A stretch of 64,000 nt of DNA from Solirubrobacterales bacterium (GTDB taxonomy: Bacteria > Actinomycetota > Thermoleophilia > Solirubrobacterales > Solirubrobacteraceae). The notes under the pieces are model-generated. The model worked only from the letters and a program-made list of their open reading frames with translations. It had not been told where the DNA came from and did no database searches. This document shows, piece after piece, positions 1 through 64,000 of the stretch; within the stretch, counting starts at the first letter, position 1; each line of letters begins with the position of its first letter. Where the stretch lies: NCBI GenBank assembly GCA_019241635.1, contig JAFAWR010000116.1, forward strand, positions 1 to 64,000. Direction: 5' to 3'. Position numbers and translations under genes: made by a program.

Positions 1-1218
1 CGCGGCCCAGCCGGCCCCGGCGATCCAGTCGAGCTTCCCGCGCCACACCCGCCAGAGCAGGCAGGCGAGCACGACGGCGAACATGCCGCCGAGGATCAGC
101 GCCACTGGGTGACCCACGGTGCCCAGCCCCAGCCGAGTGCCGATGAAGCCGCCGATGCTTTGCCAGTTTCCCTTGCTCTGAACCTTCTCGATCGTCGCCG
201 GGAGGTGCAGCGGACCGGCGCCGAACATGAGCACGCTGAACACGCCGAGCACCGCCGCGACCACGCCGGCGCCGATCAGCAGATCGCGCCGTCGGGTTGA
301 GAGCAGCGGTCCGCGCGCGCCGGCCAGGGCGAACGGGAGCACCAGCCCCGCGGTCAGCTTGATCCCGGCCCCGACCACGATCGAGCCGGCCCCCAGCCGG
401 CCGCGCCGTTGGATCAGCAGCAGCACGCCGGCCATCAGCGGAACCAGCATCAGCAGGTCGTTGTGCCCGCCGCCGACGCCGTAGACGACGATCAGCGGAT
501 TGAGCCCCACCAGCGCGGCCGCCTTGACCGGGTCGACGCCGCGCCGGCGCGCGCCATTCCAGACCAGCGCCACCACGCCGAGGCTCGACACCGCGGCGAT
601 CGCCTTGTAGATGAACACATCGGTGGGGATCGAGAGCGGCGCCAGGGGATAGCTGAGGGCCGTGAACAGGGGCCCGTAGACGGTTGGATAGCTGATCCAC
701 TTGGAGCCGATGTAGTGGTAAAGGGGGTCCTGATAGAGCGCGTAGGGACTGGCCAGATAGGCATTGGCGTGGTAGACCTGCCCGATCCGGCCGTAGAACT
801 GGTAGCTGAACACGTCGGTCGAAAACAGTGGCGGGGCCATCAGCATGAGCGCATGCAGGGCGGCGATGGCCCCCAGGACCATGAGCGGGGAGACCCGGAC
901 CGCATGGCGCACCGCGAGCACGTAGGAGACGAACATCGCCGCCATGACGATGGTCAGCCCGATGCCGCCCAGGTCGATGCCGGGCGTCCCGAACGATCCC
1001 TGCAGCCCGACGGTCCCGACGCCGGCGCCCACAGTCTGAGGCAGGAGCTTGTCGGTTCCCGCCGCCGACAGCGCCAACAGCACTCCCGTGACCAATATGC
1101 CGGCCAGTCCGAGGAGACCCAGGCGGGACTGCGATCGCGCGGTGGGGGAGTCGAGCGCGGGTCCGCGCAGCTTGAACGCGCCGCTCTGGGTGGCGCCAAG
1201 CGGACTGTTCACGCTCAT
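1..1218 (-). CDS. Multi-TM polyprenol-phosphate-mannose-dependent mannosyltransferase-like protein (MptA/B-like, GT87/GT-C type); C-terminus runs off the window
   Basis: Manual reverse-strand translation from ATG at 1218: MSVNSPLGATQSGAFKLRGPALDSPTARSQSRLGLLGLAGILVTGVLLALS... with ...YQFYGRIGQVYHANAYLASPYALYQDPLYHYIGSKWISYPTVYGPLFTALSYPLAP...; open to the window edge and absent from the ORF track because it is truncated. Confidence 0.75.
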   Translation of the reverse strand, partial: MSVNSPLGATQSGAFKLRGPALDSPTARSQSRLGLLGLAGILVTGVLLALSAAGTDKLLPQTVGAGVGTVGLQGSFGTPGIDLGGIGLTIVMAAMFVSYVLAVRHAVRVSPLMVLGAIAALHALMLMAPPLFSTDVFSYQFYGRIGQVYHANAYLASPYALYQDPLYHYIGSKWISYPTVYGPLFTALSYPLAPLSIPTDVFIYKAIAAVSSLGVVALVWNGARRRGVDPVKAAALVGLNPLIVVYGVGGGHNDLLMLVPLMAGVLLLIQRRGRLGAGSIVVGAGIKLTAGLVLPFALAGARGPLLSTRRRDLLIGAGVVAAVLGVFSVLMFGAGPLHLPATIEKVQSKGNWQSIGGFIGTRLGLGTVGHPVALILGGMFAVVLACLLWRVWRGKLDWIAGAGWAA

Positions 1219-1386
1219 TACATGAAGCTTGCCCGACCGACGGTCGGCAAGAGGGTGATCATTGTTGACATTACGTTAGGGAACTTGCGCGCGCAACGTT
1301 CCGCGGGTCAGGCCTCTCCGTTGTCATCCATCGCCCGCCCGTGCCTCCCTCGACGCCGACGCGGCGGGCGGGGTCTCGCTTTCCCA

Positions 1387-2166
1387 CTACCCGTCATCGC
1401 GTGACCCGATCGCATCCGGCGCGCGGTTTCGCCCGGCCACCGCGGCCGGGGCTGTCCGCTTCAGCACCGGCACCGCCCACATCGCCTCGGCGGCGATCCG
1501 GCCGGACATCTTGCTCGTGCCAACGGTGCGGTCGCGAAACACGATCGGCACCTCGGTCACCTTGAAGCCGGCCAGCAGCGTCCGGTAGGTGACCTCGATC
1601 TGAAACACATAGCCCTCGGCGCGGATCGTCTCGAGCTGGATCGTCTCGAGGACCCGGCGGTGGATGCACTTGAAGCCGCCGGTCAGGTCGCGGATCGGAA
1701 CGCCGAGGATCAAGCGGGCATACAGGCCGCCCCCACGGCTTATGAGCCGGCGCACGATGCCCCAGTCCTGGACCCCTCCACCCTCGACGTAGCGCGATCC
1801 GAGCACCAGGTCAGCGGTCTGCGCGGCGGCGAGCATCGGCTCGAGGTAGCGGGGATCGTGGGAAAAGTCGGCGTCCATCTCGATCACCAGCTCGGCGTCG
1901 CTGCTCAGCGCGTGCCTGAACCCGGCCAGGTAGGCGTGGCCCAGGCCGGTCTTGGCCGCCCGGTGAAGCACCTCGACCTGGGGCGTCGCTTCGGCCAGGC
2001 GGTCGGCGATCGCCCCGGTGCCGTCCGGGGAGTTGTCGTCGACGATCAGGACGCGATGAGCGTCCGGGACGAGGCGCTCCAGCTCTGCGATCGTGGCCCG
2101 GACGATGCCTTCCACGTTCGCCGCCTCGTTGTAGGTGGGGATCACGACGCAGACCGGCGGGTGCAT
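1387..2166 (-). CDS. Polyprenol monophosphomannose synthase (GT2, Dpm1/Ppm1-like)
   Basis: MHPPVCVVIPTYNEAANVEGIVRATIAELERLVPDAHRVLIVDDNSPDGTG...EMDADFSHDPRYLEPML...GSRYVEGGGVQDWG; typical DPM1 motifs. Confidence 0.9.
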   Translation of the reverse strand: MHPPVCVVIPTYNEAANVEGIVRATIAELERLVPDAHRVLIVDDNSPDGTGAIADRLAEATPQVEVLHRAAKTGLGHAYLAGFRHALSSDAELVIEMDADFSHDPRYLEPMLAAAQTADLVLGSRYVEGGGVQDWGIVRRLISRGGGLYARLILGVPIRDLTGGFKCIHRRVLETIQLETIRAEGYVFQIEVTYRTLLAGFKVTEVPIVFRDRTVGTSKMSGRIAAEAMWAVPVLKRTAPAAVAGRNRAPDAIGSRDDG

Positions 2167-2392
2167 CCCGAGGGAATCTAGTGGGTCGACCGGAAACGTC
2201 TTGCCCGGAAGGCCGAGGCCGGGGCGGTTTGCCGCCGCCGAGGCTGGAAGGGATTGTGCACGCGATGCGGTTTGGACCCGGACCCGGCATCATGGGTGGC
2301 GGGGCAGACTCATGGAACCCGGTGCAGGACTACGCAAGGCTCGGGTCGGGCCGACCATTCTCCAACCCGCACGTCCGGTGCGCCGGCGCAGC

Positions 2393-3283
2393 ATGGCGCC
2401 ACACCACCGGCGCCGTCGCTGGGTGGCGATCGCGTTGGCGACGCTCGTCGCCCTGGCGGCGATCGTGTTGCTGGTCGGGTTTGGTGGGAGCGCGCCCTCG
2501 CCGTCCTCGACCAGCCTGCCGCGGCACGGGTTCTTCGACCGGATCTCCAAGCTCGCCGGATCGGGAGCCGGTTCGCTGGCCGCGCGCGAGACGGCGGCTG
2601 AGAGCGCGGCGATCAACCGCACGCTGTCCTACACCCCGTATGTGCGCATCGCCGGCGCCCAGCACCGGGAGATCGCGCTCACCTTCGACGACGGCCCTGG
2701 CCCGTACACGCCCGAGGTCCTGGCGATCCTGGAACGGGAGGACGTGCCGGCCACGTTCTTCGAGGTCGGCGTGCTCGAGCGATACTTCTATGACTCGACC
2801 GCCGCGATCGTCGCCGATGGCGACGTGATCGGCGATCACACCGAGACACACCCGCCGATGTCGATGCTGTCGGCGGCGTCTCAGCGCAGGCAGCTGCTCC
2901 AGGAGGCCGCGGCGATCGGGCGACACGGCGCGCCCTTCCCGCGACTCTTCCGGCCGCCGTACGGAATGTGGAACGCGACAACGCTTGCCCTCCTGCACCG
3001 CTACCGGATGCTGATGGTGCTCTGGACGGTGGACACCAGCGACTACCGCCGTCCCGGGGTGGCGGCGATCGTCACGGCCGCGCTGAGCGGCGCGCGGCCA
3101 GGCGCGATCATCCTGCTCCACGACGCCGGCGGTGAGCGCTCGCAGACCGTCGCGGCGCTTCCGCGCATCATCGCCGGCCTGCGTCGCCGTCACTACCGCC
3201 TGGTCACGGTTCCCAGGCTGCTGCTCGACAACCCCCCGCCGCGGGTGCAGAACATCGCGTCGGTGATCGGCGCCGGCGGTTAG
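2393..3283 (+). CDS. Secreted/anchored polysaccharide deacetylase (NodB homology domain)
   Basis: N-terminal TM segment (MAPHHRRRRWVAIALATLVALAAIVLLVGF) then EIALTFDDGPGPYTPEVLAILEREDVPATFFEVG...GDHTETHPPM...RPPYG; NodB TFDDGP motif. The ORF track start at 2135 is too early. Confidence 0.9.
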   Translation: MAPHHRRRRWVAIALATLVALAAIVLLVGFGGSAPSPSSTSLPRHGFFDRISKLAGSGAGSLAARETAAESAAINRTLSYTPYVRIAGAQHREIALTFDDGPGPYTPEVLAILEREDVPATFFEVGVLERYFYDSTAAIVADGDVIGDHTETHPPMSMLSAASQRRQLLQEAAAIGRHGAPFPRLFRPPYGMWNATTLALLHRYRMLMVLWTVDTSDYRRPGVAAIVTAALSGARPGAIILLHDAGGERSQTVAALPRIIAGLRRRHYRLVTVPRLLLDNPPPRVQNIASVIGAGG

Positions 3284-3306
3284 TGGTCGCTTGGACGCAG
3301 AAGGGG

Positions 3307-3765
3307 TCAGCGGCGCTGGTAGGCGACGCGGTTCCAGCTCGGCTCGGGGGCGAGCTGAATCGGCTCGCCGCCGCGGTCGGGCTGGATGTAGACGAACGCG
3401 TGCGTGTCAGCATCGAAGCGGATGTCCAGCTCGCCTTCCTTTACGCGCTGGTCGAGCCACGCACCGCGGAAGATCAGCCGGCGCAACCAGTGCACGAGCG
3501 ACCGATCCGACGGGCCGACCAGGTCGGGCCAGCAGTCGTTGACGTGCTCGCCGAGCGCCGACGCCGGCTCGCTCACCTCGCCGTTGACCACGAGGTTGAT
3601 CAGGTCCTCGCCCTCGTCTTCGTCGACGGCATCCCCGATGAAGCCGAGCTTGCGCGCAGCCTGCTCGCAGCGCTCTCGAAAGTCACGTTCGTTGAAGGTG
3701 AATCGCAGCTCGCCATACTCGAGCACGAAGTCCTCCCCCGAGCTGTAGTTCCCGCGTTGGTACAT
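3307..3765 (-). CDS. Conserved-looking hypothetical protein, 152 aa
   Basis: MYQRGNYSSGEDFVLEYGELRFTFNERDFRERCEQAARKLGF...; acidic, non-shadow composition, divergent from the downstream SpoIIE gene. Confidence 0.6.
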   Translation of the reverse strand: MYQRGNYSSGEDFVLEYGELRFTFNERDFRERCEQAARKLGFIGDAVDEDEGEDLINLVVNGEVSEPASALGEHVNDCWPDLVGPSDRSLVHWLRRLIFRGAWLDQRVKEGELDIRFDADTHAFVYIQPDRGGEPIQLAPEPSWNRVAYQRR

Positions 3766-3828
3766 GGGGCGTCGGCATCATATGGCGGATTCCTCCGTGC
3801 CTGCAGCGCCTGAAAGCAACGTTGCAGG

Positions 3829-5601
3829 ATGGCCACCACGAACGGCTCGGATCTCGATAAGGGGCTGGGCTTACCGTACCCTTCCGGCGATGATGCCGGT
3901 ATGGCGATGACCGACAGTCACCCGACGTCCGTCGCCGTGGCCGAGGCGGCTGAGGACACGGAGGGGCCCGGTCAGGGGGGAGAGGCGAGCAGTCGACGCC
4001 CAGCCGGCGGTTGGCCGTACTGGGTGGCCATCGCGGTTGGCGCGGTAGGCCTGGTGGCGACCGGGGTGCTCGTCTGGATCTCGGCCTCGACTTACACCAG
4101 CAACGAGAACCGGCTGCTCAGCCTGCGCGCTCGCGACGCGGGGGCGCTGATTACCGGTGCCCTGCCCACCACTCAGATCCCGCTGGCCTCAGCGGCGGCC
4201 CTGGCCGACGCCACCGACGGTGACGTGGCCAAGTTCAAGGCGTTCATCGCGCGATCGGTCGGTCCGCAGGGCACGGGCCAGTTCGTCTCGGTGTCGCTGT
4301 GGAATCTGGGTGCGGGTCAACCAAGACAGCTCGCCGTGGTTGGTGCACCGCCGGTGCTGGCCGCCTCGACGGCGCGGTTGGCGAGCTTCTTCATGCGGGC
4401 ACCGCGGACCGGCCAGCTCGCGGTGATCGGGCTCCTGGCTGAACCCCACCCGCGCCTGGGCTATGCGTTCACCTCACCGGGCCTCACCGGCCGCTACGTC
4501 GCCTACGCGGAGAGCGCGCTGCCCGCCAACCGCCGCTCGCGCTTTCAGAGCAGCTCGTCCTTTGCCGACCTTGACTACGCGCTGTACCTCGGCCGCTCCC
4601 AGCTCGACTCGAACCTGCTGGTCAGCGACCTGCGGAACCTTCCGATTCAGGGCCGGCACGCCTCCGTCACGATCCCGTTCGGCGACACCGTGCTCACGTT
4701 CGTCGTCACGCCGCGCCGACCTCTCGCCGGTACCTTCGCGCAGCGCCTGCCTTGGCTGGTCGCGATCATCGGATTGCTGCTCAGCCTCGGTGCCGCGGCC
4801 CTGACCGCCCGCCTGATCGGCCGGCGCAAGCAGGCCGAGCGGCTTGCGCGCTCACTCGAGCTGATCGCCGACGAGAACCGCCGCCTCTACGCGGAGCAGC
4901 GCACGATCGCCAGGACCCTCCAGCACGCGCTGCTGCCCGAGCGATTGCCCACGGTCCGCGGAGTGGAGACGAGCGCGCGCTACGAAACCGGAGTCAAGGG
5001 CATCGACATCGGCGGCGATTGGTACGACCTGATCGCCCTCGACGAGCGGCGGCTGCTGCTCGTGGTCGGCGATGTGTCGGGGCGAGGCGTCCGAGCCGCG
5101 GCCACGATGGCCGCGCTGCGCTTCGCCATCCACGCCTATGCCGCACAGGACGACCCACCCGACGAGATTCTCACCAAGCTCTCCAGCCTGGTGAACGTCG
5201 GTCGCAGCGGTCAGCTGGCCACCGTGCTCTGCGCGCTCGTGGACATCGAAGCCCGTCGGCTCACGGTCACCAGCGCCGGGCACCTCCCGCCGCTCTTGAT
5301 CAGCGACGGCACCGGCACGTTCGTCCACAGCGAGGTCGGCGTCCCGATCGGCGTCCGGGCCGGAGCCACATACGCCTCGACGTCGATCGATACCCCTCCG
5401 GCCGCCACTCTGCTTGCATTCACGGACGGTTTGGTTGAGAGACGCGGCGAGAGCATCGATACGGGGCTGGCCCGGCTGCAGCATGCGGCGAGCAGCAATC
5501 ACGCCCAGCTCGACGATCTACTCGGCCGCCTGCTCGACGATCTCCGGTTGGACGGCGGTGAAGATGACACGGCGATTGCTGCACTGAGATGGCTGGATTA
5601 G
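3829..5601 (+). CDS. Membrane-anchored PP2C/SpoIIE-type serine phosphatase (RsbU/RsbP-like)
   Basis: TM segment, extracytoplasmic region, second TM, then LQHALLPERLPTVRGVETSARYETGVKGIDIGGDWYDLIALDERRLLLVVGDVSGRGVRAAATMAALR (SpoIIE). An alternative ATG lies at 3901. Confidence 0.88.
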   Translation: MATTNGSDLDKGLGLPYPSGDDAGMAMTDSHPTSVAVAEAAEDTEGPGQGGEASSRRPAGGWPYWVAIAVGAVGLVATGVLVWISASTYTSNENRLLSLRARDAGALITGALPTTQIPLASAAALADATDGDVAKFKAFIARSVGPQGTGQFVSVSLWNLGAGQPRQLAVVGAPPVLAASTARLASFFMRAPRTGQLAVIGLLAEPHPRLGYAFTSPGLTGRYVAYAESALPANRRSRFQSSSSFADLDYALYLGRSQLDSNLLVSDLRNLPIQGRHASVTIPFGDTVLTFVVTPRRPLAGTFAQRLPWLVAIIGLLLSLGAAALTARLIGRRKQAERLARSLELIADENRRLYAEQRTIARTLQHALLPERLPTVRGVETSARYETGVKGIDIGGDWYDLIALDERRLLLVVGDVSGRGVRAAATMAALRFAIHAYAAQDDPPDEILTKLSSLVNVGRSGQLATVLCALVDIEARRLTVTSAGHLPPLLISDGTGTFVHSEVGVPIGVRAGATYASTSIDTPPAATLLAFTDGLVERRGESIDTGLARLQHAASSNHAQLDDLLGRLLDDLRLDGGEDDTAIAALRWLD

Positions 5602-5918
5602 CCGTGGCCGACAACACCGACTTGACCTTCGATGTGGTCGAAACCGACGCCCAAACCGTGACCGTGCGGCTGGCCGGAGAGCTCGACATCACCAACGTCG
5701 AGCGCCTCGCCGCGGCGGTCGCGCCTGAGCTCGAGCGGGAGCCCGATCGGCTGATCGTGGACGTCGGCGAGCTGCACTTCGCCGACAGTTCGGCGATCGC
5801 CCTGTGGGTGAAGTGGGCGGCGAGCGTCGCCAGGATGGAGCTGCGCCACGTCCCGCCGCTCCTGCGCAGGGTGGTCGACTCGATGGGGCTCAGCGAGACG
5901 CTGAAGGTGCAACCATGA
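5589..5918 (+). CDS. STAS-domain anti-sigma-factor antagonist
   Basis: LTFDVVETDAQTVTVRLAGELDITNVERLAAAV...LIVDVGELHFADSSAIALWVKW; conserved DSS phospho-acceptor region. Confidence 0.88.
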   Translation: MAGLAVADNTDLTFDVVETDAQTVTVRLAGELDITNVERLAAAVAPELEREPDRLIVDVGELHFADSSAIALWVKWAASVARMELRHVPPLLRRVVDSMGLSETLKVQP

Positions 5919-6301
5919 CGGACACGCGCACCTTCCCCCATGAGCCCCAGTCGGTTCCGGCCGCTCGCCGGTTCGCCACCAGCGTGCTTCGAGGCGCCTC
6001 GACGGAGATCCTCGAGGCAGTCGAGCTGATGGTCTCCGAGCTGGCCACGAACTGCATCCGGCACACCGACAGCGGCTTCGACCTGACGATCACCCGCAGC
6101 GGCGCCGACATCCGCGTCGAGGCCACCGACCATGCGGGCGGCACGCCGACCATGCGCTCGCCCAAGCCGACCGACCCGAGCGGGCGCGGCCTCAAGATCA
6201 TCGACATGCTCTCGGCTCGGTGGGGCGTGCAGTCCGCATCGGGTGCCGGCAAGACCGTGTGGTTCACGATCTCCGACCCGACGCCGGCGCCCGTTACCTA
6301 G
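5915..6301 (+). CDS. RsbW-like anti-sigma-factor serine kinase (HATPase)
   Basis: MTDTRTFPHEPQSVPAARRFATSVL...VELMVSELATNCIRHTDSGFDLTI...GRGLKIIDMLSARWGV; start overlaps the STAS stop (ATGA). Confidence 0.85.
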   Translation: MTDTRTFPHEPQSVPAARRFATSVLRGASTEILEAVELMVSELATNCIRHTDSGFDLTITRSGADIRVEATDHAGGTPTMRSPKPTDPSGRGLKIIDMLSARWGVQSASGAGKTVWFTISDPTPAPVT

Positions 6302-6392
6302 CCTCCCGGGTTCTTTTAGCGCGTGGGGTGGCCTGGCGATTTTTGTCATCGCCGGGGGGTGAATCGTCGGTCGCTCGAGGCTCTGATGAGCC

Positions 6393-7112
6393 ATGGACAT
6401 GCAACCGGCCACGATCCTGGTCGTCGAGGACCATCTGACCACCCGCAACTTCCTCGCCGACAACCTGACCGCGGACGGCTACGACGTGATCGAGGCTGAG
6501 AGCGCGGCGGCGGCTCGGCAACTGCTCGCCGGCAGCTTTCCGGATATCGCAATCGTCGACCTCGGCCTGCCCGACGGCGACGGCCTGGAGCTGCTCTCGC
6601 ACGTGCGCACAGCCGACCGGGTAGCCGGCCGGCTCGATCCCGACCTCCCGCTGCTCGTCCTGTCCGGGCGCGTGAGCGAGCTCGACCAGTTGCGCGGCTT
6701 CGATCGCGGCTGCGATGACTACATGCTCAAGCCGTTCTCCTACCACGAGCTCAATGCGCGCCTCCGGGCGCTGCTCCGGCGCACGCAGCGCCGGCCGCGA
6801 ACCGCCCGGCTGCGGGTCGGCTCGCTGGAGCTCGACTCGCAGAGCCGCCAGGTGTGGGTCGGGGGTGAGCCGGTGTCGCTGTCCAAGAAGGAGTTCGCCC
6901 TGCTGCGCGCGCTAGCCGGCGAACCGACCAAGGTGTTCACGCGCGAGGAGCTTCTGCGCGGCGTGTGGGGGTTCATGGCCATGGGCCAAACCCGCACCCT
7001 GGACTCGCACGCCTTCCGCCTGCGCCAGAAGCTCAACCGTGGCGAGAACCGGTTCGTGATCAATGTCTGGGGCATCGGCTACCGATTGGTCGACGGGAGC
7101 CTGGAGTCGTGA
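6393..7112 (+). CDS. OmpR/PhoB-family response regulator
   Basis: Receiver ILVVEDHLTTRNFLADNL...IVDLGLPDGDGLELL...DDYMLKPFSYHEL and a C-terminal winged helix (LSKKEFALLRALAGEPTKVFTREELLRGVWG). Confidence 0.92.
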   Translation: MDMQPATILVVEDHLTTRNFLADNLTADGYDVIEAESAAAARQLLAGSFPDIAIVDLGLPDGDGLELLSHVRTADRVAGRLDPDLPLLVLSGRVSELDQLRGFDRGCDDYMLKPFSYHELNARLRALLRRTQRRPRTARLRVGSLELDSQSRQVWVGGEPVSLSKKEFALLRALAGEPTKVFTREELLRGVWGFMAMGQTRTLDSHAFRLRQKLNRGENRFVINVWGIGYRLVDGSLES

Positions 7113-7912
7113 TCGCGCTGTCGGTCGGAGGCTGGCTGGCCGCGAGCGGCGCCGGCCTGCTCGCCGGTGGCGTCTGGCGCGCTCGGAGCGGGCGGATGGA
7201 GACCGTCGCGCGCGCCTGTCATGAGCTGCGCGGTCCGCTGACCGCGGCACGGCTCGGACTTCAGCTCGGTGCGCGGACCGGCGAGCTCTCGCCCGCGCGC
7301 CTGCGCGCGATCGACCTCGAGCTGGGACGGGCGACGCTGGCCCTGGAGGACCTGGATGGTGTGCGGGGGCACGGGCTGGCGTCCGCTTGGCGTCCACTCG
7401 AGGCTGTCGACCTGGCCGAGCTCGTGGACGACTCGGTGGAGGCATGGCGGCCGGCCGCGGACGCGCGTGGGGTCGAGCTCCTCGCGGCGTGGTCAGCGGG
7501 GCCGGCGATGGTGTGGGGCGATCGCCTGCGCCTGGCCCAGGCGACCGGCAACCTGATCGCCAACGCGATCGAGCACGGGGGAGGGCTGATCGAGGTCCGC
7601 GGGCGCGTCGATGCGGGCCGCGCCCGGATCGAGGTGATCGACACCGGCCCGGGCCTACCGGGGCCGATCGCCGAGCTGGCCTCCCGCCCGCGCGCCGGGC
7701 GCGGGGCGCGGGGCCGCGGCCTGGCCATCGCCGGCGCCGTCGCGGCCGGGCACGGCGGGCGGCTGGTGGCGGCGCCGTCGCTCCAGGGGGCGCGGCTCGT
7801 GTTGGAGTTGCCGGCGCTGGGTGCCGGCGGGGTGGGTGGAGGTGGCGGGACGGTCGGGGCTGGTGGAACGATCGGGGCCGGCGGCGCGATCAACGACGCC
7901 CAGGATCTCTAG
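7109..7912 (+). CDS. Sensor histidine kinase with minimal N-terminal region and Gly-rich C-terminal tail
   Basis: GTG start overlapping the response regulator stop (GTGA); H-box ACHELRGPLTAARL; N-box NLIANAIEHGGG; DTGPGLPG; GRGLAIAGAVAAGHGG; tail GAGGVGGGGGTVGAGGTIGAGGAINDAQDL. Confidence 0.88.
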   Translation: MIALSVGGWLAASGAGLLAGGVWRARSGRMETVARACHELRGPLTAARLGLQLGARTGELSPARLRAIDLELGRATLALEDLDGVRGHGLASAWRPLEAVDLAELVDDSVEAWRPAADARGVELLAAWSAGPAMVWGDRLRLAQATGNLIANAIEHGGGLIEVRGRVDAGRARIEVIDTGPGLPGPIAELASRPRAGRGARGRGLAIAGAVAAGHGGRLVAAPSLQGARLVLELPALGAGGVGGGGGTVGAGGTIGAGGAINDAQDL

Positions 7913-7945
7913 GGGTCGTTCGGCCACCCCACAGCCGACAACGAC

Positions 7946-7994
7946 GAGGCTGGTCGAGAAACGTCACGTATAAGGACGTTTCTCGACCAGCCTC
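7946..7994. terminator. Perfect 20-bp inverted repeat, 9-nt loop (candidate terminator/processing hairpin)
   Basis: gaggctggtcgagaaacgtc-acgtataag-gacgtttctcgaccagcctc; arms are exact reverse complements; no U-tract follows. Confidence 0.75.
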
Positions 7995-8259
7995 CCGGCG
8001 GCCGGCGTGTCGATCACGCGGCCGCAGACGAACCGACCGACCGCCCCCACCCCGAGCGACGCCACCTCCCGGCCGAGAGTCGCACACGCCTCGGACGGAA
8101 TCGAGCCGAATTTGCAACTCCGCGCCCAGGGGCGCGAACTGCAACCGGCCGTGCACCCGGCGTGGCGGCCCGCCGCACGGTCGTTTCCCCTTGCTGACGG
8201 GCGATTGGCGGGAAATGGCCTGGAGAGGGGGCGGGGTGGGAGACAGCGTGGGTTCCAGG

Positions 8260-8291
8260 TTGCATTGTGGGAGGAAGTGGGGTAGAGTGGG
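8260..8291 (+). promoter_or_regulatory. Putative mraZ/dcw promoter with embedded MraZ-type TGGG repeats
   Basis: TTGCAT (8260-8265), 17-bp spacer, TAGAGT (8283-8288); TGGG at 8268, 8278 and 8288 (10-bp period), with further TGGG at 8237 and 8249. Confidence 0.7.
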
Positions 8292-8315
8292 TCACGCGCA
8301 TGGTCATGCATTGCG

Positions 8316-8358
8316 GAACCCGGGTGGCAGGGCTCCTCCCACCCGGCCACCCGGGTTC
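8316..8358 (+). other. 13-bp perfect GC-rich inverted repeat in the mraZ 5' leader
   Basis: gaacccgggtggc (8316-8328), 17-nt loop, gccacccgggttc (8346-8358). Confidence 0.65.
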
Positions 8359-8466
8359 GGAACTCGTCCCGCCGATGAACAACCGCCTGTTGAGTCGACC
8401 AAATGACCGCCGTGGGGCGCGCATCGATTCACCTCTGCACCCTTTCGCCCGGCCCCATGAGAACCC

Positions 8467-8919
8467 TTGATCTTCCGCGGGACCTTCGAACACGCGCTGG
8501 ACGCGAAGCACCGGCTGACGGTGCCCTCGAAGTTCCGCGCCGCGCTGGCCGGTGGGGTGGTGCTGGCCGCCTCTCCGGAGACGACCGCGGCGGCGCCGCG
8601 CTCGATCGCGATCTGGACGCCCGACGCCTACGAGTCCTACACGGCGGCGGCGCTGACCGGCCTCAGCCCGATCTCGCCCGAGGCGCGCGACCTCAAGCGC
8701 TTCTTCTTCAACTACTCCCATGACACCGAGCTCGACTCAGCCCACCGCGTGATGATCCCGCCGAGCCTCATGGAATACGCGGGCCTCGACCGAGAGGTCG
8801 TGGTGGTGGGCTCGGGCGAGTGCCTGGAGGTGTTCGACCGCCCCAAGTACGCGGGCTACAGCGACGACGTGCTGATCCGGGTCCCCGACATTGCAGCGAA
8901 GCTTGGCCACACTGCTTGA
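8467..8919 (+). CDS. mraZ: Transcriptional regulator MraZ
   Basis: TTG start; MIFRGTFEHALDAKHRLTVPSKFRAAL...AHRVMIPPSLMEYAGLDREVVVVGSGECLEVFDR; AbrB-like double MraZ domain. Confidence 0.95.
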   Translation: MIFRGTFEHALDAKHRLTVPSKFRAALAGGVVLAASPETTAAAPRSIAIWTPDAYESYTAAALTGLSPISPEARDLKRFFFNYSHDTELDSAHRVMIPPSLMEYAGLDREVVVVGSGECLEVFDRPKYAGYSDDVLIRVPDIAAKLGHTA

Positions 8920-8920
8920 C

Positions 8921-9868
8921 ATGACCCGTACGCACATCCCGGTGCTGGCCGGGGAGCTGATCGACCTGCTCGATCCGCATCCCGGCGAGACCGCGGTCGA
9001 CTGCACCTTCGGTGGCGGCGGTCACGCGCGGCTGATCGCCGACCGGCTCGGTCCCGCGGGCACGCTAATCGGGATCGACCGGGATCCGGTGGCGGAGGAG
9101 CGCTTCAGCGAGATGGCAGCCGAGCTGCCGTGCCATACGCGGTTCATCCGGGCCGACTTCGTCAGCGCACTCGAGCAGCTCGGGGCCGAAGGGGTGGAGG
9201 CCGACCTGGCCTACCTCGACCTCGGCATGTCCTCGATGCAGGTCGACACGTGGGAGCGGGGCTTCTCATACGCCTACGACGCTCCGCTCGACATGCGGAT
9301 GGGCCCCGAGCAGGAGCTGACCGCGCGGCAGATCGTGGGCGAATGGGACGAGCGCCGGCTCGCGCGGCTGCTGCGCGAGTACGGCGAGGAGCGCTACGCC
9401 AACCGGATCGCGCGCGCGATCGTGCGCACCCGCGCGCGCGAGGAGCTCGAGTCCACCCAGCAGCTGGTCGAGGTCATCAAGGGCGCGGTGCCGGTGCCGG
9501 CGCAGTTCGCCGGCGGCCATCCGGCCCGGCGGGCCTTCCAGGCCCTGCGAATCGCGGTCAACGACGAGCTGTGCCAGCTCGACGCCGCACTGCCGGCGGT
9601 GTGGCGAGTACTCCGGGCGGGCGGGCGGTTCGCCGCGATCTCGTTCCATTCGCTCGAGGACCGCAGGGTCAAGCGCTTCCTGGCCGGAAAGGCACGCGGG
9701 TGCATTTGCCCGCCCGAGCTGCCGGTGTGCGTGTGCGGCCACGATCCCGAGGCCGAGCTCCTCACCCGCCGCGCGCTCGCCCCAACGGCCGGCGAGATAG
9801 AGGCCAACCCCCGCTCGAAGTCGGCCCATCTGCGGGCCGCGCGCAAGCTGGAGGACGCCCCGCGGTGA
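8921..9868 (+). CDS. rsmH: 16S rRNA (cytosine(1402)-N4)-methyltransferase RsmH (MraW)
   Basis: MTRTHIPVLAGELIDLLDPHPGETAVDCTFGGGGHARLIADRLGP...YLDLGMSSMQVDTWERGFSY...ISFHSLEDRRVKRF. Confidence 0.95.
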   Translation: MTRTHIPVLAGELIDLLDPHPGETAVDCTFGGGGHARLIADRLGPAGTLIGIDRDPVAEERFSEMAAELPCHTRFIRADFVSALEQLGAEGVEADLAYLDLGMSSMQVDTWERGFSYAYDAPLDMRMGPEQELTARQIVGEWDERRLARLLREYGEERYANRIARAIVRTRAREELESTQQLVEVIKGAVPVPAQFAGGHPARRAFQALRIAVNDELCQLDAALPAVWRVLRAGGRFAAISFHSLEDRRVKRFLAGKARGCICPPELPVCVCGHDPEAELLTRRALAPTAGEIEANPRSKSAHLRAARKLEDAPR

Positions 9869-11220
9869 GACCGGGCGCGCTCACCCAGGCCGCGCGAAGC
9901 GCAGCGGCGCGTCGCGAGACCGAAGGATCGCGCCACCAAGCCAACCCGAAGCGACCCGCCCGGGTGCCCCGGCGGGTGTCGGGTCCGGCGGGTGGTAAGG
10001 AGACGGCGAGGGGAGTTGCCGGCGCCGCACGGTCGGGAGCTCCAGCCCGCACGAGCCGAGCGGGAAGCGCAGCCGGCGGTGCGCAGCGAACCGGCGCAAG
10101 GGCCGCCGCCGCAGCACGAGCCAGCACGCGTGGCCCGCGGGTTTCGGGCGCCGGTGCCGGAGCGTCGCGAGCCGCCCGTGCCGGCGCATCGCGAGTCGCC
10201 TCCGACCGCGCGCCCCGGGTGGCCACCGCCCGCGCCTCCCGGGTCACCACGGCCTTCCGCGCCTCCGGGCCCCCGCGCGTGGTCGCTCGTGCGGCTGCGG
10301 CCGCGGTGGCGCTCCCGCTGCCGCTTCCCGGGTTCGGGCGCACGCCGGGACCGGTGTTCCGGCCTCGGCCGCGGCCCGTCCCGGCTCCTGCGCCGAGCCG
10401 CGAGAAGTCGGGCGGACTCGCGCGGCGGGCCGGCTGGCTCGTCATCTCGCTGCCCGACCGGCCGTTGCTCGATCGCGTCGTCCGTGGCCGGGCGTGGATC
10501 CCGCTGCTCGGCGTGCTGCTGGCGGGCATCGTGGCCATGCAGGTCGAGATCCTCAAGCTGGGCGCCAGCATGGGCCGGTCGCTCGAGCAGACCTCGACCC
10601 TGACCAACCAGAACGAGCAGCTCCGTGGGAGCGTGGCCGGGCTGGCCGACGATCAGCGGATCGAGCAGTTGGCCGGCGCGATGGGCATGGTGCTGCCGCC
10701 GCCCGGCGCCGTCGGCTACCTGGTCGCCGACGCGGGTGGAAACGTCGCCGGCGCGCTGGCCAACCTTCACGCGCCCGACTCGTCGAGCTTCGTGATGCTG
10801 ACGCCGAAGAACGGCGCGCTGGTCACGGGTGAGGGCACCTCAACCCTGCCGCCGACGCCCGGGGCGCCGCCGCCCGCCACCACGACCTCCACGAGCCCGG
10901 GGACGTCGCCCACCACGGTCAGCACCACTACCCCGTCGAGCTCGAGCTCCTCCACCGGCGCCCCGACCACGACGGGCAGCGGCGCCTCGGGCACGAGCGG
11001 CGCCGCGACGGGTTCCACGACCGGCCAAGCCACCGGCCAGGCGAGCGGCGCGAGCACCGGCGCCGTGACTACATCGGGCACGCCGACCGACACGCAAGCC
11101 ACGACGCCAGCCTCAGGCGGCGCGACCAACCCGCAGCAGGGCACGGGCGCGGCCACACAGGCTCCCGCGACGGGCGCCGCGGCGATCCAGCCCTCAAGCC
11201 AATCGGGCGGCGGGGGTTAG
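9865..11220 (+). CDS. ftsL: FtsL-like divisome protein with very long Arg/Ala/Pro-rich N-terminus and Ser/Thr/Gly-rich C-terminal tail
   Basis: GTG start overlapping the rsmH stop (GTGA); one TM (IPLLGVLLAGIVAMQVEILKL) then a coiled-coil-like stretch ASMGRSLEQTSTLTNQNEQLRGSVAGLADDQRIEQLAGAMGM; position between rsmH and ftsI. Assignment is by position and architecture. Confidence 0.75.
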   Translation: MRPGALTQAARSAAARRETEGSRHQANPKRPARVPRRVSGPAGGKETARGVAGAARSGAPARTSRAGSAAGGAQRTGARAAAAARASTRGPRVSGAGAGASRAARAGASRVASDRAPRVATARASRVTTAFRASGPPRVVARAAAAAVALPLPLPGFGRTPGPVFRPRPRPVPAPAPSREKSGGLARRAGWLVISLPDRPLLDRVVRGRAWIPLLGVLLAGIVAMQVEILKLGASMGRSLEQTSTLTNQNEQLRGSVAGLADDQRIEQLAGAMGMVLPPPGAVGYLVADAGGNVAGALANLHAPDSSSFVMLTPKNGALVTGEGTSTLPPTPGAPPPATTTSTSPGTSPTTVSTTTPSSSSSSTGAPTTTGSGASGTSGAATGSTTGQATGQASGASTGAVTTSGTPTDTQATTPASGGATNPQQGTGAATQAPATGAAAIQPSSQSGGGG

Positions 11221-11223
11221 CGC

Positions 11224-12864
11224 TTGGCGCTCATAGACCGGCGCATCGGGATCCTGTTCATCGCGTTCGTGGCGTTGCTCGGGATCGCGCTCGCGCGCGC
11301 GGCCTACCTTGGGTCGGTCCGCGCCGGATCGCTTGAACGCGATGCCGCCACCCAGCAGGTGAGCAACGTGATCGTCCCGGCTCCGCGCGGCGCGATCACC
11401 GATCGCAGCGGTGCCGAGCTGGCGATCAGCGAGTCGGCCGATGACGTCGTCGCGGATCCCTACCTGATCAAGAACGCGGTGTCAGCCTCGGCGGAGCTGG
11501 CATCGGCGCTGAACATGCCGCAGCTGACCGTGCTCAGCCGGATCACCCGAGCGCACACCGGCTACGTCCTCCTCGCCCACCTGGTCCCCTCGGCGCAGGC
11601 CGCGGCGATCGGAAATCTGCACATCGCGGGCATCAATCTGGTTCCCCAGACGCGCCGGGTCTATCCGCGCGGCGTCGAGGCGGCGCAGGTGGTCGGCCTG
11701 GTGCATGGCAACGGCATGGGCGCCAGCGGCATCGAGTACCGGTACAACAACGTGCTCGAGGGCACGAATGGCCTTCGCCGGATCGTCAGCGACGCCATCG
11801 GACAGGCGATCTCGATTGATGACCTCCGCCCGACCGATCCCGGCAAGACCGTGGCGCTGACCATCGATTCGGGGCTTCAGCAGGAGGTCGAGAGGGTGCT
11901 CACGCGAGTCGGGAGCATCTACTCGCCCAAGAGCGCCACCGCGATCGCGGTCGACCCGAGGACGGGCGCAATCCTCGCGCTGGCCAACTGGCGCTCCCAG
12001 GCCGCCGACAGCTCCGCCGGCCCCGACGACTTGGCCATCGGCCTCAACTACGAGCCGGGGTCGACGTTCAAGGCGATCACCGTGGCGGGCGCCCTCCAAG
12101 ACCAGCTGGTGACCCCGACCACGCCGTTCGACATCCCACCGGTTCTCCAGTTCGCCGATCGCCAGATTCACGACGCCGAGTCGCACGGCTACGAGACGCT
12201 GAGCGTGGCCAACATCCTCAAGTACTCGAGCAACATCGGCGCCGACCTGATCGGCCAGAAGCTCGGCGCCGCGCGCTTCAACTACTGGGTGCGCCGGTTC
12301 GGGTTCGGCTCGCCGACCGGCGTCGACCTGCCCGGCGAGCAGAGCGGCATCGTCCTGCGTCTGTCGCAGTACTCGGGCTCGTCGATGGCCAACCTACCGT
12401 TCGGCCAGGGGGAGTCGGTCACCCCGATGCAGATGGTCGCCGCCTACGACGCGATCGCCAATGGGGGGATCCTGCGCCCGCCGCATGTCGTCCAATCGGT
12501 GGGCGGAAAGACCCAACCGCTCCCGGCCGGGCACCGGATCATCTCGCCGACCACGGCCTCCGAGCTGCGCGACATGCTCCGCGGCGTGTTCGCCGACGGC
12601 GGCACGGCGTCCGGCGCCGAGATCCCCGGCTACGACATGGCCGGCAAGACCGGAACCGCGAACATCGCCATCGACGGCCATTACTCCGACAGCGCGTACG
12701 TCGCCTCGTTCATCGGGATGGTCCCCACCGACCATCCGCGGCTGCTCGTCGCGGTCGTGGTCAACCAGCCGCAAGGATCGATCTTCGGCGGCTCGGTGGC
12801 CGCACCGGCGTTCCAGCAGATCGTCGGCTGGGCGGTGCCGTACCTCGGGCTGCCGCCGCGCTAG
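11224..12864 (+). CDS. ftsI: Peptidoglycan transpeptidase FtsI (PBP3-like)
   Basis: TTG start; N-terminal TM; active-site STFK in [17 protein letters not shown] in [16 protein letters not shown] in [12 protein letters not shown]. Confidence 0.93.
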
Positions 12865-12865
12865 C

Positions 12866-12908
12866 CGCGCACCCCCCGCACCCCCCGCACCCCGCGCACC
12901 CCGCGCAG
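12866..12908. repeat. Short imperfect tandem repeat (cgcacccc units) after ftsI
   Basis: ccgcgcaccccccgcaccccccgcaccccgcgcaccccgcgcagcg directly after the ftsI stop. Confidence 0.7.
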
Positions 12909-12913
12909 CGGAG

Positions 12914-13240
12914 CTAGCCGAGCTTGCGACGCAGCACCGCGAGCCGCTCGTCCCACTCGCCGCCGACCGCGGTCATCCAATCGACCGCATCCGACAAGGG
13001 CGCCGGCGTGAACTTGTAGCGGACCTCGCGGCCGGCCCGAGTGCGGTCGAGCAGGCCGGCATCGGTCAGGGCGCCGAGATGCTTGACCACGGCCTGGCGC
13101 GAGATCGGCAGCTCGGCGGCCAGCTCGGTGGCGGTGGCGGCGGGATGCGCGGCGATCGCCGAGAGCAGCGCCCGTCGCGTAGGGTCCGACAGGGCGCCGA
13201 ACACCGCGCCGGCGCGATCATCGGGGCTGGATGCGCTCAC
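12914..13240 (-). CDS. ArsR-family HTH transcriptional regulator
   Basis: GTG start at 13240; [65 protein letters not shown]. Confidence 0.9.
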
Positions 13241-13611
13241 GCCGCGACAAGCGCCGGTCCGAACCGGGCGCCCCCGGCGCCGGGCAGCGGCACGCCGACC
13301 AGATCGAGCACCTCGAGCGGGCGGGTCTCGACGATTCGCAGGCGGGTGTTCTCGCCGCGCTCGTCGATCCTCAGCTCGACCCGGCTGGCGGGCTCGTCCC
13401 CGACCGACCACCAGAAGCTCAGGCGCTGCGGTGCCGACACGTCCTCGATCCAACCGGTCCGCACGCCGTCGGCCGACTCGAACTGGGCCTCGCCGCCGGG
13501 ACGCAGGTCGAGCGACACGCGCTCGGCCAGCCATCCGTCGCTGGTCACCGCGTCCCACACGGCCTCGGGTGGCGCCGGAAGCCACACTTCCCGCTCGATC
13601 CGCTCGCTCAT
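13237..13611 (-). CDS. SRPBCC/AHSA1-like domain protein
   Basis: [45 protein letters not shown]...[20 protein letters not shown]; 4-bp overlap with the ArsR gene. Confidence 0.85.
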
Positions 13612-13638
13612 CGTCGTCCTCCTGTCCGAGACTCATCC

Positions 13639-13729
13639 GCAACCGGGTAGTTGCACCCGGGTTCGCCGAGTTGCGCAACCGTTCGGTTGCACGTGTGCTA
13701 GGCTGGGCATTGCGCAACCACTTGGTTGC
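13639..13729. promoter_or_regulatory. Three GCAACC-N4-RGTTGC palindromes (putative ArsR operators)
   Basis: gcaaccgggtagttgc (13639-13654), gcaaccgttcggttgc (13675-13690), gcaaccacttggttgc (13714-13729), between the divergent SRPBCC/ArsR and clpP genes. Confidence 0.75.
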
Positions 13730-13759
13730 ACTATAGCAGACTCCCAGGAGGTCGATCCC

Positions 13760-14380
13760 ATGCCACTCGTTCCGATGGTCGTCGAGCAAACCGCTCGCGG
13801 CGAACGCTCCTTCGATATCTACTCGCGCCTGCTCAACGACCGGGTGGTGTTCCTGGGCGGGCAGGTGGACGAAGAGACGGCGAACCTGATCGTCGCTCAG
13901 CTCGTCCACCTCGAGTCAGACGATCCCGACAAGGACATCCACCTGTACATCAACTCGCCCGGTGGCTCGATATATGCCGGGCTGGCCATCTACGACACCA
14001 TGCAGTTCATCCGGCCCGAGGTCCAGACGATCTGCTACGGGATCGCCATGTCGATGGGCTCGCTGCTCCTGGCCGGCGGGGCGCCGGGCAAGCGCCTGGC
14101 CCTGCCGAACAGCCGGATCCTGATCCATCAGCCCTCCGGCGGGTTCGAAGGCCAGTCAACCGACATAGAGATTCACGCGCGCGAGGTACTCGCCCTGCGG
14201 GCGCGCATCGATGAGATCTACGCCCATCACACCGGTCAGGAGCTGGAGCGGGTGCACGCCGACATGGAGCGCGATCGCTTTTTCAGCGGTGCCGACGCGG
14301 TCGCCTACGGCCTGGTGGATCGGGTGATCGAGCACCGCCAGCTGGCGCGCGGCGCCCGCGGCTTTGGGAGCTCCAACTGA
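13760..14380 (+). CDS. clpP: ATP-dependent Clp protease proteolytic subunit
   Basis: [34 protein letters not shown]...[21 protein letters not shown]...[35 protein letters not shown]; Ser/His/Asp ClpP motifs. Confidence 0.95.
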
Positions 14381-14429
14381 GAGGGGACACGGCACGCGGC
14401 GCGGCCACGCGGCGCGGCCCTGTCCGTGC

Positions 14430-15956
14430 TCAGAGGCCGCGCCCGGTCAGCACGTGGGGAACGGTCCGGAAGAGCAGCTTCAGATCGGTCCAGAGCGACC
14501 AGTTGGCGACGTACAGATAATCGATGGCGACCATCTCGTCCAGCGGGACGCGGCTCGAGCCGAGCACCTGCCAGTGACCGGTGATGCCCGGCGTCAGCTC
14601 GAGCCGGCGACGATGCCATCCTTCTACCCGCCGGTCCTCCTGGGGGATGAGCGGCCGCGGGCCGACCAGGCTCATCTCGCCCCGGACGACGTTCAGCAGC
14701 TGCGGTAGCTCGTCGAGGTTCGTGCGACGCAGGACGCGGCCCACACCGGTGATTCGCGGGTCATCGGGGATCTTGAAGAAGCCCTCGGCAGCCTGGTTGT
14801 GCGCCTCGAGGCCCGCCTTGCGCTCCTCGGCGTCGACCACCATCGAGCGGAACTTGAGCAGCTTGAACGATCGCCCATCGCGCCCGACACGCTCCTGACG
14901 AAAGAACACCGGGCCGGGGGAGGTCAGCTTTAGGAGCAGCCCGATCGCGGCCAGCAACGGCGAGAGGGCGATCAGCGCGACCGACGCGCCTGAGATATCG
15001 AACACCCGCTTGAGCAGCCGCGACGAGCGCGAGAGGCTGAATGCGCGCACGCCGAGCACTGCGATGCCGTGGACGTCATCGAATTCGACCGCCGAACCGA
15101 CGACCTGGAGCATTGCCGGGATCACGCTGACCCGAACGCCGATCGCGCCGAAGGTCCGCATGAGGTCGAGCGCGTCCCCGCCGCCCGCGGCGTGCGGCGC
15201 GATGATCACCCGCTGAACCTTCAGCTTGCGCACGAGTTCGCGCGCGTCCGCGAGTGAGCGTTCGGCCACCGTCGGCGCGGCCCAAGATGAGGCCTGGTGG
15301 AGCTCGATCTGGGCGACGAGCTTGGCGTTCGTGGCGTAGTCGTTCTCGACCTTCTCCCCGAACCGGAGCGCCTCCTCCAAGGGCCCTATGAACAGACAGC
15401 GCTCGGGCGGCGTGAGCTGCCCGGCCAGTCGCCGCGCGGCGGTGCGGCCGGCGATCAGGCCTCCATACAACACCAGGAAGAGGGCAATCGCCTGACGAGG
15501 GCCGAGGATGCCGTCGAAGATGAGCGGACTCAGCGTCAGGGCGAGAAACGAGAGCAGCGCGGCCAGTTGCAGGAGGGTCGGGAGCTCGTCGAGCGTCGAC
15601 TTGTGCAGGCGAGCCTGGTCTCGGTCATAAAGCCCGAGAATCTTCGCCACCGCCGGCGCGAGGACCACGAGCAGCGCACTTTGGACGGTCAGGTGGGTCG
15701 TCTTGCCGAGCGCCGCGGCCGCGAGCACGCCGATCGCGCAGGCCAGCATGTCGCCGGTCGACAGGAGATATCGGTAGCGCGCCTCGCGAGCATTCAGGTC
15801 GACGGGCCAGGCGGATTCCCCCGCCGGCTCCAGTTCCCGAACGGCCGGAAGCGCGAGGTCGCGCGTGCGTCGCTCAGGGGATGCGTGCCGATCGCGGGCG
15901 GCCTCCTCAAGGGCGTGGTGATCGTGTGGTCGCTGAAGAACCTGCTGCGCGTCCAT
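14430..15956 (-). CDS. Exopolysaccharide polyprenyl glycosylphosphotransferase (sugar transferase)
   Basis: Multi-TM N-terminus, C-terminal bacterial sugar transferase domain: RVFDISGASVALIALSPLLAAIGLLLKLTSPGPVFFRQERVGRDGRSFKLLKFRSMV...LRRTNLDELPQLLNVVRGEMSLVGPRPL. Confidence 0.93.
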   Translation of the reverse strand: MDAQQVLQRPHDHHALEEAARDRHASPERRTRDLALPAVRELEPAGESAWPVDLNAREARYRYLLSTGDMLACAIGVLAAAALGKTTHLTVQSALLVVLAPAVAKILGLYDRDQARLHKSTLDELPTLLQLAALLSFLALTLSPLIFDGILGPRQAIALFLVLYGGLIAGRTAARRLAGQLTPPERCLFIGPLEEALRFGEKVENDYATNAKLVAQIELHQASSWAAPTVAERSLADARELVRKLKVQRVIIAPHAAGGGDALDLMRTFGAIGVRVSVIPAMLQVVGSAVEFDDVHGIAVLGVRAFSLSRSSRLLKRVFDISGASVALIALSPLLAAIGLLLKLTSPGPVFFRQERVGRDGRSFKLLKFRSMVVDAEERKAGLEAHNQAAEGFFKIPDDPRITGVGRVLRRTNLDELPQLLNVVRGEMSLVGPRPLIPQEDRRVEGWHRRRLELTPGITGHWQVLGSSRVPLDEMVAIDYLYVANWSLWTDLKLLFRTVPHVLTGRGL

Positions 15957-16301
15957 TTGTAGGGTCCTCGGTGCTGAATCGATTGCGGACGAAAACCAGC
16001 AACGCGCGCTGAACGAGCACGCTCGCCGACGACAACCCAGTTCCTACCTCCTGCGACAAGTTCCGCCCCGACCGCGGGTACTGCCTCCCGCCTGTCGAGT
16101 ACCCCTCGCCTTCAGCATACAAACACCGCGCACCGGCCCCAGTTGCGCCAGCGTCAACATGAGGTTACTGGGCTGTGACCGGCCGCGGGAAACACGACGG
16201 CTTGTGGACTTTCTCAGGTTTGCTAGTCAAGCGTTCGATCCCCGAACCTTCGTTGGCCTGCCGTACAAGATTCGGCTCGGCCTGATCTGCCAGGTGGAGT
16301 G

Positions 16302-17267
16302 CTACTTCCCGCGGCGGAGCGACTGGTCGATCGCTCCATGCTGCTGCTCGATCCGTCGCAGCACGCGCGCCAACGCCTCCTGGAGCGGCCACAACCGAGC
16401 GGCGCCTGCCAGGCGCAGCAGTTGCTTCATGGACGCGGCAGCGGCCGCATAGGCGCGCGGGCGGCGTGTGAGCCGCACGACATCCGATACCGGCCGCGGA
16501 AGGTCGCGGGCGTAGTAACCAGCCTGCGGCGCCGGTACGGTGTCGGGATGAAAGCGTGGCATCAACACCGCTGCCGCGCCCTGGCTGCGCGCATCGCGCA
16601 CGAAACTGTCGAGTGTGCGTTCGTGGAGATGTGCACTTGACAGGTGACGGTCGAATGTTCCACTCAGTCCCGCCTCGAGACACCGAATACCGAAGTCTCG
16701 ATCGGCGTGGTAATGCTCCGTAAAGCCGCGATTCGACATACCGATCGCCAGACAATCGCTGCGACGCATGGAGAAGTTACCTCCCCACAGGTCTCGCACG
16801 ACGCTTTCGGCATCCCGCTCGTAGATATCGCAGCGCCCCTCGTACGCGCTGGCGTACAGCCGGAGTGCAAAGTCGTCGGATGTGCGGCGGTCAGGCACGG
16901 CCACGGGCATATAGCCGACGACGATGTCGGCCGCCCGCTCGGCGTGACGGCGGGCATGCCCAGACACCAGCCCGGGATGGGCAACGACGTCGTCGTCGAT
17001 GAACAGCACGACCTCGCCGCCCGCGGCTTGGGCGCCCGCCTCGCGCGCGCCCATATCACCGCGGTTCTCGATGAACAGCGCGCGCAGCCGGGGCTCGTCC
17101 TCGGCCAGGCGGTCGACGAGTTCCTTCGAGCCGTCGCGCGACCCGTCGATCACCACGATCAGCTCGCTGGTGGCGGGGTCGTCGAGGAGCGGACGCAGGA
17201 CCCGCTCGAGCAGCCCCGCGCCGTAGTAGGTGGGGACGACGACCGAGATGCTCGGATACTCAGCCAT
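16302..17267 (-). CDS. Family 2 glycosyltransferase (paralog of 20725-21687)
   Basis: MAEYPSISVVVPTYYGAGLLERVLRPLLDDPATSELIVVIDGSRDGSKELVDRLAEDEPRLRALFIENRGDMGAREAGAQAAGGEVVLFIDDDVVAHPGLVSGHARRH. Confidence 0.88.
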   Translation of the reverse strand: MAEYPSISVVVPTYYGAGLLERVLRPLLDDPATSELIVVIDGSRDGSKELVDRLAEDEPRLRALFIENRGDMGAREAGAQAAGGEVVLFIDDDVVAHPGLVSGHARRHAERAADIVVGYMPVAVPDRRTSDDFALRLYASAYEGRCDIYERDAESVVRDLWGGNFSMRRSDCLAIGMSNRGFTEHYHADRDFGIRCLEAGLSGTFDRHLSSAHLHERTLDSFVRDARSQGAAAVLMPRFHPDTVPAPQAGYYARDLPRPVSDVVRLTRRPRAYAAAAASMKQLLRLAGAARLWPLQEALARVLRRIEQQHGAIDQSLRRGK

Positions 17268-17352
17268 GCGCCAACCGTAGCGTCCTCAGGCCCGGGCGCC
17301 TTCGCCCGAATACCGTGGTTACGGTTGCGGACCTCGGGTAGCTGATCTGATC

Positions 17353-18327
17353 GTGCCGCGAACACGCCAGGGGACATCGCTGGTCGCGGGCGCCGCGGTG
17401 GCGCTGGCGCTTCTCGCCCTCACCGGCTGTGGCTCGACGACCCTGTCGGGGACAGCGACCGCGCCGACCACGCCGACCGCGACGACCGCGCCCACCACGC
17501 CAACTACGTCGACGTCTGGGCAGACATCCTCGACCCGGCCGTCGATGTGGGAGCGCCCCGCGCTCGTGCATCCGCAGACGATCATGATCTCGTCCGCCAA
17601 CCACGACCTCAAGCTCTCGCAGTCGCAGGACTATGTGCTGCGCTGCCAGCCCGGGACCGTCGCTCTGGATTCGCGGCTCGTGGTGTGGGGAGGGCATGAC
17701 GTCGAGTTCGAGGACTGTCACCTGCATGTCACCCAGCCCGACTGGGCGGCATACCTGCAGCGCCAGACCGGCACGCTGTGGGTGCACGACGTGTACTTCG
17801 GCGGAAGTCACCTGACCGGCGGGATTCAGATGCAGGAGCCGGGCGCCACGGTCGTGATGCGCGACGTTCTTTTCGACCGCGTCTATGGCTCCTACAAAAC
17901 CAACCATGCGGAGCTGCTTCAGACCTGGTGCGGGCCGACGCGTCTGCTCATCGACGGCCTGACCGGATCGACCACGTACCAGGGCCTGTTCATGCTCCCC
18001 AACCAATGGTGCTCGACGCCGATTTCGGTGTTCGATCTGCGCCACATCAACATCGACGACTCGCAGGGCGCCGTCGCGCTGTGGCTGGGGGATGTGAACG
18101 GCGGTATGTCGGCCATGCGGCTGAACCTGCGCGATGTGTATGTCGAGCCGAATAGCGGCCGGAAGTGGCGCGGATGGTGGTTGTGGCCGCAGCCGCCAGC
18201 GGGTACCTGGTCTCCGGTCATCGCCGGCGCGCCACCCGGCGGAACGTTCGTGCAGTCGAGCTCGACGGGGGCGCAGGGCGTCGACGAGAACTCGGCGCCC
18301 GAGGCGCTGCCCGGCGAGCAGAACTAG
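17353..18327 (+). CDS. Putative beta-helix-like lipoprotein, paralog 1 of 3
   Basis: GTG start; lipobox-like LLALTGCGS; Thr/Pro linker; core ...DYVLRCQPGTVALDSRLVVWGGHDVEFEDCHLHV...GTLWVHDVYFGGSHLTGGIQMQEPGATVVMRDVLFDRVYGSY... Confidence 0.72.
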   Translation: MPRTRQGTSLVAGAAVALALLALTGCGSTTLSGTATAPTTPTATTAPTTPTTSTSGQTSSTRPSMWERPALVHPQTIMISSANHDLKLSQSQDYVLRCQPGTVALDSRLVVWGGHDVEFEDCHLHVTQPDWAAYLQRQTGTLWVHDVYFGGSHLTGGIQMQEPGATVVMRDVLFDRVYGSYKTNHAELLQTWCGPTRLLIDGLTGSTTYQGLFMLPNQWCSTPISVFDLRHINIDDSQGAVALWLGDVNGGMSAMRLNLRDVYVEPNSGRKWRGWWLWPQPPAGTWSPVIAGAPPGGTFVQSSSTGAQGVDENSAPEALPGEQN

Positions 18328-18455
18328 CGCAGGCGCGCAGGCCACCGTTTCGACGGTGTGCAGACGTCACGAAACCTGCCAATACCCGACCGCGGACCTG
18401 TCGGCGTTCCGACCGTGCCCTTGCACTGTTAGTCGCTCTTGGCGGAAAATCTGGC

Positions 18456-19373
18456 ATGGCGAAGCAAACCGGACCGGCGGCGCTGTCGCTGATCGGCCTG
18501 CTCTCGTGCCTCGCGCTGTGGATGGCGCCATACACAACGGCGACTACGACGCCGGCGCCCGTCTCCCCGACCGCGGGCCCGCCCATTCACTCGGCATGGA
18601 ATGAGCCGGCGCTGGGCGAGCCGATCACGATCACGATCAGCGATGCCGATCGCAACCTCAAGCTCGACCGAGCTAAGGACTACATCTTGGACTGTCCTTC
18701 GGGCAGGGTGCCCCTGAGCTGGCCGCTGGTCGTGTGGGGCGGGCGCAACGTGGTCTTCCAGGACTGCGACATCGACGTGACGATCCGGAACTGGGCTGCC
18801 GCATTCAAGAACCAGGCCGGGACGCTGTGGGTGCACGACGTGCATTTCGGCGGAGGACGGTTGACGGGCGGCATCCAGCTGCAGGAGCCCGCGGCCACCG
18901 TGGTATTGCGGGACGTGCTGTTCGACCGCGTTCACGGCTCCTTCCACGCCCACCATGCCGAATGCCTCCAGACCTGGGCGGGGCCGCGACGGCTCCTCGT
19001 CGACGGCTTCACCTGCCCGACGACCTACCAGGGGGTGTTCCTGCTGCCGAACCAGCTCGACCACGGCCCGGCGCCGGCCATCTTCGATCTGCGGCACATC
19101 GACGTCGACGACTCCCGCGGCGCCGTGGCCCTCTGGCTGGGCGACGTCACCGGTGGACTCTCGGCGGTACGGCTCAACCTGCAGGACGTCTACGTCGTGC
19201 CGAACCCGGCGCGAACCTGGCGCGGCTGGTGGCTCTGGCCACGGGCCGGGATCTGGAACGGCGTGCGCGCCGGCCCGCCGCCCGGCGGCCATTACGTCCA
19301 TCCTGCTGCGGCGGGCGCGAGCGGGATCGACGAGGGCGTCTCGCCCGTCCCGCTGCCGCGCGAGCTTCCCTGA
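18456..19373 (+). CDS. Putative secreted beta-helix-like protein, paralog 2 of 3
   Basis: N-terminal hydrophobic segment ALSLIGLLSCLALWMAPY; core ...GTLWVHDVHFGGGRLTGGIQLQEPAATVVLRDVLFDRVHGSFHAHHAECLQTWAGPRRLLVDG... Confidence 0.72.
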   Translation: MAKQTGPAALSLIGLLSCLALWMAPYTTATTTPAPVSPTAGPPIHSAWNEPALGEPITITISDADRNLKLDRAKDYILDCPSGRVPLSWPLVVWGGRNVVFQDCDIDVTIRNWAAAFKNQAGTLWVHDVHFGGGRLTGGIQLQEPAATVVLRDVLFDRVHGSFHAHHAECLQTWAGPRRLLVDGFTCPTTYQGVFLLPNQLDHGPAPAIFDLRHIDVDDSRGAVALWLGDVTGGLSAVRLNLQDVYVVPNPARTWRGWWLWPRAGIWNGVRAGPPPGGHYVHPAAAGASGIDEGVSPVPLPRELP

Positions 19374-19489
19374 GCGTCCGCGCCGGGAGGCGGACGAACG
19401 TCCGGCCCGACTGGTGGTAGCGGTCGCACAAACGTCTGTTCCGCTCGGACCGCCTCGGCCCTGGACCCGGAACGCTCGATCTCAAATGC

Positions 19490-20728
19490 ATGGACGCAGA
19501 GCATCCAGTCCCTGGACGCGACCCCGATCCGCGAAACCGCCCGCGTCAGCCCGCCCGGCTGACCGTGCGCTGGACGCTGATCGCGCTCGCCGTCGGCCTG
19601 TGCCTGCTGATCGTGAGTGGCGGCAGGGGGCGCGCGGCACCGAAGGCTGAGCGCGCCTCCACCCCCGGCGCCGCACTCGTAGCGCAGCGCGCCAGCCGGG
19701 CGTCTCGCCCGGAATGCCCATCGCCTCGTCGCCCGTCCCGGGGCGGAAAGCCCCGCGGCGCCCGCTGCCGCAAGCCGGAGAAAGACAACAAGAAGCGGGC
19801 GACGGCGCGCAAGAAGCCCGCACCCAAGAAGCCGGCGCCGAAGGCACCGGCGCCCGCCGCCGCATATCCGCGCGCCAATCCGCCGGCCGCCCCGCCGGCG
19901 ACTGCGCTCGAGCCGAGCCAGCCGGCCGGCGTCTCCGCCTGGGCCCCGCCCGCACTGACCAACCCGACGATCGTGACGCTGAGCGATTCCAACCGATCGG
20001 TCAAGTTGAATCAGTCGCAGGACTACATCGTTCGCTGCCCGCCCGGTCAGTTCGACGTCTCGGGCCGGATCAACATCTGGGGCGGTCACAACGTCGTGTT
20101 CGAGAACTGCAACGAGTATGTGACGAATCCCACAGGTGACTGGGCGGGTTACCTCCAGAACCAGACCGGAACGTTATGGATACATGACGTGCACTTCGGC
20201 GGCGCGCACCTCACCGGCGGCGTGCAGTTCCAGGAGCCTGGAGCCACCGTCGTGATGCGCGATGTGCTGTTCGACACCGTGTATGGGTCGTACCAGACCA
20301 ACCACGCCGAGTGCGCGCAGACCTGGTCGGGGCCGGCGCGCTTCCTGATCGACGGCCTGCAGTGCTCCACGACGTATCAGGGCCTGTTCCTGCTCCCGAA
20401 CCAGTGGGACTCGACGACGCTCGAGACGACGTGGGACTTCCGCAACGTCCAGATCAATGGCGACGGCGCGTTTGATCTCTGGCTCGGCGACGTGCAGCCA
20501 TCGAACCTCGGCTCGCTGCCGGCGTTCAACCTTCAGAACGTGTACGACTGCGGATCGGGCGAGCCGCGCGATTACGACGGCACGTCCGACAACAACCAAG
20601 CGTGGGCGGGGGTGAAATCGTGTCCGGCCGGCGGCGTGAGCCCGTTCGTCTGGTCGAATGCAGACGGCAGCGTGAGCGGCCGAGACGACGGCGTGGCGCC
20701 CGCAGCCCTCGTCGGTGAGCAGCCCTAG
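19490..20728 (+). CDS. Putative surface beta-helix-like protein with Lys/Pro/Ala linker, paralog 3 of 3
   Basis: N-terminal TM (WTLIALAVGLCLLIVSGG); linker KPEKDNKKRATARKKPAPKKPAPKAPAPAAA; core ...GTLWIHDVHFGGAHLTGGVQFQEPGATVVMRDVLFDTVYGSYQTNHAECAQTWSGPARFLIDGLQCSTTYQGLFLLPNQWDS. Confidence 0.75.
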   Translation: MDAEHPVPGRDPDPRNRPRQPARLTVRWTLIALAVGLCLLIVSGGRGRAAPKAERASTPGAALVAQRASRASRPECPSPRRPSRGGKPRGARCRKPEKDNKKRATARKKPAPKKPAPKAPAPAAAYPRANPPAAPPATALEPSQPAGVSAWAPPALTNPTIVTLSDSNRSVKLNQSQDYIVRCPPGQFDVSGRINIWGGHNVVFENCNEYVTNPTGDWAGYLQNQTGTLWIHDVHFGGAHLTGGVQFQEPGATVVMRDVLFDTVYGSYQTNHAECAQTWSGPARFLIDGLQCSTTYQGLFLLPNQWDSTTLETTWDFRNVQINGDGAFDLWLGDVQPSNLGSLPAFNLQNVYDCGSGEPRDYDGTSDNNQAWAGVKSCPAGGVSPFVWSNADGSVSGRDDGVAPAALVGEQP

Positions 20729-21687
20729 CCGCGGCCAGCCGCCGGCGCCGAGGCGCCTGCTGCGAGCCCGATCTGGATGCCCCGCTGGACTTCGAGCCGG
20801 TCGAGCAAAGCCGCGACCCGCCGCTCCACCGGCCACAGATGGAGTCGCCCGGCCACGGTGAGCGAGAGCAGCGTTACTACGCGCAGGGCCCGATAACCCC
20901 GTCGCCGAGTGGCGAACCGTGCCACCGCGGCGCCCACTCCGCGCTTACGCCACACCGGAAAGCGAGCCTGTCCCGGGTGCAGGCGCTCGAGAGTTACCAG
21001 ATCCTCGCCGAAGATCCGCGAGGTCTGCACGAACCCGCCCACCGTCTGCTCGAAACGGTGCTCCGCGAGGAGTGTCCGGTCAAATACGGGTTCGACCTCC
21101 ACCTCCGCCGCAGCCAGCCGGAGGCCCATCTCCATGTCCTCTCCGTATCGGATTCCGGCCCCTGCGTCGCATCCGCCGGCGGCGAGAAGGGCTCGGCGGC
21201 TCACCGAGACGTTGCCCATCCACAGGCGGCGGAGGATCTCGGATGGATCGTGTTCGTATGACCTCGCGGCGAGCTCGTACTGGTGGGCGTAGCGCTCGAC
21301 GACGAACGATCCCGGCCGCCGCGGTCCGACCACCGGCGGCATGTAGCCGACGACGAGCCGGTCGCGGCCATCGGCGTGATGACGGGCGTGGCCGCTGACC
21401 AGACGTTCGCCTGCGACGACGTCCGCGTCGAGCAGGAGCAGGACGTCGTAGCGGACGCGCTCGAGGCCGAACTGCCGGGCGCCCGCCCGTCCGCGGTTCT
21501 CGATCCAGAACGGTCGTACCCGATCGTCGTTGCGGGCTATCTCCAAGAGCAGCTCCAACGAGCCGTCACGCGACCCGTCCACCACTACGACGACCTCACC
21601 GGTTGCCTCGTCGCGCAGGAGGGGGGCCAGCGTTTCCGACAACAGCGGGCCGTCGTTGTAGGTGGGGATGAGGACCGAGATTTGCAT
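20725..21687 (-). CDS. Family 2 glycosyltransferase (paralog of 16302-17267)
   Basis: MQISVLIPTYNDGPLLSETLAPLLRDEATGEVVVVVDGSRDGSLELLLEIARNDDRVRPFWIENRGRAGARQFG...LLLLDADVVAGERLVSGHARHH. Confidence 0.88.
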   Translation of the reverse strand: MQISVLIPTYNDGPLLSETLAPLLRDEATGEVVVVVDGSRDGSLELLLEIARNDDRVRPFWIENRGRAGARQFGLERVRYDVLLLLDADVVAGERLVSGHARHHADGRDRLVVGYMPPVVGPRRPGSFVVERYAHQYELAARSYEHDPSEILRRLWMGNVSVSRRALLAAGGCDAGAGIRYGEDMEMGLRLAAAEVEVEPVFDRTLLAEHRFEQTVGGFVQTSRIFGEDLVTLERLHPGQARFPVWRKRGVGAAVARFATRRRGYRALRVVTLLSLTVAGRLHLWPVERRVAALLDRLEVQRGIQIGLAAGASAPAAGRG

Positions 21688-21777
21688 GGAAGCTCAAGCT
21701 TAGGCGCCCAAAAGCGGTGTACCCGTATCGCAGAAATGCCACGACGAATCCGGGATGGGCCGCTAGCATCGCCGCAA

Positions 21778-22587
21778 GTGCAGAGCGCGAGCGCCATCAA
21801 ATCGAAGCTGCGGGCGCGGCTCGAACGCCATGCTCCGAGCGCCCAGGGTATGACGCTGCGGGTCGGCTCAACTTACGGCGTGAACCTGCGGATGCAGCCT
21901 CCCGCGGCGCTGGACGCTGCGCTCATGGTCGACCTCGACATCCTCGGTCCGTGGTTGACCGCCGTCAAGGGCAACGTCCAGTTCATCCAGATCGGGGCGT
22001 TCGACGGCTTCACCAACGACCCGATTCACGATCTCGTTGAACGGTTCGCGTGGCGCGGGATACTGGTCGAGCCGCAGCCGGAGCCATTCGAGCGCCTCTG
22101 CGCCACCTACTCCGGGTACGATGGGCTCGAGCTTGTGAACGCGGCTGTCGGTGAAGAGGCGGGTAGGAAGACGATGTGGCGCGTGGCCGACCCGCAACCA
22201 TCCGATCCGGAGTGGATCGAGCAGTCGACTTCGTTCGACCGCGACCACCTGATCCGCCACACGCATGGGCGCCAGGACCTGATCGACCGCATCGTGGGCG
22301 TAAGCACCGAGACGGTGACGCTCGAGGAACTGTTCGCGCGCTCGGCGGCGCCGGTCGACGTGCTCCAGATCGACGCCGAGGGTTACGACGCCCACATCGT
22401 TGCGCTGCTGGACAAGATCGCCCAGCGACCCACGATCGTACGGTTCGAGAACCGCAACCTGCTCCCCACCGAGCACGCCGACGCCGTGGCGCGACTGACC
22501 CGCCGCGGTTACCGCATCAACGTGAACGAAGACGACACGGTCGCGGTGCTCTACGAGCCGGGCCGCGGCACCACAGCGACGTACTGA
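21778..22587 (+). CDS. FkbM-family methyltransferase
   Basis: VQFIQIGAFDGFTNDPIHDLVERFAWRGILVEPQPEPFERLCATYSG...VTLEELFARSAAPVDVLQIDAEGYDAHIVALLDKI. Start is ambiguous (GTG 21778 or ATG 21736). Confidence 0.88.
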   Translation: MQSASAIKSKLRARLERHAPSAQGMTLRVGSTYGVNLRMQPPAALDAALMVDLDILGPWLTAVKGNVQFIQIGAFDGFTNDPIHDLVERFAWRGILVEPQPEPFERLCATYSGYDGLELVNAAVGEEAGRKTMWRVADPQPSDPEWIEQSTSFDRDHLIRHTHGRQDLIDRIVGVSTETVTLEELFARSAAPVDVLQIDAEGYDAHIVALLDKIAQRPTIVRFENRNLLPTEHADAVARLTRRGYRINVNEDDTVAVLYEPGRGTTATY

Positions 22588-22603
22588 CCCGCCGGCGCAC
22601 GCC

Positions 22604-24037
22604 ATGAGCCAGGTCCTGCGGAGGTTCGCGGTACTCGGCGCGAGCAGCATGTTCACTCAGCTGATCGCGTTCGTGGCGCTTGCGATCGTCGCGCGGCGGG
22701 TCGGCCCGTCGAACCTGGGTTCTTACACCGTAGCGCTCAGCATCGTCGCGTTCCTCTCGCTCCCGATCTCTCAGGGCATGACGATGGTCGGCGTTCGGGA
22801 CGTTGCCCGCGACCGCGGCCGGGCCAGAGCCGTCACCGGAGAGGTGCTGCTGCTCCAGCTGGCGTTGGGTGTCCCCGCCTATCTGGTGTTAGTCGCGCTG
22901 TCCGGCGTGATCGCTCCGAACAAGACCATGGAGAGCCTGATCCCGGTCGTCGGCCTGTTCCTATTTACAGCGACCAGCTTCGAGTGGACGCTGCAGGGGC
23001 TCGGCCGCATGCAGGAGATCGCCGTGGCACGAACGGTCGGACAGGTGGGCTACGGCGTGGCCGTCCCGCTGCTCGTCGGTCCGGGCCTGGCGGGAATCCA
23101 AACGTACGCGTGGCTGATGGTCGGCGGTCTCGCGCTGAAGCACGTCCTGACGGTGGCATTCCTGGTGCGCGATGTGGGGCGGCCGGAGCTCCGGGTGTCC
23201 GCCGGCGCGCTGCGGCGTCGGATGCGCGGGAGCCTCGCGATGGGCTACGCGTCGGTGATGGGGCAAATCTACGGCACGATCGACCAGATCATGCTCGGCT
23301 ATTTCTCGACCGCCTACGACGCTGGTCAGTACGCCGCCGCCTATCGCATCCCGAACGCGGTAGGGACATTCTCAAGCTCATGGCTGTCCGCCCTGTTTCC
23401 CCACAATGCCGAGCTCGCGGAGAAGAATCCGGCCAGGCTGCGGGCTGACGCGGGACGGATGCTCTCGGTCGTGGCGCTGTTCGCGATTCCACTCATGGCC
23501 TGCACGCCCTTCATCGCTCATGAGCTGATGGTGGCGGCGTTCGGCAGTGAGTACGGCCCAGCGGCCAGCGCGTTCGCCCTGCTTATCGTCGGCACGGCGT
23601 TGTCGATCGTGGACAGCACGCTCATGTCGATGCTGATGGGACTGGGACGCGATCGCTTCTACGCGTTGGTCCTCACGGTGACCGCGCTGTTTAACGGGCT
23701 GGCAAATCTGGCCGTGATCCCTGTGTTCGGCCGAAACGGCGCCGCGATCGTGACAATCGTCTCCGAGCTCGTTGCCTTCACGCTCGTGGTCCACGGCGCA
23801 CAGCGGGCGCTCGGCGGGCTGGAGCCTGAATGGGGTCGCCTCGGGCGCATCGTCCTCGCCGCTGCCGGCGCGGTCGTTGTCCTAGTTCTGATGCCGGCTA
23901 CGGTGTCGGTCTGGGTGCTGATCGCCATCGGGGTGGCGGTCTACGCGCTAGCCGGGCTGCTCCTCGGCACCGTCAGCGGGGCTGAGCTCCGCGCGATCTT
24001 CTCGAGGCCGAGTCCGATCAACGAGCCCGCAACCTAG
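22604..24037 (+). CDS. Polysaccharide flippase (Wzx-like, MOP superfamily)
   Basis: MSQVLRRFAVLGASSMFTQLIAFVALAIVARRVGPSNLGSYTVALSIVAFLSLPISQGM...; polytopic Wzx-type sequence. Confidence 0.88.
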   Translation: MSQVLRRFAVLGASSMFTQLIAFVALAIVARRVGPSNLGSYTVALSIVAFLSLPISQGMTMVGVRDVARDRGRARAVTGEVLLLQLALGVPAYLVLVALSGVIAPNKTMESLIPVVGLFLFTATSFEWTLQGLGRMQEIAVARTVGQVGYGVAVPLLVGPGLAGIQTYAWLMVGGLALKHVLTVAFLVRDVGRPELRVSAGALRRRMRGSLAMGYASVMGQIYGTIDQIMLGYFSTAYDAGQYAAAYRIPNAVGTFSSSWLSALFPHNAELAEKNPARLRADAGRMLSVVALFAIPLMACTPFIAHELMVAAFGSEYGPAASAFALLIVGTALSIVDSTLMSMLMGLGRDRFYALVLTVTALFNGLANLAVIPVFGRNGAAIVTIVSELVAFTLVVHGAQRALGGLEPEWGRLGRIVLAAAGAVVVLVLMPATVSVWVLIAIGVAVYALAGLLLGTVSGAELRAIFSRPSPINEPAT

Positions 24038-25127
24038 CGAGCGCCTCGCGGTAGACGTCCGCGGTATCCCGCGCCATCCGTTCGGTGCTGAAACGCCCGA
24101 GGTCGCAGCTCGCGCGCTCCCGCCAGCGGGCCAGCTCACCGTCACACGCGAAAAGCGAGCGGAGCGCGGCCGCGAGCGTATCGGCGTCGCCAGGCGGAAC
24201 GATGATCCCGGCGTGCCCGCCGTCAACGGCCTCGGGCAGCCCGTCGACACTGGTCACCACAACCGCGCAGCCGGCACCTCGCGCCTCAAGCACGGCGAGA
24301 GGGAACGGATCGCGGAAAGATGCGAGCACGAACACATCCGCCCCGCGCAGGTGGGCCCCGGGATCCGGGCGAAAACCCTCGACGTGGATCCTGCCGGCGA
24401 ACGCGCTGGCGCGTCGCTTCTCCTCCAGCGCCGCGCGCTCAGGCCCGTCTCCGACGAAATACAGGTGGACTTCTGGATTGCTCGCGGCGACTATCTCGAA
24501 CGCGGCGAGCAGCACATGCACGCCCTTGCGCTCCACCAGACCGGCAACGGTCACGATCGCCGGACGCTCCAGCGGTGCCCGCTCGGACTCGGCGACAAGC
24601 GATCGGCGGGCGCCGAACAGCGGTCCATTCTGAACCACCCGGATCCGCTCGCGGTCGACGCCGCCCCCCGCCAGGGAGCCGGCGGCACCCTCGCTCACGG
24701 CGATGATGAGGTCCGCGAGGCGCAGCCAGCGTCCTTTGGCCTCGAACTCGTTGTGGTCGGTGGCGATCAACGCGGATCGATGGAGCGGGCGCAGCAGTCG
24801 ACCCGCCACCGTTGCGTAGGGACGGTGTGCGTTCAACACGTCCGGGCGCACCTCGCGAATGACCCCGCCGAGCCGACGCACCAGGCGCGCTCGCCCCGTT
24901 GGCGAATCCTCTCGCACTACCTGGTGATGACGAACCCCGTGTGTGCGCAGCAGCGGCTCATAATCGCCGCCGGCGGAAGCGATCCCAACCTCATCTCCGG
25001 CGGCGGATTGAGCGCAGGCCAGATCGACGACGACGTTCACGATCCCGTTGCCGACGTTGCGCACGTGGTCGACCACGTGCAGAATCCGCAGGCGCTCACC
25101 TTCGTCGACCGGACCCTCTGGCCTCAT
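24018..25127 (-). CDS. GT4-type glycosyltransferase
   Basis: MRPEGPVDEGERLRILHVVDHVRNVGNGIVNVVVDLA...GLVERKGVHVLLAAFEIVAASNPEVHLYFVGDGPERAALEEKRRA...FRDPFPLAVLEARGAGCAVVVTSVDGLPEAV. Confidence 0.9.
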   Translation of the reverse strand: MRPEGPVDEGERLRILHVVDHVRNVGNGIVNVVVDLACAQSAAGDEVGIASAGGDYEPLLRTHGVRHHQVVREDSPTGRARLVRRLGGVIREVRPDVLNAHRPYATVAGRLLRPLHRSALIATDHNEFEAKGRWLRLADLIIAVSEGAAGSLAGGGVDRERIRVVQNGPLFGARRSLVAESERAPLERPAIVTVAGLVERKGVHVLLAAFEIVAASNPEVHLYFVGDGPERAALEEKRRASAFAGRIHVEGFRPDPGAHLRGADVFVLASFRDPFPLAVLEARGAGCAVVVTSVDGLPEAVDGGHAGIIVPPGDADTLAAALRSLFACDGELARWRERASCDLGRFSTERMARDTADVYREALARLRAR

Positions 25128-26158
25128 CGCAGCTGCTTGGCCAACCGTCGTCCAACCACCTGCTCCGCGCACACGTCCCGCCACCAGGCAAGCGAGGCCT
25201 CGTGCAGAGCCTGTTGGCGTTCCGGGTCGCTCAGCAGATCGTCCAGCACCGGCTCGAGCTCGCTCCACGCGCGCAGGGTGATGGCCGGCGCGCCTTGGAG
25301 GAACCAACGCGGTGGCAGCTGCTCGCACACCACGATGCAGCCGTAGCGCCAGGCCTCGAATAGCCGGTAGCTCTCGGCGGCGGTGCCGCGCGGCACGAGC
25401 GCGATTCGGGCGTCCATCATGTCGTCGGCGTACGAGCTCACGTCGGAGTCGGCCAGGGCACGGAAATCCCCGCTCACCGTAACTTTTGCCCGAACCTCCG
25501 GACGCCGACGGCGGAACTGCTCGAGCTCACGGATCATGATCCTGCGATAGACGGTCTTAGGGTTCCCGGCGAGGCGCTTGAGGGCGCGCTTCCAGCCCGC
25601 CTTCTGCATGTCGTGCAGGAGGCTGCCCGCGAAGAAAACGTCGTTGGTGCGCTCATGCAGCGGCGTGATCGGCTTCTCGGGCTGGTGGTAGTAGCCAAGC
25701 GGCACGTCGATCGCGTTGTCGCTGCGCATCGCCGGCCAGCCTCGCGCGCGCTGGGCGCGGGCGGCGTGTCGGTCGGAGCGGCGACCCTCGGCGACTACCC
25801 GCACGTGGTTGGCAGCGGCGTACGCGGCGGCCCAGCTCGGCGGGGCGAGCGTGTCCCATGGGAACCAGGGCTGGCCGGGCAGGTTGCGGAGAATCGCCCG
25901 CACGCATCCGGTGTACGCCGGGGTCCGGAACCATTCATCGTTGAGCAGGACGACCACGACGTCGGAACCGTAAGTAGGGAGCTTGATCGTGTGATGCGTC
26001 ACATAGAAGCTGAGTGACGGGCCCAGCCAGTGGCGTTCGAACTCGCGCAGGTAGCCGCCGATGTAGGCGGCGCCGGCAAACGGGAGCTCGGACGGATCAT
26101 GCGGATCCCAGGCGACCGGCCGCTCGTCCATGTACGTGTAGTACGAATGCTCAGGCAC
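25124..26158 (-). CDS. Exostosin/GT47-like glycosyltransferase-type protein
   Basis: C-terminal MMDARIALVPRGTAAESYRLFEAWRYGCIVVCEQLPPRWFLQGAPAITLRAWSELEPVLDDLL resembles the exostosin signature; weaker N-terminus. Confidence 0.6.
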   Translation of the reverse strand: MPEHSYYTYMDERPVAWDPHDPSELPFAGAAYIGGYLREFERHWLGPSLSFYVTHHTIKLPTYGSDVVVVLLNDEWFRTPAYTGCVRAILRNLPGQPWFPWDTLAPPSWAAAYAAANHVRVVAEGRRSDRHAARAQRARGWPAMRSDNAIDVPLGYYHQPEKPITPLHERTNDVFFAGSLLHDMQKAGWKRALKRLAGNPKTVYRRIMIRELEQFRRRRPEVRAKVTVSGDFRALADSDVSSYADDMMDARIALVPRGTAAESYRLFEAWRYGCIVVCEQLPPRWFLQGAPAITLRAWSELEPVLDDLLSDPERQQALHEASLAWWRDVCAEQVVGRRLAKQLR

Positions 26159-27290
26159 GCGCGTCTCCCGCCGCCGCTTCCTCGATCACGCGGGCGACCT
26201 GATCGCCCATGCGGTCCCAGCTGTAGCTGCGCTCGACGTGCTCGCGACCCGCGAGGCCGAGCTCGGGATGATCGGTGCGCCAGGTTCGAAGAGCCCGCAG
26301 GCGCTCGGCGAACTCCTCTGGGTCGCCTGAGGCGACGAGGTTCGCCGCCAGGGATCCGGTCAGCATCTCCGGGATGCCGCCGACCGCGCTGGCGACGATA
26401 GGAGTGCCGCTGGCCAGCGTCTCGAGCACGATCAGCGGAAGCGGATCGGGAAACCGACTCGGCAGGATGACCACATCGCCGGCGGCCAGCAGAGCTGATG
26501 TGTCGGGCAGGCGCCCCAGCCAGGTGACGGCGGCGTCCGCGTAGCGAGTACGCAAGCCTTCAGCATAGGCGCGGGCTGCTGCCGCGTCGCCGTGAAAGCT
26601 GCCCGGGTTGGCCTCGCCGGCGATCGCCAGGTGGTACTCGGTGCCGCCGAGCCGCCCGATCGTCTCGAGCGCCCGGTCCAATCCCTTGTCGGGATCGACT
26701 CGGCCGGCAAACACGACCAGGAACCGGTCGACCGGAAGCCCGAGCTCGGCGCGGACCCGCTCGCGCGTCGCCATATCGGCGGGCGAGAAGCGGGTTGCGT
26801 CGACGCCATTGGCTACCACCGCGAAGCGCTCGAGCGGGATACCGAGCGTCTCGCTCCACTGGCTGGCGGTGAAACGCGAGACCGCGATCAGTCGCCGGCA
26901 TCGACGTAGCGCGAGCTCGTCCTGAAGGGAGCGCTTGGGGGCCGGAGGCAGGTGCAAGTGGCAGACGACGGGCCTGCCCGCGAGCGCCGCGCTTGGAGCG
27001 TGATGCTGGTGGTGCACGTACACGGCGTCGGGGCCGAGTCGGCGAATTCCGGCGACGACGCCGGCCACGGCGGCCGCCGACCGGACGGGCGCGCCCCGGA
27101 ACAGGGCATACCCCCTTACGCGAATCCGCTGGTCCACGGTCCGCTGCCAGCGCTCGGACAGGTCGCCGTCCTCTGTGTAGAGCAGCTGGATGCGGTGCCC
27201 GCGCTCGCGCAGCTGGCGAGCGGCTTCGAGCTGGGCCAGCTCGAGCCCGCCGATCGCGGCCAACCTGGTCGCCATGGTCAGGATCCTCAT
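26151..27290 (-). CDS. GT4-type glycosyltransferase
   Basis: MRILTMATRLAAIGGLELAQLEAARQLRERGHRIQLLY...FAGRVDPDKGLDRALETIGRL...RFPDPLPLIVLETLASGTPIVASAVGGIPEML. Confidence 0.9.
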   Translation of the reverse strand: MRILTMATRLAAIGGLELAQLEAARQLRERGHRIQLLYTEDGDLSERWQRTVDQRIRVRGYALFRGAPVRSAAAVAGVVAGIRRLGPDAVYVHHQHHAPSAALAGRPVVCHLHLPPAPKRSLQDELALRRCRRLIAVSRFTASQWSETLGIPLERFAVVANGVDATRFSPADMATRERVRAELGLPVDRFLVVFAGRVDPDKGLDRALETIGRLGGTEYHLAIAGEANPGSFHGDAAAARAYAEGLRTRYADAAVTWLGRLPDTSALLAAGDVVILPSRFPDPLPLIVLETLASGTPIVASAVGGIPEMLTGSLAANLVASGDPEEFAERLRALRTWRTDHPELGLAGREHVERSYSWDRMGDQVARVIEEAAAGDARA

Positions 27291-28051
27291 AGGCCCAGGT
27301 CTTCGAACGTACCCAGGCGGTGAGCGCCCAACCGCGCGGGCCATTCCGGCGCACTGAGCAGCCGCAGCTCGTCCGGATAACCGGGATGAACCATGAGCTC
27401 GACCGACGCGTGCTGAGATCGGGCAAGCGACTGGTCCAGATCGACGCCGCCGAGCGCAGGATGAAGCGAGCGCACAGAGAAGCAACGGTAGGTCGTGAGA
27501 AAGCGCGCGCGCACGACCGCGGCGAGCGCGGCGCGCGCCGCGCGCTTGTGCGCCGGACTGTCGCCGGGCAGACGATTGACCGGGCGCCGGCACTTGCCCA
27601 CCGGCCCAAGCGCGCGGGCGAACAGTGCGTTGAGCGCGAGATGCATGTGCTGATGACCGTCGGCGTGGGTGGGGGAGCGGCCGTACAGCTCGTGGAAACG
27701 CGTGAGCTGATCGGCGATGCACTGCTCGAAGTCGGCCGACCATCCCGGGTGATACAGCTGGGCGCGAACATCGCGGGTTCGCAGCCGCTCGACCACTCGG
27801 CGCTGGGTGGCGGCAACGCGCACTGGTACGTCGGGAGCGGTGAACGGCTCGATCAGGTTCAGGTGAATTCCGGTCGGAAGCTGTGCATCGCGCGCCATCT
27901 CGGCCGCGCGATCGGAGTCCTGCATCCACACCATGCCGGTGGCACTGGTGATCGAGCCGGCGCGAAAGCAGCTGAGGATCGCATCGGTGGAATTCGTATC
28001 GAGGCCGAGGTCGTCGGCGTTGACGATGAGCAGACCGGGCACCGCGATCAA
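27287..28051 (-). CDS. ChbG/YdjC-family carbohydrate deacetylase
   Basis: LLIVNADDLGLDTNSTDAILSCFRAGSITSATGMVWM...GIHLNLIEP...THADGHQHMHLALN...ELMVHPGYPDEL. Confidence 0.88.
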   Translation of the reverse strand: MIAVPGLLIVNADDLGLDTNSTDAILSCFRAGSITSATGMVWMQDSDRAAEMARDAQLPTGIHLNLIEPFTAPDVPVRVAATQRRVVERLRTRDVRAQLYHPGWSADFEQCIADQLTRFHELYGRSPTHADGHQHMHLALNALFARALGPVGKCRRPVNRLPGDSPAHKRAARAALAAVVRARFLTTYRCFSVRSLHPALGGVDLDQSLARSQHASVELMVHPGYPDELRLLSAPEWPARLGAHRLGTFEDLGL

Positions 28052-28095
28052 AGTAGCCGTTGTTATCCTCCGGCCGCTTGAACCAGCGACCCAGC

Positions 28096-29067
28096 ATGGC
28101 GTTCATCGCATGGGTGCCCGAGGGCAGCCGCGCGGGATCGATTTCCAGGGCGCTCGGCGGCGAGGGTCGCGTCTTCTACGACATGCGAATCCAGAACAAG
28201 GCGTTCGTCCCGCTGCGCTACGTGGTCAGCGCGCTTCGCACGATCGCCTACCTGGTCCGGCGGCGGCCGCGTGCGGTGATCGTGCAGGCGCCGCCTGTTC
28301 CCGCCGCCGCGCTCGTGCTCGCCTGGGCGCGGACGGCCGGGGCGCGCGTCGTGATCGACACTCATCCCGCCTCCTTCGGGCTGGAGTCGGCTCGCATCGA
28401 CCGCGTTATGCGTCCGTTCCTGGCCGCGCTCGTGCCCCGAGCAGCGGGTTGCATCGTGACGACGCCGACGCTCGGGCTCCAGATAAAGCGGTGGAAGGGG
28501 CGCGCGCTGGTCGTGCACGAGGCTCCGATGGTGTGGTCCGATCAGGTCGAGCCGCACGACTGCTCCGCCGAGCGCCGGCTCCTGTACGTTTGTACTTTCG
28601 CGCCGGACGAGCCCCTCGAGGCGGTGCTCGAGGCGGCGCGGCAACTGCCGGAGATCCGCTTCCAGATCACCGGCGACCTCCGCCGCCGTCCGCCGGCGAC
28701 CGAGCGGCTCGCCTCACCCAACGTCGAGTGGTTGGGCTACCTCGGGCCCGACGAGTACACGTCGGCGCTGGCCGACGCCGATGTGGTCATGGCGCTGACC
28801 CGCCGAGACCAGTCGGTCCAACGCTCGGCCCACGAGGCGGTGGACGCGCTTCGCCCGCTGGTGCTGTCGCGCTGGCCTCACCTCGACGAGCTGTTCCCGT
28901 ATGCGGTATTGGTCGAGAACGACGCGAACGGCATTGCCGGCGGCATCACGGAGGCGTTCCGCCGGTGCGATGAGCTCAGCGCCGCGGCGCCGGAGGCCCG
29001 GGAGGTCCAGCGCCGGCGCTGGCGCGAACAGGTCCGGCAGCTCGAGACGGCGCTGAATCTGCACTGA
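28096..29067 (+). CDS. Glycosyltransferase (GT-B type)
   Basis: YVVSALRTIAYLVRRRPRAVIVQAPPVPAAALVLAWARTAGARVVIDTHPASFGLE...VEWLGYLGPDEYTSALADADVVMALTRRD. Confidence 0.8.
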   Translation: MAFIAWVPEGSRAGSISRALGGEGRVFYDMRIQNKAFVPLRYVVSALRTIAYLVRRRPRAVIVQAPPVPAAALVLAWARTAGARVVIDTHPASFGLESARIDRVMRPFLAALVPRAAGCIVTTPTLGLQIKRWKGRALVVHEAPMVWSDQVEPHDCSAERRLLYVCTFAPDEPLEAVLEAARQLPEIRFQITGDLRRRPPATERLASPNVEWLGYLGPDEYTSALADADVVMALTRRDQSVQRSAHEAVDALRPLVLSRWPHLDELFPYAVLVENDANGIAGGITEAFRRCDELSAAAPEAREVQRRRWREQVRQLETALNLH

Positions 29068-29273
29068 CTCTCCAGTTGGGTGGAATCTCGCGAAGAACTC
29101 GGTAACCCAGAGCCGATCCGGGGTACAGTCGTAGAGACGACCTCGTTGGAATGCGGGCAAGGCCGAGTTGCTCGCGGGTGGTGGCGGGTCGTCAAGCGGC
29201 CTCGCAAGCGGACGCGCTTGCCGGCGCCTTCGCGCCGCAGGTCCCCTTCCCTCGAAGACGATCGGAACCGGAC

Positions 29274-29357
29274 ATGACAAAGCAACATCTTGCCCTCGCG
29301 CAGATACGAGCATCCTCCAATCCAGGTGAATCGCGACCCGTGGAGGCGCGCCGATGA
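29274..29357 (+). CDS. Possible 27-aa leader ORF overlapping the Wzz-like start (ATGA)
   Basis: ATG 29274: MTKQHLALAQIRASSNPGESRPVEARR*; TGA 29355-29357 overlaps ATG 29354. Confidence 0.35.
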   Translation: MTKQHLALAQIRASSNPGESRPVEARR

Positions 29358-30892
29358 GTTTGAGCACCCCAGCCCGCAGCCGGCGGGTCGGACGGTCGGT
29401 CCTACCCCTGCGCCGGCTCTGGATCGTGCCGGTGTCAATCGTCGTCGTGGCGGCGATTGCGTACGCGGTGGCCGGCCTGCAGTCGGCGACCTACAGCGCG
29501 CAGTCGGCAGTCGTGGTCACGTCCGCGTCCGGGCCGGTCGCCGGCGGCAATCCGAACGCGAGCAACCTGGCGGCAACCTATTCCGGGGCGCTGCCCAACG
29601 ATACGACGCTTCAGAGCTACCTTGCCAAGACCGCGCACGTGAAGCCGATAGGCGCGATCACCGCGCCGCCCTCCAAGGGTTCGGTGGTCACCCTGCAGTT
29701 CTTCGCCAGCACGCGGAAGGCGGCGGTGGCCGGGGCCCGGGCTATCGCCCGCGGTCTCAGCGCGTCCAAGCCGGCCAGCTCCGTGGTGTCACCCGGGACG
29801 CTCAAGGTCGTGCAGGATCCGTCGGTGGCCACGCCCAACCCCGCTGCCGCAGCGGCTGCCGCGTCGGGCACGGCGCCGGCCACCCCCCAGCCGCCATCGC
29901 AGGCAGATCCGTACATGGCCCAGGTGGTACTGATCGTGCCGGCGGACGCCGGGGGCCCCAGCATCGGCATCAATCCGTCCGACGCCGACAAGCTGGCCAC
30001 CACCTACGCCGGGATCATCCCCTCCGACGACACGCTGCTGCGCGATGTCGGCAAGGCGGTCGGGCAGTCGCCCGCCCAGGTGGCGCAGAACCTGACCGTA
30101 GTCAACACGCAGAACACCTCCATTCTGCAAATCAGCTTCAAGGCGACCGATCCGCGCGTGGCGACCGAGGGCGCCCGCTCGGCAGCGAGCCTGCTGGCCG
30201 GTGCCAGTCCGGTCGCGGCGGGAATCGTCCCGTCCTCGCTCCAGATCATCTCGCTGCCCAGCCCCGTCGCGCCGGCGGCGACGACGCAGAAAAGCCGTAC
30301 GGTGGCGATCGGAGCCGTACTGGGCCTGATCCTCGGGATCGTGCTGCTCGTCGCTTGGGAACGCTCGGATCCGCGCGTAACCGACGCCCGCTCGCTCTCC
30401 AACCAGTTCGGGTGCCCGGCCACGCCGGCCGACCGCCTCTCGGTCGATGCCGCTCACGCCATGCTCGAGCGGTGGGCCTCGCTGACCGATCACGTCCCGG
30501 CCCGCGTGGCGATCCTGCCGGCCGACGGGGCGTCCGTGCAAGAGGCAGACGAAGTGACGCGGCTGCTCGCGCGCTCGGGGCACGGCGTTCGCTACGTCGA
30601 CGCTCGCACGGGCGCGCTGCCTGCGTCGCTAACCAACGGTCACGAGTACGACGGCGACGAGTCGGTCGTGCTCGTGCACGCCGCGCCGCCCGGAATGGGA
30701 GGCGAGGCCGTGGCGCTGAACTGCGATCTGACTGTCGTCGTGGTCCGCAGCGGCGCCCGCAATGCAGAGGTCCGGCGCATGTCGGAGGAGCTGGCCAACT
30801 TTGGCCTGGTGCCGGCGTGGGCGCTGCTGACGCCGCGCGGTGGACAGGTTGCTACGCACGACCCGTCGCTCGTCGGTGCAGTCTCCGCTTGA
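29354..30892 (+). CDS. Wzz/chain-length-determinant-like membrane protein
   Basis: Two TM segments flanking an extracytoplasmic domain (LWIVPVSIVVVAAIAYAVAGLQSATYSAQSAVVVTS ... SRTVAIGAVLGLILGIVLLVAWERSDPRV) and a cytoplasmic C-terminal region. Confidence 0.8.
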   Translation: MSLSTPARSRRVGRSVLPLRRLWIVPVSIVVVAAIAYAVAGLQSATYSAQSAVVVTSASGPVAGGNPNASNLAATYSGALPNDTTLQSYLAKTAHVKPIGAITAPPSKGSVVTLQFFASTRKAAVAGARAIARGLSASKPASSVVSPGTLKVVQDPSVATPNPAAAAAAASGTAPATPQPPSQADPYMAQVVLIVPADAGGPSIGINPSDADKLATTYAGIIPSDDTLLRDVGKAVGQSPAQVAQNLTVVNTQNTSILQISFKATDPRVATEGARSAASLLAGASPVAAGIVPSSLQIISLPSPVAPAATTQKSRTVAIGAVLGLILGIVLLVAWERSDPRVTDARSLSNQFGCPATPADRLSVDAAHAMLERWASLTDHVPARVAILPADGASVQEADEVTRLLARSGHGVRYVDARTGALPASLTNGHEYDGDESVVLVHAAPPGMGGEAVALNCDLTVVVVRSGARNAEVRRMSEELANFGLVPAWALLTPRGGQVATHDPSLVGAVSA

Positions 30893-32627
30893 CGGCACGC
30901 GCCTCGGGCTCGGGGGGCAGCAACTGGCATCCGTCTCGTCGTTCGGTGGCGCGGAGCCGCTGCGGCTTCCATTCGACGTCCAGCGCTATCACCTGTTCCT
31001 AGCCGCGGTGGCGGCCGTGGCGATGGCGCTGGTGGCTGCGGCCACCGGGCTCTCGCCGCTGGTCGGCCTGGCGCTGATCGCCGCGATCGCCGTGGCCTTC
31101 GCGGTCGCGCTGAACGAAATGATCGGGCTGGTGCTCCTAGCCGCCCTGGCCCCGGCCTGCGCCGGCCTGGCGCGAGGCATCCCCGTCCCCGGCTTCCGCT
31201 TCTCGGAGGTGCTGATCGGCGGTGTCGGGGTGATCCTCCTGGTCTCAGCCCGTCGTTTCGTGCGCTGGACGGCGCTCGACTGGATGGCCCTGCTCTACGC
31301 GGTGGCGACCCTGTGCATCGGGGGTTGGGATCTGCTCTCGCAGGGCCAGCACATCAACCGGGGCGAGCTCGACACGCTGCTCGGCCCGCTCCAGTTCCTG
31401 CTGCTCTATCGCGCGACCGCGGTGACGGCGCGGACGCCGGAGCGCCGGCGCCTCGCCCTGAGGGTGATGCTGTGGGCCAGCCTTCCGGTCGCGCTGCTCG
31501 CGCTCGGTCAGCAGTTCAACCTGCCGGGCATCCGCAGCCTGATCGTGACCCTGACCGGGAACGATGTGTATTCGGCGGGCGACAGCGCCGCCCGGGTCAC
31601 CGGCCCGTTTCCGCTCTGGCACAACCTGGCCGGGTACCTGCTGATGTACCTGCTCACGATCGCCGCGTTGCTGCTCGGCGGCGTGACCGACGTGATGAGG
31701 CGCAGCTTCCTGATCCTGATCGCGTTGATCGACGCGGCAGCACTGCTCGAGACGCTCAGCATCGCGCCGATCATCGCTCTGGTGGCCGGCGTGGCGATCC
31801 TGGGGGTTTGGTTCAAGGGGATCACGCGCGTGTTCGCCGGCCTGGCCGTGGTGATCGTGGCGGGTCTTCTGCTGTTCGGCGCGCGGATCGACGCGCGCGT
31901 GACGCAGGAGTACGGGCGTGCCCCCGGTACGCAGGGATCGGCGCTGGTCCCGTCGACGATCCAGTACCGCTACGACCTGTGGACGAATGAGTTGCTGCCC
32001 GCCCTCAAGGGCCACGTGACCACCGGGTACGGCCCGGTGCTGCCGGCGCAATTCGCCAATTTCCCCTGGACCGAGTCGCTGTACGTCAACCTCCTCTATC
32101 GGGGCGGAGTGATCCTGGTGGTGATCTTTCTCGGCCTCGCGACCACGATGATCGCGGCCGGCTTCGCGGCGCGGCGCGACCGCGACCCGCTCCAGAAAGC
32201 GCTCGGGGCCGCGGTGGTGGTGGGCGCACTGTCGCTCGTCGTGATCGGGCTGATCGAGTCTTACTTCACCGACGACGGCCCTCCGCAGGTGCTCTGGATG
32301 CTGCTCGGGCTGCTCGCTTTCCGGGATGCCGTTCCGATGAGCGCCTACGCGAGCCGGGTGCACGACGCGGTCAACCGTCGCGCCTGGGCGAGCAACGTGG
32401 CGATGGCGCTCGAGACGCTCGATCCCGGAAGTCAGGATCTGCTGCGGCTGTCCTACCAGCACGGGCTGAGCGACGATGAACTCGTCGGCGTGCTGCGACT
32501 CAGTGACGAGGCGATCGTGGAGTGGCGGAGCGCTGCGCTCCAACGCGTGGCCCTGCGGGCCAACATGAGCCCGCCCGCGGTGGAACGAGTGCTGCGCACG
32601 CAAGAGCCATCGGCCGTGATGACATGA
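30876..32627 (+). CDS. O-antigen ligase/polymerase-like polytopic membrane protein with sigma-70-region-4-like C-terminal segment
   Basis: Multi-TM, O-antigen-ligase type (WHNLAGYLLMYLLTIAALLLGG...; YGPVLPAQFANFPWTESLYVNLLYRGGVILVVIF); C-terminus LETLDPGSQDLLRLSYQHGLSDDELVGVLRLSDEAIVEWRSAALQRVALRANM. Start uncertain (GTG 30840 or 30876). Confidence 0.8.
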   Translation: MQSPLDGTRLGLGGQQLASVSSFGGAEPLRLPFDVQRYHLFLAAVAAVAMALVAAATGLSPLVGLALIAAIAVAFAVALNEMIGLVLLAALAPACAGLARGIPVPGFRFSEVLIGGVGVILLVSARRFVRWTALDWMALLYAVATLCIGGWDLLSQGQHINRGELDTLLGPLQFLLLYRATAVTARTPERRRLALRVMLWASLPVALLALGQQFNLPGIRSLIVTLTGNDVYSAGDSAARVTGPFPLWHNLAGYLLMYLLTIAALLLGGVTDVMRRSFLILIALIDAAALLETLSIAPIIALVAGVAILGVWFKGITRVFAGLAVVIVAGLLLFGARIDARVTQEYGRAPGTQGSALVPSTIQYRYDLWTNELLPALKGHVTTGYGPVLPAQFANFPWTESLYVNLLYRGGVILVVIFLGLATTMIAAGFAARRDRDPLQKALGAAVVVGALSLVVIGLIESYFTDDGPPQVLWMLLGLLAFRDAVPMSAYASRVHDAVNRRAWASNVAMALETLDPGSQDLLRLSYQHGLSDDELVGVLRLSDEAIVEWRSAALQRVALRANMSPPAVERVLRTQEPSAVMT

Positions 32628-33589
32628 CGTCCGGCACGAAGATGGCGCCCTCCACGGACGCCGTGCCGTTCCGGATCAAGGCGCGCGAGAACGCCGACTT
32701 GGTGCGCCATTACCTGGAGCACCTGAAGGAGCCGATGAGCTTTGACGTCTTCCCGGATCTGCGCGTCTACGACGAACTGCTGCGCCAACACTCCGGCATA
32801 CCCCTGACCCAGGCTCGCGTGTTCGAGATCGGCGTGGGCGAACGTCCTTATCGGCTGCTTGCCCTCCGCGCAATGGGCGTAGACGTTCGCGGCGTGGATG
32901 CTGAGGTGCCTGTGGTCCGCTTGTCGCTGCGCGCGCTGGCCCGGGTGTACCGTCGAAACGGCCTGGAGCGGTTCGTCAAGACGCTCGTGCGCCGCAGCCT
33001 CTTCGACTGGCGCGATAACCGCGCCTTCCGCCAGACCCTGACGAGGCGCGGACTGCGAATGCCGGCGCATGAGCCGGGCCGCGTGCTCGTCGCCGACGCG
33101 GCAGAGCTTGACCTGGAGCCCGGCCAGCTCGACCTCGTCTACTCCGAGGACGTGTTCGAGCACATCGCCGCCGACGGGTTGCGCCGGCTCGTGCCGCGCA
33201 TGGCGCGGTGGTTGAAACCGTCCGGAATCGCCGTGATTCGCCCCAACGTATTCACGGGGATCACCGGCGGACACCTGGTCGAGTGGAAGCCGCGGACGCT
33301 GCTCGCGCCGAACGGACGCGAGCGCCGAACCGAGCCCTGGCTGCATCTCCTGAGCGAGGACTTCAAGACCAACACGTACCTGAACCGGCTGACCCGAGCT
33401 GATTTCCGGGCCCTCTTCTCAGAACACTTCGAGATCCTCGCCGAGGACGTGACGCTCCCCGACCTGGGGCGTGACCTGCTGACGCCGGAGCTGCGCGAGC
33501 GCCTCGCCCACTATCCGGACGAAGAGCTGTTCTCGAATCAGGTCCGCTTCGTGCTGCGGCCACGCGCGGGAGGGTCCCAACCCGTATGA
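32624..33589 (+). CDS. Class I SAM-dependent methyltransferase
   Basis: ARVFEIGVGERPYRLLALRAMGVDVRGVDAE...LDLVYSEDVFEHIAADGLRRLVPRMARWLKPSGIAVI; ATGA overlap with the upstream gene. Confidence 0.85.
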   Translation: MTSGTKMAPSTDAVPFRIKARENADLVRHYLEHLKEPMSFDVFPDLRVYDELLRQHSGIPLTQARVFEIGVGERPYRLLALRAMGVDVRGVDAEVPVVRLSLRALARVYRRNGLERFVKTLVRRSLFDWRDNRAFRQTLTRRGLRMPAHEPGRVLVADAAELDLEPGQLDLVYSEDVFEHIAADGLRRLVPRMARWLKPSGIAVIRPNVFTGITGGHLVEWKPRTLLAPNGRERRTEPWLHLLSEDFKTNTYLNRLTRADFRALFSEHFEILAEDVTLPDLGRDLLTPELRERLAHYPDEELFSNQVRFVLRPRAGGSQPV

Positions 33590-34710
33590 GCGTGGCAACG
33601 ATCGACAACGAACCGGTGGCCCTGGTCCACGACTACCTCCTGGTGCTGCGCGGCGCCGAGCGGACGTTTGCTGCGATGGCCGACATGTGGCCGCAGGCGC
33701 CGGTGTACACGCTGCTCTACGACCGCGAGGGAACCGAGGGCCGGTTCAGCGGACACCCGGTCACCACCTCGGTCCTGCAGCGTACCGGCGTCACCCAGAG
33801 CGACTTTCGCAAGCTCCTGCCGCTGTTTCCGCTCGCGGTCGAAGGCTTTGGCATCCAAGAGCGGTCTGTCATCGTCTCGAGCAGCAGCGCGTTCGCCCAC
33901 GGGGTGCACGCGCCGGAGGGGGCAGTGCACGTGTGCTACTGCCACACCCCGTTCAGATACGCGTGGTTCGAGCGCGAGCGGGCGATGTCCGAAGTGTCGC
34001 CCGCCCTCCGCCCGGCCCTCGGGGGGGTCCTGGCCGCCATCCGGCGCTGGGATGTGAAGGCCGCGGGGCGGGTGACGCGTTACGTCGCCAACTCCCGGCA
34101 CACGCAGCGGCGGATCCGTGAGATCTACGGGCGCGACTCAGCGATCGTTCACCCGCCGGTCGAGGTGGAACGATTCCGGTCCGGCGAGCCGGACGACTAC
34201 TTCCTGGCCGTCACCGAGCTCGTGCCCCACAAGCGGATCGACCTCGCCGCGCAAGCGGCCAGCGAGGCCGGCCAGCGCCTGAAGGTCGTGGGGGGCGGAC
34301 CCGAACTGCCGCGCCTGCGGGAGAAATACCGCAAGCGGGTCGAGTTCCTCGGTCGCGTCGAGGACCAGGAGCTCGTCGATCTCTACGCCAACGCGCGCGC
34401 CCTGGTCCTGCCCAACGTCGAGGAGTTCGGGATCGCGGCGGTGGAGGCGCAGGCCGCTGGACGCCCGGTGATCGCGGCGGCGGCCGGGGGCGCGCTCGAG
34501 ACCGTACGCGAAGGTATCACCGGACGGCTGGTGCCCCCGGATGACGCCCCCGCGCTCGAACGCACGCTGCGCGAGTTCAACGCCCGCGAGTTCGACACCG
34601 GCGTCATCCGCCGGCACGCGGAGCAGTTCTCGGCCGCCGCATTTCGCGAGCGCTTCAGCCAGCAGGTCCAGCAGGCGCTCGAGACATCGTCGGCCTGGGC
34701 TGCCGCGTGA
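33586..34710 (+). CDS. GT4-type glycosyltransferase
   Basis: VALVHDYLLVLRGAERTFAAMADMWPQAPVYTLLYD...HTPFRYAWF...VPHKRIDLAAQAASEAGQRLKVVGGGPELPRL...VLPNVEEFGIAAVEAQAAGRPVIAAAAGGALETVREGITG. Confidence 0.92.
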   Translation: MSVATIDNEPVALVHDYLLVLRGAERTFAAMADMWPQAPVYTLLYDREGTEGRFSGHPVTTSVLQRTGVTQSDFRKLLPLFPLAVEGFGIQERSVIVSSSSAFAHGVHAPEGAVHVCYCHTPFRYAWFERERAMSEVSPALRPALGGVLAAIRRWDVKAAGRVTRYVANSRHTQRRIREIYGRDSAIVHPPVEVERFRSGEPDDYFLAVTELVPHKRIDLAAQAASEAGQRLKVVGGGPELPRLREKYRKRVEFLGRVEDQELVDLYANARALVLPNVEEFGIAAVEAQAAGRPVIAAAAGGALETVREGITGRLVPPDDAPALERTLREFNAREFDTGVIRRHAEQFSAAAFRERFSQQVQQALETSSAWAAA

Positions 34711-35687
34711 GGAAGCCCGAGCGCATCTTCCTTGCCGCCTCCGCCGGCGGGCACCTCGATCTGCTCAGGGTGCTCGCCCCGCAGGTCCTGGACGGCGCCG
34801 AGCCCGTGTGGGTGACCTCGCGGACACCGCGCGGGGAGGCCCTGCGGAGCACGGCGTCCGATGTGGAGCTGCTGCAGGAGTTCGGCCGCAGCCCGCTCCG
34901 GGCCGTAGCAAACCTGGTCGGGGCGGCGCGGCTGGTCCTCCGGCGCCCCCGCATCGTGGTCAGCTCGGGCGCGGGCGTGGTGGCGCCGTTCTGCCTGCTG
35001 GCGCGCCTGGCCGGCGCCCGCCTGGTCTACGTCGAGACCATGGCGCGGGTCAACAGTCCGAGCAAGACCGCCCGGCTGCTCTCCCGGTTCGCCGCCCGGG
35101 TCGTCGTGCAGTGGCCCGAGCTGGCGCCCGCGCTGCCGCGGGCCGTGGTGTGCCGCCCGACGCTGCTCGAGAACCTCGTCGAGGGCGGATCGCCGGACGG
35201 ATCGGGAACGTTCGTCGCCGTCGGCACCCATCGCCAGCCTTACACCCGGCTGCTCGGCATCGTGAGCCGGGGGATCGAGGACGGGCTGCTGCCCGACCCT
35301 GTCCTCGCCCAGGTCGGGCCAGCCCGGTGGACCGCGCCCGGGGCGCAGGCGAGCGCTCACCTGCGCCGGGACGAGCTCGAAGCGGCCGTCCGCACGGCCG
35401 CGGTGGTGGTCTGCCACGGCGGGGCCGGGATCATCGCCTCCGCGCTCGCGGCCGGGCGGCGACCGATCGTGGTCCCGCGCCGCGCCGCCCTGGGTGAGCA
35501 CGTGGACGACCACCAGTACCAGCTGACCCGCAAGCTCGCCGATTGGGGGCTGGTCGTGGCGGTCGAGGACCACCTGACCGCCGCCGACGTCGAGGCGGCC
35601 CGGGGCCCGCTGCGCGTGCCGGCGGAGCTGAGCGAGCGGCCCACCGCCGCCGCGGTCCTCCGGTCCGCCCTGGCCGAGCTGGCGTGA
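34707..35687 (+). CDS. Alg14/Alg13-like (PssD/PssE-like) fused glycosyltransferase
   Basis: N-terminal IFLAASAGGHLDLLRVLAPQVLDGAEPVWVTSRT...RPRIVVSSGAGVVAPFCLLARLAGARLVYVETMARVNSPSKTARL (Alg14-like); C-terminal VVVCHGGAGIIASALAAGRRPIVVPRRAALGEHVDDHQ (Alg13/GT28-like). Confidence 0.85.
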   Translation: MRKPERIFLAASAGGHLDLLRVLAPQVLDGAEPVWVTSRTPRGEALRSTASDVELLQEFGRSPLRAVANLVGAARLVLRRPRIVVSSGAGVVAPFCLLARLAGARLVYVETMARVNSPSKTARLLSRFAARVVVQWPELAPALPRAVVCRPTLLENLVEGGSPDGSGTFVAVGTHRQPYTRLLGIVSRGIEDGLLPDPVLAQVGPARWTAPGAQASAHLRRDELEAAVRTAAVVVCHGGAGIIASALAAGRRPIVVPRRAALGEHVDDHQYQLTRKLADWGLVVAVEDHLTAADVEAARGPLRVPAELSERPTAAAVLRSALAELA

Positions 35688-37192
35688 GTTCCGGCGTGGT
35701 TCGCTCCTGGCCGGCAAGTACGCTGCCCGTCGTGCGCCTAGACCGACTGCTGCCTGACGATACGCCCGGTCGGGCCGGCGCCGTGGAGATCGCCGGCCTG
35801 GCCTACGACAACCGCCTCGCTGCACCGGGGACGTTGTTCTTCTGCGTCCCCGGGTTCACCCGCGACGGCCACGATTTCGCTCCCGACGCGATCGCCCGCG
35901 GCGCGGCGGCGCTCGTCGTCGAGCGCCCGCTCGGGCTGGGGGTCCCCGAGGTGCGGGTGGCCAGCGTGCGGGCGGCGATGGCCCCGGCGGCGGCCGCGTT
36001 CTACGGCGACCCGACGGCCGGGCTCGAGATCGTCGGCGTCACCGGCACGAACGGCAAGACCACAACCGCGTTCCTGGTCCAGGCCCTGCTCGAGGCTGAC
36101 GGACGCCAGACCGGCCTGCTCGGCACGGTCAAGAGCGTGATCGGCGGCGCTGAGCGGGGCGTCGAGCGCACGACACCGGAGGCGATCGAGCTGCAGCGGA
36201 CGTTCCGCGAGATGCTCGACGCGGGCGACGTGGCCTGCGCGATGGAGGTCTCCTCGCACGCGCTCAAGCTCCACCGCGCCGACGCGATTCACTTCGCCGC
36301 GGCGATCTTCACCAACCTGACCCAGGACCACCTGGACTTCCACGGCACGATGGAGGACTACTTCGAGTCCAAGCGGCGCCTGTTCGAGCCAGGGCGGGCC
36401 CGGCACGCGGTGGTCAACCTCGACGACCCGTACGGTGCCCGGCTGGCCGACGAGCTGGGCCGGGGGGGACCGATCGTGACCTTCGCGGTCGACCGCGAGG
36501 CCGACTACCGCGCCGCCGGCCTCCAGACCAGCCTCGGCGGATCGCGCTTCACCGTGCATGGGCCCGACCGGGAGATTGAGCTGTCCTCGCCGCTCCCGGG
36601 GCGCTTCAACGTCTACAACGTGCTCGGCGCGCTGGCCGCCGTGCGCGCGCTGGGCGTCTCGCTGGACACCGCGGCCGCGGCGATCGAAACCGCGGGTCAC
36701 GTCCCCGGCCGGTTTCAGCCGGTCGACGCCGGCCAGGCGTTCGCGGTGCTGGTCGATTACGCCCACACTCCGGACTCGCTTCAGAACGTGCTCCAGGCGG
36801 CACGCGGGTTGCTCGCCGATGCCGGTCAGGGCGGCCGCCTGCACGTGGTGTTCGGCTGCGGCGGCGACCGTGACCGCGGCAAGCGGCCGCTCATGGGGGA
36901 GATCGCCGCCCGCCTGGCCGACCGGGTGATCGTCACCTCGGACAACCCCCGTTCGGAGGATCCGGAGGCGATCGTCCGCGAGATCCTTACGGGCGCGGGA
37001 GATCGGGTGGAGCACGACGTCGACCGCCGCCGCGCGATCGCCAGCGCGATCGCGGGCGCGCGGCCGGGCGACGTGGTGGTGATCGCGGGCAAGGGCCATG
37101 AGCAGGGCCAGGAGTTCGAGGGCGGGCGGAAGATCCCGTTCGATGACGTGACCGTCGCGCGCGAGGCCCTGGGTGGCGCGCTCGCCGCATGA
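35684..37192 (+). CDS. murE: UDP-N-acetylmuramoyl-tripeptide synthetase MurE
   Basis: GLAYDNRLAAPGTLFFCVPG...IVGVTGTNGKTTTAFLVQALLEADG...TNLTQDHLDFHGTMEDYFESKRRLF...DYAHTPDSLQNVL...GCGGDRDRGKRPLMGEIA...SDNPRSEDPEAIVREIL. Start ambiguous: GTG 35684 or GTG 35732. Confidence 0.93.
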   Translation: MSSGVVRSWPASTLPVVRLDRLLPDDTPGRAGAVEIAGLAYDNRLAAPGTLFFCVPGFTRDGHDFAPDAIARGAAALVVERPLGLGVPEVRVASVRAAMAPAAAAFYGDPTAGLEIVGVTGTNGKTTTAFLVQALLEADGRQTGLLGTVKSVIGGAERGVERTTPEAIELQRTFREMLDAGDVACAMEVSSHALKLHRADAIHFAAAIFTNLTQDHLDFHGTMEDYFESKRRLFEPGRARHAVVNLDDPYGARLADELGRGGPIVTFAVDREADYRAAGLQTSLGGSRFTVHGPDREIELSSPLPGRFNVYNVLGALAAVRALGVSLDTAAAAIETAGHVPGRFQPVDAGQAFAVLVDYAHTPDSLQNVLQAARGLLADAGQGGRLHVVFGCGGDRDRGKRPLMGEIAARLADRVIVTSDNPRSEDPEAIVREILTGAGDRVEHDVDRRRAIASAIAGARPGDVVVIAGKGHEQGQEFEGGRKIPFDDVTVAREALGGALAA

Positions 37193-37218
37193 CCGGACGG
37201 CGAGCGCGCTGTCTCTGC

Positions 37219-39918
37219 TCAGGGGATGGTTACTGCGTGGCGCAGCACGAGCCTGTGGCCACCGGCGATCGTCAGCTCGTAGCGGCCGCGGGGCAGCGGT
37301 CCAAGCGGCAGCTCATACACGGCGCGCACACGGCCCGGGAGGGCGAGCGTCCCGTGCATCACCGTACGCCCGCCGCGAGCGAGCCTGACCTGGAGTCGCG
37401 CGGCGACGCCGTTGGCCCGCCACGTGCCGGGGGCGAACTCGAGCGAGCACAGCAGCCTGGCCCGGCGGGTGCGGCGGCACACCACCGTGCCGGAGGGGCC
37501 GGCCGGGCCGGTCGCGCCGGTCGCTCCACGCGGCCCGGCGGGTCCCGGTGAGCCGTTCGCCCCGGCCGAGCCCTGGGGCCCGGTGGGCCCAGCGGGCCCG
37601 GTGGGCCCAGCGGGCCCGATGGGCCCAGCGGGCCCGGCGGGTCCTTGGCCGGCCGGCACGCCGGTGCCGTTCAGCGCCACCCCCAGCTGGCCGTTCGGAT
37701 CGTTGCTGTGGATTAGGAACACGGCGTGGCTGGCCCCCTGCCCCTGGGGCGAGAAGCGGATCGTCGCCTGGCAGCTTTGCCCGTGCACGAGCGGGCTCAC
37801 GCAGGTATCCGAGCTGACCAGGTAGTCGGCCGCCGATGGCCCGTTGAACCCCAGGCCGGTGACCGACAGCGGCAGATCGCCGCCGTTGGTGATCGTGACC
37901 GGCTGGGGTGGACTGACCGTGCCCAGCGGCTGGCCGGCGAAGTTCAGCGCAGCCGTCGCCGTCTGTACGCTCGGGAGCGTCAGCGCCGCCACTCCGGCCG
38001 GATGCCGGGCCCCGGTGAGGAAGGTTGGGTTCACGCCGCTGCCGTCGAGGTTCGCCTCGCCGATCGTGCCGGAGGCGAAGTTCGTCCAGTAGATGTGCTG
38101 GCCGTCCAGCGCCAGCCCGCCCGGGGCGGTCCCACTGCCGGTGTCGATTAAGCTCTGGTCAACGCCGGTGCCGTCGAGATTCGCCCGCCCGATCGTGCCC
38201 GCGCCCGCGTTGCTCCAGTAGATGTGCTGCCCGTCGATGGCCAGCCCGGCCGGCGAGCTGCCCGGGGTCAGGTTGACGAACGCCTGGTTGACGCCGGTGC
38301 CGTCCAGGTTGGCCTCGCCGATCGTGTCGGCGGCGGTGTTGGTCCAGTAGATGTGCTGTCCGTTGACCGCGACACCCTGCGGATCGCTGGCACCGGAGAT
38401 GAGGCTCTCATCCACGCCGCTGCCGTTGAGGTTCGCCTCGCCGATCGTGTCGGCGCCCGGGTTGCCGCTGCCGGTGTTGGTCCAATAGATGTGATTCTGG
38501 TCGACCGCCACGGCGGACGGGCGGTTTGCGCCGCTGATCAGGCTCGGATCGGCGCCGCTGCCGTCCAGGCCGGCCTTGCCGATCGTGCCCGCCGCGGAAT
38601 CGGTCCAGTAGAGGTGCTGATCGTCGAGGGCCACCCCGGACGGGCTGCTCGCGCCGGTGATCAGGCTCTGATCGGCGCCGGTGCCGTCGAGGCCCGCCTC
38701 TCCCATCGTGCCGTCGCCCGAGTTCGTCCAGTAGAGCCCGTGTCCGGTCGGTGGGCTCGATCCCGACAGGGCGACCGTCGTGGGGCTGTTGGGGTCGTTG
38801 CTCTGGATCTGCAGGGTGGCGGTGCTGGCCCCGGGCGCCTGCGGGGCGAAGCGGATCGCCGCCTGGCAGCTCTGCCCCGGCGCCACCGCGGTTCGGCATG
38901 TATCCGAGCCCACCAGGTAATCGCCCGCGCCGGTCCCGGAGAACACCAGGCCGCTCACCGACAGCGGCTGCTGGCCGCCGTTGGTGATCGTGACCGTCTG
39001 CGGCGGGCTGACCGTGCCCTGCGCCTGGCTCGCGAAGCCGAGCGCGCTCGGCGCGGCCTGGGCGAGCGGCAGCGTCAGGACCGCGATCCCGTCCGGGCTG
39101 TCCACGTCCTGGGTCACGGTCGAGTCGCCGCCGGTTCCGTCGATGTTGGCCTTCTCGATGTCACCCGTAAACCCGTCGCTCCAGTAGATGTGCTGGGCGT
39201 CGACTGCGACGCCGATCGGAACGCTGCCGTGCGGGAGCGGGATGAAGTCCTGGTTGACCGCGGTGCCGTCGAGGCTCGCGCGCCCGAGCGTTGCCGAGTC
39301 GAAGTTCGCCCAGTAGATGTGCTGCCCGTCGACCGCCACCCCGTCCGGATTGCTGGCTCCGGGGATGAACGTCGGGTCCGGTCCGGTACCGTCGATGTTG
39401 GCCTCGCCGATCGCGCTGCCGGCCGGATTGGCCCAATAGATGTGCTGAGCGTCTACGGCCAGCCCCGCGTTGGCGCCCTGATTGGTGATGAAGTTCGGGT
39501 TCACTCCGCTACCGTCGAGATTCGCCCGCCCGATCGCACCGTCGTTGGTGGTGGTCCAGTAGATGTGCTGACCGTCGACCGCCACGTCCCAGGCCCTGCC
39601 GACGTTCGTGATGAAGCTGGGATCGACGCCGGTGCCGTCGAGGTTCGCCCGCCCGATCTTGCCGTCGGTCGGGTCGGTCCAGTAAACGTGCTGAGCGTCG
39701 ACGGCCACCCAAGGCGGCACGTTGAGGCCGGAGATGAGGCCCGGTCTCACCGCGCTGCCATCGGTTCCCACGGTGCTGATCGAGTCGCCGCTGGCCCAGA
39801 AGAGCTCCCCCGGGGCGGCGGCCAGCGCACCCGGCGCCGCCGCCAGCAGCGCCGCGCACACCGCCCCGACCACGGCGGCCGTGAGCGCCGCCCGTCTGCT
39901 GATCAGTCTCGCCAGCAT
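37219..39918 (-). CDS. Secreted repeat protein: beta-propeller-like repeats, choice-of-anchor-like domains and collagen-like G-X-Y tract
   Basis: Signal peptide; many repeats of the type [13 protein letters not shown]...[12 protein letters not shown]; two ...[20 protein letters not shown]-type domains; [52 protein letters not shown]. Confidence 0.85.
37576..37641. repeat. 18-bp tandem repeats encoding the collagen-like tract
   Basis: Repeated cccggtgggcccagcggg units on the + strand. Confidence 0.8.
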
Positions 39919-40025
39919 GATCCCGTCCCCCTTCGCGTGGTCGTGGCTTCAGTCATGGTCGAACCCCCTGGTTGCGTTGTGCATCTGCGGATCGCCACGC
40001 TAGGTCCCGGCCTCGGATCGCGAAT

Positions 40026-40078
40026 CGGTAATCGGGTACCGAACCTGACCCGGCCCACGGTTCGGTAGCTCGTTACCG
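40026..40078. promoter_or_regulatory. Two CGGTA-N6-TACCG palindromes within a larger inverted repeat
   Basis: cggtaatcgggtaccg (40026-40041) and cggtagctcgttaccg (40063-40078); larger arms 40024-40045 and 40059-40080 are reverse complements except for the central 5 nt. Confidence 0.7.
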
Positions 40079-40114
40079 ATGCTCGGGCGCCCCCGGGCTG
40101 CCAGGCTGCGGGGC

Positions 40115-40321
40115 ATGTCGGAGGATCACTTCGAGGACGCGGCGCAGGAGCTCCCGTTCGCGTACGCGGTGGCGCTGCGTCTGGCCCGCAGCGGCGCCGC
40201 TGACGAGGTGATCGCGCAGGCGCTCGGGATCGAGCCGGCCGGCGTCCCCGCCGCGCTCGCGTTGGCGCGGGCCAAGCTCGCGGCAGTCGAAGCCGGGCAC
40301 GAGGAGTGGAAAGTCCACTGA
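40115..40321 (+). CDS. Small sigma-region-4-like HTH protein
   Basis: MSEDHFEDAAQELPFAYAVALRLARSGAADEVIAQALGIEPAGVPAALALARAKLAAVEAGHEEWKVH; HTH-like spacing. Confidence 0.6.
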   Translation: MSEDHFEDAAQELPFAYAVALRLARSGAADEVIAQALGIEPAGVPAALALARAKLAAVEAGHEEWKVH

Positions 40322-40338
40322 CGCAGGGCAACCGGCGT

Positions 40339-43020
40339 ATGCTGCGCGCGATGCCGCCGAGCACCGGCGAGCCCACCGAAGCGGTCGTGCCGCCACCGTG
40401 GGCGCAGCAGTGGACGCTGACGGGCCGCGAAGAAGAGCTCGCGCTGATCGAGACGCTGCTCTCGGGCGACGGCTCGGGCGGCGTCGTGCTCGTCGGGCGC
40501 GCGGGTTGTGGGAAGAGCCGGCTGGCGCGGGAGATCGGACGGCGCCGCGAGCGGGCCGGGGAGCGCGTGGTGCGCGGTCAGGGGACGGCGTCGGCGGCGA
40601 CCATTCCGTTCGCCGCCGTGGCCCATCTGCTCCCCTCGACTCCGCAGCGGGGGCTCGATCGCCTGAGCGCGTTTCAGACCATCGCGGCCAGCCTTCGGGA
40701 TCACGGACCGGGCCGGACGGTGGTGGTCCTGGACGACGCGCATCTGCTCGACGAGGCCACGGCCGCGCTGGCCCTCCATCTTGCCGTGACTGGGTCGACC
40801 GACCTGCTCGTCTGCGTCCGCGACGGGGAGCCCACCCCGGACGCGGTGATGGCGCTGTGGAAGGACGAGCACCTGCATCGCATCGATCTGCAGCCCCTCT
40901 CGGACCCCGAGGTGGCGCGGATGGTCCGGGGGGCGCTGCCCGGCGAGGTGGCGCCCGAGGTCGTGAGCTGGGTGCAGGAGCGCAGTCTCGGGCTCCCGCT
41001 GTTCGCGGTCGAGCTCGTCCGCGGCGCCGTGGCCGAGGGCGTGCTGCGCTCGGACGGCACCGAGTGGGGATTCGCCTCGCCGCCGAGGCCGCCGCGCCGG
41101 ATTCACGAGCTCATCGACCGGCGTCTGGAGGGGCTGACCGTCGAGGAGCGCGACGGCCTGGAGTTACTCGCCTTCGGCGAGCCGCTGGCCTACCAGGTGT
41201 TCCTCGGGGTGATCGGGGAGCCGCGGCTCCAGTCGCTCGAGGAGGGCGGCCTCGCGGACGCCACCACCGTCGACGGGGACGCGCGAGTCGTCCGTCTGGC
41301 CCATCCGCTGTATGGCGAGGTTGCCCTCGCGGGCATGGCGCGGGCAAGGCGCGACGCGATCGCGCGTCGCCTGGCCGGCGCGCTACTGGACGCCGACGCA
41401 TGCAGCCCAGCCGACGTGCTCCGCGCGGTGCGTTGGCGGCTCGAGGCCGACGAGCGCCTGGACCTGCCCGAGCTCATGCGGGCCGCCAGGGCCGCGACGG
41501 CGCTGTTCGACCCGTCCCTGGCGCTCGACTACGCGCGCCGGGCGCATGCCCTGACCGGGACGACCATGACCGCCCTGGCGGTCTGCTCGCCGCTCATGTC
41601 GCTCGCGCGCTTTGCCGAGGTGGAGGCGGTACTCGCGCCGTTCGAGGGCCGGGAGGCGAACGAGGAAGAGGCGGCGATGGTCCTTCACTTCCGCGTCGTC
41701 GCCCTGCAGATCGGCCTGCGTCACACCGACGACGCGCTGGCCATGCTCGACCGCTACGCCGATGCCTACGCGACCGATACCTGGCGGCGGCTCGTGCGCG
41801 GGGAGCGCATCGGGGTCGCCACCCACGCCGGTCATCACCTCGAGGCGGCCGGCCTCCTCCACGAGATGCTCGCCGACGCCACGACGACTCCTGAGGAGTT
41901 CAGGCGCGCGTGGTCGGGGCCCTTCGCACTCGTGTACTCGGGTGACTCGGAGACCGCCATGCACTTCGCCGACCGCGTCCTCGCGGTGCCGGGGCGGCCC
42001 ATGGCAGCGGTGATCGAGGTGATGACGTGGGCGGCGGCGCGCGTCGACGCCGGCATCGAGTGGGACGAGATCGACGCCGTGCTGACCCCGATGCTGGCCG
42101 AGGCGCAGAGCACCGGCGATGCCGTGCTGGCCGAGGTCTGCGGGTTCTGGCTGGGCACGGTCGCCCTGACCCGCGGCCGCGTGGTCACCGCGCAGAGCCG
42201 GCTCGAGGAGGCGGCCGCGCTCCTGCCCACCCAGGACCCGTTCGCCATCCACGTGATCACGCTGGCCATGCTGGCGCAGGCCAGGGCGATCCGGCGCGAT
42301 CTCCCGGGCGCGCGTGACGCCCTAAGCGAGGCCGAAGCGATTCTCAAGCAGCGCCCGCTGACCTGGGTGGAGGAATGCGAGCTCGTGCGGGCCAGGCTGC
42401 GTATTGCGCTGGCCGAGGGCCGCCCGGTCGAGGCGCGGACGCTCGCGCTGGCCGCCGCGTCCCGCGCCGATCAGGTGATCATCCATAAAGCGACGCTCCT
42501 GCACGAGGCGCTGCGGAGCGGGGCACCGGCGAGCCAGGCCCTTCGGGGGCTGCAGGAGGTGGCCTCGCGTTGCGATCTGCCGCTCCTCACCGCCTGCGCC
42601 GATCACGCCGAGGCCTCAGCCCGCCGTGACGGGCCGGCGCTCGAGCGCGCGGCGCAGCGATTCGAGGCGATCGGTGCGTTCCTGCACGCCGCCGAGGTCT
42701 GCGCCGAGGCGGCTGCGGCGCATGCGGCCGACGGCGACCGGCCCCAGGCGGTGGCCTGCGCCGAGCACAGCGGCCGGCTCGCCGCCCGGTGCGAGGGGGC
42801 ATGGACGCCGATGCTCAGGCTGGCCGACGCCGCCGCTCACAACCTCACCGCGCGCGAAGTGGAGGTGGCGGCGCTGGCCCGCGGCGGGCTGACCAACGCG
42901 GAGATCGCCGAGCGGCTCGTGCTCTCGACGCGGACCGTGGACAGCCACATGCAGCGGATCTACGCCAAGCTCGGCATCAACCGCCGCGAGCGCCTCACCG
43001 AAATTCTGCCAACCGAGTGA
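40339..43020 (+). CDS. Large ATP-binding LuxR-family (LAL/MalT-type) regulator
   Basis: N-terminal LTGREEELALIETLLSGDGSGGVVLVGRAGCGKSRLAREIGRR (Walker A), VVVLDDAHLLDEATAALALHL (Walker B); C-terminal NLTAREVEVAALARGGLTNAEIAERLVLSTRTVDSHMQRIYAKLGINRRERL. Confidence 0.92.
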   Translation: MLRAMPPSTGEPTEAVVPPPWAQQWTLTGREEELALIETLLSGDGSGGVVLVGRAGCGKSRLAREIGRRRERAGERVVRGQGTASAATIPFAAVAHLLPSTPQRGLDRLSAFQTIAASLRDHGPGRTVVVLDDAHLLDEATAALALHLAVTGSTDLLVCVRDGEPTPDAVMALWKDEHLHRIDLQPLSDPEVARMVRGALPGEVAPEVVSWVQERSLGLPLFAVELVRGAVAEGVLRSDGTEWGFASPPRPPRRIHELIDRRLEGLTVEERDGLELLAFGEPLAYQVFLGVIGEPRLQSLEEGGLADATTVDGDARVVRLAHPLYGEVALAGMARARRDAIARRLAGALLDADACSPADVLRAVRWRLEADERLDLPELMRAARAATALFDPSLALDYARRAHALTGTTMTALAVCSPLMSLARFAEVEAVLAPFEGREANEEEAAMVLHFRVVALQIGLRHTDDALAMLDRYADAYATDTWRRLVRGERIGVATHAGHHLEAAGLLHEMLADATTTPEEFRRAWSGPFALVYSGDSETAMHFADRVLAVPGRPMAAVIEVMTWAAARVDAGIEWDEIDAVLTPMLAEAQSTGDAVLAEVCGFWLGTVALTRGRVVTAQSRLEEAAALLPTQDPFAIHVITLAMLAQARAIRRDLPGARDALSEAEAILKQRPLTWVEECELVRARLRIALAEGRPVEARTLALAAASRADQVIIHKATLLHEALRSGAPASQALRGLQEVASRCDLPLLTACADHAEASARRDGPALERAAQRFEAIGAFLHAAEVCAEAAAAHAADGDRPQAVACAEHSGRLAARCEGAWTPMLRLADAAAHNLTAREVEVAALARGGLTNAEIAERLVLSTRTVDSHMQRIYAKLGINRRERLTEILPTE

Positions 43021-43030
43021 GCTTGGCCAG

Positions 43031-44215
43031 ATGGAGTCCTCTCCCCACACGTCCGCTCTGCGAACCGACGCGCCACCGCTGCGCAGCGCGGTCGTGATCG
43101 GCGGTGGGGTCGGGGGCCTGGCGGTGGCGCTGGCCCTCCGGCGAGCGGGTATCGCCGTGGACGTATACGAGCGAGAGGACCATCGTCAGGACCGCGACAC
43201 GGGATTCACGATCTGGTCCTACGCGGTCCGGGCCCTGCTCGATCTCGGCATCCCGGCCTCGCGGCTCGACGCGGTCGGGTCGGCGATCCAGGCGACCGAG
43301 CTGCGCAACACCGATGGCCGGCTGCTCGAGTTGATGCCCCTTGGACAGGTGTCGTCGCGCCTCGGCGCGGCGAGCTACGACTGCTCGCGCGGCGATCTCC
43401 TGGCGGCGTTGACCGACGCGGTGGGTCCCGAGGCGCTGCATGCCGGCTCAGCCTGCATGGCGATCGAACAGGACGGCGAGCGGGCCACCGCCCGGTTCAG
43501 CGACGGCACGGCTGCCTCGGCCGATCTGCTGCTCGGCGCCGACGGAATCCGGTCGACCGTGCGCGAGGCGGTGTCGCCGGGCGCGCGGCTCAACTACTCG
43601 GGCTATCTGGGCTCGGGCGGGGTCCTCGAGTTCACCCATCCGCTGCTGCCGTCCGGGCACCACATCGAGCTGTGGGGGCGCAGGACGAAGGGCGGGATCG
43701 CCGACGTCGGCGGGGGGCGCGCCCGCTGGTACGTGATCACCCGGGCGCCGCCCGGCGGCCCGCGTCCGTCACGCGAAACCCTGGCGCGCCACGTCCGCGG
43801 CTGGTATCCCGTCCTGCACGACGCGATCGCCGGAACCCCGGTGCACGCGATCGCTCACGCCGAGGCCTGGGACCTCGACCCGCTCCCCACCTGGGTCGAC
43901 CGGCGCGTCGCGCTCCTGGGCGACGCGGCGCACGCGAGCACCCCGTTTGCCGCCATGGGCGCCTGCGCCGCGATCGAGGACGCCGTCGCGCTCGGCCGGC
44001 TGCTCGCCGCCGGGCCGCTCGGCGATGCCCTGGCGAACTACCAGGCCGAGCGCAAGCCCCGGGGCGAGCACGTGACCCGGCATTCACGCACGATGCTCCG
44101 CGTCTCCACGCTGGCCAACCCGATCCTCGCCCGGTTGCGCGACGCGGCGTTCGCCCACATGCCGGCCAAGCGGATCGAGCAGGTGACCGAGGAGATGGCC
44201 TCGGGCACGGGCTGA
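43031..44215 (+). CDS. FAD-dependent monooxygenase
   Basis: SAVVIGGGVGGLAVALALRRAGIAVDVYERE...LLLGADGIRSTVREAV...RVALLGDAAHASTPFAAMGACAAIEDAVALGRLL. Confidence 0.92.
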   Translation: MESSPHTSALRTDAPPLRSAVVIGGGVGGLAVALALRRAGIAVDVYEREDHRQDRDTGFTIWSYAVRALLDLGIPASRLDAVGSAIQATELRNTDGRLLELMPLGQVSSRLGAASYDCSRGDLLAALTDAVGPEALHAGSACMAIEQDGERATARFSDGTAASADLLLGADGIRSTVREAVSPGARLNYSGYLGSGGVLEFTHPLLPSGHHIELWGRRTKGGIADVGGGRARWYVITRAPPGGPRPSRETLARHVRGWYPVLHDAIAGTPVHAIAHAEAWDLDPLPTWVDRRVALLGDAAHASTPFAAMGACAAIEDAVALGRLLAAGPLGDALANYQAERKPRGEHVTRHSRTMLRVSTLANPILARLRDAAFAHMPAKRIEQVTEEMASGTG

Positions 44216-44255
44216 CCCATCGGCCGCCCCGCCAAGTACTCTGCTCGTTCAGAGC

Positions 44256-45641
44256 ATGCGGACTTGGACACCCGAGCAAGTCGCACGGGCGGCAGGGGCG
44301 CGGCTCGTCGCCCCCGCGACCGCCACGAGCGGCCCCGAGCGGGTGGTCATCGACTCGCGCCAGGCCGGGCCCGGCGCCCTGTTCGTCGGCCTGCCCGGCG
44401 AGCACGTCGACGGCGGCCGCTTCGCCCCGCACGCCCTGGCGGCTGGCGCCTGGGGGGTGCTGAGCACCCCGGAGCACGCCGAGGCGGCTCGCTGCGCCGT
44501 ACCCGGGACGCTGCTCGCAGCCGATGATCCCCTGGCCGCGCTGCAGCGCCTGGCCACCGCGTGGCGGCGGTCCCTGGACGTCCAGGTGATCGGCGTCACC
44601 GGGTCCACCGGCAAGACCTCGACCAAGGACCTGCTGCTCGCCCTGCTCTCGCCGCACCGGCGCACGGTCGCCTCCCGGGCCAACTACAACACCGAGATCG
44701 GCGTCCCGCTCGAGATCCTCGCCGCGCCCGCGGACACCGAGGTGCTGGTGCTCGAGATGGCCATGCGCGGCCCCGGCCAGATCGCCGAGCTGGCCGCGGT
44801 GGCCGAGCCGGACGTCGGGGTGATCGTCAGCATCGGACCGGTGCACCTCGAGCTGCTCGGCACGATCGAGGCCATTGCGGCGGCCAAGGCCGAGCTGATC
44901 GCGGCTTTGAAGCCTTCGGGGACGGCGATCCTCCCGGCCGGCGAGCCTCTGCTCGAGCCCCACCGCCGCACCGACCTGCACACGATCACCTTCGGCGACG
45001 CGGGCGAGGTCCGCCTGGTTCGCTCCGACGACGAGCACGAGGTCGAGATCGACCTGGCCGGCCGCCCGGTCGTGCTCGAGGTGCCGTTCCGCCAAGCTCA
45101 CCTGCGCCGGAATCTGCTCCCCGCGGCCGCGGCCGCCCTCGCGGTAGGGGTCGTGCCGAGCGGCCAGGTGGCGCTCGAGCTGACCGCAGGTCGCGGGCAG
45201 CATGTGGCGCTGCCCGACGGCGTGACGTTGATCGATGGCTGCTACAACGCCAATCCGATGTCGACGCGTGCCGCCCTCGAGGACCTCGCGCAGACGGCCG
45301 AGGGGATGCCGGGCAGCCGCTCGGTGGCCGTGCTCGGCGACATGCTCGAGCTGGGACCGACCGAGCGTGAATTCCATCGCGAGCTCGGCGAGCAGGCGGC
45401 TCGGTCGGGAGTCGAGCTGCTGGTCACGGTCGGGCCACTGGCCGCGGCGATGGCCGAGCGCTTCGCCGGCGAGGTGCGCTCGGTGCCCGACGCCGCCACC
45501 GCGGCCGCGCTCGTGCCGGAGCTCGTGCGCCCGGGCGACGTGGTGCTGGTCAAGGGCTCGCTGGCGGTGGGGCTCGAGGTGGTGTGCCGCGCGCTCAGCG
45601 CGCGCGAAGGTGCCCCGGTCTCGGATGGGGTGGGTGTCTAG
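44256..45641 (+). CDS. murF: UDP-N-acetylmuramoyl-tripeptide--D-Ala-D-Ala ligase MurF
   Basis: RVVIDSRQAGPGALFVGLPGEHVDGGRF...VIGVTGSTGKTSTKDLLLALL...NYNTEIGVPLEIL...LIDGCYNANPMSTRAALEDL...VAVLGDMLELGPTEREFHRELG. Confidence 0.95.
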   Translation: MRTWTPEQVARAAGARLVAPATATSGPERVVIDSRQAGPGALFVGLPGEHVDGGRFAPHALAAGAWGVLSTPEHAEAARCAVPGTLLAADDPLAALQRLATAWRRSLDVQVIGVTGSTGKTSTKDLLLALLSPHRRTVASRANYNTEIGVPLEILAAPADTEVLVLEMAMRGPGQIAELAAVAEPDVGVIVSIGPVHLELLGTIEAIAAAKAELIAALKPSGTAILPAGEPLLEPHRRTDLHTITFGDAGEVRLVRSDDEHEVEIDLAGRPVVLEVPFRQAHLRRNLLPAAAAALAVGVVPSGQVALELTAGRGQHVALPDGVTLIDGCYNANPMSTRAALEDLAQTAEGMPGSRSVAVLGDMLELGPTEREFHRELGEQAARSGVELLVTVGPLAAAMAERFAGEVRSVPDAATAAALVPELVRPGDVVLVKGSLAVGLEVVCRALSAREGAPVSDGVGV

Positions 45642-46625
45642 ATGGGATCGGTCTCCGGACGTATCCTGATCGCGGGCACCGCCTCGCTGCTCCTCTGCCT
45701 GTTCCTGAGCCCCAAGTTCATCGAGTTCCTGCGCCGCCGCGAGTTCGGCCAGAACATCCGCGAGGAGGGACCCGAGGGCCACAAGACCAAGGCCGGGACG
45801 CCGACGATGGGCGGGATCATCATCGTGCTCGCGTTCGCGATTCCGTTCCTGATCCTCTCGACCCGGGACTGGCAATCGCTCGGGGTGCTGGGCGCGACCC
45901 TGGCGTGTGCGCTGCTCGGCTTCGCCGACGACTACACCAAGATCGTCAAGCGCCGCTCGCTCGGGCTGCGGGCGCGGACCAAGCTCGTGGTGACGATCGC
46001 GATCTCGCTCGGGCTGTGGTGGGTGGCCACCCAGAAGGCGCACGTGAACGAGACGGTCAACCTGCGCTTCATCGACGCGAACGTCGACCTCGGACCCGTG
46101 TTCCCGGTGCTGATCTACCTGGTCGTCGCCGGCACGACCAGCGCGGTCAACCTGACCGACGGCCTGGACGGCCTGGCCGCCGGGTGCGCGGCGATCGTGC
46201 TGCTGGCCTACATCGGGATCACGTTCATCACGCCGGGCCAGGGCGATCTGGCGCTGCTCACCGCCTGCCTGGTCGGCGCGTGCATTGGCTTCTTGTGGTT
46301 CAACAGCTTCCCGGCCAGCATCTTCATGGGCGACACGGGATCGCTCGGGATAGGCGGTGCGATTGCCGGCATGGCGGTGATGACCAACACCGAGGTGCTC
46401 TTGATCCTGCTCGGCGGGATCTTCGTGGTCGAGGCGCTGTCGGTGCTGATCCAGGTGTTCTCCTTCCAGATGTTCCGCAAGCGCGTGTTCCTGATGGCGC
46501 CGATCCATCACCACTTCGAGCTGCAGGCCTGGTCGGAGACCAAGATCATCCTGCGCTTCTGGATCGTCGCCGCGGCCTGCGCGGCGATCGCGTTCACGGT
46601 GTACCGCCTGAGCATCAAGGGGTGA
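45642..46625 (+). CDS. mraY: Phospho-N-acetylmuramoyl-pentapeptide transferase MraY
   Basis: KFIEFLRRREFGQNIREEGPEGHKTKAGTPTMGGIIIV...FADDYTKIVKRRSLGLRARTKL...NLTDGLDGLAAG...GDTGSLGIGGAIAG...APIHHHFE. Confidence 0.96.
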   Translation: MGSVSGRILIAGTASLLLCLFLSPKFIEFLRRREFGQNIREEGPEGHKTKAGTPTMGGIIIVLAFAIPFLILSTRDWQSLGVLGATLACALLGFADDYTKIVKRRSLGLRARTKLVVTIAISLGLWWVATQKAHVNETVNLRFIDANVDLGPVFPVLIYLVVAGTTSAVNLTDGLDGLAAGCAAIVLLAYIGITFITPGQGDLALLTACLVGACIGFLWFNSFPASIFMGDTGSLGIGGAIAGMAVMTNTEVLLILLGGIFVVEALSVLIQVFSFQMFRKRVFLMAPIHHHFELQAWSETKIILRFWIVAAACAAIAFTVYRLSIKG

Positions 46626-46672
46626 GCGACAGCCGGCTCAGGCCGCCGCTGTCGCCGGAGGCCGCGCCGTGA
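46622..46672 (+). CDS. Possible 16-aa mini-ORF 1 between mraY and murD
   Basis: GTG 46622 overlaps the mraY TGA (GTGA); MSDSRLRPPLSPEAAP*; TGA 46670-46672 overlaps the next GTG. Confidence 0.4.
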   Translation: MSDSRLRPPLSPEAAP

Positions 46673-46716
46673 AGCCGCCTCTCCGGCTGCCCACGGAGGC
46701 CGCGCCGTGAAGCCGC
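46656..46716 (+). repeat. 23-bp direct repeat carrying GGAGG + GTG start context
   Basis: cggaggccgcgccgtgaagccgc at 46656-46678 and 46694-46716, exact copies, 38-bp offset. Confidence 0.9.
46669..46710 (+). CDS. Possible 13-aa mini-ORF 2 overlapping the murD start
   Basis: GTG 46669 after GGAGG; MKPPLRLPTEAAP*; TGA 46708-46710 overlaps murD GTG 46707. Confidence 0.4.
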   Translation: MKPPLRLPTEAAP

Positions 46717-48071
46717 GCCCCCCGCTGCCGCCGGGGCCCTACCTGGTGGTCGGGCTGGCCCGGTCGGGCGTGGCCGCGGCGCTGGCCCTGCGGGCGCGCG
46801 GCGCCGAAGTGATCGGCGTCGACGCCGGCCGCCCCGACCGGCCGGGTTTGGCGCTGGCCGCGGGAAGGCTTCGCAAGGCGGGCGTCGAAGTACGGCTGGA
46901 TGCGTCAGGCGTCGACCTTGCCGCCCGCGCCAGGACGCTCATCAAGAGCCCCGGCGTACCCCAGGACGCGCCCGTCGTGCAGGCGGCGCGGTCCCGGGGC
47001 GCCACTGTGCTCGGTGAGCTCGAGCTGGGGTGGCGGCTCATCCCGGAGAACGAGTTCGTCGCGGTGACCGGCACCAACGGCAAGACCACCACCACCGAAT
47101 GGATCGGCCACGTGCACCGAGAGGCCGGCCTGCCCGTGGCGGTCGCCGGCAACGTGGGCACCGCCGCGTCCTCGCTCGTCCTGGACGGCGGCCTGCCCGC
47201 CGAGGCCACCGTGGTGTGCGAGGCCTCCTCGTTTCAACTCGAGGACACGCTGGCCTTCTCGCCGGAAGCCGCCGTGCTGCTCAACCTCTCCCCGGACCAT
47301 CTCGATCGCCACGGCACCTTCGCGAACTACGTCGCGGCCAAGCTGCGGATCTTCGTCAACCAGGGCAACTACGACGTGGCGGTGGCGCCGGCCGAGTTGC
47401 CCGGGGTCGAGGGTGGGATCCCCGCCCTCCCCGGCTGCGCGCGGCGGGTGACCTTCGGCCCGGGCCCGGGCCCCGAGGTGTCCGAGCGCGCTGGACATCT
47501 GTGGTGGGAGGAGACCCCGGTGATCGGCGTGCAGGACCTGGCGCTCCCGGGAGCGCACAACGTGGAGAACGCGATGGCCACCGCGGCGGTGTGCCTGGCT
47601 CGCGGGATCGACGCCGAGGCTGTGGCCGCCGGGCTGCGCACGTTCGCCGGGGTCCGTCACCGCCTGGAACGGGTCGCGGTGCGCGACGGCGTGAGCTGGG
47701 TGAACGATTCCAAGGCGACCAACGTGGCCAGCACGATCGTGGGACTCCGGGCCTTCCCCGGAGGAGTCCACCTGATCGCCGGCGGGGTCGGCAAGCAGCA
47801 GGACTTCTCGCCACTGGCGGGCGAGGTGGCCGCCCGCTGCCGGGCCGTGTATCTGATTGGCGAGGCGGCCGAGGAGCTGGCCGCCGCCCTTGAGCCGGCC
47901 GGGGTGCCCCTGCGGATGGCCGGCGACCTCGAGCACGCGGTGGCGCTGGCCCGGGCGGCCGCCGGCACCGGCGAGGTGGTGCTGCTCTCGCCCGCTTGCT
48001 CCAGCTTTGACCAGTACAGCGATTTCGAGGCCCGGGGCGATCACTTCCGCGCGCTCGTGGAGGCCGGGTGA
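46707..48071 (+). CDS. murD: UDP-N-acetylmuramoylalanine--D-glutamate ligase MurD
   Basis: YLVVGLARSGVAAALALRARGAEVIGVDAG...FVAVTGTNGKTTTTEWIGHVHREAG...LNLSPDHLDRHGTFANYVAAKLRIF...SWVNDSKATNVASTIVGLRAF...IAGGVGKQQDFSPL. Confidence 0.96.
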   Translation: MKPRPPLPPGPYLVVGLARSGVAAALALRARGAEVIGVDAGRPDRPGLALAAGRLRKAGVEVRLDASGVDLAARARTLIKSPGVPQDAPVVQAARSRGATVLGELELGWRLIPENEFVAVTGTNGKTTTTEWIGHVHREAGLPVAVAGNVGTAASSLVLDGGLPAEATVVCEASSFQLEDTLAFSPEAAVLLNLSPDHLDRHGTFANYVAAKLRIFVNQGNYDVAVAPAELPGVEGGIPALPGCARRVTFGPGPGPEVSERAGHLWWEETPVIGVQDLALPGAHNVENAMATAAVCLARGIDAEAVAAGLRTFAGVRHRLERVAVRDGVSWVNDSKATNVASTIVGLRAFPGGVHLIAGGVGKQQDFSPLAGEVAARCRAVYLIGEAAEELAAALEPAGVPLRMAGDLEHAVALARAAAGTGEVVLLSPACSSFDQYSDFEARGDHFRALVEAG

Positions 48072-49345
48072 TGGGGGCGAGCGCGGCGGCGCGCTCCCGG
48101 ACGAGCTCCCGGACGAGCGCGCGGCGTACCGCACCGCCGCTCGAGCACCGCATGCTGCTGACCGCGGCGCTGTGCCTGCTCGCCTTCGGCGCGGTCATGG
48201 TCTACAGCGCCTCTTCTCCGCTCGGCGTCCTCTCCCAGGGCGGCAGCGGCGCCGGCGAGTTCGTCCGCTACCTGCTGTTCGGCGCGGTCGGCCTGGCCGG
48301 AATGCACGTCCTGTCCCGGCACGGGCTCGAGATCCTGACCCCGCGTCTGGTCACCATCCTGCTCCTCGGCTCCTTCGCGCTGCTTCTGCTCGTGCTCGTA
48401 CCCGGGTTCGGGGTAGTGGTCAACGGCGCGCGGCGCTGGTTCTCGGCCGGCCCGATCCAGTTCCAGCCCTCCGAGCCGATGAAGTTCGCGTTGGTCCTCT
48501 ACGCGGCCCGGTACCTGGCCGATCACCCCAAGCGCATGCGGAGCTTCCGCCAGGCCGTGGCGCCGATCGCGGTCGTCTCGGGCCCGGCGTGCCTGCTGAT
48601 CGTGGTCGAGCCCGACCTGGGAACGACGATCGTGGTGGCACTGACTATGGCCGCGCTCCTGATCGCCGCCGGGATGCCGATGCGTTACGTGGCCGGCCTG
48701 GCCGGGATCGTGGTCCTCTGCGTGGTCCTGCTGGCCACCGCTCAGCCCTACGAGCGGGCGCGCCTGACCTCGTTCCTGCACCCCTGGGCCACGGCCACCA
48801 AGGCCGGTCCGGGCTACCAGGCCGTCCAGGGTCAGATTGCGCTCGGATCGGGCGGCCTGCTCGGGGTCGGCCTGGGCCGTTCGGTCCAGAAGATCTTCTA
48901 CCTGCCGGAAGCCCAGACCGACTTCATCCTGGCCGTGATCGGCGAAGAGCTCGGGGTGCTCGGCATCTTCGGGGTGGTCTGCCTGTACGGGATGATCGCC
49001 TACGCCGGCCTGCGCACCGCGCGCCGCGCCGTCGACCGGTATGCGAAGCTGCTGGCCACCGGTCTGACCTCGCTGATTCTGTGCCAGGGGATCCTCAACA
49101 TCTTCGTCGTGCTGGGGCTGGCCCCGCTCACCGGGGTGCCGCTGCCCTTCATCTCCTACGCGCCGACCAACCTGTGCGTGCTGCTGGCCGGCGTGGGCCT
49201 GCTGCTGAACATCGCGCGCCCCGGGGCGCGGCTGAAAGTCGTCCGGAATCCTCCAGTTGACAGCGCCGCGGATCGTGATCGGCGCCGGCGGGACCGCCGG
49301 GCACGTCGTGCCAGCGTTGGCGGTAGCCGACGCGCTGCGAGCTGA
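48071..49345 (+). CDS. ftsW: Lipid II polymerase/divisome protein FtsW (SEDS family)
   Basis: MLLTAALCLLAFGAVMVYSAS...VVNGARRWFSAGPIQFQPSEPMKFALVLYAARYLA...GSGGLLGVGLGRSVQKIFYLPEAQTDFILAVIGEELGVLG...PLTGVPLPFISYAPTNL. Confidence 0.95.
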   Translation: MGASAAARSRTSSRTSARRTAPPLEHRMLLTAALCLLAFGAVMVYSASSPLGVLSQGGSGAGEFVRYLLFGAVGLAGMHVLSRHGLEILTPRLVTILLLGSFALLLLVLVPGFGVVVNGARRWFSAGPIQFQPSEPMKFALVLYAARYLADHPKRMRSFRQAVAPIAVVSGPACLLIVVEPDLGTTIVVALTMAALLIAAGMPMRYVAGLAGIVVLCVVLLATAQPYERARLTSFLHPWATATKAGPGYQAVQGQIALGSGGLLGVGLGRSVQKIFYLPEAQTDFILAVIGEELGVLGIFGVVCLYGMIAYAGLRTARRAVDRYAKLLATGLTSLILCQGILNIFVVLGLAPLTGVPLPFISYAPTNLCVLLAGVGLLLNIARPGARLKVVRNPPVDSAADRDRRRRDRRARRASVGGSRRAAS

Positions 49346-50312
49346 GGGCGCCGAGGTCGTCTTCGTCGGGGGCGACCGGGCCGAGCTCGAGCTGGTGCCG
49401 GCGGCGGGCTATGAGCTGCGTCGGCTGCGGGTGGCCCCGCTGCCGCGGCGCCGTCCGGTCAAGGCGGCCCGTGCCGCGATCACCGCGGCCGGCGCGGTTC
49501 GGGCGGCGCGGTCCGTGCTCAGGCAGGTGCGGCCGGCGGCGGTACTCGGAGGCGGCGGCTACGTGGCCGGCCCGGTCGGCCTGTCCGCCGTGCTCTCGCG
49601 CACGGCGCTGGTGCTGAGCGAGGCGGACAGCCATCTCGGCCTGACCAACCGAGTGCTCGCGCCGTTCGCTCGGCGGGTGTGCCTGGCCTTCCCGATCGAC
49701 GGGCGCGACGGGCCGCGCTACGTGCTCACCGGACGGCCGGTCCCACCGCCCGCCACCGACCGGCGGGCCGCCCGGGCCCGGTTCGGCATCGGCATGACCG
49801 AATCGTGCGTGCTCGTGTTCGGTGGCTCCCAGGGAGCGCGCTCGATCAATCGCGCCGCAGTCGAGGCGTTCGCCGGCGCCCGCTTCCGTGTGCTGCACGC
49901 CGCCGGCGAGCGGGACCTGAATGACCTGCACGCGCCCGGCCCGCACTACGACCTGCGCGGCTACGTCTCCCGGTTCGGCGAGGCGCTGCTGGCCTCGGAC
50001 CTCGTGGTCGCGCGCGCCGGCGGTTCGATCTTCGAGATCGCCGCGCACGGGAAGCCCGCGGTGCTGGTGCCCTACCCGTACGCCACCGCCGATCACCAGA
50101 CGGTCAACGCCCGCTACATGGAGCGCGCCGGGGCCGCCGTGGTCATCCCCGACGCCGAGCTCACGCCGGCGCGGCTGGCCGGGGAGGTCGGGCGGTTGTT
50201 GGCCGACCCGGGGCGCCTGGCCGCCATGGCCCGCGCGTCGGCGGCGCTGGCGCGGCCCGACGCGGCGCGGGACATCGCGCACGAGGTCCTTGCCGCGGCG
50301 CGGGCCCGGTGA
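49257..50312 (+). CDS. murG: Undecaprenyldiphospho-muramoylpentapeptide beta-N-acetylglucosaminyltransferase MurG
   Basis: TTG start; IVIGAGGTAGHVVPALAVADALRAEGAEVVFVGG...VLGGGGYVAGPVGLSAVLSRTALVLSEADSHLGLTNR...VFGGSQGARSINRAA...LVVARAGGSIFEIAAHGKPAVLVPYPYATADHQTVNARYM. Confidence 0.95.
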   Translation: MTAPRIVIGAGGTAGHVVPALAVADALRAEGAEVVFVGGDRAELELVPAAGYELRRLRVAPLPRRRPVKAARAAITAAGAVRAARSVLRQVRPAAVLGGGGYVAGPVGLSAVLSRTALVLSEADSHLGLTNRVLAPFARRVCLAFPIDGRDGPRYVLTGRPVPPPATDRRAARARFGIGMTESCVLVFGGSQGARSINRAAVEAFAGARFRVLHAAGERDLNDLHAPGPHYDLRGYVSRFGEALLASDLVVARAGGSIFEIAAHGKPAVLVPYPYATADHQTVNARYMERAGAAVVIPDAELTPARLAGEVGRLLADPGRLAAMARASAALARPDAARDIAHEVLAAARAR

Positions 50313-50320
50313 GGCGAGGT

Positions 50321-50382
50321 AGCGCCGGACTTTGGCGATTGAGGTAACGCATACCGAACTTCAGCGCCAAAGTCTCGGCGCT
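50321..50382. terminator. Long near-perfect inverted repeat after murG
   Basis: agcgccggactttggcg (50321-50337) vs cgccaaagtctcggcgct (50365-50382), pairing with a single-nt bulge; between convergent murG and GH6 genes. Confidence 0.6.
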
Positions 50383-50412
50383 GAGCCGCGGTAGCCGCGG
50401 TAGCCGCGCCGC

Positions 50413-51726
50413 TCAGTAGGGCGCGCTACGGAAGTGGGGTCCGAGCCGGCCGTTGGCGTTGCGCGCCTCGGTCAGGGCGCGGGCGAGCCAGAAGGTGCCC
50501 GACGGCGTCCCGCCGTTGCACTTGCCCGAGCTCGTGCCGGGGACGTGGACCCACAGGAAGGCGTCGATGGCCGGGTTGCCGGTGTCGGTGGTGTCCCGCA
50601 TGCCGGCGCCGCGGCCGGGCGGGTTGCACAGGTCCTCGATCCCCTGCTTGCCCGGATGGGCGTTGAGCAGCGGGCCGTGGCCGTTGTCGGCGGTGTTGAT
50701 GATGAAGTGCGCCCCGCCGGTCAGGGCGGAGACCCGGTCGCCCCAGCGGATCTCGTTGGCCGTCCAGTTCATGTGGGTGTCGTTGGTGTAGAAGCCGCGG
50801 ATGCTGCGCACGCCGACCGCGTTCAGGACCTGGGCGGTGTAGCCGGGCGGGTTGCCGTCCGAGTAGCCACCCTCGACGTAGACCACGGCGTGGGAGAGGG
50901 AGGAGACGGCGTTTATCTCGTAGCGGATGTCGGCTTCCCACTCAGGCAGGGCGCCGGTGCTGGCCATGCAACGCGAGGAGCCCACCGCGTCGAGCTCGAG
51001 CAGCAGCACCACCGGCCGGCGCTCGATTCCCTGCACCATCTCGTTGACCTGGCGCTCGAAGGTCGGGCGGTGAGCGACGATGTCGCTGCTCGACTCGCAG
51101 TAGCCGGCCTGGTAGAGGAAATACGTGGTGATGATCGGGATCGACCCCGGGTCCGCGGTCATGTTGTGGCAGAGGATCTTCTGCACCTGGCCGAAGATCG
51201 CGCCGGGGCCGCCGCCTCCCGAGTACAGGCTGAAGCGCTGGGCCTCCGGCTGGTCGGCGATCTTCTCGAGCAGCGCGACCTTGCGCGCCAGCGCGCGGTT
51301 GTGCTGAAGCTTGGAATGCAGGCGGCCGTGCGCGAGCCGGGCCTCGAAGTCGGCCCACGACAGGCTGTCGCTCAAGCGGGTCGGGTCGACCCCGACCAGC
51401 TTGGCGATCGCGCCGGCCGCGGCGCCGTGGTGGGGGCCGTCGACGAAGAACCGCGCACCACTGAGCGGGTCGGCTCCCGGGGAGGTGCCCAGCGCCAACG
51501 GGTCGGCGGGGTCCCGGGTGGCGCTGTACGGATCGGCGCACTGCTGGGCGTCGGCGGCGTGCGCCCGGGGCGCTCGGCCCGCGGCCGCGGTGGCGCCGAG
51601 AGCGCTCGTCAATGCCAGCGCAGCGAGCAGCGCCAGCAGGCCGCCCCGCCTCGCGGCACGGAAGAATCGATCAAAGCATCCCCTGCTCATCGAACCGGGC
51701 AATACCCGGTCAGGCGGTCTTGCCAT
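50413..51726 (-). CDS. Secreted glycoside hydrolase family 6-like (cellulase-type) protein
   Basis: Signal peptide; VVLLLELDAVGSSRCM...YVEGGYSDGNPPGYTAQVLNAVGVRSIRGFYTNDTHMNWTANEIRWGDRVSALTGGAHFIINTADNGHGP...DAFLWVHVPGTSSGKC: GH6 architecture. Confidence 0.82.
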   Translation of the reverse strand: MARPPDRVLPGSMSRGCFDRFFRAARRGGLLALLAALALTSALGATAAAGRAPRAHAADAQQCADPYSATRDPADPLALGTSPGADPLSGARFFVDGPHHGAAAGAIAKLVGVDPTRLSDSLSWADFEARLAHGRLHSKLQHNRALARKVALLEKIADQPEAQRFSLYSGGGGPGAIFGQVQKILCHNMTADPGSIPIITTYFLYQAGYCESSSDIVAHRPTFERQVNEMVQGIERRPVVLLLELDAVGSSRCMASTGALPEWEADIRYEINAVSSLSHAVVYVEGGYSDGNPPGYTAQVLNAVGVRSIRGFYTNDTHMNWTANEIRWGDRVSALTGGAHFIINTADNGHGPLLNAHPGKQGIEDLCNPPGRGAGMRDTTDTGNPAIDAFLWVHVPGTSSGKCNGGTPSGTFWLARALTEARNANGRLGPHFRSAPY

Positions 51727-51794
51727 CGGCTTCGTGCGGCGTGCGCACGCTTTGTATAGCCTCGCGTTCGAAAACCTGCGAATCGAGGTGGAGG

Positions 51795-52199
51795 ATGCTG
51801 TTCGGCCAGGAGCACGTCAGGCGCTATCTACAGACCGATGGCGCCGAGGGTCACGACTGGCAGGGCACGACGGTGCTGATCCTGACGACGACGGGTCGGC
51901 GCAGCGGCGAGCCCCGGAGCACGCCGCTGATCTACGGCAAGCACGGCGAGGATCACGTCGTGGTGGCGTCCAAGGGGGGTGCCGAGGAGCATCCGGCCTG
52001 GTACCTGAACCTGTCCGAGCAGCCCGAGGTGACCGTGCAGGTGCGCGGCGACCGCTTCAAAGCCCGCGCCAGGACCGCCACCGCCGAGGAGAAGCCCGAG
52101 CTGTGGGGAATGATGACCGGCCGCTGGCCGGCCTACGACGAGTACCAGCGCAAGACCGCGCGGGACATCCCGCTGGTGGTACTCGAGCGCCAGGAGTGA
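51795..52199 (+). CDS. Deazaflavin-dependent nitroreductase-family protein (DDN-like)
   Basis: TTVLILTTTGRRSGEPRSTPLIYGKHGEDHVVVASKGGAEEHPAWYLNLSEQPEVTVQV; typical F420/deazaflavin-dependent signature. Confidence 0.9.
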   Translation: MLFGQEHVRRYLQTDGAEGHDWQGTTVLILTTTGRRSGEPRSTPLIYGKHGEDHVVVASKGGAEEHPAWYLNLSEQPEVTVQVRGDRFKARARTATAEEKPELWGMMTGRWPAYDEYQRKTARDIPLVVLERQE

Positions 52200-52261
52200 A
52201 TCCGCCGCAGGGCGCCGTCGGGGGCGGAACGGGCGCCCAGGCCCCCGGCGCGGACTGGTCC

Positions 52262-53554
52262 ATGCGCAGCCTGCACTTCGTCGGCATCGGCGGCGCCGGC
52301 ATGAGCGGGCTGGCCCTGATCGCCCGCCGGCTCGGCGCGAGCGTCACGGGCTCGGACCGGGCCGAGTCGAGCTACACGACGCTGCTGCGCGAGCACGGGA
52401 TCGAGCCGGCCATGGGGCACCGGGCCGAGAACGTCCCCGCCGGAGCCGAGGTCGTCTTCTCGACCGCGGTGCCGGAGGACAATCCCGAGCGGCGCGCCGC
52501 GGCCGGGCGCGAGCTCCACCGCTCCGAGCTGCTGGCCCAGATCGCCGCCCTGCGCCGCTGCCTGGCCATCACCGGCACCCACGGGAAGACCACCACGGCG
52601 GCGATGGTCGTGCACATTCTGAGAGCGTGCGGTCTCGATCCCGCCTACGTGGTGGGGGGCGAGCTGCGCGGGACCGGGGACAACGCCGGCTGGGGGGAGG
52701 GCGAGTGGATCGTCGTCGAGGCTGACGAGTCCGACCGCTCCCTGCTGCGCCTGCACCCGGAGATCGCCGTGCTGACGAACGCCGAGCTCGACCATCACGC
52801 CACCTACAGCTCGCGCCTGGATCTCGAGGCGACGCTGCGCGAGTTCATGGGCCGCGCCACGCTGAGCGCGGTGGTCTGGGACCGCCCGTCGCTCCGGGCG
52901 CTGTGCCCGCCGAACACGCTCGCCTACGACGCTCCGGGCACCCTGTCCTCGCCGCACGGGTCGCGCCTCCAGTGGCGCGGAATCGAGGTCTCGCTGTCGG
53001 TTCCGGGCCTCCACAATGCGATCAACGCGGCCGGCGCGCTCACCGCCGCGGCCCTGGCCGGGGCCGACCCCGCCCGGGCGGCGGCCGCGCTGGCCAGCTT
53101 CCGGGGCGCCCGCCGGCGCTTCGAGCTGCTCGGCCGGTCCGTCTCGGGCGCGGCGGTTTACGACGACTACGCCCACCACCCGACCGAGGTGGCCGCCACC
53201 ATCGCGGCGGCGCGGACGCTCGCCCCCCGGCGGCTGATCGCGGTCTTCCAGCCCCACCTCTACTCGCGCACGCGCGCGCTCGCGCGCGAGTTCGGACGCG
53301 CGCTGGCCGGCGCCGACGTGACCCTTGTGCTGGCCGTCTATCCGGCCCGCGAGCGTGCCGAGGACTTTCCCGGGGTCGATGGGCACCTGGTGGCCGCCGC
53401 GGCCGCCGACGCGGCCAACGGGCGAACGGTGGCGTGGATGCCCTCGTTCGATGACGCCCGGGCGTTCCTGTCGGCGACCCTCCGGGAGGGAGATCTCTGC
53501 CTGATGATGGGCGCCGGGGACGTCGACCGCCTGGGGCGCTCGATCGTCGTCTGA
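52262..53554 (+). CDS. murC: UDP-N-acetylmuramate--L-alanine ligase MurC
   Basis: MRSLHFVGIGGAGMSGLALIARRLGASVTGSDRAES...LAITGTHGKTTTAAMVVHILRACG...VEADESDRSLLRLHPEIAVLTNAELDHHATY...DDYAHHPTEVAATIAAART...FQPHLYSRTRAL. Confidence 0.95.
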   Translation: MRSLHFVGIGGAGMSGLALIARRLGASVTGSDRAESSYTTLLREHGIEPAMGHRAENVPAGAEVVFSTAVPEDNPERRAAAGRELHRSELLAQIAALRRCLAITGTHGKTTTAAMVVHILRACGLDPAYVVGGELRGTGDNAGWGEGEWIVVEADESDRSLLRLHPEIAVLTNAELDHHATYSSRLDLEATLREFMGRATLSAVVWDRPSLRALCPPNTLAYDAPGTLSSPHGSRLQWRGIEVSLSVPGLHNAINAAGALTAAALAGADPARAAAALASFRGARRRFELLGRSVSGAAVYDDYAHHPTEVAATIAAARTLAPRRLIAVFQPHLYSRTRALAREFGRALAGADVTLVLAVYPARERAEDFPGVDGHLVAAAAADAANGRTVAWMPSFDDARAFLSATLREGDLCLMMGAGDVDRLGRSIVV

Positions 53555-53600
53555 GGCTGTCGCACGAACCCTGACCGGGGCGCTTTCTACTCTGCTCGGA

Positions 53601-54518
53601 ATGGGCGACCTGCCTCCTGGTGTCCAGCGGGACTACCCCCTCTCGCGCCTGACCACGATCCGCACCGGCGGCGCGGCCGAGCTGTTCGCCCGTCCGGCCA
53701 CGCTGACCGAGCTCGAGCGGCTGATGGCGTGGGCCGACGTCCAGGGGCTCCAGGTAGGTGTCGTCGGATCGGGGTCGAACCTCCTGGTTGCGGACGCGGG
53801 CGTCCGCGGACTGGTCCTCAAGCTGGACAAGGAGCTGAGCGCGATCGAACTCGACGGCACCCGGATGCACTGCGGCGGCGGCGCGCGCCTGCCCGCGGTG
53901 TCGGCACGCGCCGCCCAGGCCGGCCTGAGCGGCATCGAGTTCGGCGTGAACATTCCCGGCACGGTCGGCGGGGCGGTCCGGATGAACGCCAATGCCTACG
54001 GTGGCGAGCTGGCCCGCGTGCTCGAGTGGGTTGACGTGGTCGCTCCGGCGGGGACCGAGCGGCGGACCCCGGATCAGCTCGGCTTCGCCTACCGCCGCTC
54101 GAGCCTGCAATCCGGCGAGGTGGTGGCGCGAGCCGCCTTCGCCCTGCACGAGGCGAGCAGCGACGAGGTCAAGGCGACGCTGGCCGACATGCGGGCCCGG
54201 CGCAAGGCCGCGCAGCCCTCGGGCATCAAGACGTTCGGTTCGACGTTCAAGAATCCCTCGGACCCGTGCGCCGAGGGCCGCACCGCGGGACAGCTCCTCG
54301 AAGCGGCGGGGTGCCGGGGTCTGCGCATCGGAGGCGCCGGCTTCTCGGCCAAGCACGCGAACTTCATCGAGAATTACGGCGAGGCCACCACGGCCGAGGT
54401 CGTCGCGGTGATGGCCGAGGGCCGCCGGCGGGTGCAGGAGCGCTTCGGAGTGGCGCTGGAGCCCGAGGTGCAGTCGCTCGGGCCGGTCGAGCTCCCGGCC
54501 GAATGGAGCCGGACGTGA
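53601..54518 (+). CDS. murB: UDP-N-acetylenolpyruvoylglucosamine reductase MurB
   Basis: YPLSRLTTIRTGGAAELFARPATLTELERL...VVGSGSNLLVADAGVRGLVLKL...LSGIEFGVNIPGTVGGAVRMNANAYGGEL...GSTFKNPSD...GEATTAEVVAVMAEGRRRVQERFGVALEPEV. Confidence 0.94.
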   Translation: MGDLPPGVQRDYPLSRLTTIRTGGAAELFARPATLTELERLMAWADVQGLQVGVVGSGSNLLVADAGVRGLVLKLDKELSAIELDGTRMHCGGGARLPAVSARAAQAGLSGIEFGVNIPGTVGGAVRMNANAYGGELARVLEWVDVVAPAGTERRTPDQLGFAYRRSSLQSGEVVARAAFALHEASSDEVKATLADMRARRKAAQPSGIKTFGSTFKNPSDPCAEGRTAGQLLEAAGCRGLRIGGAGFSAKHANFIENYGEATTAEVVAVMAEGRRRVQERFGVALEPEVQSLGPVELPAEWSRT

Positions 54519-55363
54519 TCACGGCGAGACGGACCCGGCTGCCCGTGCGTGTGCTTCTCGCCGCGGTGGGCGTCCTCGTGCTCCTGGGCGGCGGCTGGCT
54601 GTGGGTTCGCGACTCCTCGCTGGTCGCCGTGCGGAAGGTGACGATCTCCGGCGTGTACGGGCCCGACGCCGGCCAGATCCGCTCGGCGCTCACGCTGTCG
54701 GCGCGCAATATGACCACGCTCGATGTGCGGGTGGCCCAGCTGCGCACCGCGGTGGCGCCCTACCCGGTGGTCAAGGACCTCCGGGTCAGCACCCAGTTCC
54801 CTCACGGTCTGGAGATCAGGGTGCTCGAGCAGCTCCCGGTGGGCGCGCTCCTCGCCGGCGGCCGGGCCATCGCGGTGACCGGGGCCGGGACGCTCTTGCA
54901 CGACGTCTCCGCCGGCTCGCTGCCGGCGATCCCCGTGCGTCTGCTCCCCGGCGGCTCGCAGGTCACCGACGCGGGCACGCTGGAGGCGCTGGCGCTGCTC
55001 TCGGCCACGCCGTCGCGGATGCTGGCGCGAATCGCCCAGGTCACCAGTGGCTCGGCCCACGGCCTCGTCGCCCAGCTGCGCTCGGGCCCGAGCATCTACT
55101 TCGGGGACGCCTCCGACCTCGATGCGAAATGGGTGGCGGCCACCGAGGTGCTGGCCGAGCCGAGCTCGGCCGGCGCGGTCTACATCGACGTCACCGACCC
55201 GGCGTTGCCGGCGGCCGGGGCCAGCCCACAGGCGGTCGCAGCGGCCGGGCTGGCCCCCAGCACCACCGCCACCACCGGCGGCGGGGGGGCCGCCGCGTCG
55301 GGCTCGAGCGGGGCGTCGACGCCGGCGCAATCCACCGGATCGAATCCGTCCTCCGGAGGCTAA
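54503..55363 (+). CDS. ftsQ: FtsQ-type division protein (POTRA) with Ser/Gly-rich C-terminal tail
   Basis: One TM, then LVAVRKVTISGVYGPDAGQIRSALTLSARNMTTLDVRVAQLRTAVAPYPVVKDLRVSTQFPHGLEIRVLEQLPVGALLAGGRAIAVTGAGTLLHD; located between murB and ftsZ. Confidence 0.88.
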   Translation: MEPDVITARRTRLPVRVLLAAVGVLVLLGGGWLWVRDSSLVAVRKVTISGVYGPDAGQIRSALTLSARNMTTLDVRVAQLRTAVAPYPVVKDLRVSTQFPHGLEIRVLEQLPVGALLAGGRAIAVTGAGTLLHDVSAGSLPAIPVRLLPGGSQVTDAGTLEALALLSATPSRMLARIAQVTSGSAHGLVAQLRSGPSIYFGDASDLDAKWVAATEVLAEPSSAGAVYIDVTDPALPAAGASPQAVAAAGLAPSTTATTGGGGAAASGSSGASTPAQSTGSNPSSGG

Positions 55364-55364
55364 C

Positions 55365-55435
55365 CCTAAGCTAGAGCTTGAGGGTGCAAAATCGCCAACT
55401 CTGAGACCAGGATCGAGGGTTCGGCGATCTGCAAC
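55365..55435 (+). terminator. Tandem imperfect hairpins between ftsQ and ftsZ
   Basis: accctaagct-ag-agcttgagggt (about 55366-55387), then tgcaaaatcgccaactctgagacc / ggatcgagggttcggcgatctgca (about 55386-55433). Confidence 0.4.
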
Positions 55436-55559
55436 GGAGCTTGCGGCCGCGGCCCGGTCGTTGACTTCCCGCAACTCCAGGGCATAACGTGCGAAACTCC
55501 CGCTATGAGCGACTGCCCACAAAAACGCTCAACGCTAACTCTAGGGTCGGACGGTCAGA

Positions 55560-56645
55560 ATGGAAAGCGGTAGCTATCTCGCAGTCATCAAAGTCGTCGG
55601 CGTCGGTGGCGGCGGCACGAACGCCGTCAACCGGATGGTCGACGCCGGTCTGCGCGGGGTCGAATTCATCGCCTGCAACACCGATGCCCAGGCGCTCGCG
55701 ATGTGCGATGCCGACATCAAGCTCAACATCGGTCACGAGCTGACCAAGGGGCTCGGGGCGGGGGCCAATCCGGACATCGGCCAGGGCGCGGCCGCCGAGT
55801 CGCGCGACGAGATCAAGGAGGCGCTCAAGGGCGCCGACATGGTGTTCGTCACCGCCGGCGAGGGTGGCGGCACGGGCACCGGCGCGGCGCCGGTGATCGC
55901 CGAGATCGCCAAGAACGAGATCGGCGCCCTGACCGTGGGCTGCGTCACGCGCCCGTTCGCGTTCGAGGGCACCCAGCGCGCGCGCCAGGCCCAGGAGGGG
56001 ATCCAGAAGCTCCGCGAGAACGTCGACACGCTGATCGTGATCCCGAACGAGAAGCTCCTGGCCATCGTCGAGCGGCGGACGACGATCCTCGACGCCTTCC
56101 GCGAGGCCGACAACGTCCTGCGTCAGGGCGTACAGGGGATCACCGACCTGATCACGATCCCCGGGCTGATCAACCTCGACTTCGCCGACGTGCGTACGAT
56201 CATGCACGACGCCGGCACTGCCCTGATGGGAATCGGCACCGCCGGCGGCGAGAACCGCGCCGCCGAGGCGGCCAAGGCCGCGATCTCCTCGCCGCTGCTC
56301 GAGGAGTCGGTCGAGGGCGCCACGGGAATCCTGCTCAACATCACCGGCGGCCATGACCTCGGGCTGTTCGAGGTCAACGAGGCGGCGGAGATCGTCCAGA
56401 GCGCCGCGGATCAGAACTCGAACATCATCTTCGGTGCGGTGATCGACGACGGGATGGGCGACGAGGTGCGGGTCACGGTCATCGCCACCGGATTCGACCA
56501 GCGCTATAGCCGGCCGAGCACGGCGCGGGAGACCACCCGCCGCGCCCGCCGCGACCGTGACGTCACGATGGACGACGACCAGCGCTCGTCGCTGGAGATC
56601 CGCGACGACGAGATCGACATCCCGTCGTTCCTTAAGGACCGTTGA
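55560..56645 (+). CDS. ftsZ: Cell division protein FtsZ
   Basis: [36 protein letters not shown]...[38 protein letters not shown]...; C-terminal peptide DIPSFLKDR. Confidence 0.97.
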
Positions 56646-56760
56646 AGGCCAGCCGGACAGCGCAACCCTCCGGGAGTTGAGCTGTTTTAGGGTCGTCCGA
56701 CCCCAAGGCCGACAACCGGGACCCGATCCCGCCCACCCAAGCCGCACCCGCCCGCGTCGA

Positions 56761-58665
56761 TTGCTGCGCTGCGCGCTGGGCGGGCTGCTCGCCGCGCTCC
56801 TCGGCGCGGCCCCCGCCTCGGCCGCGCTGGTGGAGCCGTCCCCCTCGCCACCCATCGTGATCGACGGCCCGAGCGCCGCGATCACCGGCCTGAACGGACT
56901 CTCCGTGGCGCGAGACGGGAGCGGGGGGCTGGTTTACGTGAAGGCCGGGCACGTGTTCGTCTCGGTCCTGGCCGGCGGACAGTTCCAGCCCCCGGTCGAG
57001 CTCGACGCCGGACTGCCCCCCGCCTCTTCGCAGCCGGTCATCGCGGCCGGGAACGGCGGGGTGCTGCTGGTCGGCTTCATCAACGCGGGGACGCTGTACG
57101 TCGTGGACCGGGCTTCGAGCAGCGCGCCGTTGGCCGCGCCCGAGCCGCTGTCGGGCGGCGCGGCCAACCCATCGCTGCAGATGAGCAACTTCGGCAAGGC
57201 CTACCTCGCCTTCACGGCCGCCGACGGAGCCGGCCACGATGTTCGCGCGGCGTACTACGCCGGCGGGGCCTGGTCGCTCGAGCCGACGCCGCTCAACGCC
57301 GTCTCGGCCGCCGACGACGCGGGGACCGGAGCCGGCGCGCCGGCGGTGGCCACCGCGGGGGACGGCGTGGCCACGGTCGCGTGGGGAGAGGGCGGGCACA
57401 TCTATACGCGGCGCGTCTGGGCTACCGCGGCGAGCGTGGTCGACGAGCAGGCCGACCCGTCCACCGTGGGCGGCTGCGCCGAGGTGTCCGCCGGCCATCC
57501 GGTGGCCGCGGCGGGCGGCGACTCCTCGTTCGTCGACGTCGCCTTCCAGGAGACCGTCACGTGCGGCGGCGGGCCCCAGACCCGGGTGCTGGTCAACCAG
57601 TTGCAGGCCGGGCAGTACGACGGCGCGGTGCCGGCCGACGGAGTCGCGGCCGGCGGGGAGAGCGCCGGCGACCCTGACGTGGTCATGGCCGAATACGGGC
57701 AGGGCTTCGTGACCTCCGAGAGGCAAACCTCGCACGCCGCGTTCGCGATGGAGCTCGGCGGGAACGGTGGCTTCGGCGGAGTTCTTCAGGTCGGGGGCAC
57801 GCCGGGTACCTCGGCGCCCGATCCGGTGCCGGCGATCGCGGGCCTGTTCTCCGATCTGATCGCCTGGCAGCAGGATCCCGGGACGACCGGCCCGGCCGAG
57901 ATCCGCATGCGCTACGAGCCTCGCGACGCGGCTCTGGGTCCGGAGACGGTCGTGTCCAACCCCGCCCAGGGCGCCACCGATGCCGCGCGTGGGCTGGCCG
58001 CCGCGGGCGACTCGGGGGGGGACGCGGCGATCGCCTGGGTGCAGGGGAGCGGGTCCTCAACCGAGATCGTCGCCGAGCGGCTCTACCAGGCGCCAGGCGC
58101 GGCGACTCCCGTCACCGGCAAAGCGCCGGTTTACGCCCGCACGGCGCAGCCGGTGCTGCGCTGGGCGGCTTCGGGCGCAAGCTGGGGGCCGATCACCTAC
58201 ACGGTGAAAGTCGACGGTACGGTGGTCGGGCAGACCGGCGCCACGGCGCTGCAGGTCCCGAGCCTGCTCGCCGACGGCCCCCACACCTGGAGCGTGACGG
58301 CCGGCAACCCGGCCGGTCTGAGCAGCGCGGCCAAGAGCGCCAGGGTGTTCGTGGACACGGTGGCGCCGAGGCTCGCCTCCGCTCTATCCGGCGCCCGCCA
58401 GGCCGGTGCGACGCTGAGCCTGCGGCTGAGCTATCGCGACGCCCCGCCCGCCGGCCGGCCCGGGCGTGACGCCTCGGGCGTCGCGAGCCTGACCATCCAT
58501 TGGGGTGATGGCACGACGTCGCGCGTCACAGCGGGTACGCACCGGCTCACGCACCGATACGCGCGCGCGGGTCGCTACCGGATCACCATCACCGTGTTCG
58601 ACCGCGCCGGCAACCGGACCACCGAGGTGCGCCGGATCAAGATCGCCAAGGCGCGGCACCCGTGA
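56761..58665 (+). CDS. Secreted protein with PKD-like C-terminal domain
   Basis: TTG start proposed; signal LLRCALGGLLAALLGAAPASAA; C-terminal LTIHWGDGTTSRVTAGTHRLTHRYARAGRYRITITVFDRAGNRTTEVRRIKI (PKD-type). Confidence 0.78.
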   Translation: MLRCALGGLLAALLGAAPASAALVEPSPSPPIVIDGPSAAITGLNGLSVARDGSGGLVYVKAGHVFVSVLAGGQFQPPVELDAGLPPASSQPVIAAGNGGVLLVGFINAGTLYVVDRASSSAPLAAPEPLSGGAANPSLQMSNFGKAYLAFTAADGAGHDVRAAYYAGGAWSLEPTPLNAVSAADDAGTGAGAPAVATAGDGVATVAWGEGGHIYTRRVWATAASVVDEQADPSTVGGCAEVSAGHPVAAAGGDSSFVDVAFQETVTCGGGPQTRVLVNQLQAGQYDGAVPADGVAAGGESAGDPDVVMAEYGQGFVTSERQTSHAAFAMELGGNGGFGGVLQVGGTPGTSAPDPVPAIAGLFSDLIAWQQDPGTTGPAEIRMRYEPRDAALGPETVVSNPAQGATDAARGLAAAGDSGGDAAIAWVQGSGSSTEIVAERLYQAPGAATPVTGKAPVYARTAQPVLRWAASGASWGPITYTVKVDGTVVGQTGATALQVPSLLADGPHTWSVTAGNPAGLSSAAKSARVFVDTVAPRLASALSGARQAGATLSLRLSYRDAPPAGRPGRDASGVASLTIHWGDGTTSRVTAGTHRLTHRYARAGRYRITITVFDRAGNRTTEVRRIKIAKARHP

Positions 58666-59285
58666 AACGGTCCGAGGCGACCCGCGCCGACTCGTCCGGC
58701 CGCTACCATCCCGGTCTTCGCATGCCTGCTGACCCACAGCCACGGTTCCACGTCGTGATGAGACGGCGGATTCAACGTCATCCGCTGTGGGCGCGACTGA
58801 CCCGGACGGCGCTGTCGGCTCGCCTCACCAAGTACGCCCTCGGGTCGGTGGTCGCGTTCGTCACCGGCAACATCGCGTTCATGCTGTTCTACGTGATGAA
58901 CGCCTCGACCACCGTTTGCTCGGTGGCCGGCTTCGTCGCCGCGGCGATTCCGAACTGGATCCTCAACCGGCGCTGGGCCTGGCAGCGGAGCGGACGCCCG
59001 CCGGCCCGGCAGTGGATCGGCTACATCGGCGTCTCGATCATCGTGCTGGTGAGCACGTCGGCGGCCACGGGCTGGACCAACGCGCGGGTGCAATCGATCC
59101 CGGCGCACCACGGACTGCGGCTGCTGATCGTCACCGCGGCCTACGTGGCGGTGACCGTGCTGCTGTTCTTCGCGAAGTTCGCGATCTACGAGTACTGGAT
59201 CTTCTCGGAGCGCAGCCGCGTGCGCGCGGCCTTCCGCTCCCTGCGCCAGGTGCCGAGAACGGCCCGCGCGAACCGCATTCCGTAA
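58662..59285 (+). CDS. GtrA-family membrane protein
   Basis: RLTKYALGSVVAFVTGNIAFMLFYVMNASTTVCSVAGFVAAAIPNWILNRRWAWQ...FFAKFAIYEYWIFS; GtrA fold and NWxLNRRW-type motif. Confidence 0.87.
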   Translation: MKRSEATRADSSGRYHPGLRMPADPQPRFHVVMRRRIQRHPLWARLTRTALSARLTKYALGSVVAFVTGNIAFMLFYVMNASTTVCSVAGFVAAAIPNWILNRRWAWQRSGRPPARQWIGYIGVSIIVLVSTSAATGWTNARVQSIPAHHGLRLLIVTAAYVAVTVLLFFAKFAIYEYWIFSERSRVRAAFRSLRQVPRTARANRIP

Positions 59286-60118
59286 AGCAGGTTCGGACCC
59301 TTCTTCGTCCCGGTCGCGCCGACCGGGCGGTCGCGCATCGTGGTGGCGACCTCGATGACCCGGAAGCCGTTCATGGCCGTCGCGATCAAGAGCTCGGAGC
59401 TCTGATACTGCGTCTGCTCGAGCTTGACCGTCTCGCTGACCTTGACCCGCATCGCCCGGAGGCCGCAGGCGGGGTCGGTGATGGGCTGGCGCAGGAGGAT
59501 GCTGACCAGCTTGCCGAAGAAGATCACCCCGGCGTGACGCACCGGATCGGTGGTCAGCTCGGTGCCCAGCCGCCGGGAGCCGTTGACGAAATCGGCGCGG
59601 CCGGCGACGATCGGCTCGACCAGGCGCTCCAGCTCGCTTTCGATGTACTGGCCGTCGGCATCGATCGTGGCGATGATCTCGGCTCCCCGCGCCCGGGCCA
59701 GCCAGTAGCCCAGCTTGAACACGAGCCCCTGGCCGCGATTGATCGGGATGTTGCACACCAGCGCGCCCGCCTCGGCGGCCTTGGCGGCGGTGGCGTCGGT
59801 AGACCCGTCGACGACCACGATGATCTCGGTGGCCAGGCCGGCCATCTCGGACGGGATGCTGGCCACCACGTCGGCCACGGTCGGCTCCTCGTTGTAGGCC
59901 GGGATCACGATGGCGACCGGGGCGCCGGCGCCGGCGGGGTGCGCGGCAAGGAACGCGGCGGCCGGCCCCTGCTCCTCGGCGGGCAGGCTGGTCACGGACA
60001 CCTCGGTGCTCGAGGCGGTCGTCGCGGTCAGGCGGCCGGGGCCGGAAGGGGCGAGGGTGGCGGGCTGAGCGGCGGTCAGCTCCTCAGCCTGGGTGTCATA
60101 GCTCGGTGTGTCGTTCAT
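59186..60118 (-). CDS. GT2 polyprenyl-phosphate sugar synthase-like
   Basis: APVAIVIPAYNEEPTVADVVASIPSEMAGLATEIIVVVDGSTDATAAKAAEAGALVCNIPINRGQGLVFKLGYWLARARGAEIIATIDADGQY. Confidence 0.9.
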   Translation of the reverse strand: MNDTPSYDTQAEELTAAQPATLAPSGPGRLTATTASSTEVSVTSLPAEEQGPAAAFLAAHPAGAGAPVAIVIPAYNEEPTVADVVASIPSEMAGLATEIIVVVDGSTDATAAKAAEAGALVCNIPINRGQGLVFKLGYWLARARGAEIIATIDADGQYIESELERLVEPIVAGRADFVNGSRRLGTELTTDPVRHAGVIFFGKLVSILLRQPITDPACGLRAMRVKVSETVKLEQTQYQSSELLIATAMNGFRVIEVATTMRDRPVGATGTKKGPNLLYGMRFARAVLGTWRRERKAARTRLRSEKIQYS

Positions 60119-60372
60119 GTCTCTCGGTCGCGATGTCAGCAGGTGAGGCAATCCCAATTGCCCTGCGCCGGGTGGACCCCGGGGGCAATCAGCTGGCAAA
60201 CCAGCCCGGGAGAAGCATTGTCGGAAGCGACGGATCGGCCTCCTCCACCCGGGCTTGAACGGGCCACGATAGCGGACCGCCCAGGCGCAAGGTCGATCCT
60301 CCGGGTGCGCTTTACTGCGCCAAGGCAGCGGCAGCCCACCGGCAACGACAGGAGTTCGCGATACCCGCAGGA

Positions 60373-61632
60373 GTGAGCGGCACCACCGAGGGTGGACCCG
60401 CGACCGTCGCGGCGCTGGTCGATGTGAAGCGAGCCGAGGACGAGCGCGTCGACGCGCGGGCGCGTGGCCTGCTGCCCTGGGCCGGGGAGGCGCTGCGGCC
60501 ATACCGGACGGCGATCGCCGTCTACCTGGGCACCCGCGCGCTGCTGCTCGCGGTCGCGTTCATGAACTCGGCGGTGCGCCACCACCCGGTGCTCGCCCAG
60601 CTGGCCAACTGGGATGGGCGGTGGTATCGAGGCGTCGCGGACCTCGGCTACCCGACCCATGTGGTGCACGTCCAGAGCACGCTCGGATTCTTTCCGCTCT
60701 ATCCACTGATCGTCCGGGCCGTGGCCTACCTCTTCTACTGGCCGACCTCGCATTCGCTGGCGTGGGCGACCACGCTGGCTGGCGTGCTCGTGTCGATGCT
60801 CGGGGGCCTCGTCGCGACCGTGCTGGCGCAGAAGCTGGCGAGCGGCTGGTGGGGCGAGCTCGTGGGGCGACGCGCCGCGGTGCTGTTCTGCCTGTTCCCG
60901 GGGTCGGTGGTGTTCTCGATGGTGTACGCCGAGGGAGTCATGATCCCGCTCGCCATCGGGACGTTCATCGCGCTCAAGCACCGCCGCTGGCTGCTGGCCG
61001 GGGTGCTGGCGGGCCTGGCCACCGCGTGCGAGCCGGAGGCGGTGTTGCTCGTGCTGGTCTGCGGGATCGCCGCCGCCCGCGAGCTCCGCGAGCGGGGTTG
61101 GCACAGCCACGCGGCGCGGCGCAGCCTGCTCGCCCCCTTGCTCTCGCTTACGGGCATAGGCACGTTTGCCGTGTTCCTGTGGGCGTGGGCAGGCACGCCG
61201 TTCGCCAGCCTGATCGCCCAGCACGACGGCTGGCAGGAGAAGAGCGACCCGCTGGCCTTCATCCACCTGATCGGGCAGCTCGGAGGGGAGATCTCCTTCG
61301 CCCACTTCGACCATCCGACGATCAACCTCAACCTGGTCGTCGGGGTGCTCGGGGGGTTCGCGCTGCTGGCCATGCTGGTGCTGATGTTCCTGGCCCGGCG
61401 CAGCATGTCCCTCGAGTCCATCGTCTGGACGCTCGGCATCAGCGTCGTCGCGCTCACCGCCTCATATCCGTTCTCCCCGAACCCGCGGGTGCTGATCACC
61501 GCGTTCCCGGCCGTCCTGGTCGTCGCGCGCTATGTCAGGGGACGGACCTGGCCGGTACTTTGCCTGGCCAGCGGTGTCTCATTGGCTGGGATGGCCGCGC
61601 TGACGTACATCGGGACGACGTTGCGCCCGTGA
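60373..61632 (+). CDS. PIG-V-like mannosyltransferase, multi-TM
   Basis: LANWDGRWYRGVADLGYPT...TLGFFPLYPLIVRAVAYLFYW...RRAAVLFCLFPGSVVFSMVYAEGVMIPLAIGTFIALKHRRWLLAGVLAGLATACEPEAVLL. Confidence 0.82.
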   Translation: MSGTTEGGPATVAALVDVKRAEDERVDARARGLLPWAGEALRPYRTAIAVYLGTRALLLAVAFMNSAVRHHPVLAQLANWDGRWYRGVADLGYPTHVVHVQSTLGFFPLYPLIVRAVAYLFYWPTSHSLAWATTLAGVLVSMLGGLVATVLAQKLASGWWGELVGRRAAVLFCLFPGSVVFSMVYAEGVMIPLAIGTFIALKHRRWLLAGVLAGLATACEPEAVLLVLVCGIAAARELRERGWHSHAARRSLLAPLLSLTGIGTFAVFLWAWAGTPFASLIAQHDGWQEKSDPLAFIHLIGQLGGEISFAHFDHPTINLNLVVGVLGGFALLAMLVLMFLARRSMSLESIVWTLGISVVALTASYPFSPNPRVLITAFPAVLVVARYVRGRTWPVLCLASGVSLAGMAALTYIGTTLRP

Positions 61633-63548
61633 CCCGGGCGGGATGGATCGGCCGGGCGGCCCTCGCCGCCTCGCTGGCGCTGGGCGCGCTCGTCGGGCTC
61701 GCCACCATGGCCGGCGCCGCGCGAGCGCAGGGAACCCCAGACGTGGCCACGCCGCCGACCAAAGGCTCTCTCTACAGCGACGGGCAGGCCGGGCGGTATC
61801 TGCTCGGCGGGACGTGGCTGTACCGCGCCGATCAGAGCGATGTGGGCCTGGCGCAGGGCTGGGAGGACGTCGCGAGCACCGACGGCTTCTCGCCGGTGTC
61901 GACCCCCAACGCCTATAACGCCGGCGACTTCTCACAGGCCAGCATGAACGGGTACGTTGGCTGGTACCGGCGTGACTTCACGCTGCCCGCGAACGCCTTC
62001 GCGCGTTACGTGCCAAACGCGTCACGGCACTGGATCGTCCGCTTCGAATCGGTCAACTACCGCGCCACGGTCTGGCTGAACGGCCATCAGATCGGGACCC
62101 ACACCGGCGCCTTCCTCCCGTTCGAGTTCGATCTTCCGGCACAGTGGCTGCATCCGCGCGGCGCCAACCGCCTGGTCATACGCGTGGACGATCGCCGCTC
62201 GCCGACCGACATGCCACCCGGGCCAGGCGGCATATGGTGGAACTTCGGCGGCCTGTTGCGCGAGGTATACCTCCGCGCCGTGCAGGTCGCCGACCTGCAG
62301 CAGGTCATGGTGCGGCCGATCCTCCCGTGTCCCAGGTGCGGCGCCCAGGTGCAGGAACAGGTACTGGTCCGGAACGTCACCGGCTCCAAGCAGACCGTGC
62401 ACCTGCGCGGCAGCTACGGAAAGCTCCGGCTCGACTTCGGGAAGGCGACGATTCCCCCGCACGGCACCTGGACCGCCAGGGCCACGGTCCGCGTCGCCCA
62501 CCCCGACCTGTGGGCGCCCGGCCACCCGTTTCTCTACTCGGCGCGGCTGACCCTGCTCGATTCCCGCTCCCGGACGATCGGTGGCTACTTCACCTACAGC
62601 GGGATCCGGAGCATCAAGGTCGTCGGCGGGCAGCTCGAGCTCAACGGGCGAAAGCTCAACCTGCGCGGCGTGTTCATCCACGAGCAGGGCTTGAACGACG
62701 GCGCCGCGATCACCGTCGACCAGCAGGCGCAGCTGCTGAACTGGGCCAGGGAGCTCGGCGCGACGGTGATCCGCTCGCACTACCCGCTCGGCCCCGAGAT
62801 CGAGGAGATGGCCGACCGCGACGGGATCCTGATCTGGTCCGAGGTGCCCGTGTACCAGCTCTCGAGTCAGGCCCTGGCCGAACCCAGCGTGCTGAGCCAC
62901 GCCCAGGCGATCCTCCAGCAGAACATCCTCACCAACCAGAACCACCCGTCGATCCTGCTCTGGAGCATCGGCAATGAGCTCCCCTCGCCGGTGAGCGGCT
63001 CCGAGGCGCACTACATCTCGATCGCGGCCGCGCTCGCGCACCGGCTCGACCCGACGCGCCCGGTTGGCCTGGCGATCTCGAACTGGCCGGGCCTGGGCTG
63101 CCAGAACGGCTACGGCCCCCTCGACGTGATCGGGGACAACGAATACTTCGGATGGTTCGACGCCGGGGGTGGGGGAGACGACGACCGCGACGCGCTCGGC
63201 CCGTTCCTGGACTCCGTCCGCGCGTGCTACCCCCACCAGGCGATCATGGTCACCGAGTTCGGGTTCGACTCAAACCGCGACGGCCCGGTGGAAGAGCGCG
63301 GCACTTACGCGTTCCAGGCCAACTCGGCCGCGTTTCACCTGAACGTGTTCGCCACCAAGCCGTGGCTGTCCGGGGCGGTGTACTTCGACCTCCAGGACTA
63401 TGTGGCCTACCCGCAGTACTCGGGCGGCGATCCCCGCCCGGATCCGCCGTTCAACCAGAAGGGCCTGGTCGACGAGGCCGGCAATCTGAAGCCGGCGTTC
63501 GCCGTGGTGTCGCAGATCTACCACGCCACGCAGCAGATCGGTCCGTAG
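61629..63548 (+). CDS. Secreted glycoside hydrolase family 2 protein
   Basis: Signal peptide; GYVGWYRRDFTLP...RFESVNYRATVWLNGHQIGTHTGAFLPFEFDL...LNLRGVFIHEQGL...VIRSHYPLGPEIEEMADRDGILIWSEVPVYQ...NHPSILLWSIGNELPSP...VTEFGFDSNRDGP. Confidence 0.92.
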   Translation: MTRAGWIGRAALAASLALGALVGLATMAGAARAQGTPDVATPPTKGSLYSDGQAGRYLLGGTWLYRADQSDVGLAQGWEDVASTDGFSPVSTPNAYNAGDFSQASMNGYVGWYRRDFTLPANAFARYVPNASRHWIVRFESVNYRATVWLNGHQIGTHTGAFLPFEFDLPAQWLHPRGANRLVIRVDDRRSPTDMPPGPGGIWWNFGGLLREVYLRAVQVADLQQVMVRPILPCPRCGAQVQEQVLVRNVTGSKQTVHLRGSYGKLRLDFGKATIPPHGTWTARATVRVAHPDLWAPGHPFLYSARLTLLDSRSRTIGGYFTYSGIRSIKVVGGQLELNGRKLNLRGVFIHEQGLNDGAAITVDQQAQLLNWARELGATVIRSHYPLGPEIEEMADRDGILIWSEVPVYQLSSQALAEPSVLSHAQAILQQNILTNQNHPSILLWSIGNELPSPVSGSEAHYISIAAALAHRLDPTRPVGLAISNWPGLGCQNGYGPLDVIGDNEYFGWFDAGGGGDDDRDALGPFLDSVRACYPHQAIMVTEFGFDSNRDGPVEERGTYAFQANSAAFHLNVFATKPWLSGAVYFDLQDYVAYPQYSGGDPRPDPPFNQKGLVDEAGNLKPAFAVVSQIYHATQQIGP

Positions 63549-63723
63549 GGGGTTTTGGGGCCTCGCTGCGCTCGGCGTCCGTGGGGCCGGGGGAGGCGCC
63601 GCCGTCAGGCGCCGCCGACGAATCTGATCACCCCGTCCGGACACGGATCGGTGCTCGGCGTAGACCCTCCGCCTGCGCGGGGTGCATAACGCGCAAACCC
63701 TCCGCGCCCACCACCGCCCTGCG

Positions 63724-63792
63724 CACATAAGCGCCTCACAGGCGCTTATGTGGCAACGGCGCCGCTCCGGAGGCCGCTGCGGCCACATAAGC
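63724..63792. other. 13-bp perfect hairpin plus competing third arm
   Basis: cacataagcgcct (63724-63736)-cac-aggcgcttatgtg (63740-63752); ccacataagc recurs at 63783-63792. Confidence 0.7.
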
Positions 63793-63878
63793 ACCCTGTT
63801 CAGCATCTCGTGCTACCTGGCGCCGGCGCTCGTCACGCGGCGGGACGCGTACCGGACCTACGCTAGCCTGCACAATCG

Positions 63879-64000
63879 GTGTCGTCCACCACCGAACTAC
63901 GTCGCACCCCCCTGTATGACCGCCACGCCGCCGCGGGGGCCAAGCTGGTCCCGTTTGCCGGCTGGGAGATGCCGGTCCAGTACGGCGGGATCCGCGAGGA
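63879..64000 (+). CDS. gcvT: Aminomethyltransferase (glycine cleavage T protein), 5' part only
   Basis: Manual translation from GTG 63879: [40 protein letters not shown]...; GcvT N-terminus, truncated by the window end and absent from the ORF track. Confidence 0.9.

Follow-up and report, generated by a model that had tools for sequence, protein, structure and literature searches.

Three predicted β-helix proteins of a fast-diverged clade encoded in a polysaccharide cluster of a Solirubrobacterales bacterium

RbmB, a parallel β-helix protein encoded in the biofilm matrix cluster of Vibrio cholerae, is a VPS lyase that cleaves VPS (PMC11637428). The β-helix is also the fold of the PL6 alginate lyases, among which BcelPL6 has the Lys/Arg pair Lys-249/Arg-270 (PMC6879350), and of the AlgE/AlgG mannuronan C5-epimerases, where AlgE uses the catalytic set Y149/D152/H154/D178 and His/Tyr chemistry (PMC8824271). 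For the colanic-acid protein WcaM, considered as a further β-helix analogue, a literature search returned nothing usable. In the 64,000-nucleotide stretch of DNA analysed here (the window), three consecutive genes that, like the RbmB gene, lie among exopolysaccharide genes encode predicted secreted β-helix proteins. Together with a fourth paralog of the same genome they form one fast-diverged clade in which the conserved acidic positions of their family have been replaced, which is the main new point of this analysis. The relevant features are as follows.

14430-15956, minus strand: bacterial sugar transferase (Bac_transf; initiating phosphoglycosyl transferase), at the left end of the polysaccharide cluster
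16302-17267, minus strand: GT2a, a GT2 glycosyltransferase, divergent partner of paralog 1
17353-18327, plus strand: β-helix paralog 1 (fold predicted), 324 aa, GTG start; predicted lipoprotein with lipobox LTGC and Cys26, Thr/Pro/Ser linker, core from residue 64
18456-19373, plus strand: β-helix paralog 2 (fold predicted, AlphaFold2 pLDDT 86.4), 305 aa; N-terminal signal/TM segment, short linker, core from residue 46
19490-20728, plus strand: β-helix paralog 3 (fold predicted), 412 aa; N-terminal TM/signal segment, basic Lys/Pro/Ala linker, core from residue 149
20725-21687, minus strand: GT2b, a GT2 glycosyltransferase and paralog of GT2a, convergent with paralog 3 and overlapping its end by 4 bases
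22604-24037, plus strand: Wzx-type polysaccharide flippase
29354-30892, plus strand: possible Wzz-like polysaccharide co-polymerase, named from position and an N-terminal TM segment, with no Pfam match
30840-32627, plus strand: Wzy-type polymerase/O-antigen ligase-like protein (Wzy_C, below the Pfam cut-off)
34707-35687, plus strand: Alg14/GT28-like glycosyltransferase, homologs of which accompany family members in several actinobacteria

The three paralogs are located between the two GT2 genes of a 21-kb Wzx/Wzy-type polysaccharide cluster (14430-35687), which reads, in order, initiating sugar transferase, GT2, the three paralogs, GT2, FkbM methyltransferase, Wzx, several GT4, a GT47-like gene, the putative Wzz-like gene, Wzy, a methyltransferase and Alg14/GT28. 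As in the case of RbmB, the proteins are thus encoded within a polysaccharide synthesis cluster, with Bac_transf, Wzx, Wzy and glycosyltransferases around them. The cluster is flanked by ftsI (11224-12864, named from sequence) and murE (35543-37192, named by Pfam), and lies inside a division/cell-wall gene cluster. In three relatives (G011, G015 and G035) ftsI directly adjoins murE, and in the close relative G023 a gap of about 1.6 kb holds unrelated small genes only, for which reason the polysaccharide cluster looks acquired in the source lineage, with the caveat that the source assembly is a draft, 75% complete and with 4.7% contamination. Further along, murE and murF are separated by three functionally unassigned genes, at 37219 on the minus strand and at 40306 and 43031 on the plus strand (region 37219-44215), a departure from the usual division/cell-wall order.

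An initial sequence-only reading had described three consecutive plus-strand paralogs with a common core, and this description is confirmed: the core motif that it quoted is present in all three, and core identity is 61% between copies 1 and 2 (BLASTP E=3e-116) and 48% between copies 2 and 3 (BLASTP E=9e-78), far above chance. The start of paralog 2 is the ATG at 18456; a longer mechanical open reading frame from 18165 would overlap paralog 1. The same reading had assigned three different surface anchors to the three proteins. The N-termini do differ, and that of copy 1, with its clean lipobox LTGC and Cys26, is clear, but the anchors of the other two, likewise predicted from the sequence, are less certain: copy 2 has a signal/TM segment and also a marginal lipobox-like LLSC, and in copy 3, which has no lipobox, a TM or signal segment precedes a Lys/Pro/Ala linker with a net charge of about +21. 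The fourth paralog (G000:C186:40703-41584) is located outside any recognisable polysaccharide cluster. At this locus (L005:7539-8588 on the same contig) there is no ATG, GTG or TTG between the in-frame stop and the hydrophobic N-terminal segment, which may mean that the start is unusual, that the sequence contains an error or that the copy has lost its signal.

The β-helix fold proposed in the sequence-only reading is supported by prediction. AlphaFold2 models of copy 2 (pLDDT 86.4, core mostly above 90) and of a relative from Lentisphaerae (pLDDT 92.6) are both single-domain, all-β helices with coils of about 24 residues each, and this predicted coil-by-coil arrangement places the proteins in the right-handed parallel β-helix fold class; the handedness is suggested by the Foldseek matches. 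Searched against the PDB with Foldseek, neither model gave a match with E≤0.001, and the weak matches obtained are almost all right-handed β-helix polysaccharide lyases, glycosidases and tailspikes. The best TM-scores were those of the PL6 lyase 7o77 (0.45) and the Klebsiella K1 capsule lyase 7w1c (0.43), neither with a significant E-value. PL6 lyases (7o77, 7o84 and 7dmk) are among the best matches, with TM-scores of 0.35-0.45 and no significant E-value, and the RbmB structures 9ozd and 9ozl are among the weak ones, with Foldseek E-values of 1.8 or worse and no sequence match.

The proteins belong to an unnamed carbohydrate-related β-helix family. It is called unnamed because sequence searches of Pfam, NCBIfam, PHROGs and the PDB gave chance matches only; Pfam searches with 40 family members at E≤0.1 likewise gave nothing beyond chance families. 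The Foldseek matches were left out of the assignment, since none reached E≤0.001. A profile search of the core, which the sequence-only reading had proposed as a check, thus matched no characterised family. The family differs from PL6 lyases in lacking both a Pfam match and the conserved Lys/Arg pair, and a PL6-type Lys/Arg lyase site was rejected, as the family has no invariant Lys and R113, R155 and R181 are lost in the window copies. With the AlgE/AlgG epimerases the family has the β-helix in common, again with no Pfam match, and an epimerase site of the DPH type was rejected as well: the conserved residues are those of HA[DE]xxQ and YQG, there is no conserved DPH motif, and the AlgE residues Y149/D152/H154/D178 have no counterpart in the same arrangement. 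A relative on a Skermanella mucosa plasmid (L098:11842-13728), annotated as calcium-binding, combines the β-helix with a C-terminal glycine/aspartate-rich region of calcium-binding-type repeats, the same layout as in AlgE epimerases.

The family was not reached from the window proteins directly. A single-sequence search of 60 relatives and a scan of public genomes with a window-only profile returned nothing outside the source genome, and the wider family was found only after distant relatives from two genomes of the same family had been added to the profile. No close relatives were present in 27 genomes of the same genus; among 146 genomes of the same family there were two clear cases (G256 and G296, three copies each) and one weak match (G684). 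With the G256 and G296 members included, the profile identified 26 loci in public genomes, spanning Cellulomonas, Actinotalea, Pseudokineococcus, Quadrisphaera, Pseudonocardia, Acidothermaceae, Euzebyaceae, Lentisphaerae, Planctomycetota, Verrucomicrobiota and one Acidobacteria contig, and more members were found on viral contigs, in a Microcystis phage and on two Skermanella plasmids. The distribution is therefore patchy (Cellulomonadaceae, other Actinomycetota, PVC bacteria, Skermanella plasmids and phage tail modules), most members found being chromosomal. Profile searches of phylum samples returned almost nothing, which argues that the family is rare rather than overlooked. Identity is nevertheless roughly 40-55% between members from Cellulomonas, Lentisphaerae and planctomycetes. 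Three weak matches (L009, L011 and L012) were dropped as low-complexity or partial; L010 looks like a genuine member cut by the contig end.

All four copies of the source genome carry the marks of the family, i.e., the W-x-x-P start, the GG[RH]NVV coil, HA[DE]xxQ(T/S)W and YQG, with minor variation (GGHDVE in copy 1). At other positions they depart from it consistently. In a comparison with 43 relatives (numbering of copy 2), three acidic positions present in every relative are replaced in all four copies, E127 by His, the acidic E/D138 by Gly and D169 by Glu. Also replaced in all four are H125 (42 of 43 relatives) and R113 (40 of 43) by Trp, Q150 (40 of 43) by Val and R155 (36 of 43) by Leu, and R181 (38 of 43) is Leu or Met in the window clade. 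Even three more divergent relatives, two from Skermanella and one from a Microcystis phage, retain E127 and the H-x-D motif. The alternation of the strands would place the replaced residues together in one groove. Trp makes up 4.4% of the window-clade cores compared with at most 3.4% in 42 relatives. The clade has gained W94, W113 and W125, and also the pair C80/C104, which, being one coil (24 residues) apart, likely forms an inter-coil disulfide. All four copies retain H167, Q172, W174, D183, Y191 and Q192.

The four copies group as a single clade in the tree (support 100/100); the stem leading to it measures 1.26 changes per site, and the branches within it are shorter. The long stem and short inner branches indicate that one ancestral copy diverged strongly, became fixed and was then duplicated, and replacement of the conserved acidic positions in each of the four copies marks the window clade as a diverged subfamily. 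Our present data do not lend support to the lyase/epimerase-like catalytic site that had been envisaged for these proteins, since the conserved acidic and arginine residues are replaced in all four copies; judged from the sequences, the proteins are better read as binding proteins or as having a changed activity. Tryptophans are typical of carbohydrate-binding faces, and their gain, combined with the loss of acidic positions found in all relatives, argues against a plain lyase or epimerase label.

We therefore tentatively favour, without ranking it as probable, the explanation that a carbohydrate-active β-helix enzyme has been repurposed into surface-anchored polysaccharide-binding proteins. 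In the source lineage, a soil-type actinobacterium, one ancestral copy would have lost the conserved acidic and basic residues of the family, acquired tryptophans and, probably, a disulfide, and been duplicated afterwards. The three genes and the fourth copy would encode secreted, single-domain β-helix proteins held at the cell surface, which would have given up the ancestral chemistry and would serve to bind and arrange the exopolysaccharide that the surrounding Wzx/Wzy cluster produces, a lipid anchor, a membrane anchor or a basic linker setting them at different depths of the envelope. Two observations count against binding: the fourth copy is not in a polysaccharide cluster, and the kept residues H167, Q172, D183, Y191 and Q192 could still support chemistry of the His/Tyr type.

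The latter observation leads to the explanation ranked next, which we consider possible and rather doubtful, namely that the copies have retained enzymatic activity towards the local polysaccharide, as lyases, hydrolases or epimerases, and that their active site has been reshaped to accept another substrate, probably a less acidic one. In that case the base and acid could be H167 and Y191, and the lost arginines would have bound uronate carboxylates. His/Tyr chemistry has precedent in AlgE epimerases (PMC8824271), as does a β-helix enzyme in a polysaccharide cluster in RbmB (PMC11637428). Against continued catalysis stand the loss from all copies of the three acidic positions invariant in the 43 relatives, and the lack of a PL6-type Lys/Arg pair and of the AlgE/AlgG DPH motif.

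The genomic context of the wider family bears on the proposal, made at the outset from the sequence, that the proteins are surface components acting on or binding the locally made polysaccharide. Its surface and polysaccharide parts gain from the cluster context, from fusions of family members to L-type lectin-like, CBM4_9, CBM35-like and malectin domains, and from the anchoring of relatives, which by eye also varies (lipoprotein-like, TM-anchored and secreted members); it is the lyase/epimerase-like site that found no support. Of 16 actinobacterial loci, 9 (L039 and L053 among them belonging to one and the same cluster) have two or more homologs of the window polysaccharide genes within 8 kb, so that the placement of the paralogs beside polysaccharide genes, noted at the outset, recurs in other actinobacteria. 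Alg14/GT28, GT4, Wzz-like and Wzy genes often occur together at actinobacterial loci, and a GT2a homolog is divergent beside a family member in the window, in G256, in G296 and in Pseudokineococcus (L052). At the PVC loci, regulators of AraC/LacI or GntR type are found in the vicinity of the gene, and two of the loci checked have a GH10 or GH42 neighbour. Cellulomonadaceae (L035, L038, L040, L041 and L053) have up to four family copies per cluster, one TM-anchored clade lying inside the polysaccharide cluster and secreted copies carrying long C-terminal repeat domains.

Since polysaccharide genes repeatedly accompany the family in actinobacteria that are unrelated to one another, and since members are fused to carbohydrate-binding domains, it is unlikely that the copies are structural proteins of the envelope or matrix, such as adhesins or spacers, that bind no specific carbohydrate and are linked to the cluster through shared acquisition on one island. 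Island acquisition would fit the absence of the cluster between ftsI and murE in relatives, and the position of the fourth copy is in agreement with a purely structural role, as is the fact that β-helices also act as adhesins, e.g., PfbA, one of the weak Foldseek matches.

Absent from Pfam, NCBIfam and PHROGs and without a relative of solved structure, the family is a good candidate for a new carbohydrate-active family, because its sequence is kept across distant phyla and it occurs beside polysaccharide-making and polysaccharide-degrading genes and in phages; its conserved residues, moreover, can be put to the test. The window copies are a natural experiment in which the scaffold is kept and the acidic set replaced, and a side-by-side comparison with a Cellulomonas member could tell binding and catalysis apart. 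A fuller scenario, which we regard as speculative, is that an unnamed family of carbohydrate-active β-helix enzymes, common to polysaccharide-synthesis clusters, degradation loci and phage tails, has in one lineage given rise to catalytically dead, Trp-rich lectins whose differing anchors would retain the exopolysaccharide of the cell itself at several levels within the envelope.

Phage tailspikes and capsule depolymerases are among the weak fold matches (7w1c, 9k4a and the P22 tailspike), and some family members occur in phage tail modules; unlike tailspikes, the window copies are chromosomal, short and predicted to be surface-anchored, and have no PHROG match above chance. A phage origin, e.g., as domesticated tail proteins that once recognised a host polysaccharide, could draw on the member in a Microcystis phage and on those in phage contigs, where terminase, portal and tail genes accompany them. 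It is nonetheless very improbable, given that the surroundings of the window copies showed no recognisable phage genes, that the window clade is separate from the phage members in the tree and that most members found are chromosomal. The phage members either have no PHROG match or are annotated as hypothetical. On the phage contigs (L063, L066 and L067) they lie beside tail genes or between the terminase and portal genes, and the member in Microcystis phage Mae-JY30 (L096:7989-8810) is located at the end of the late region.
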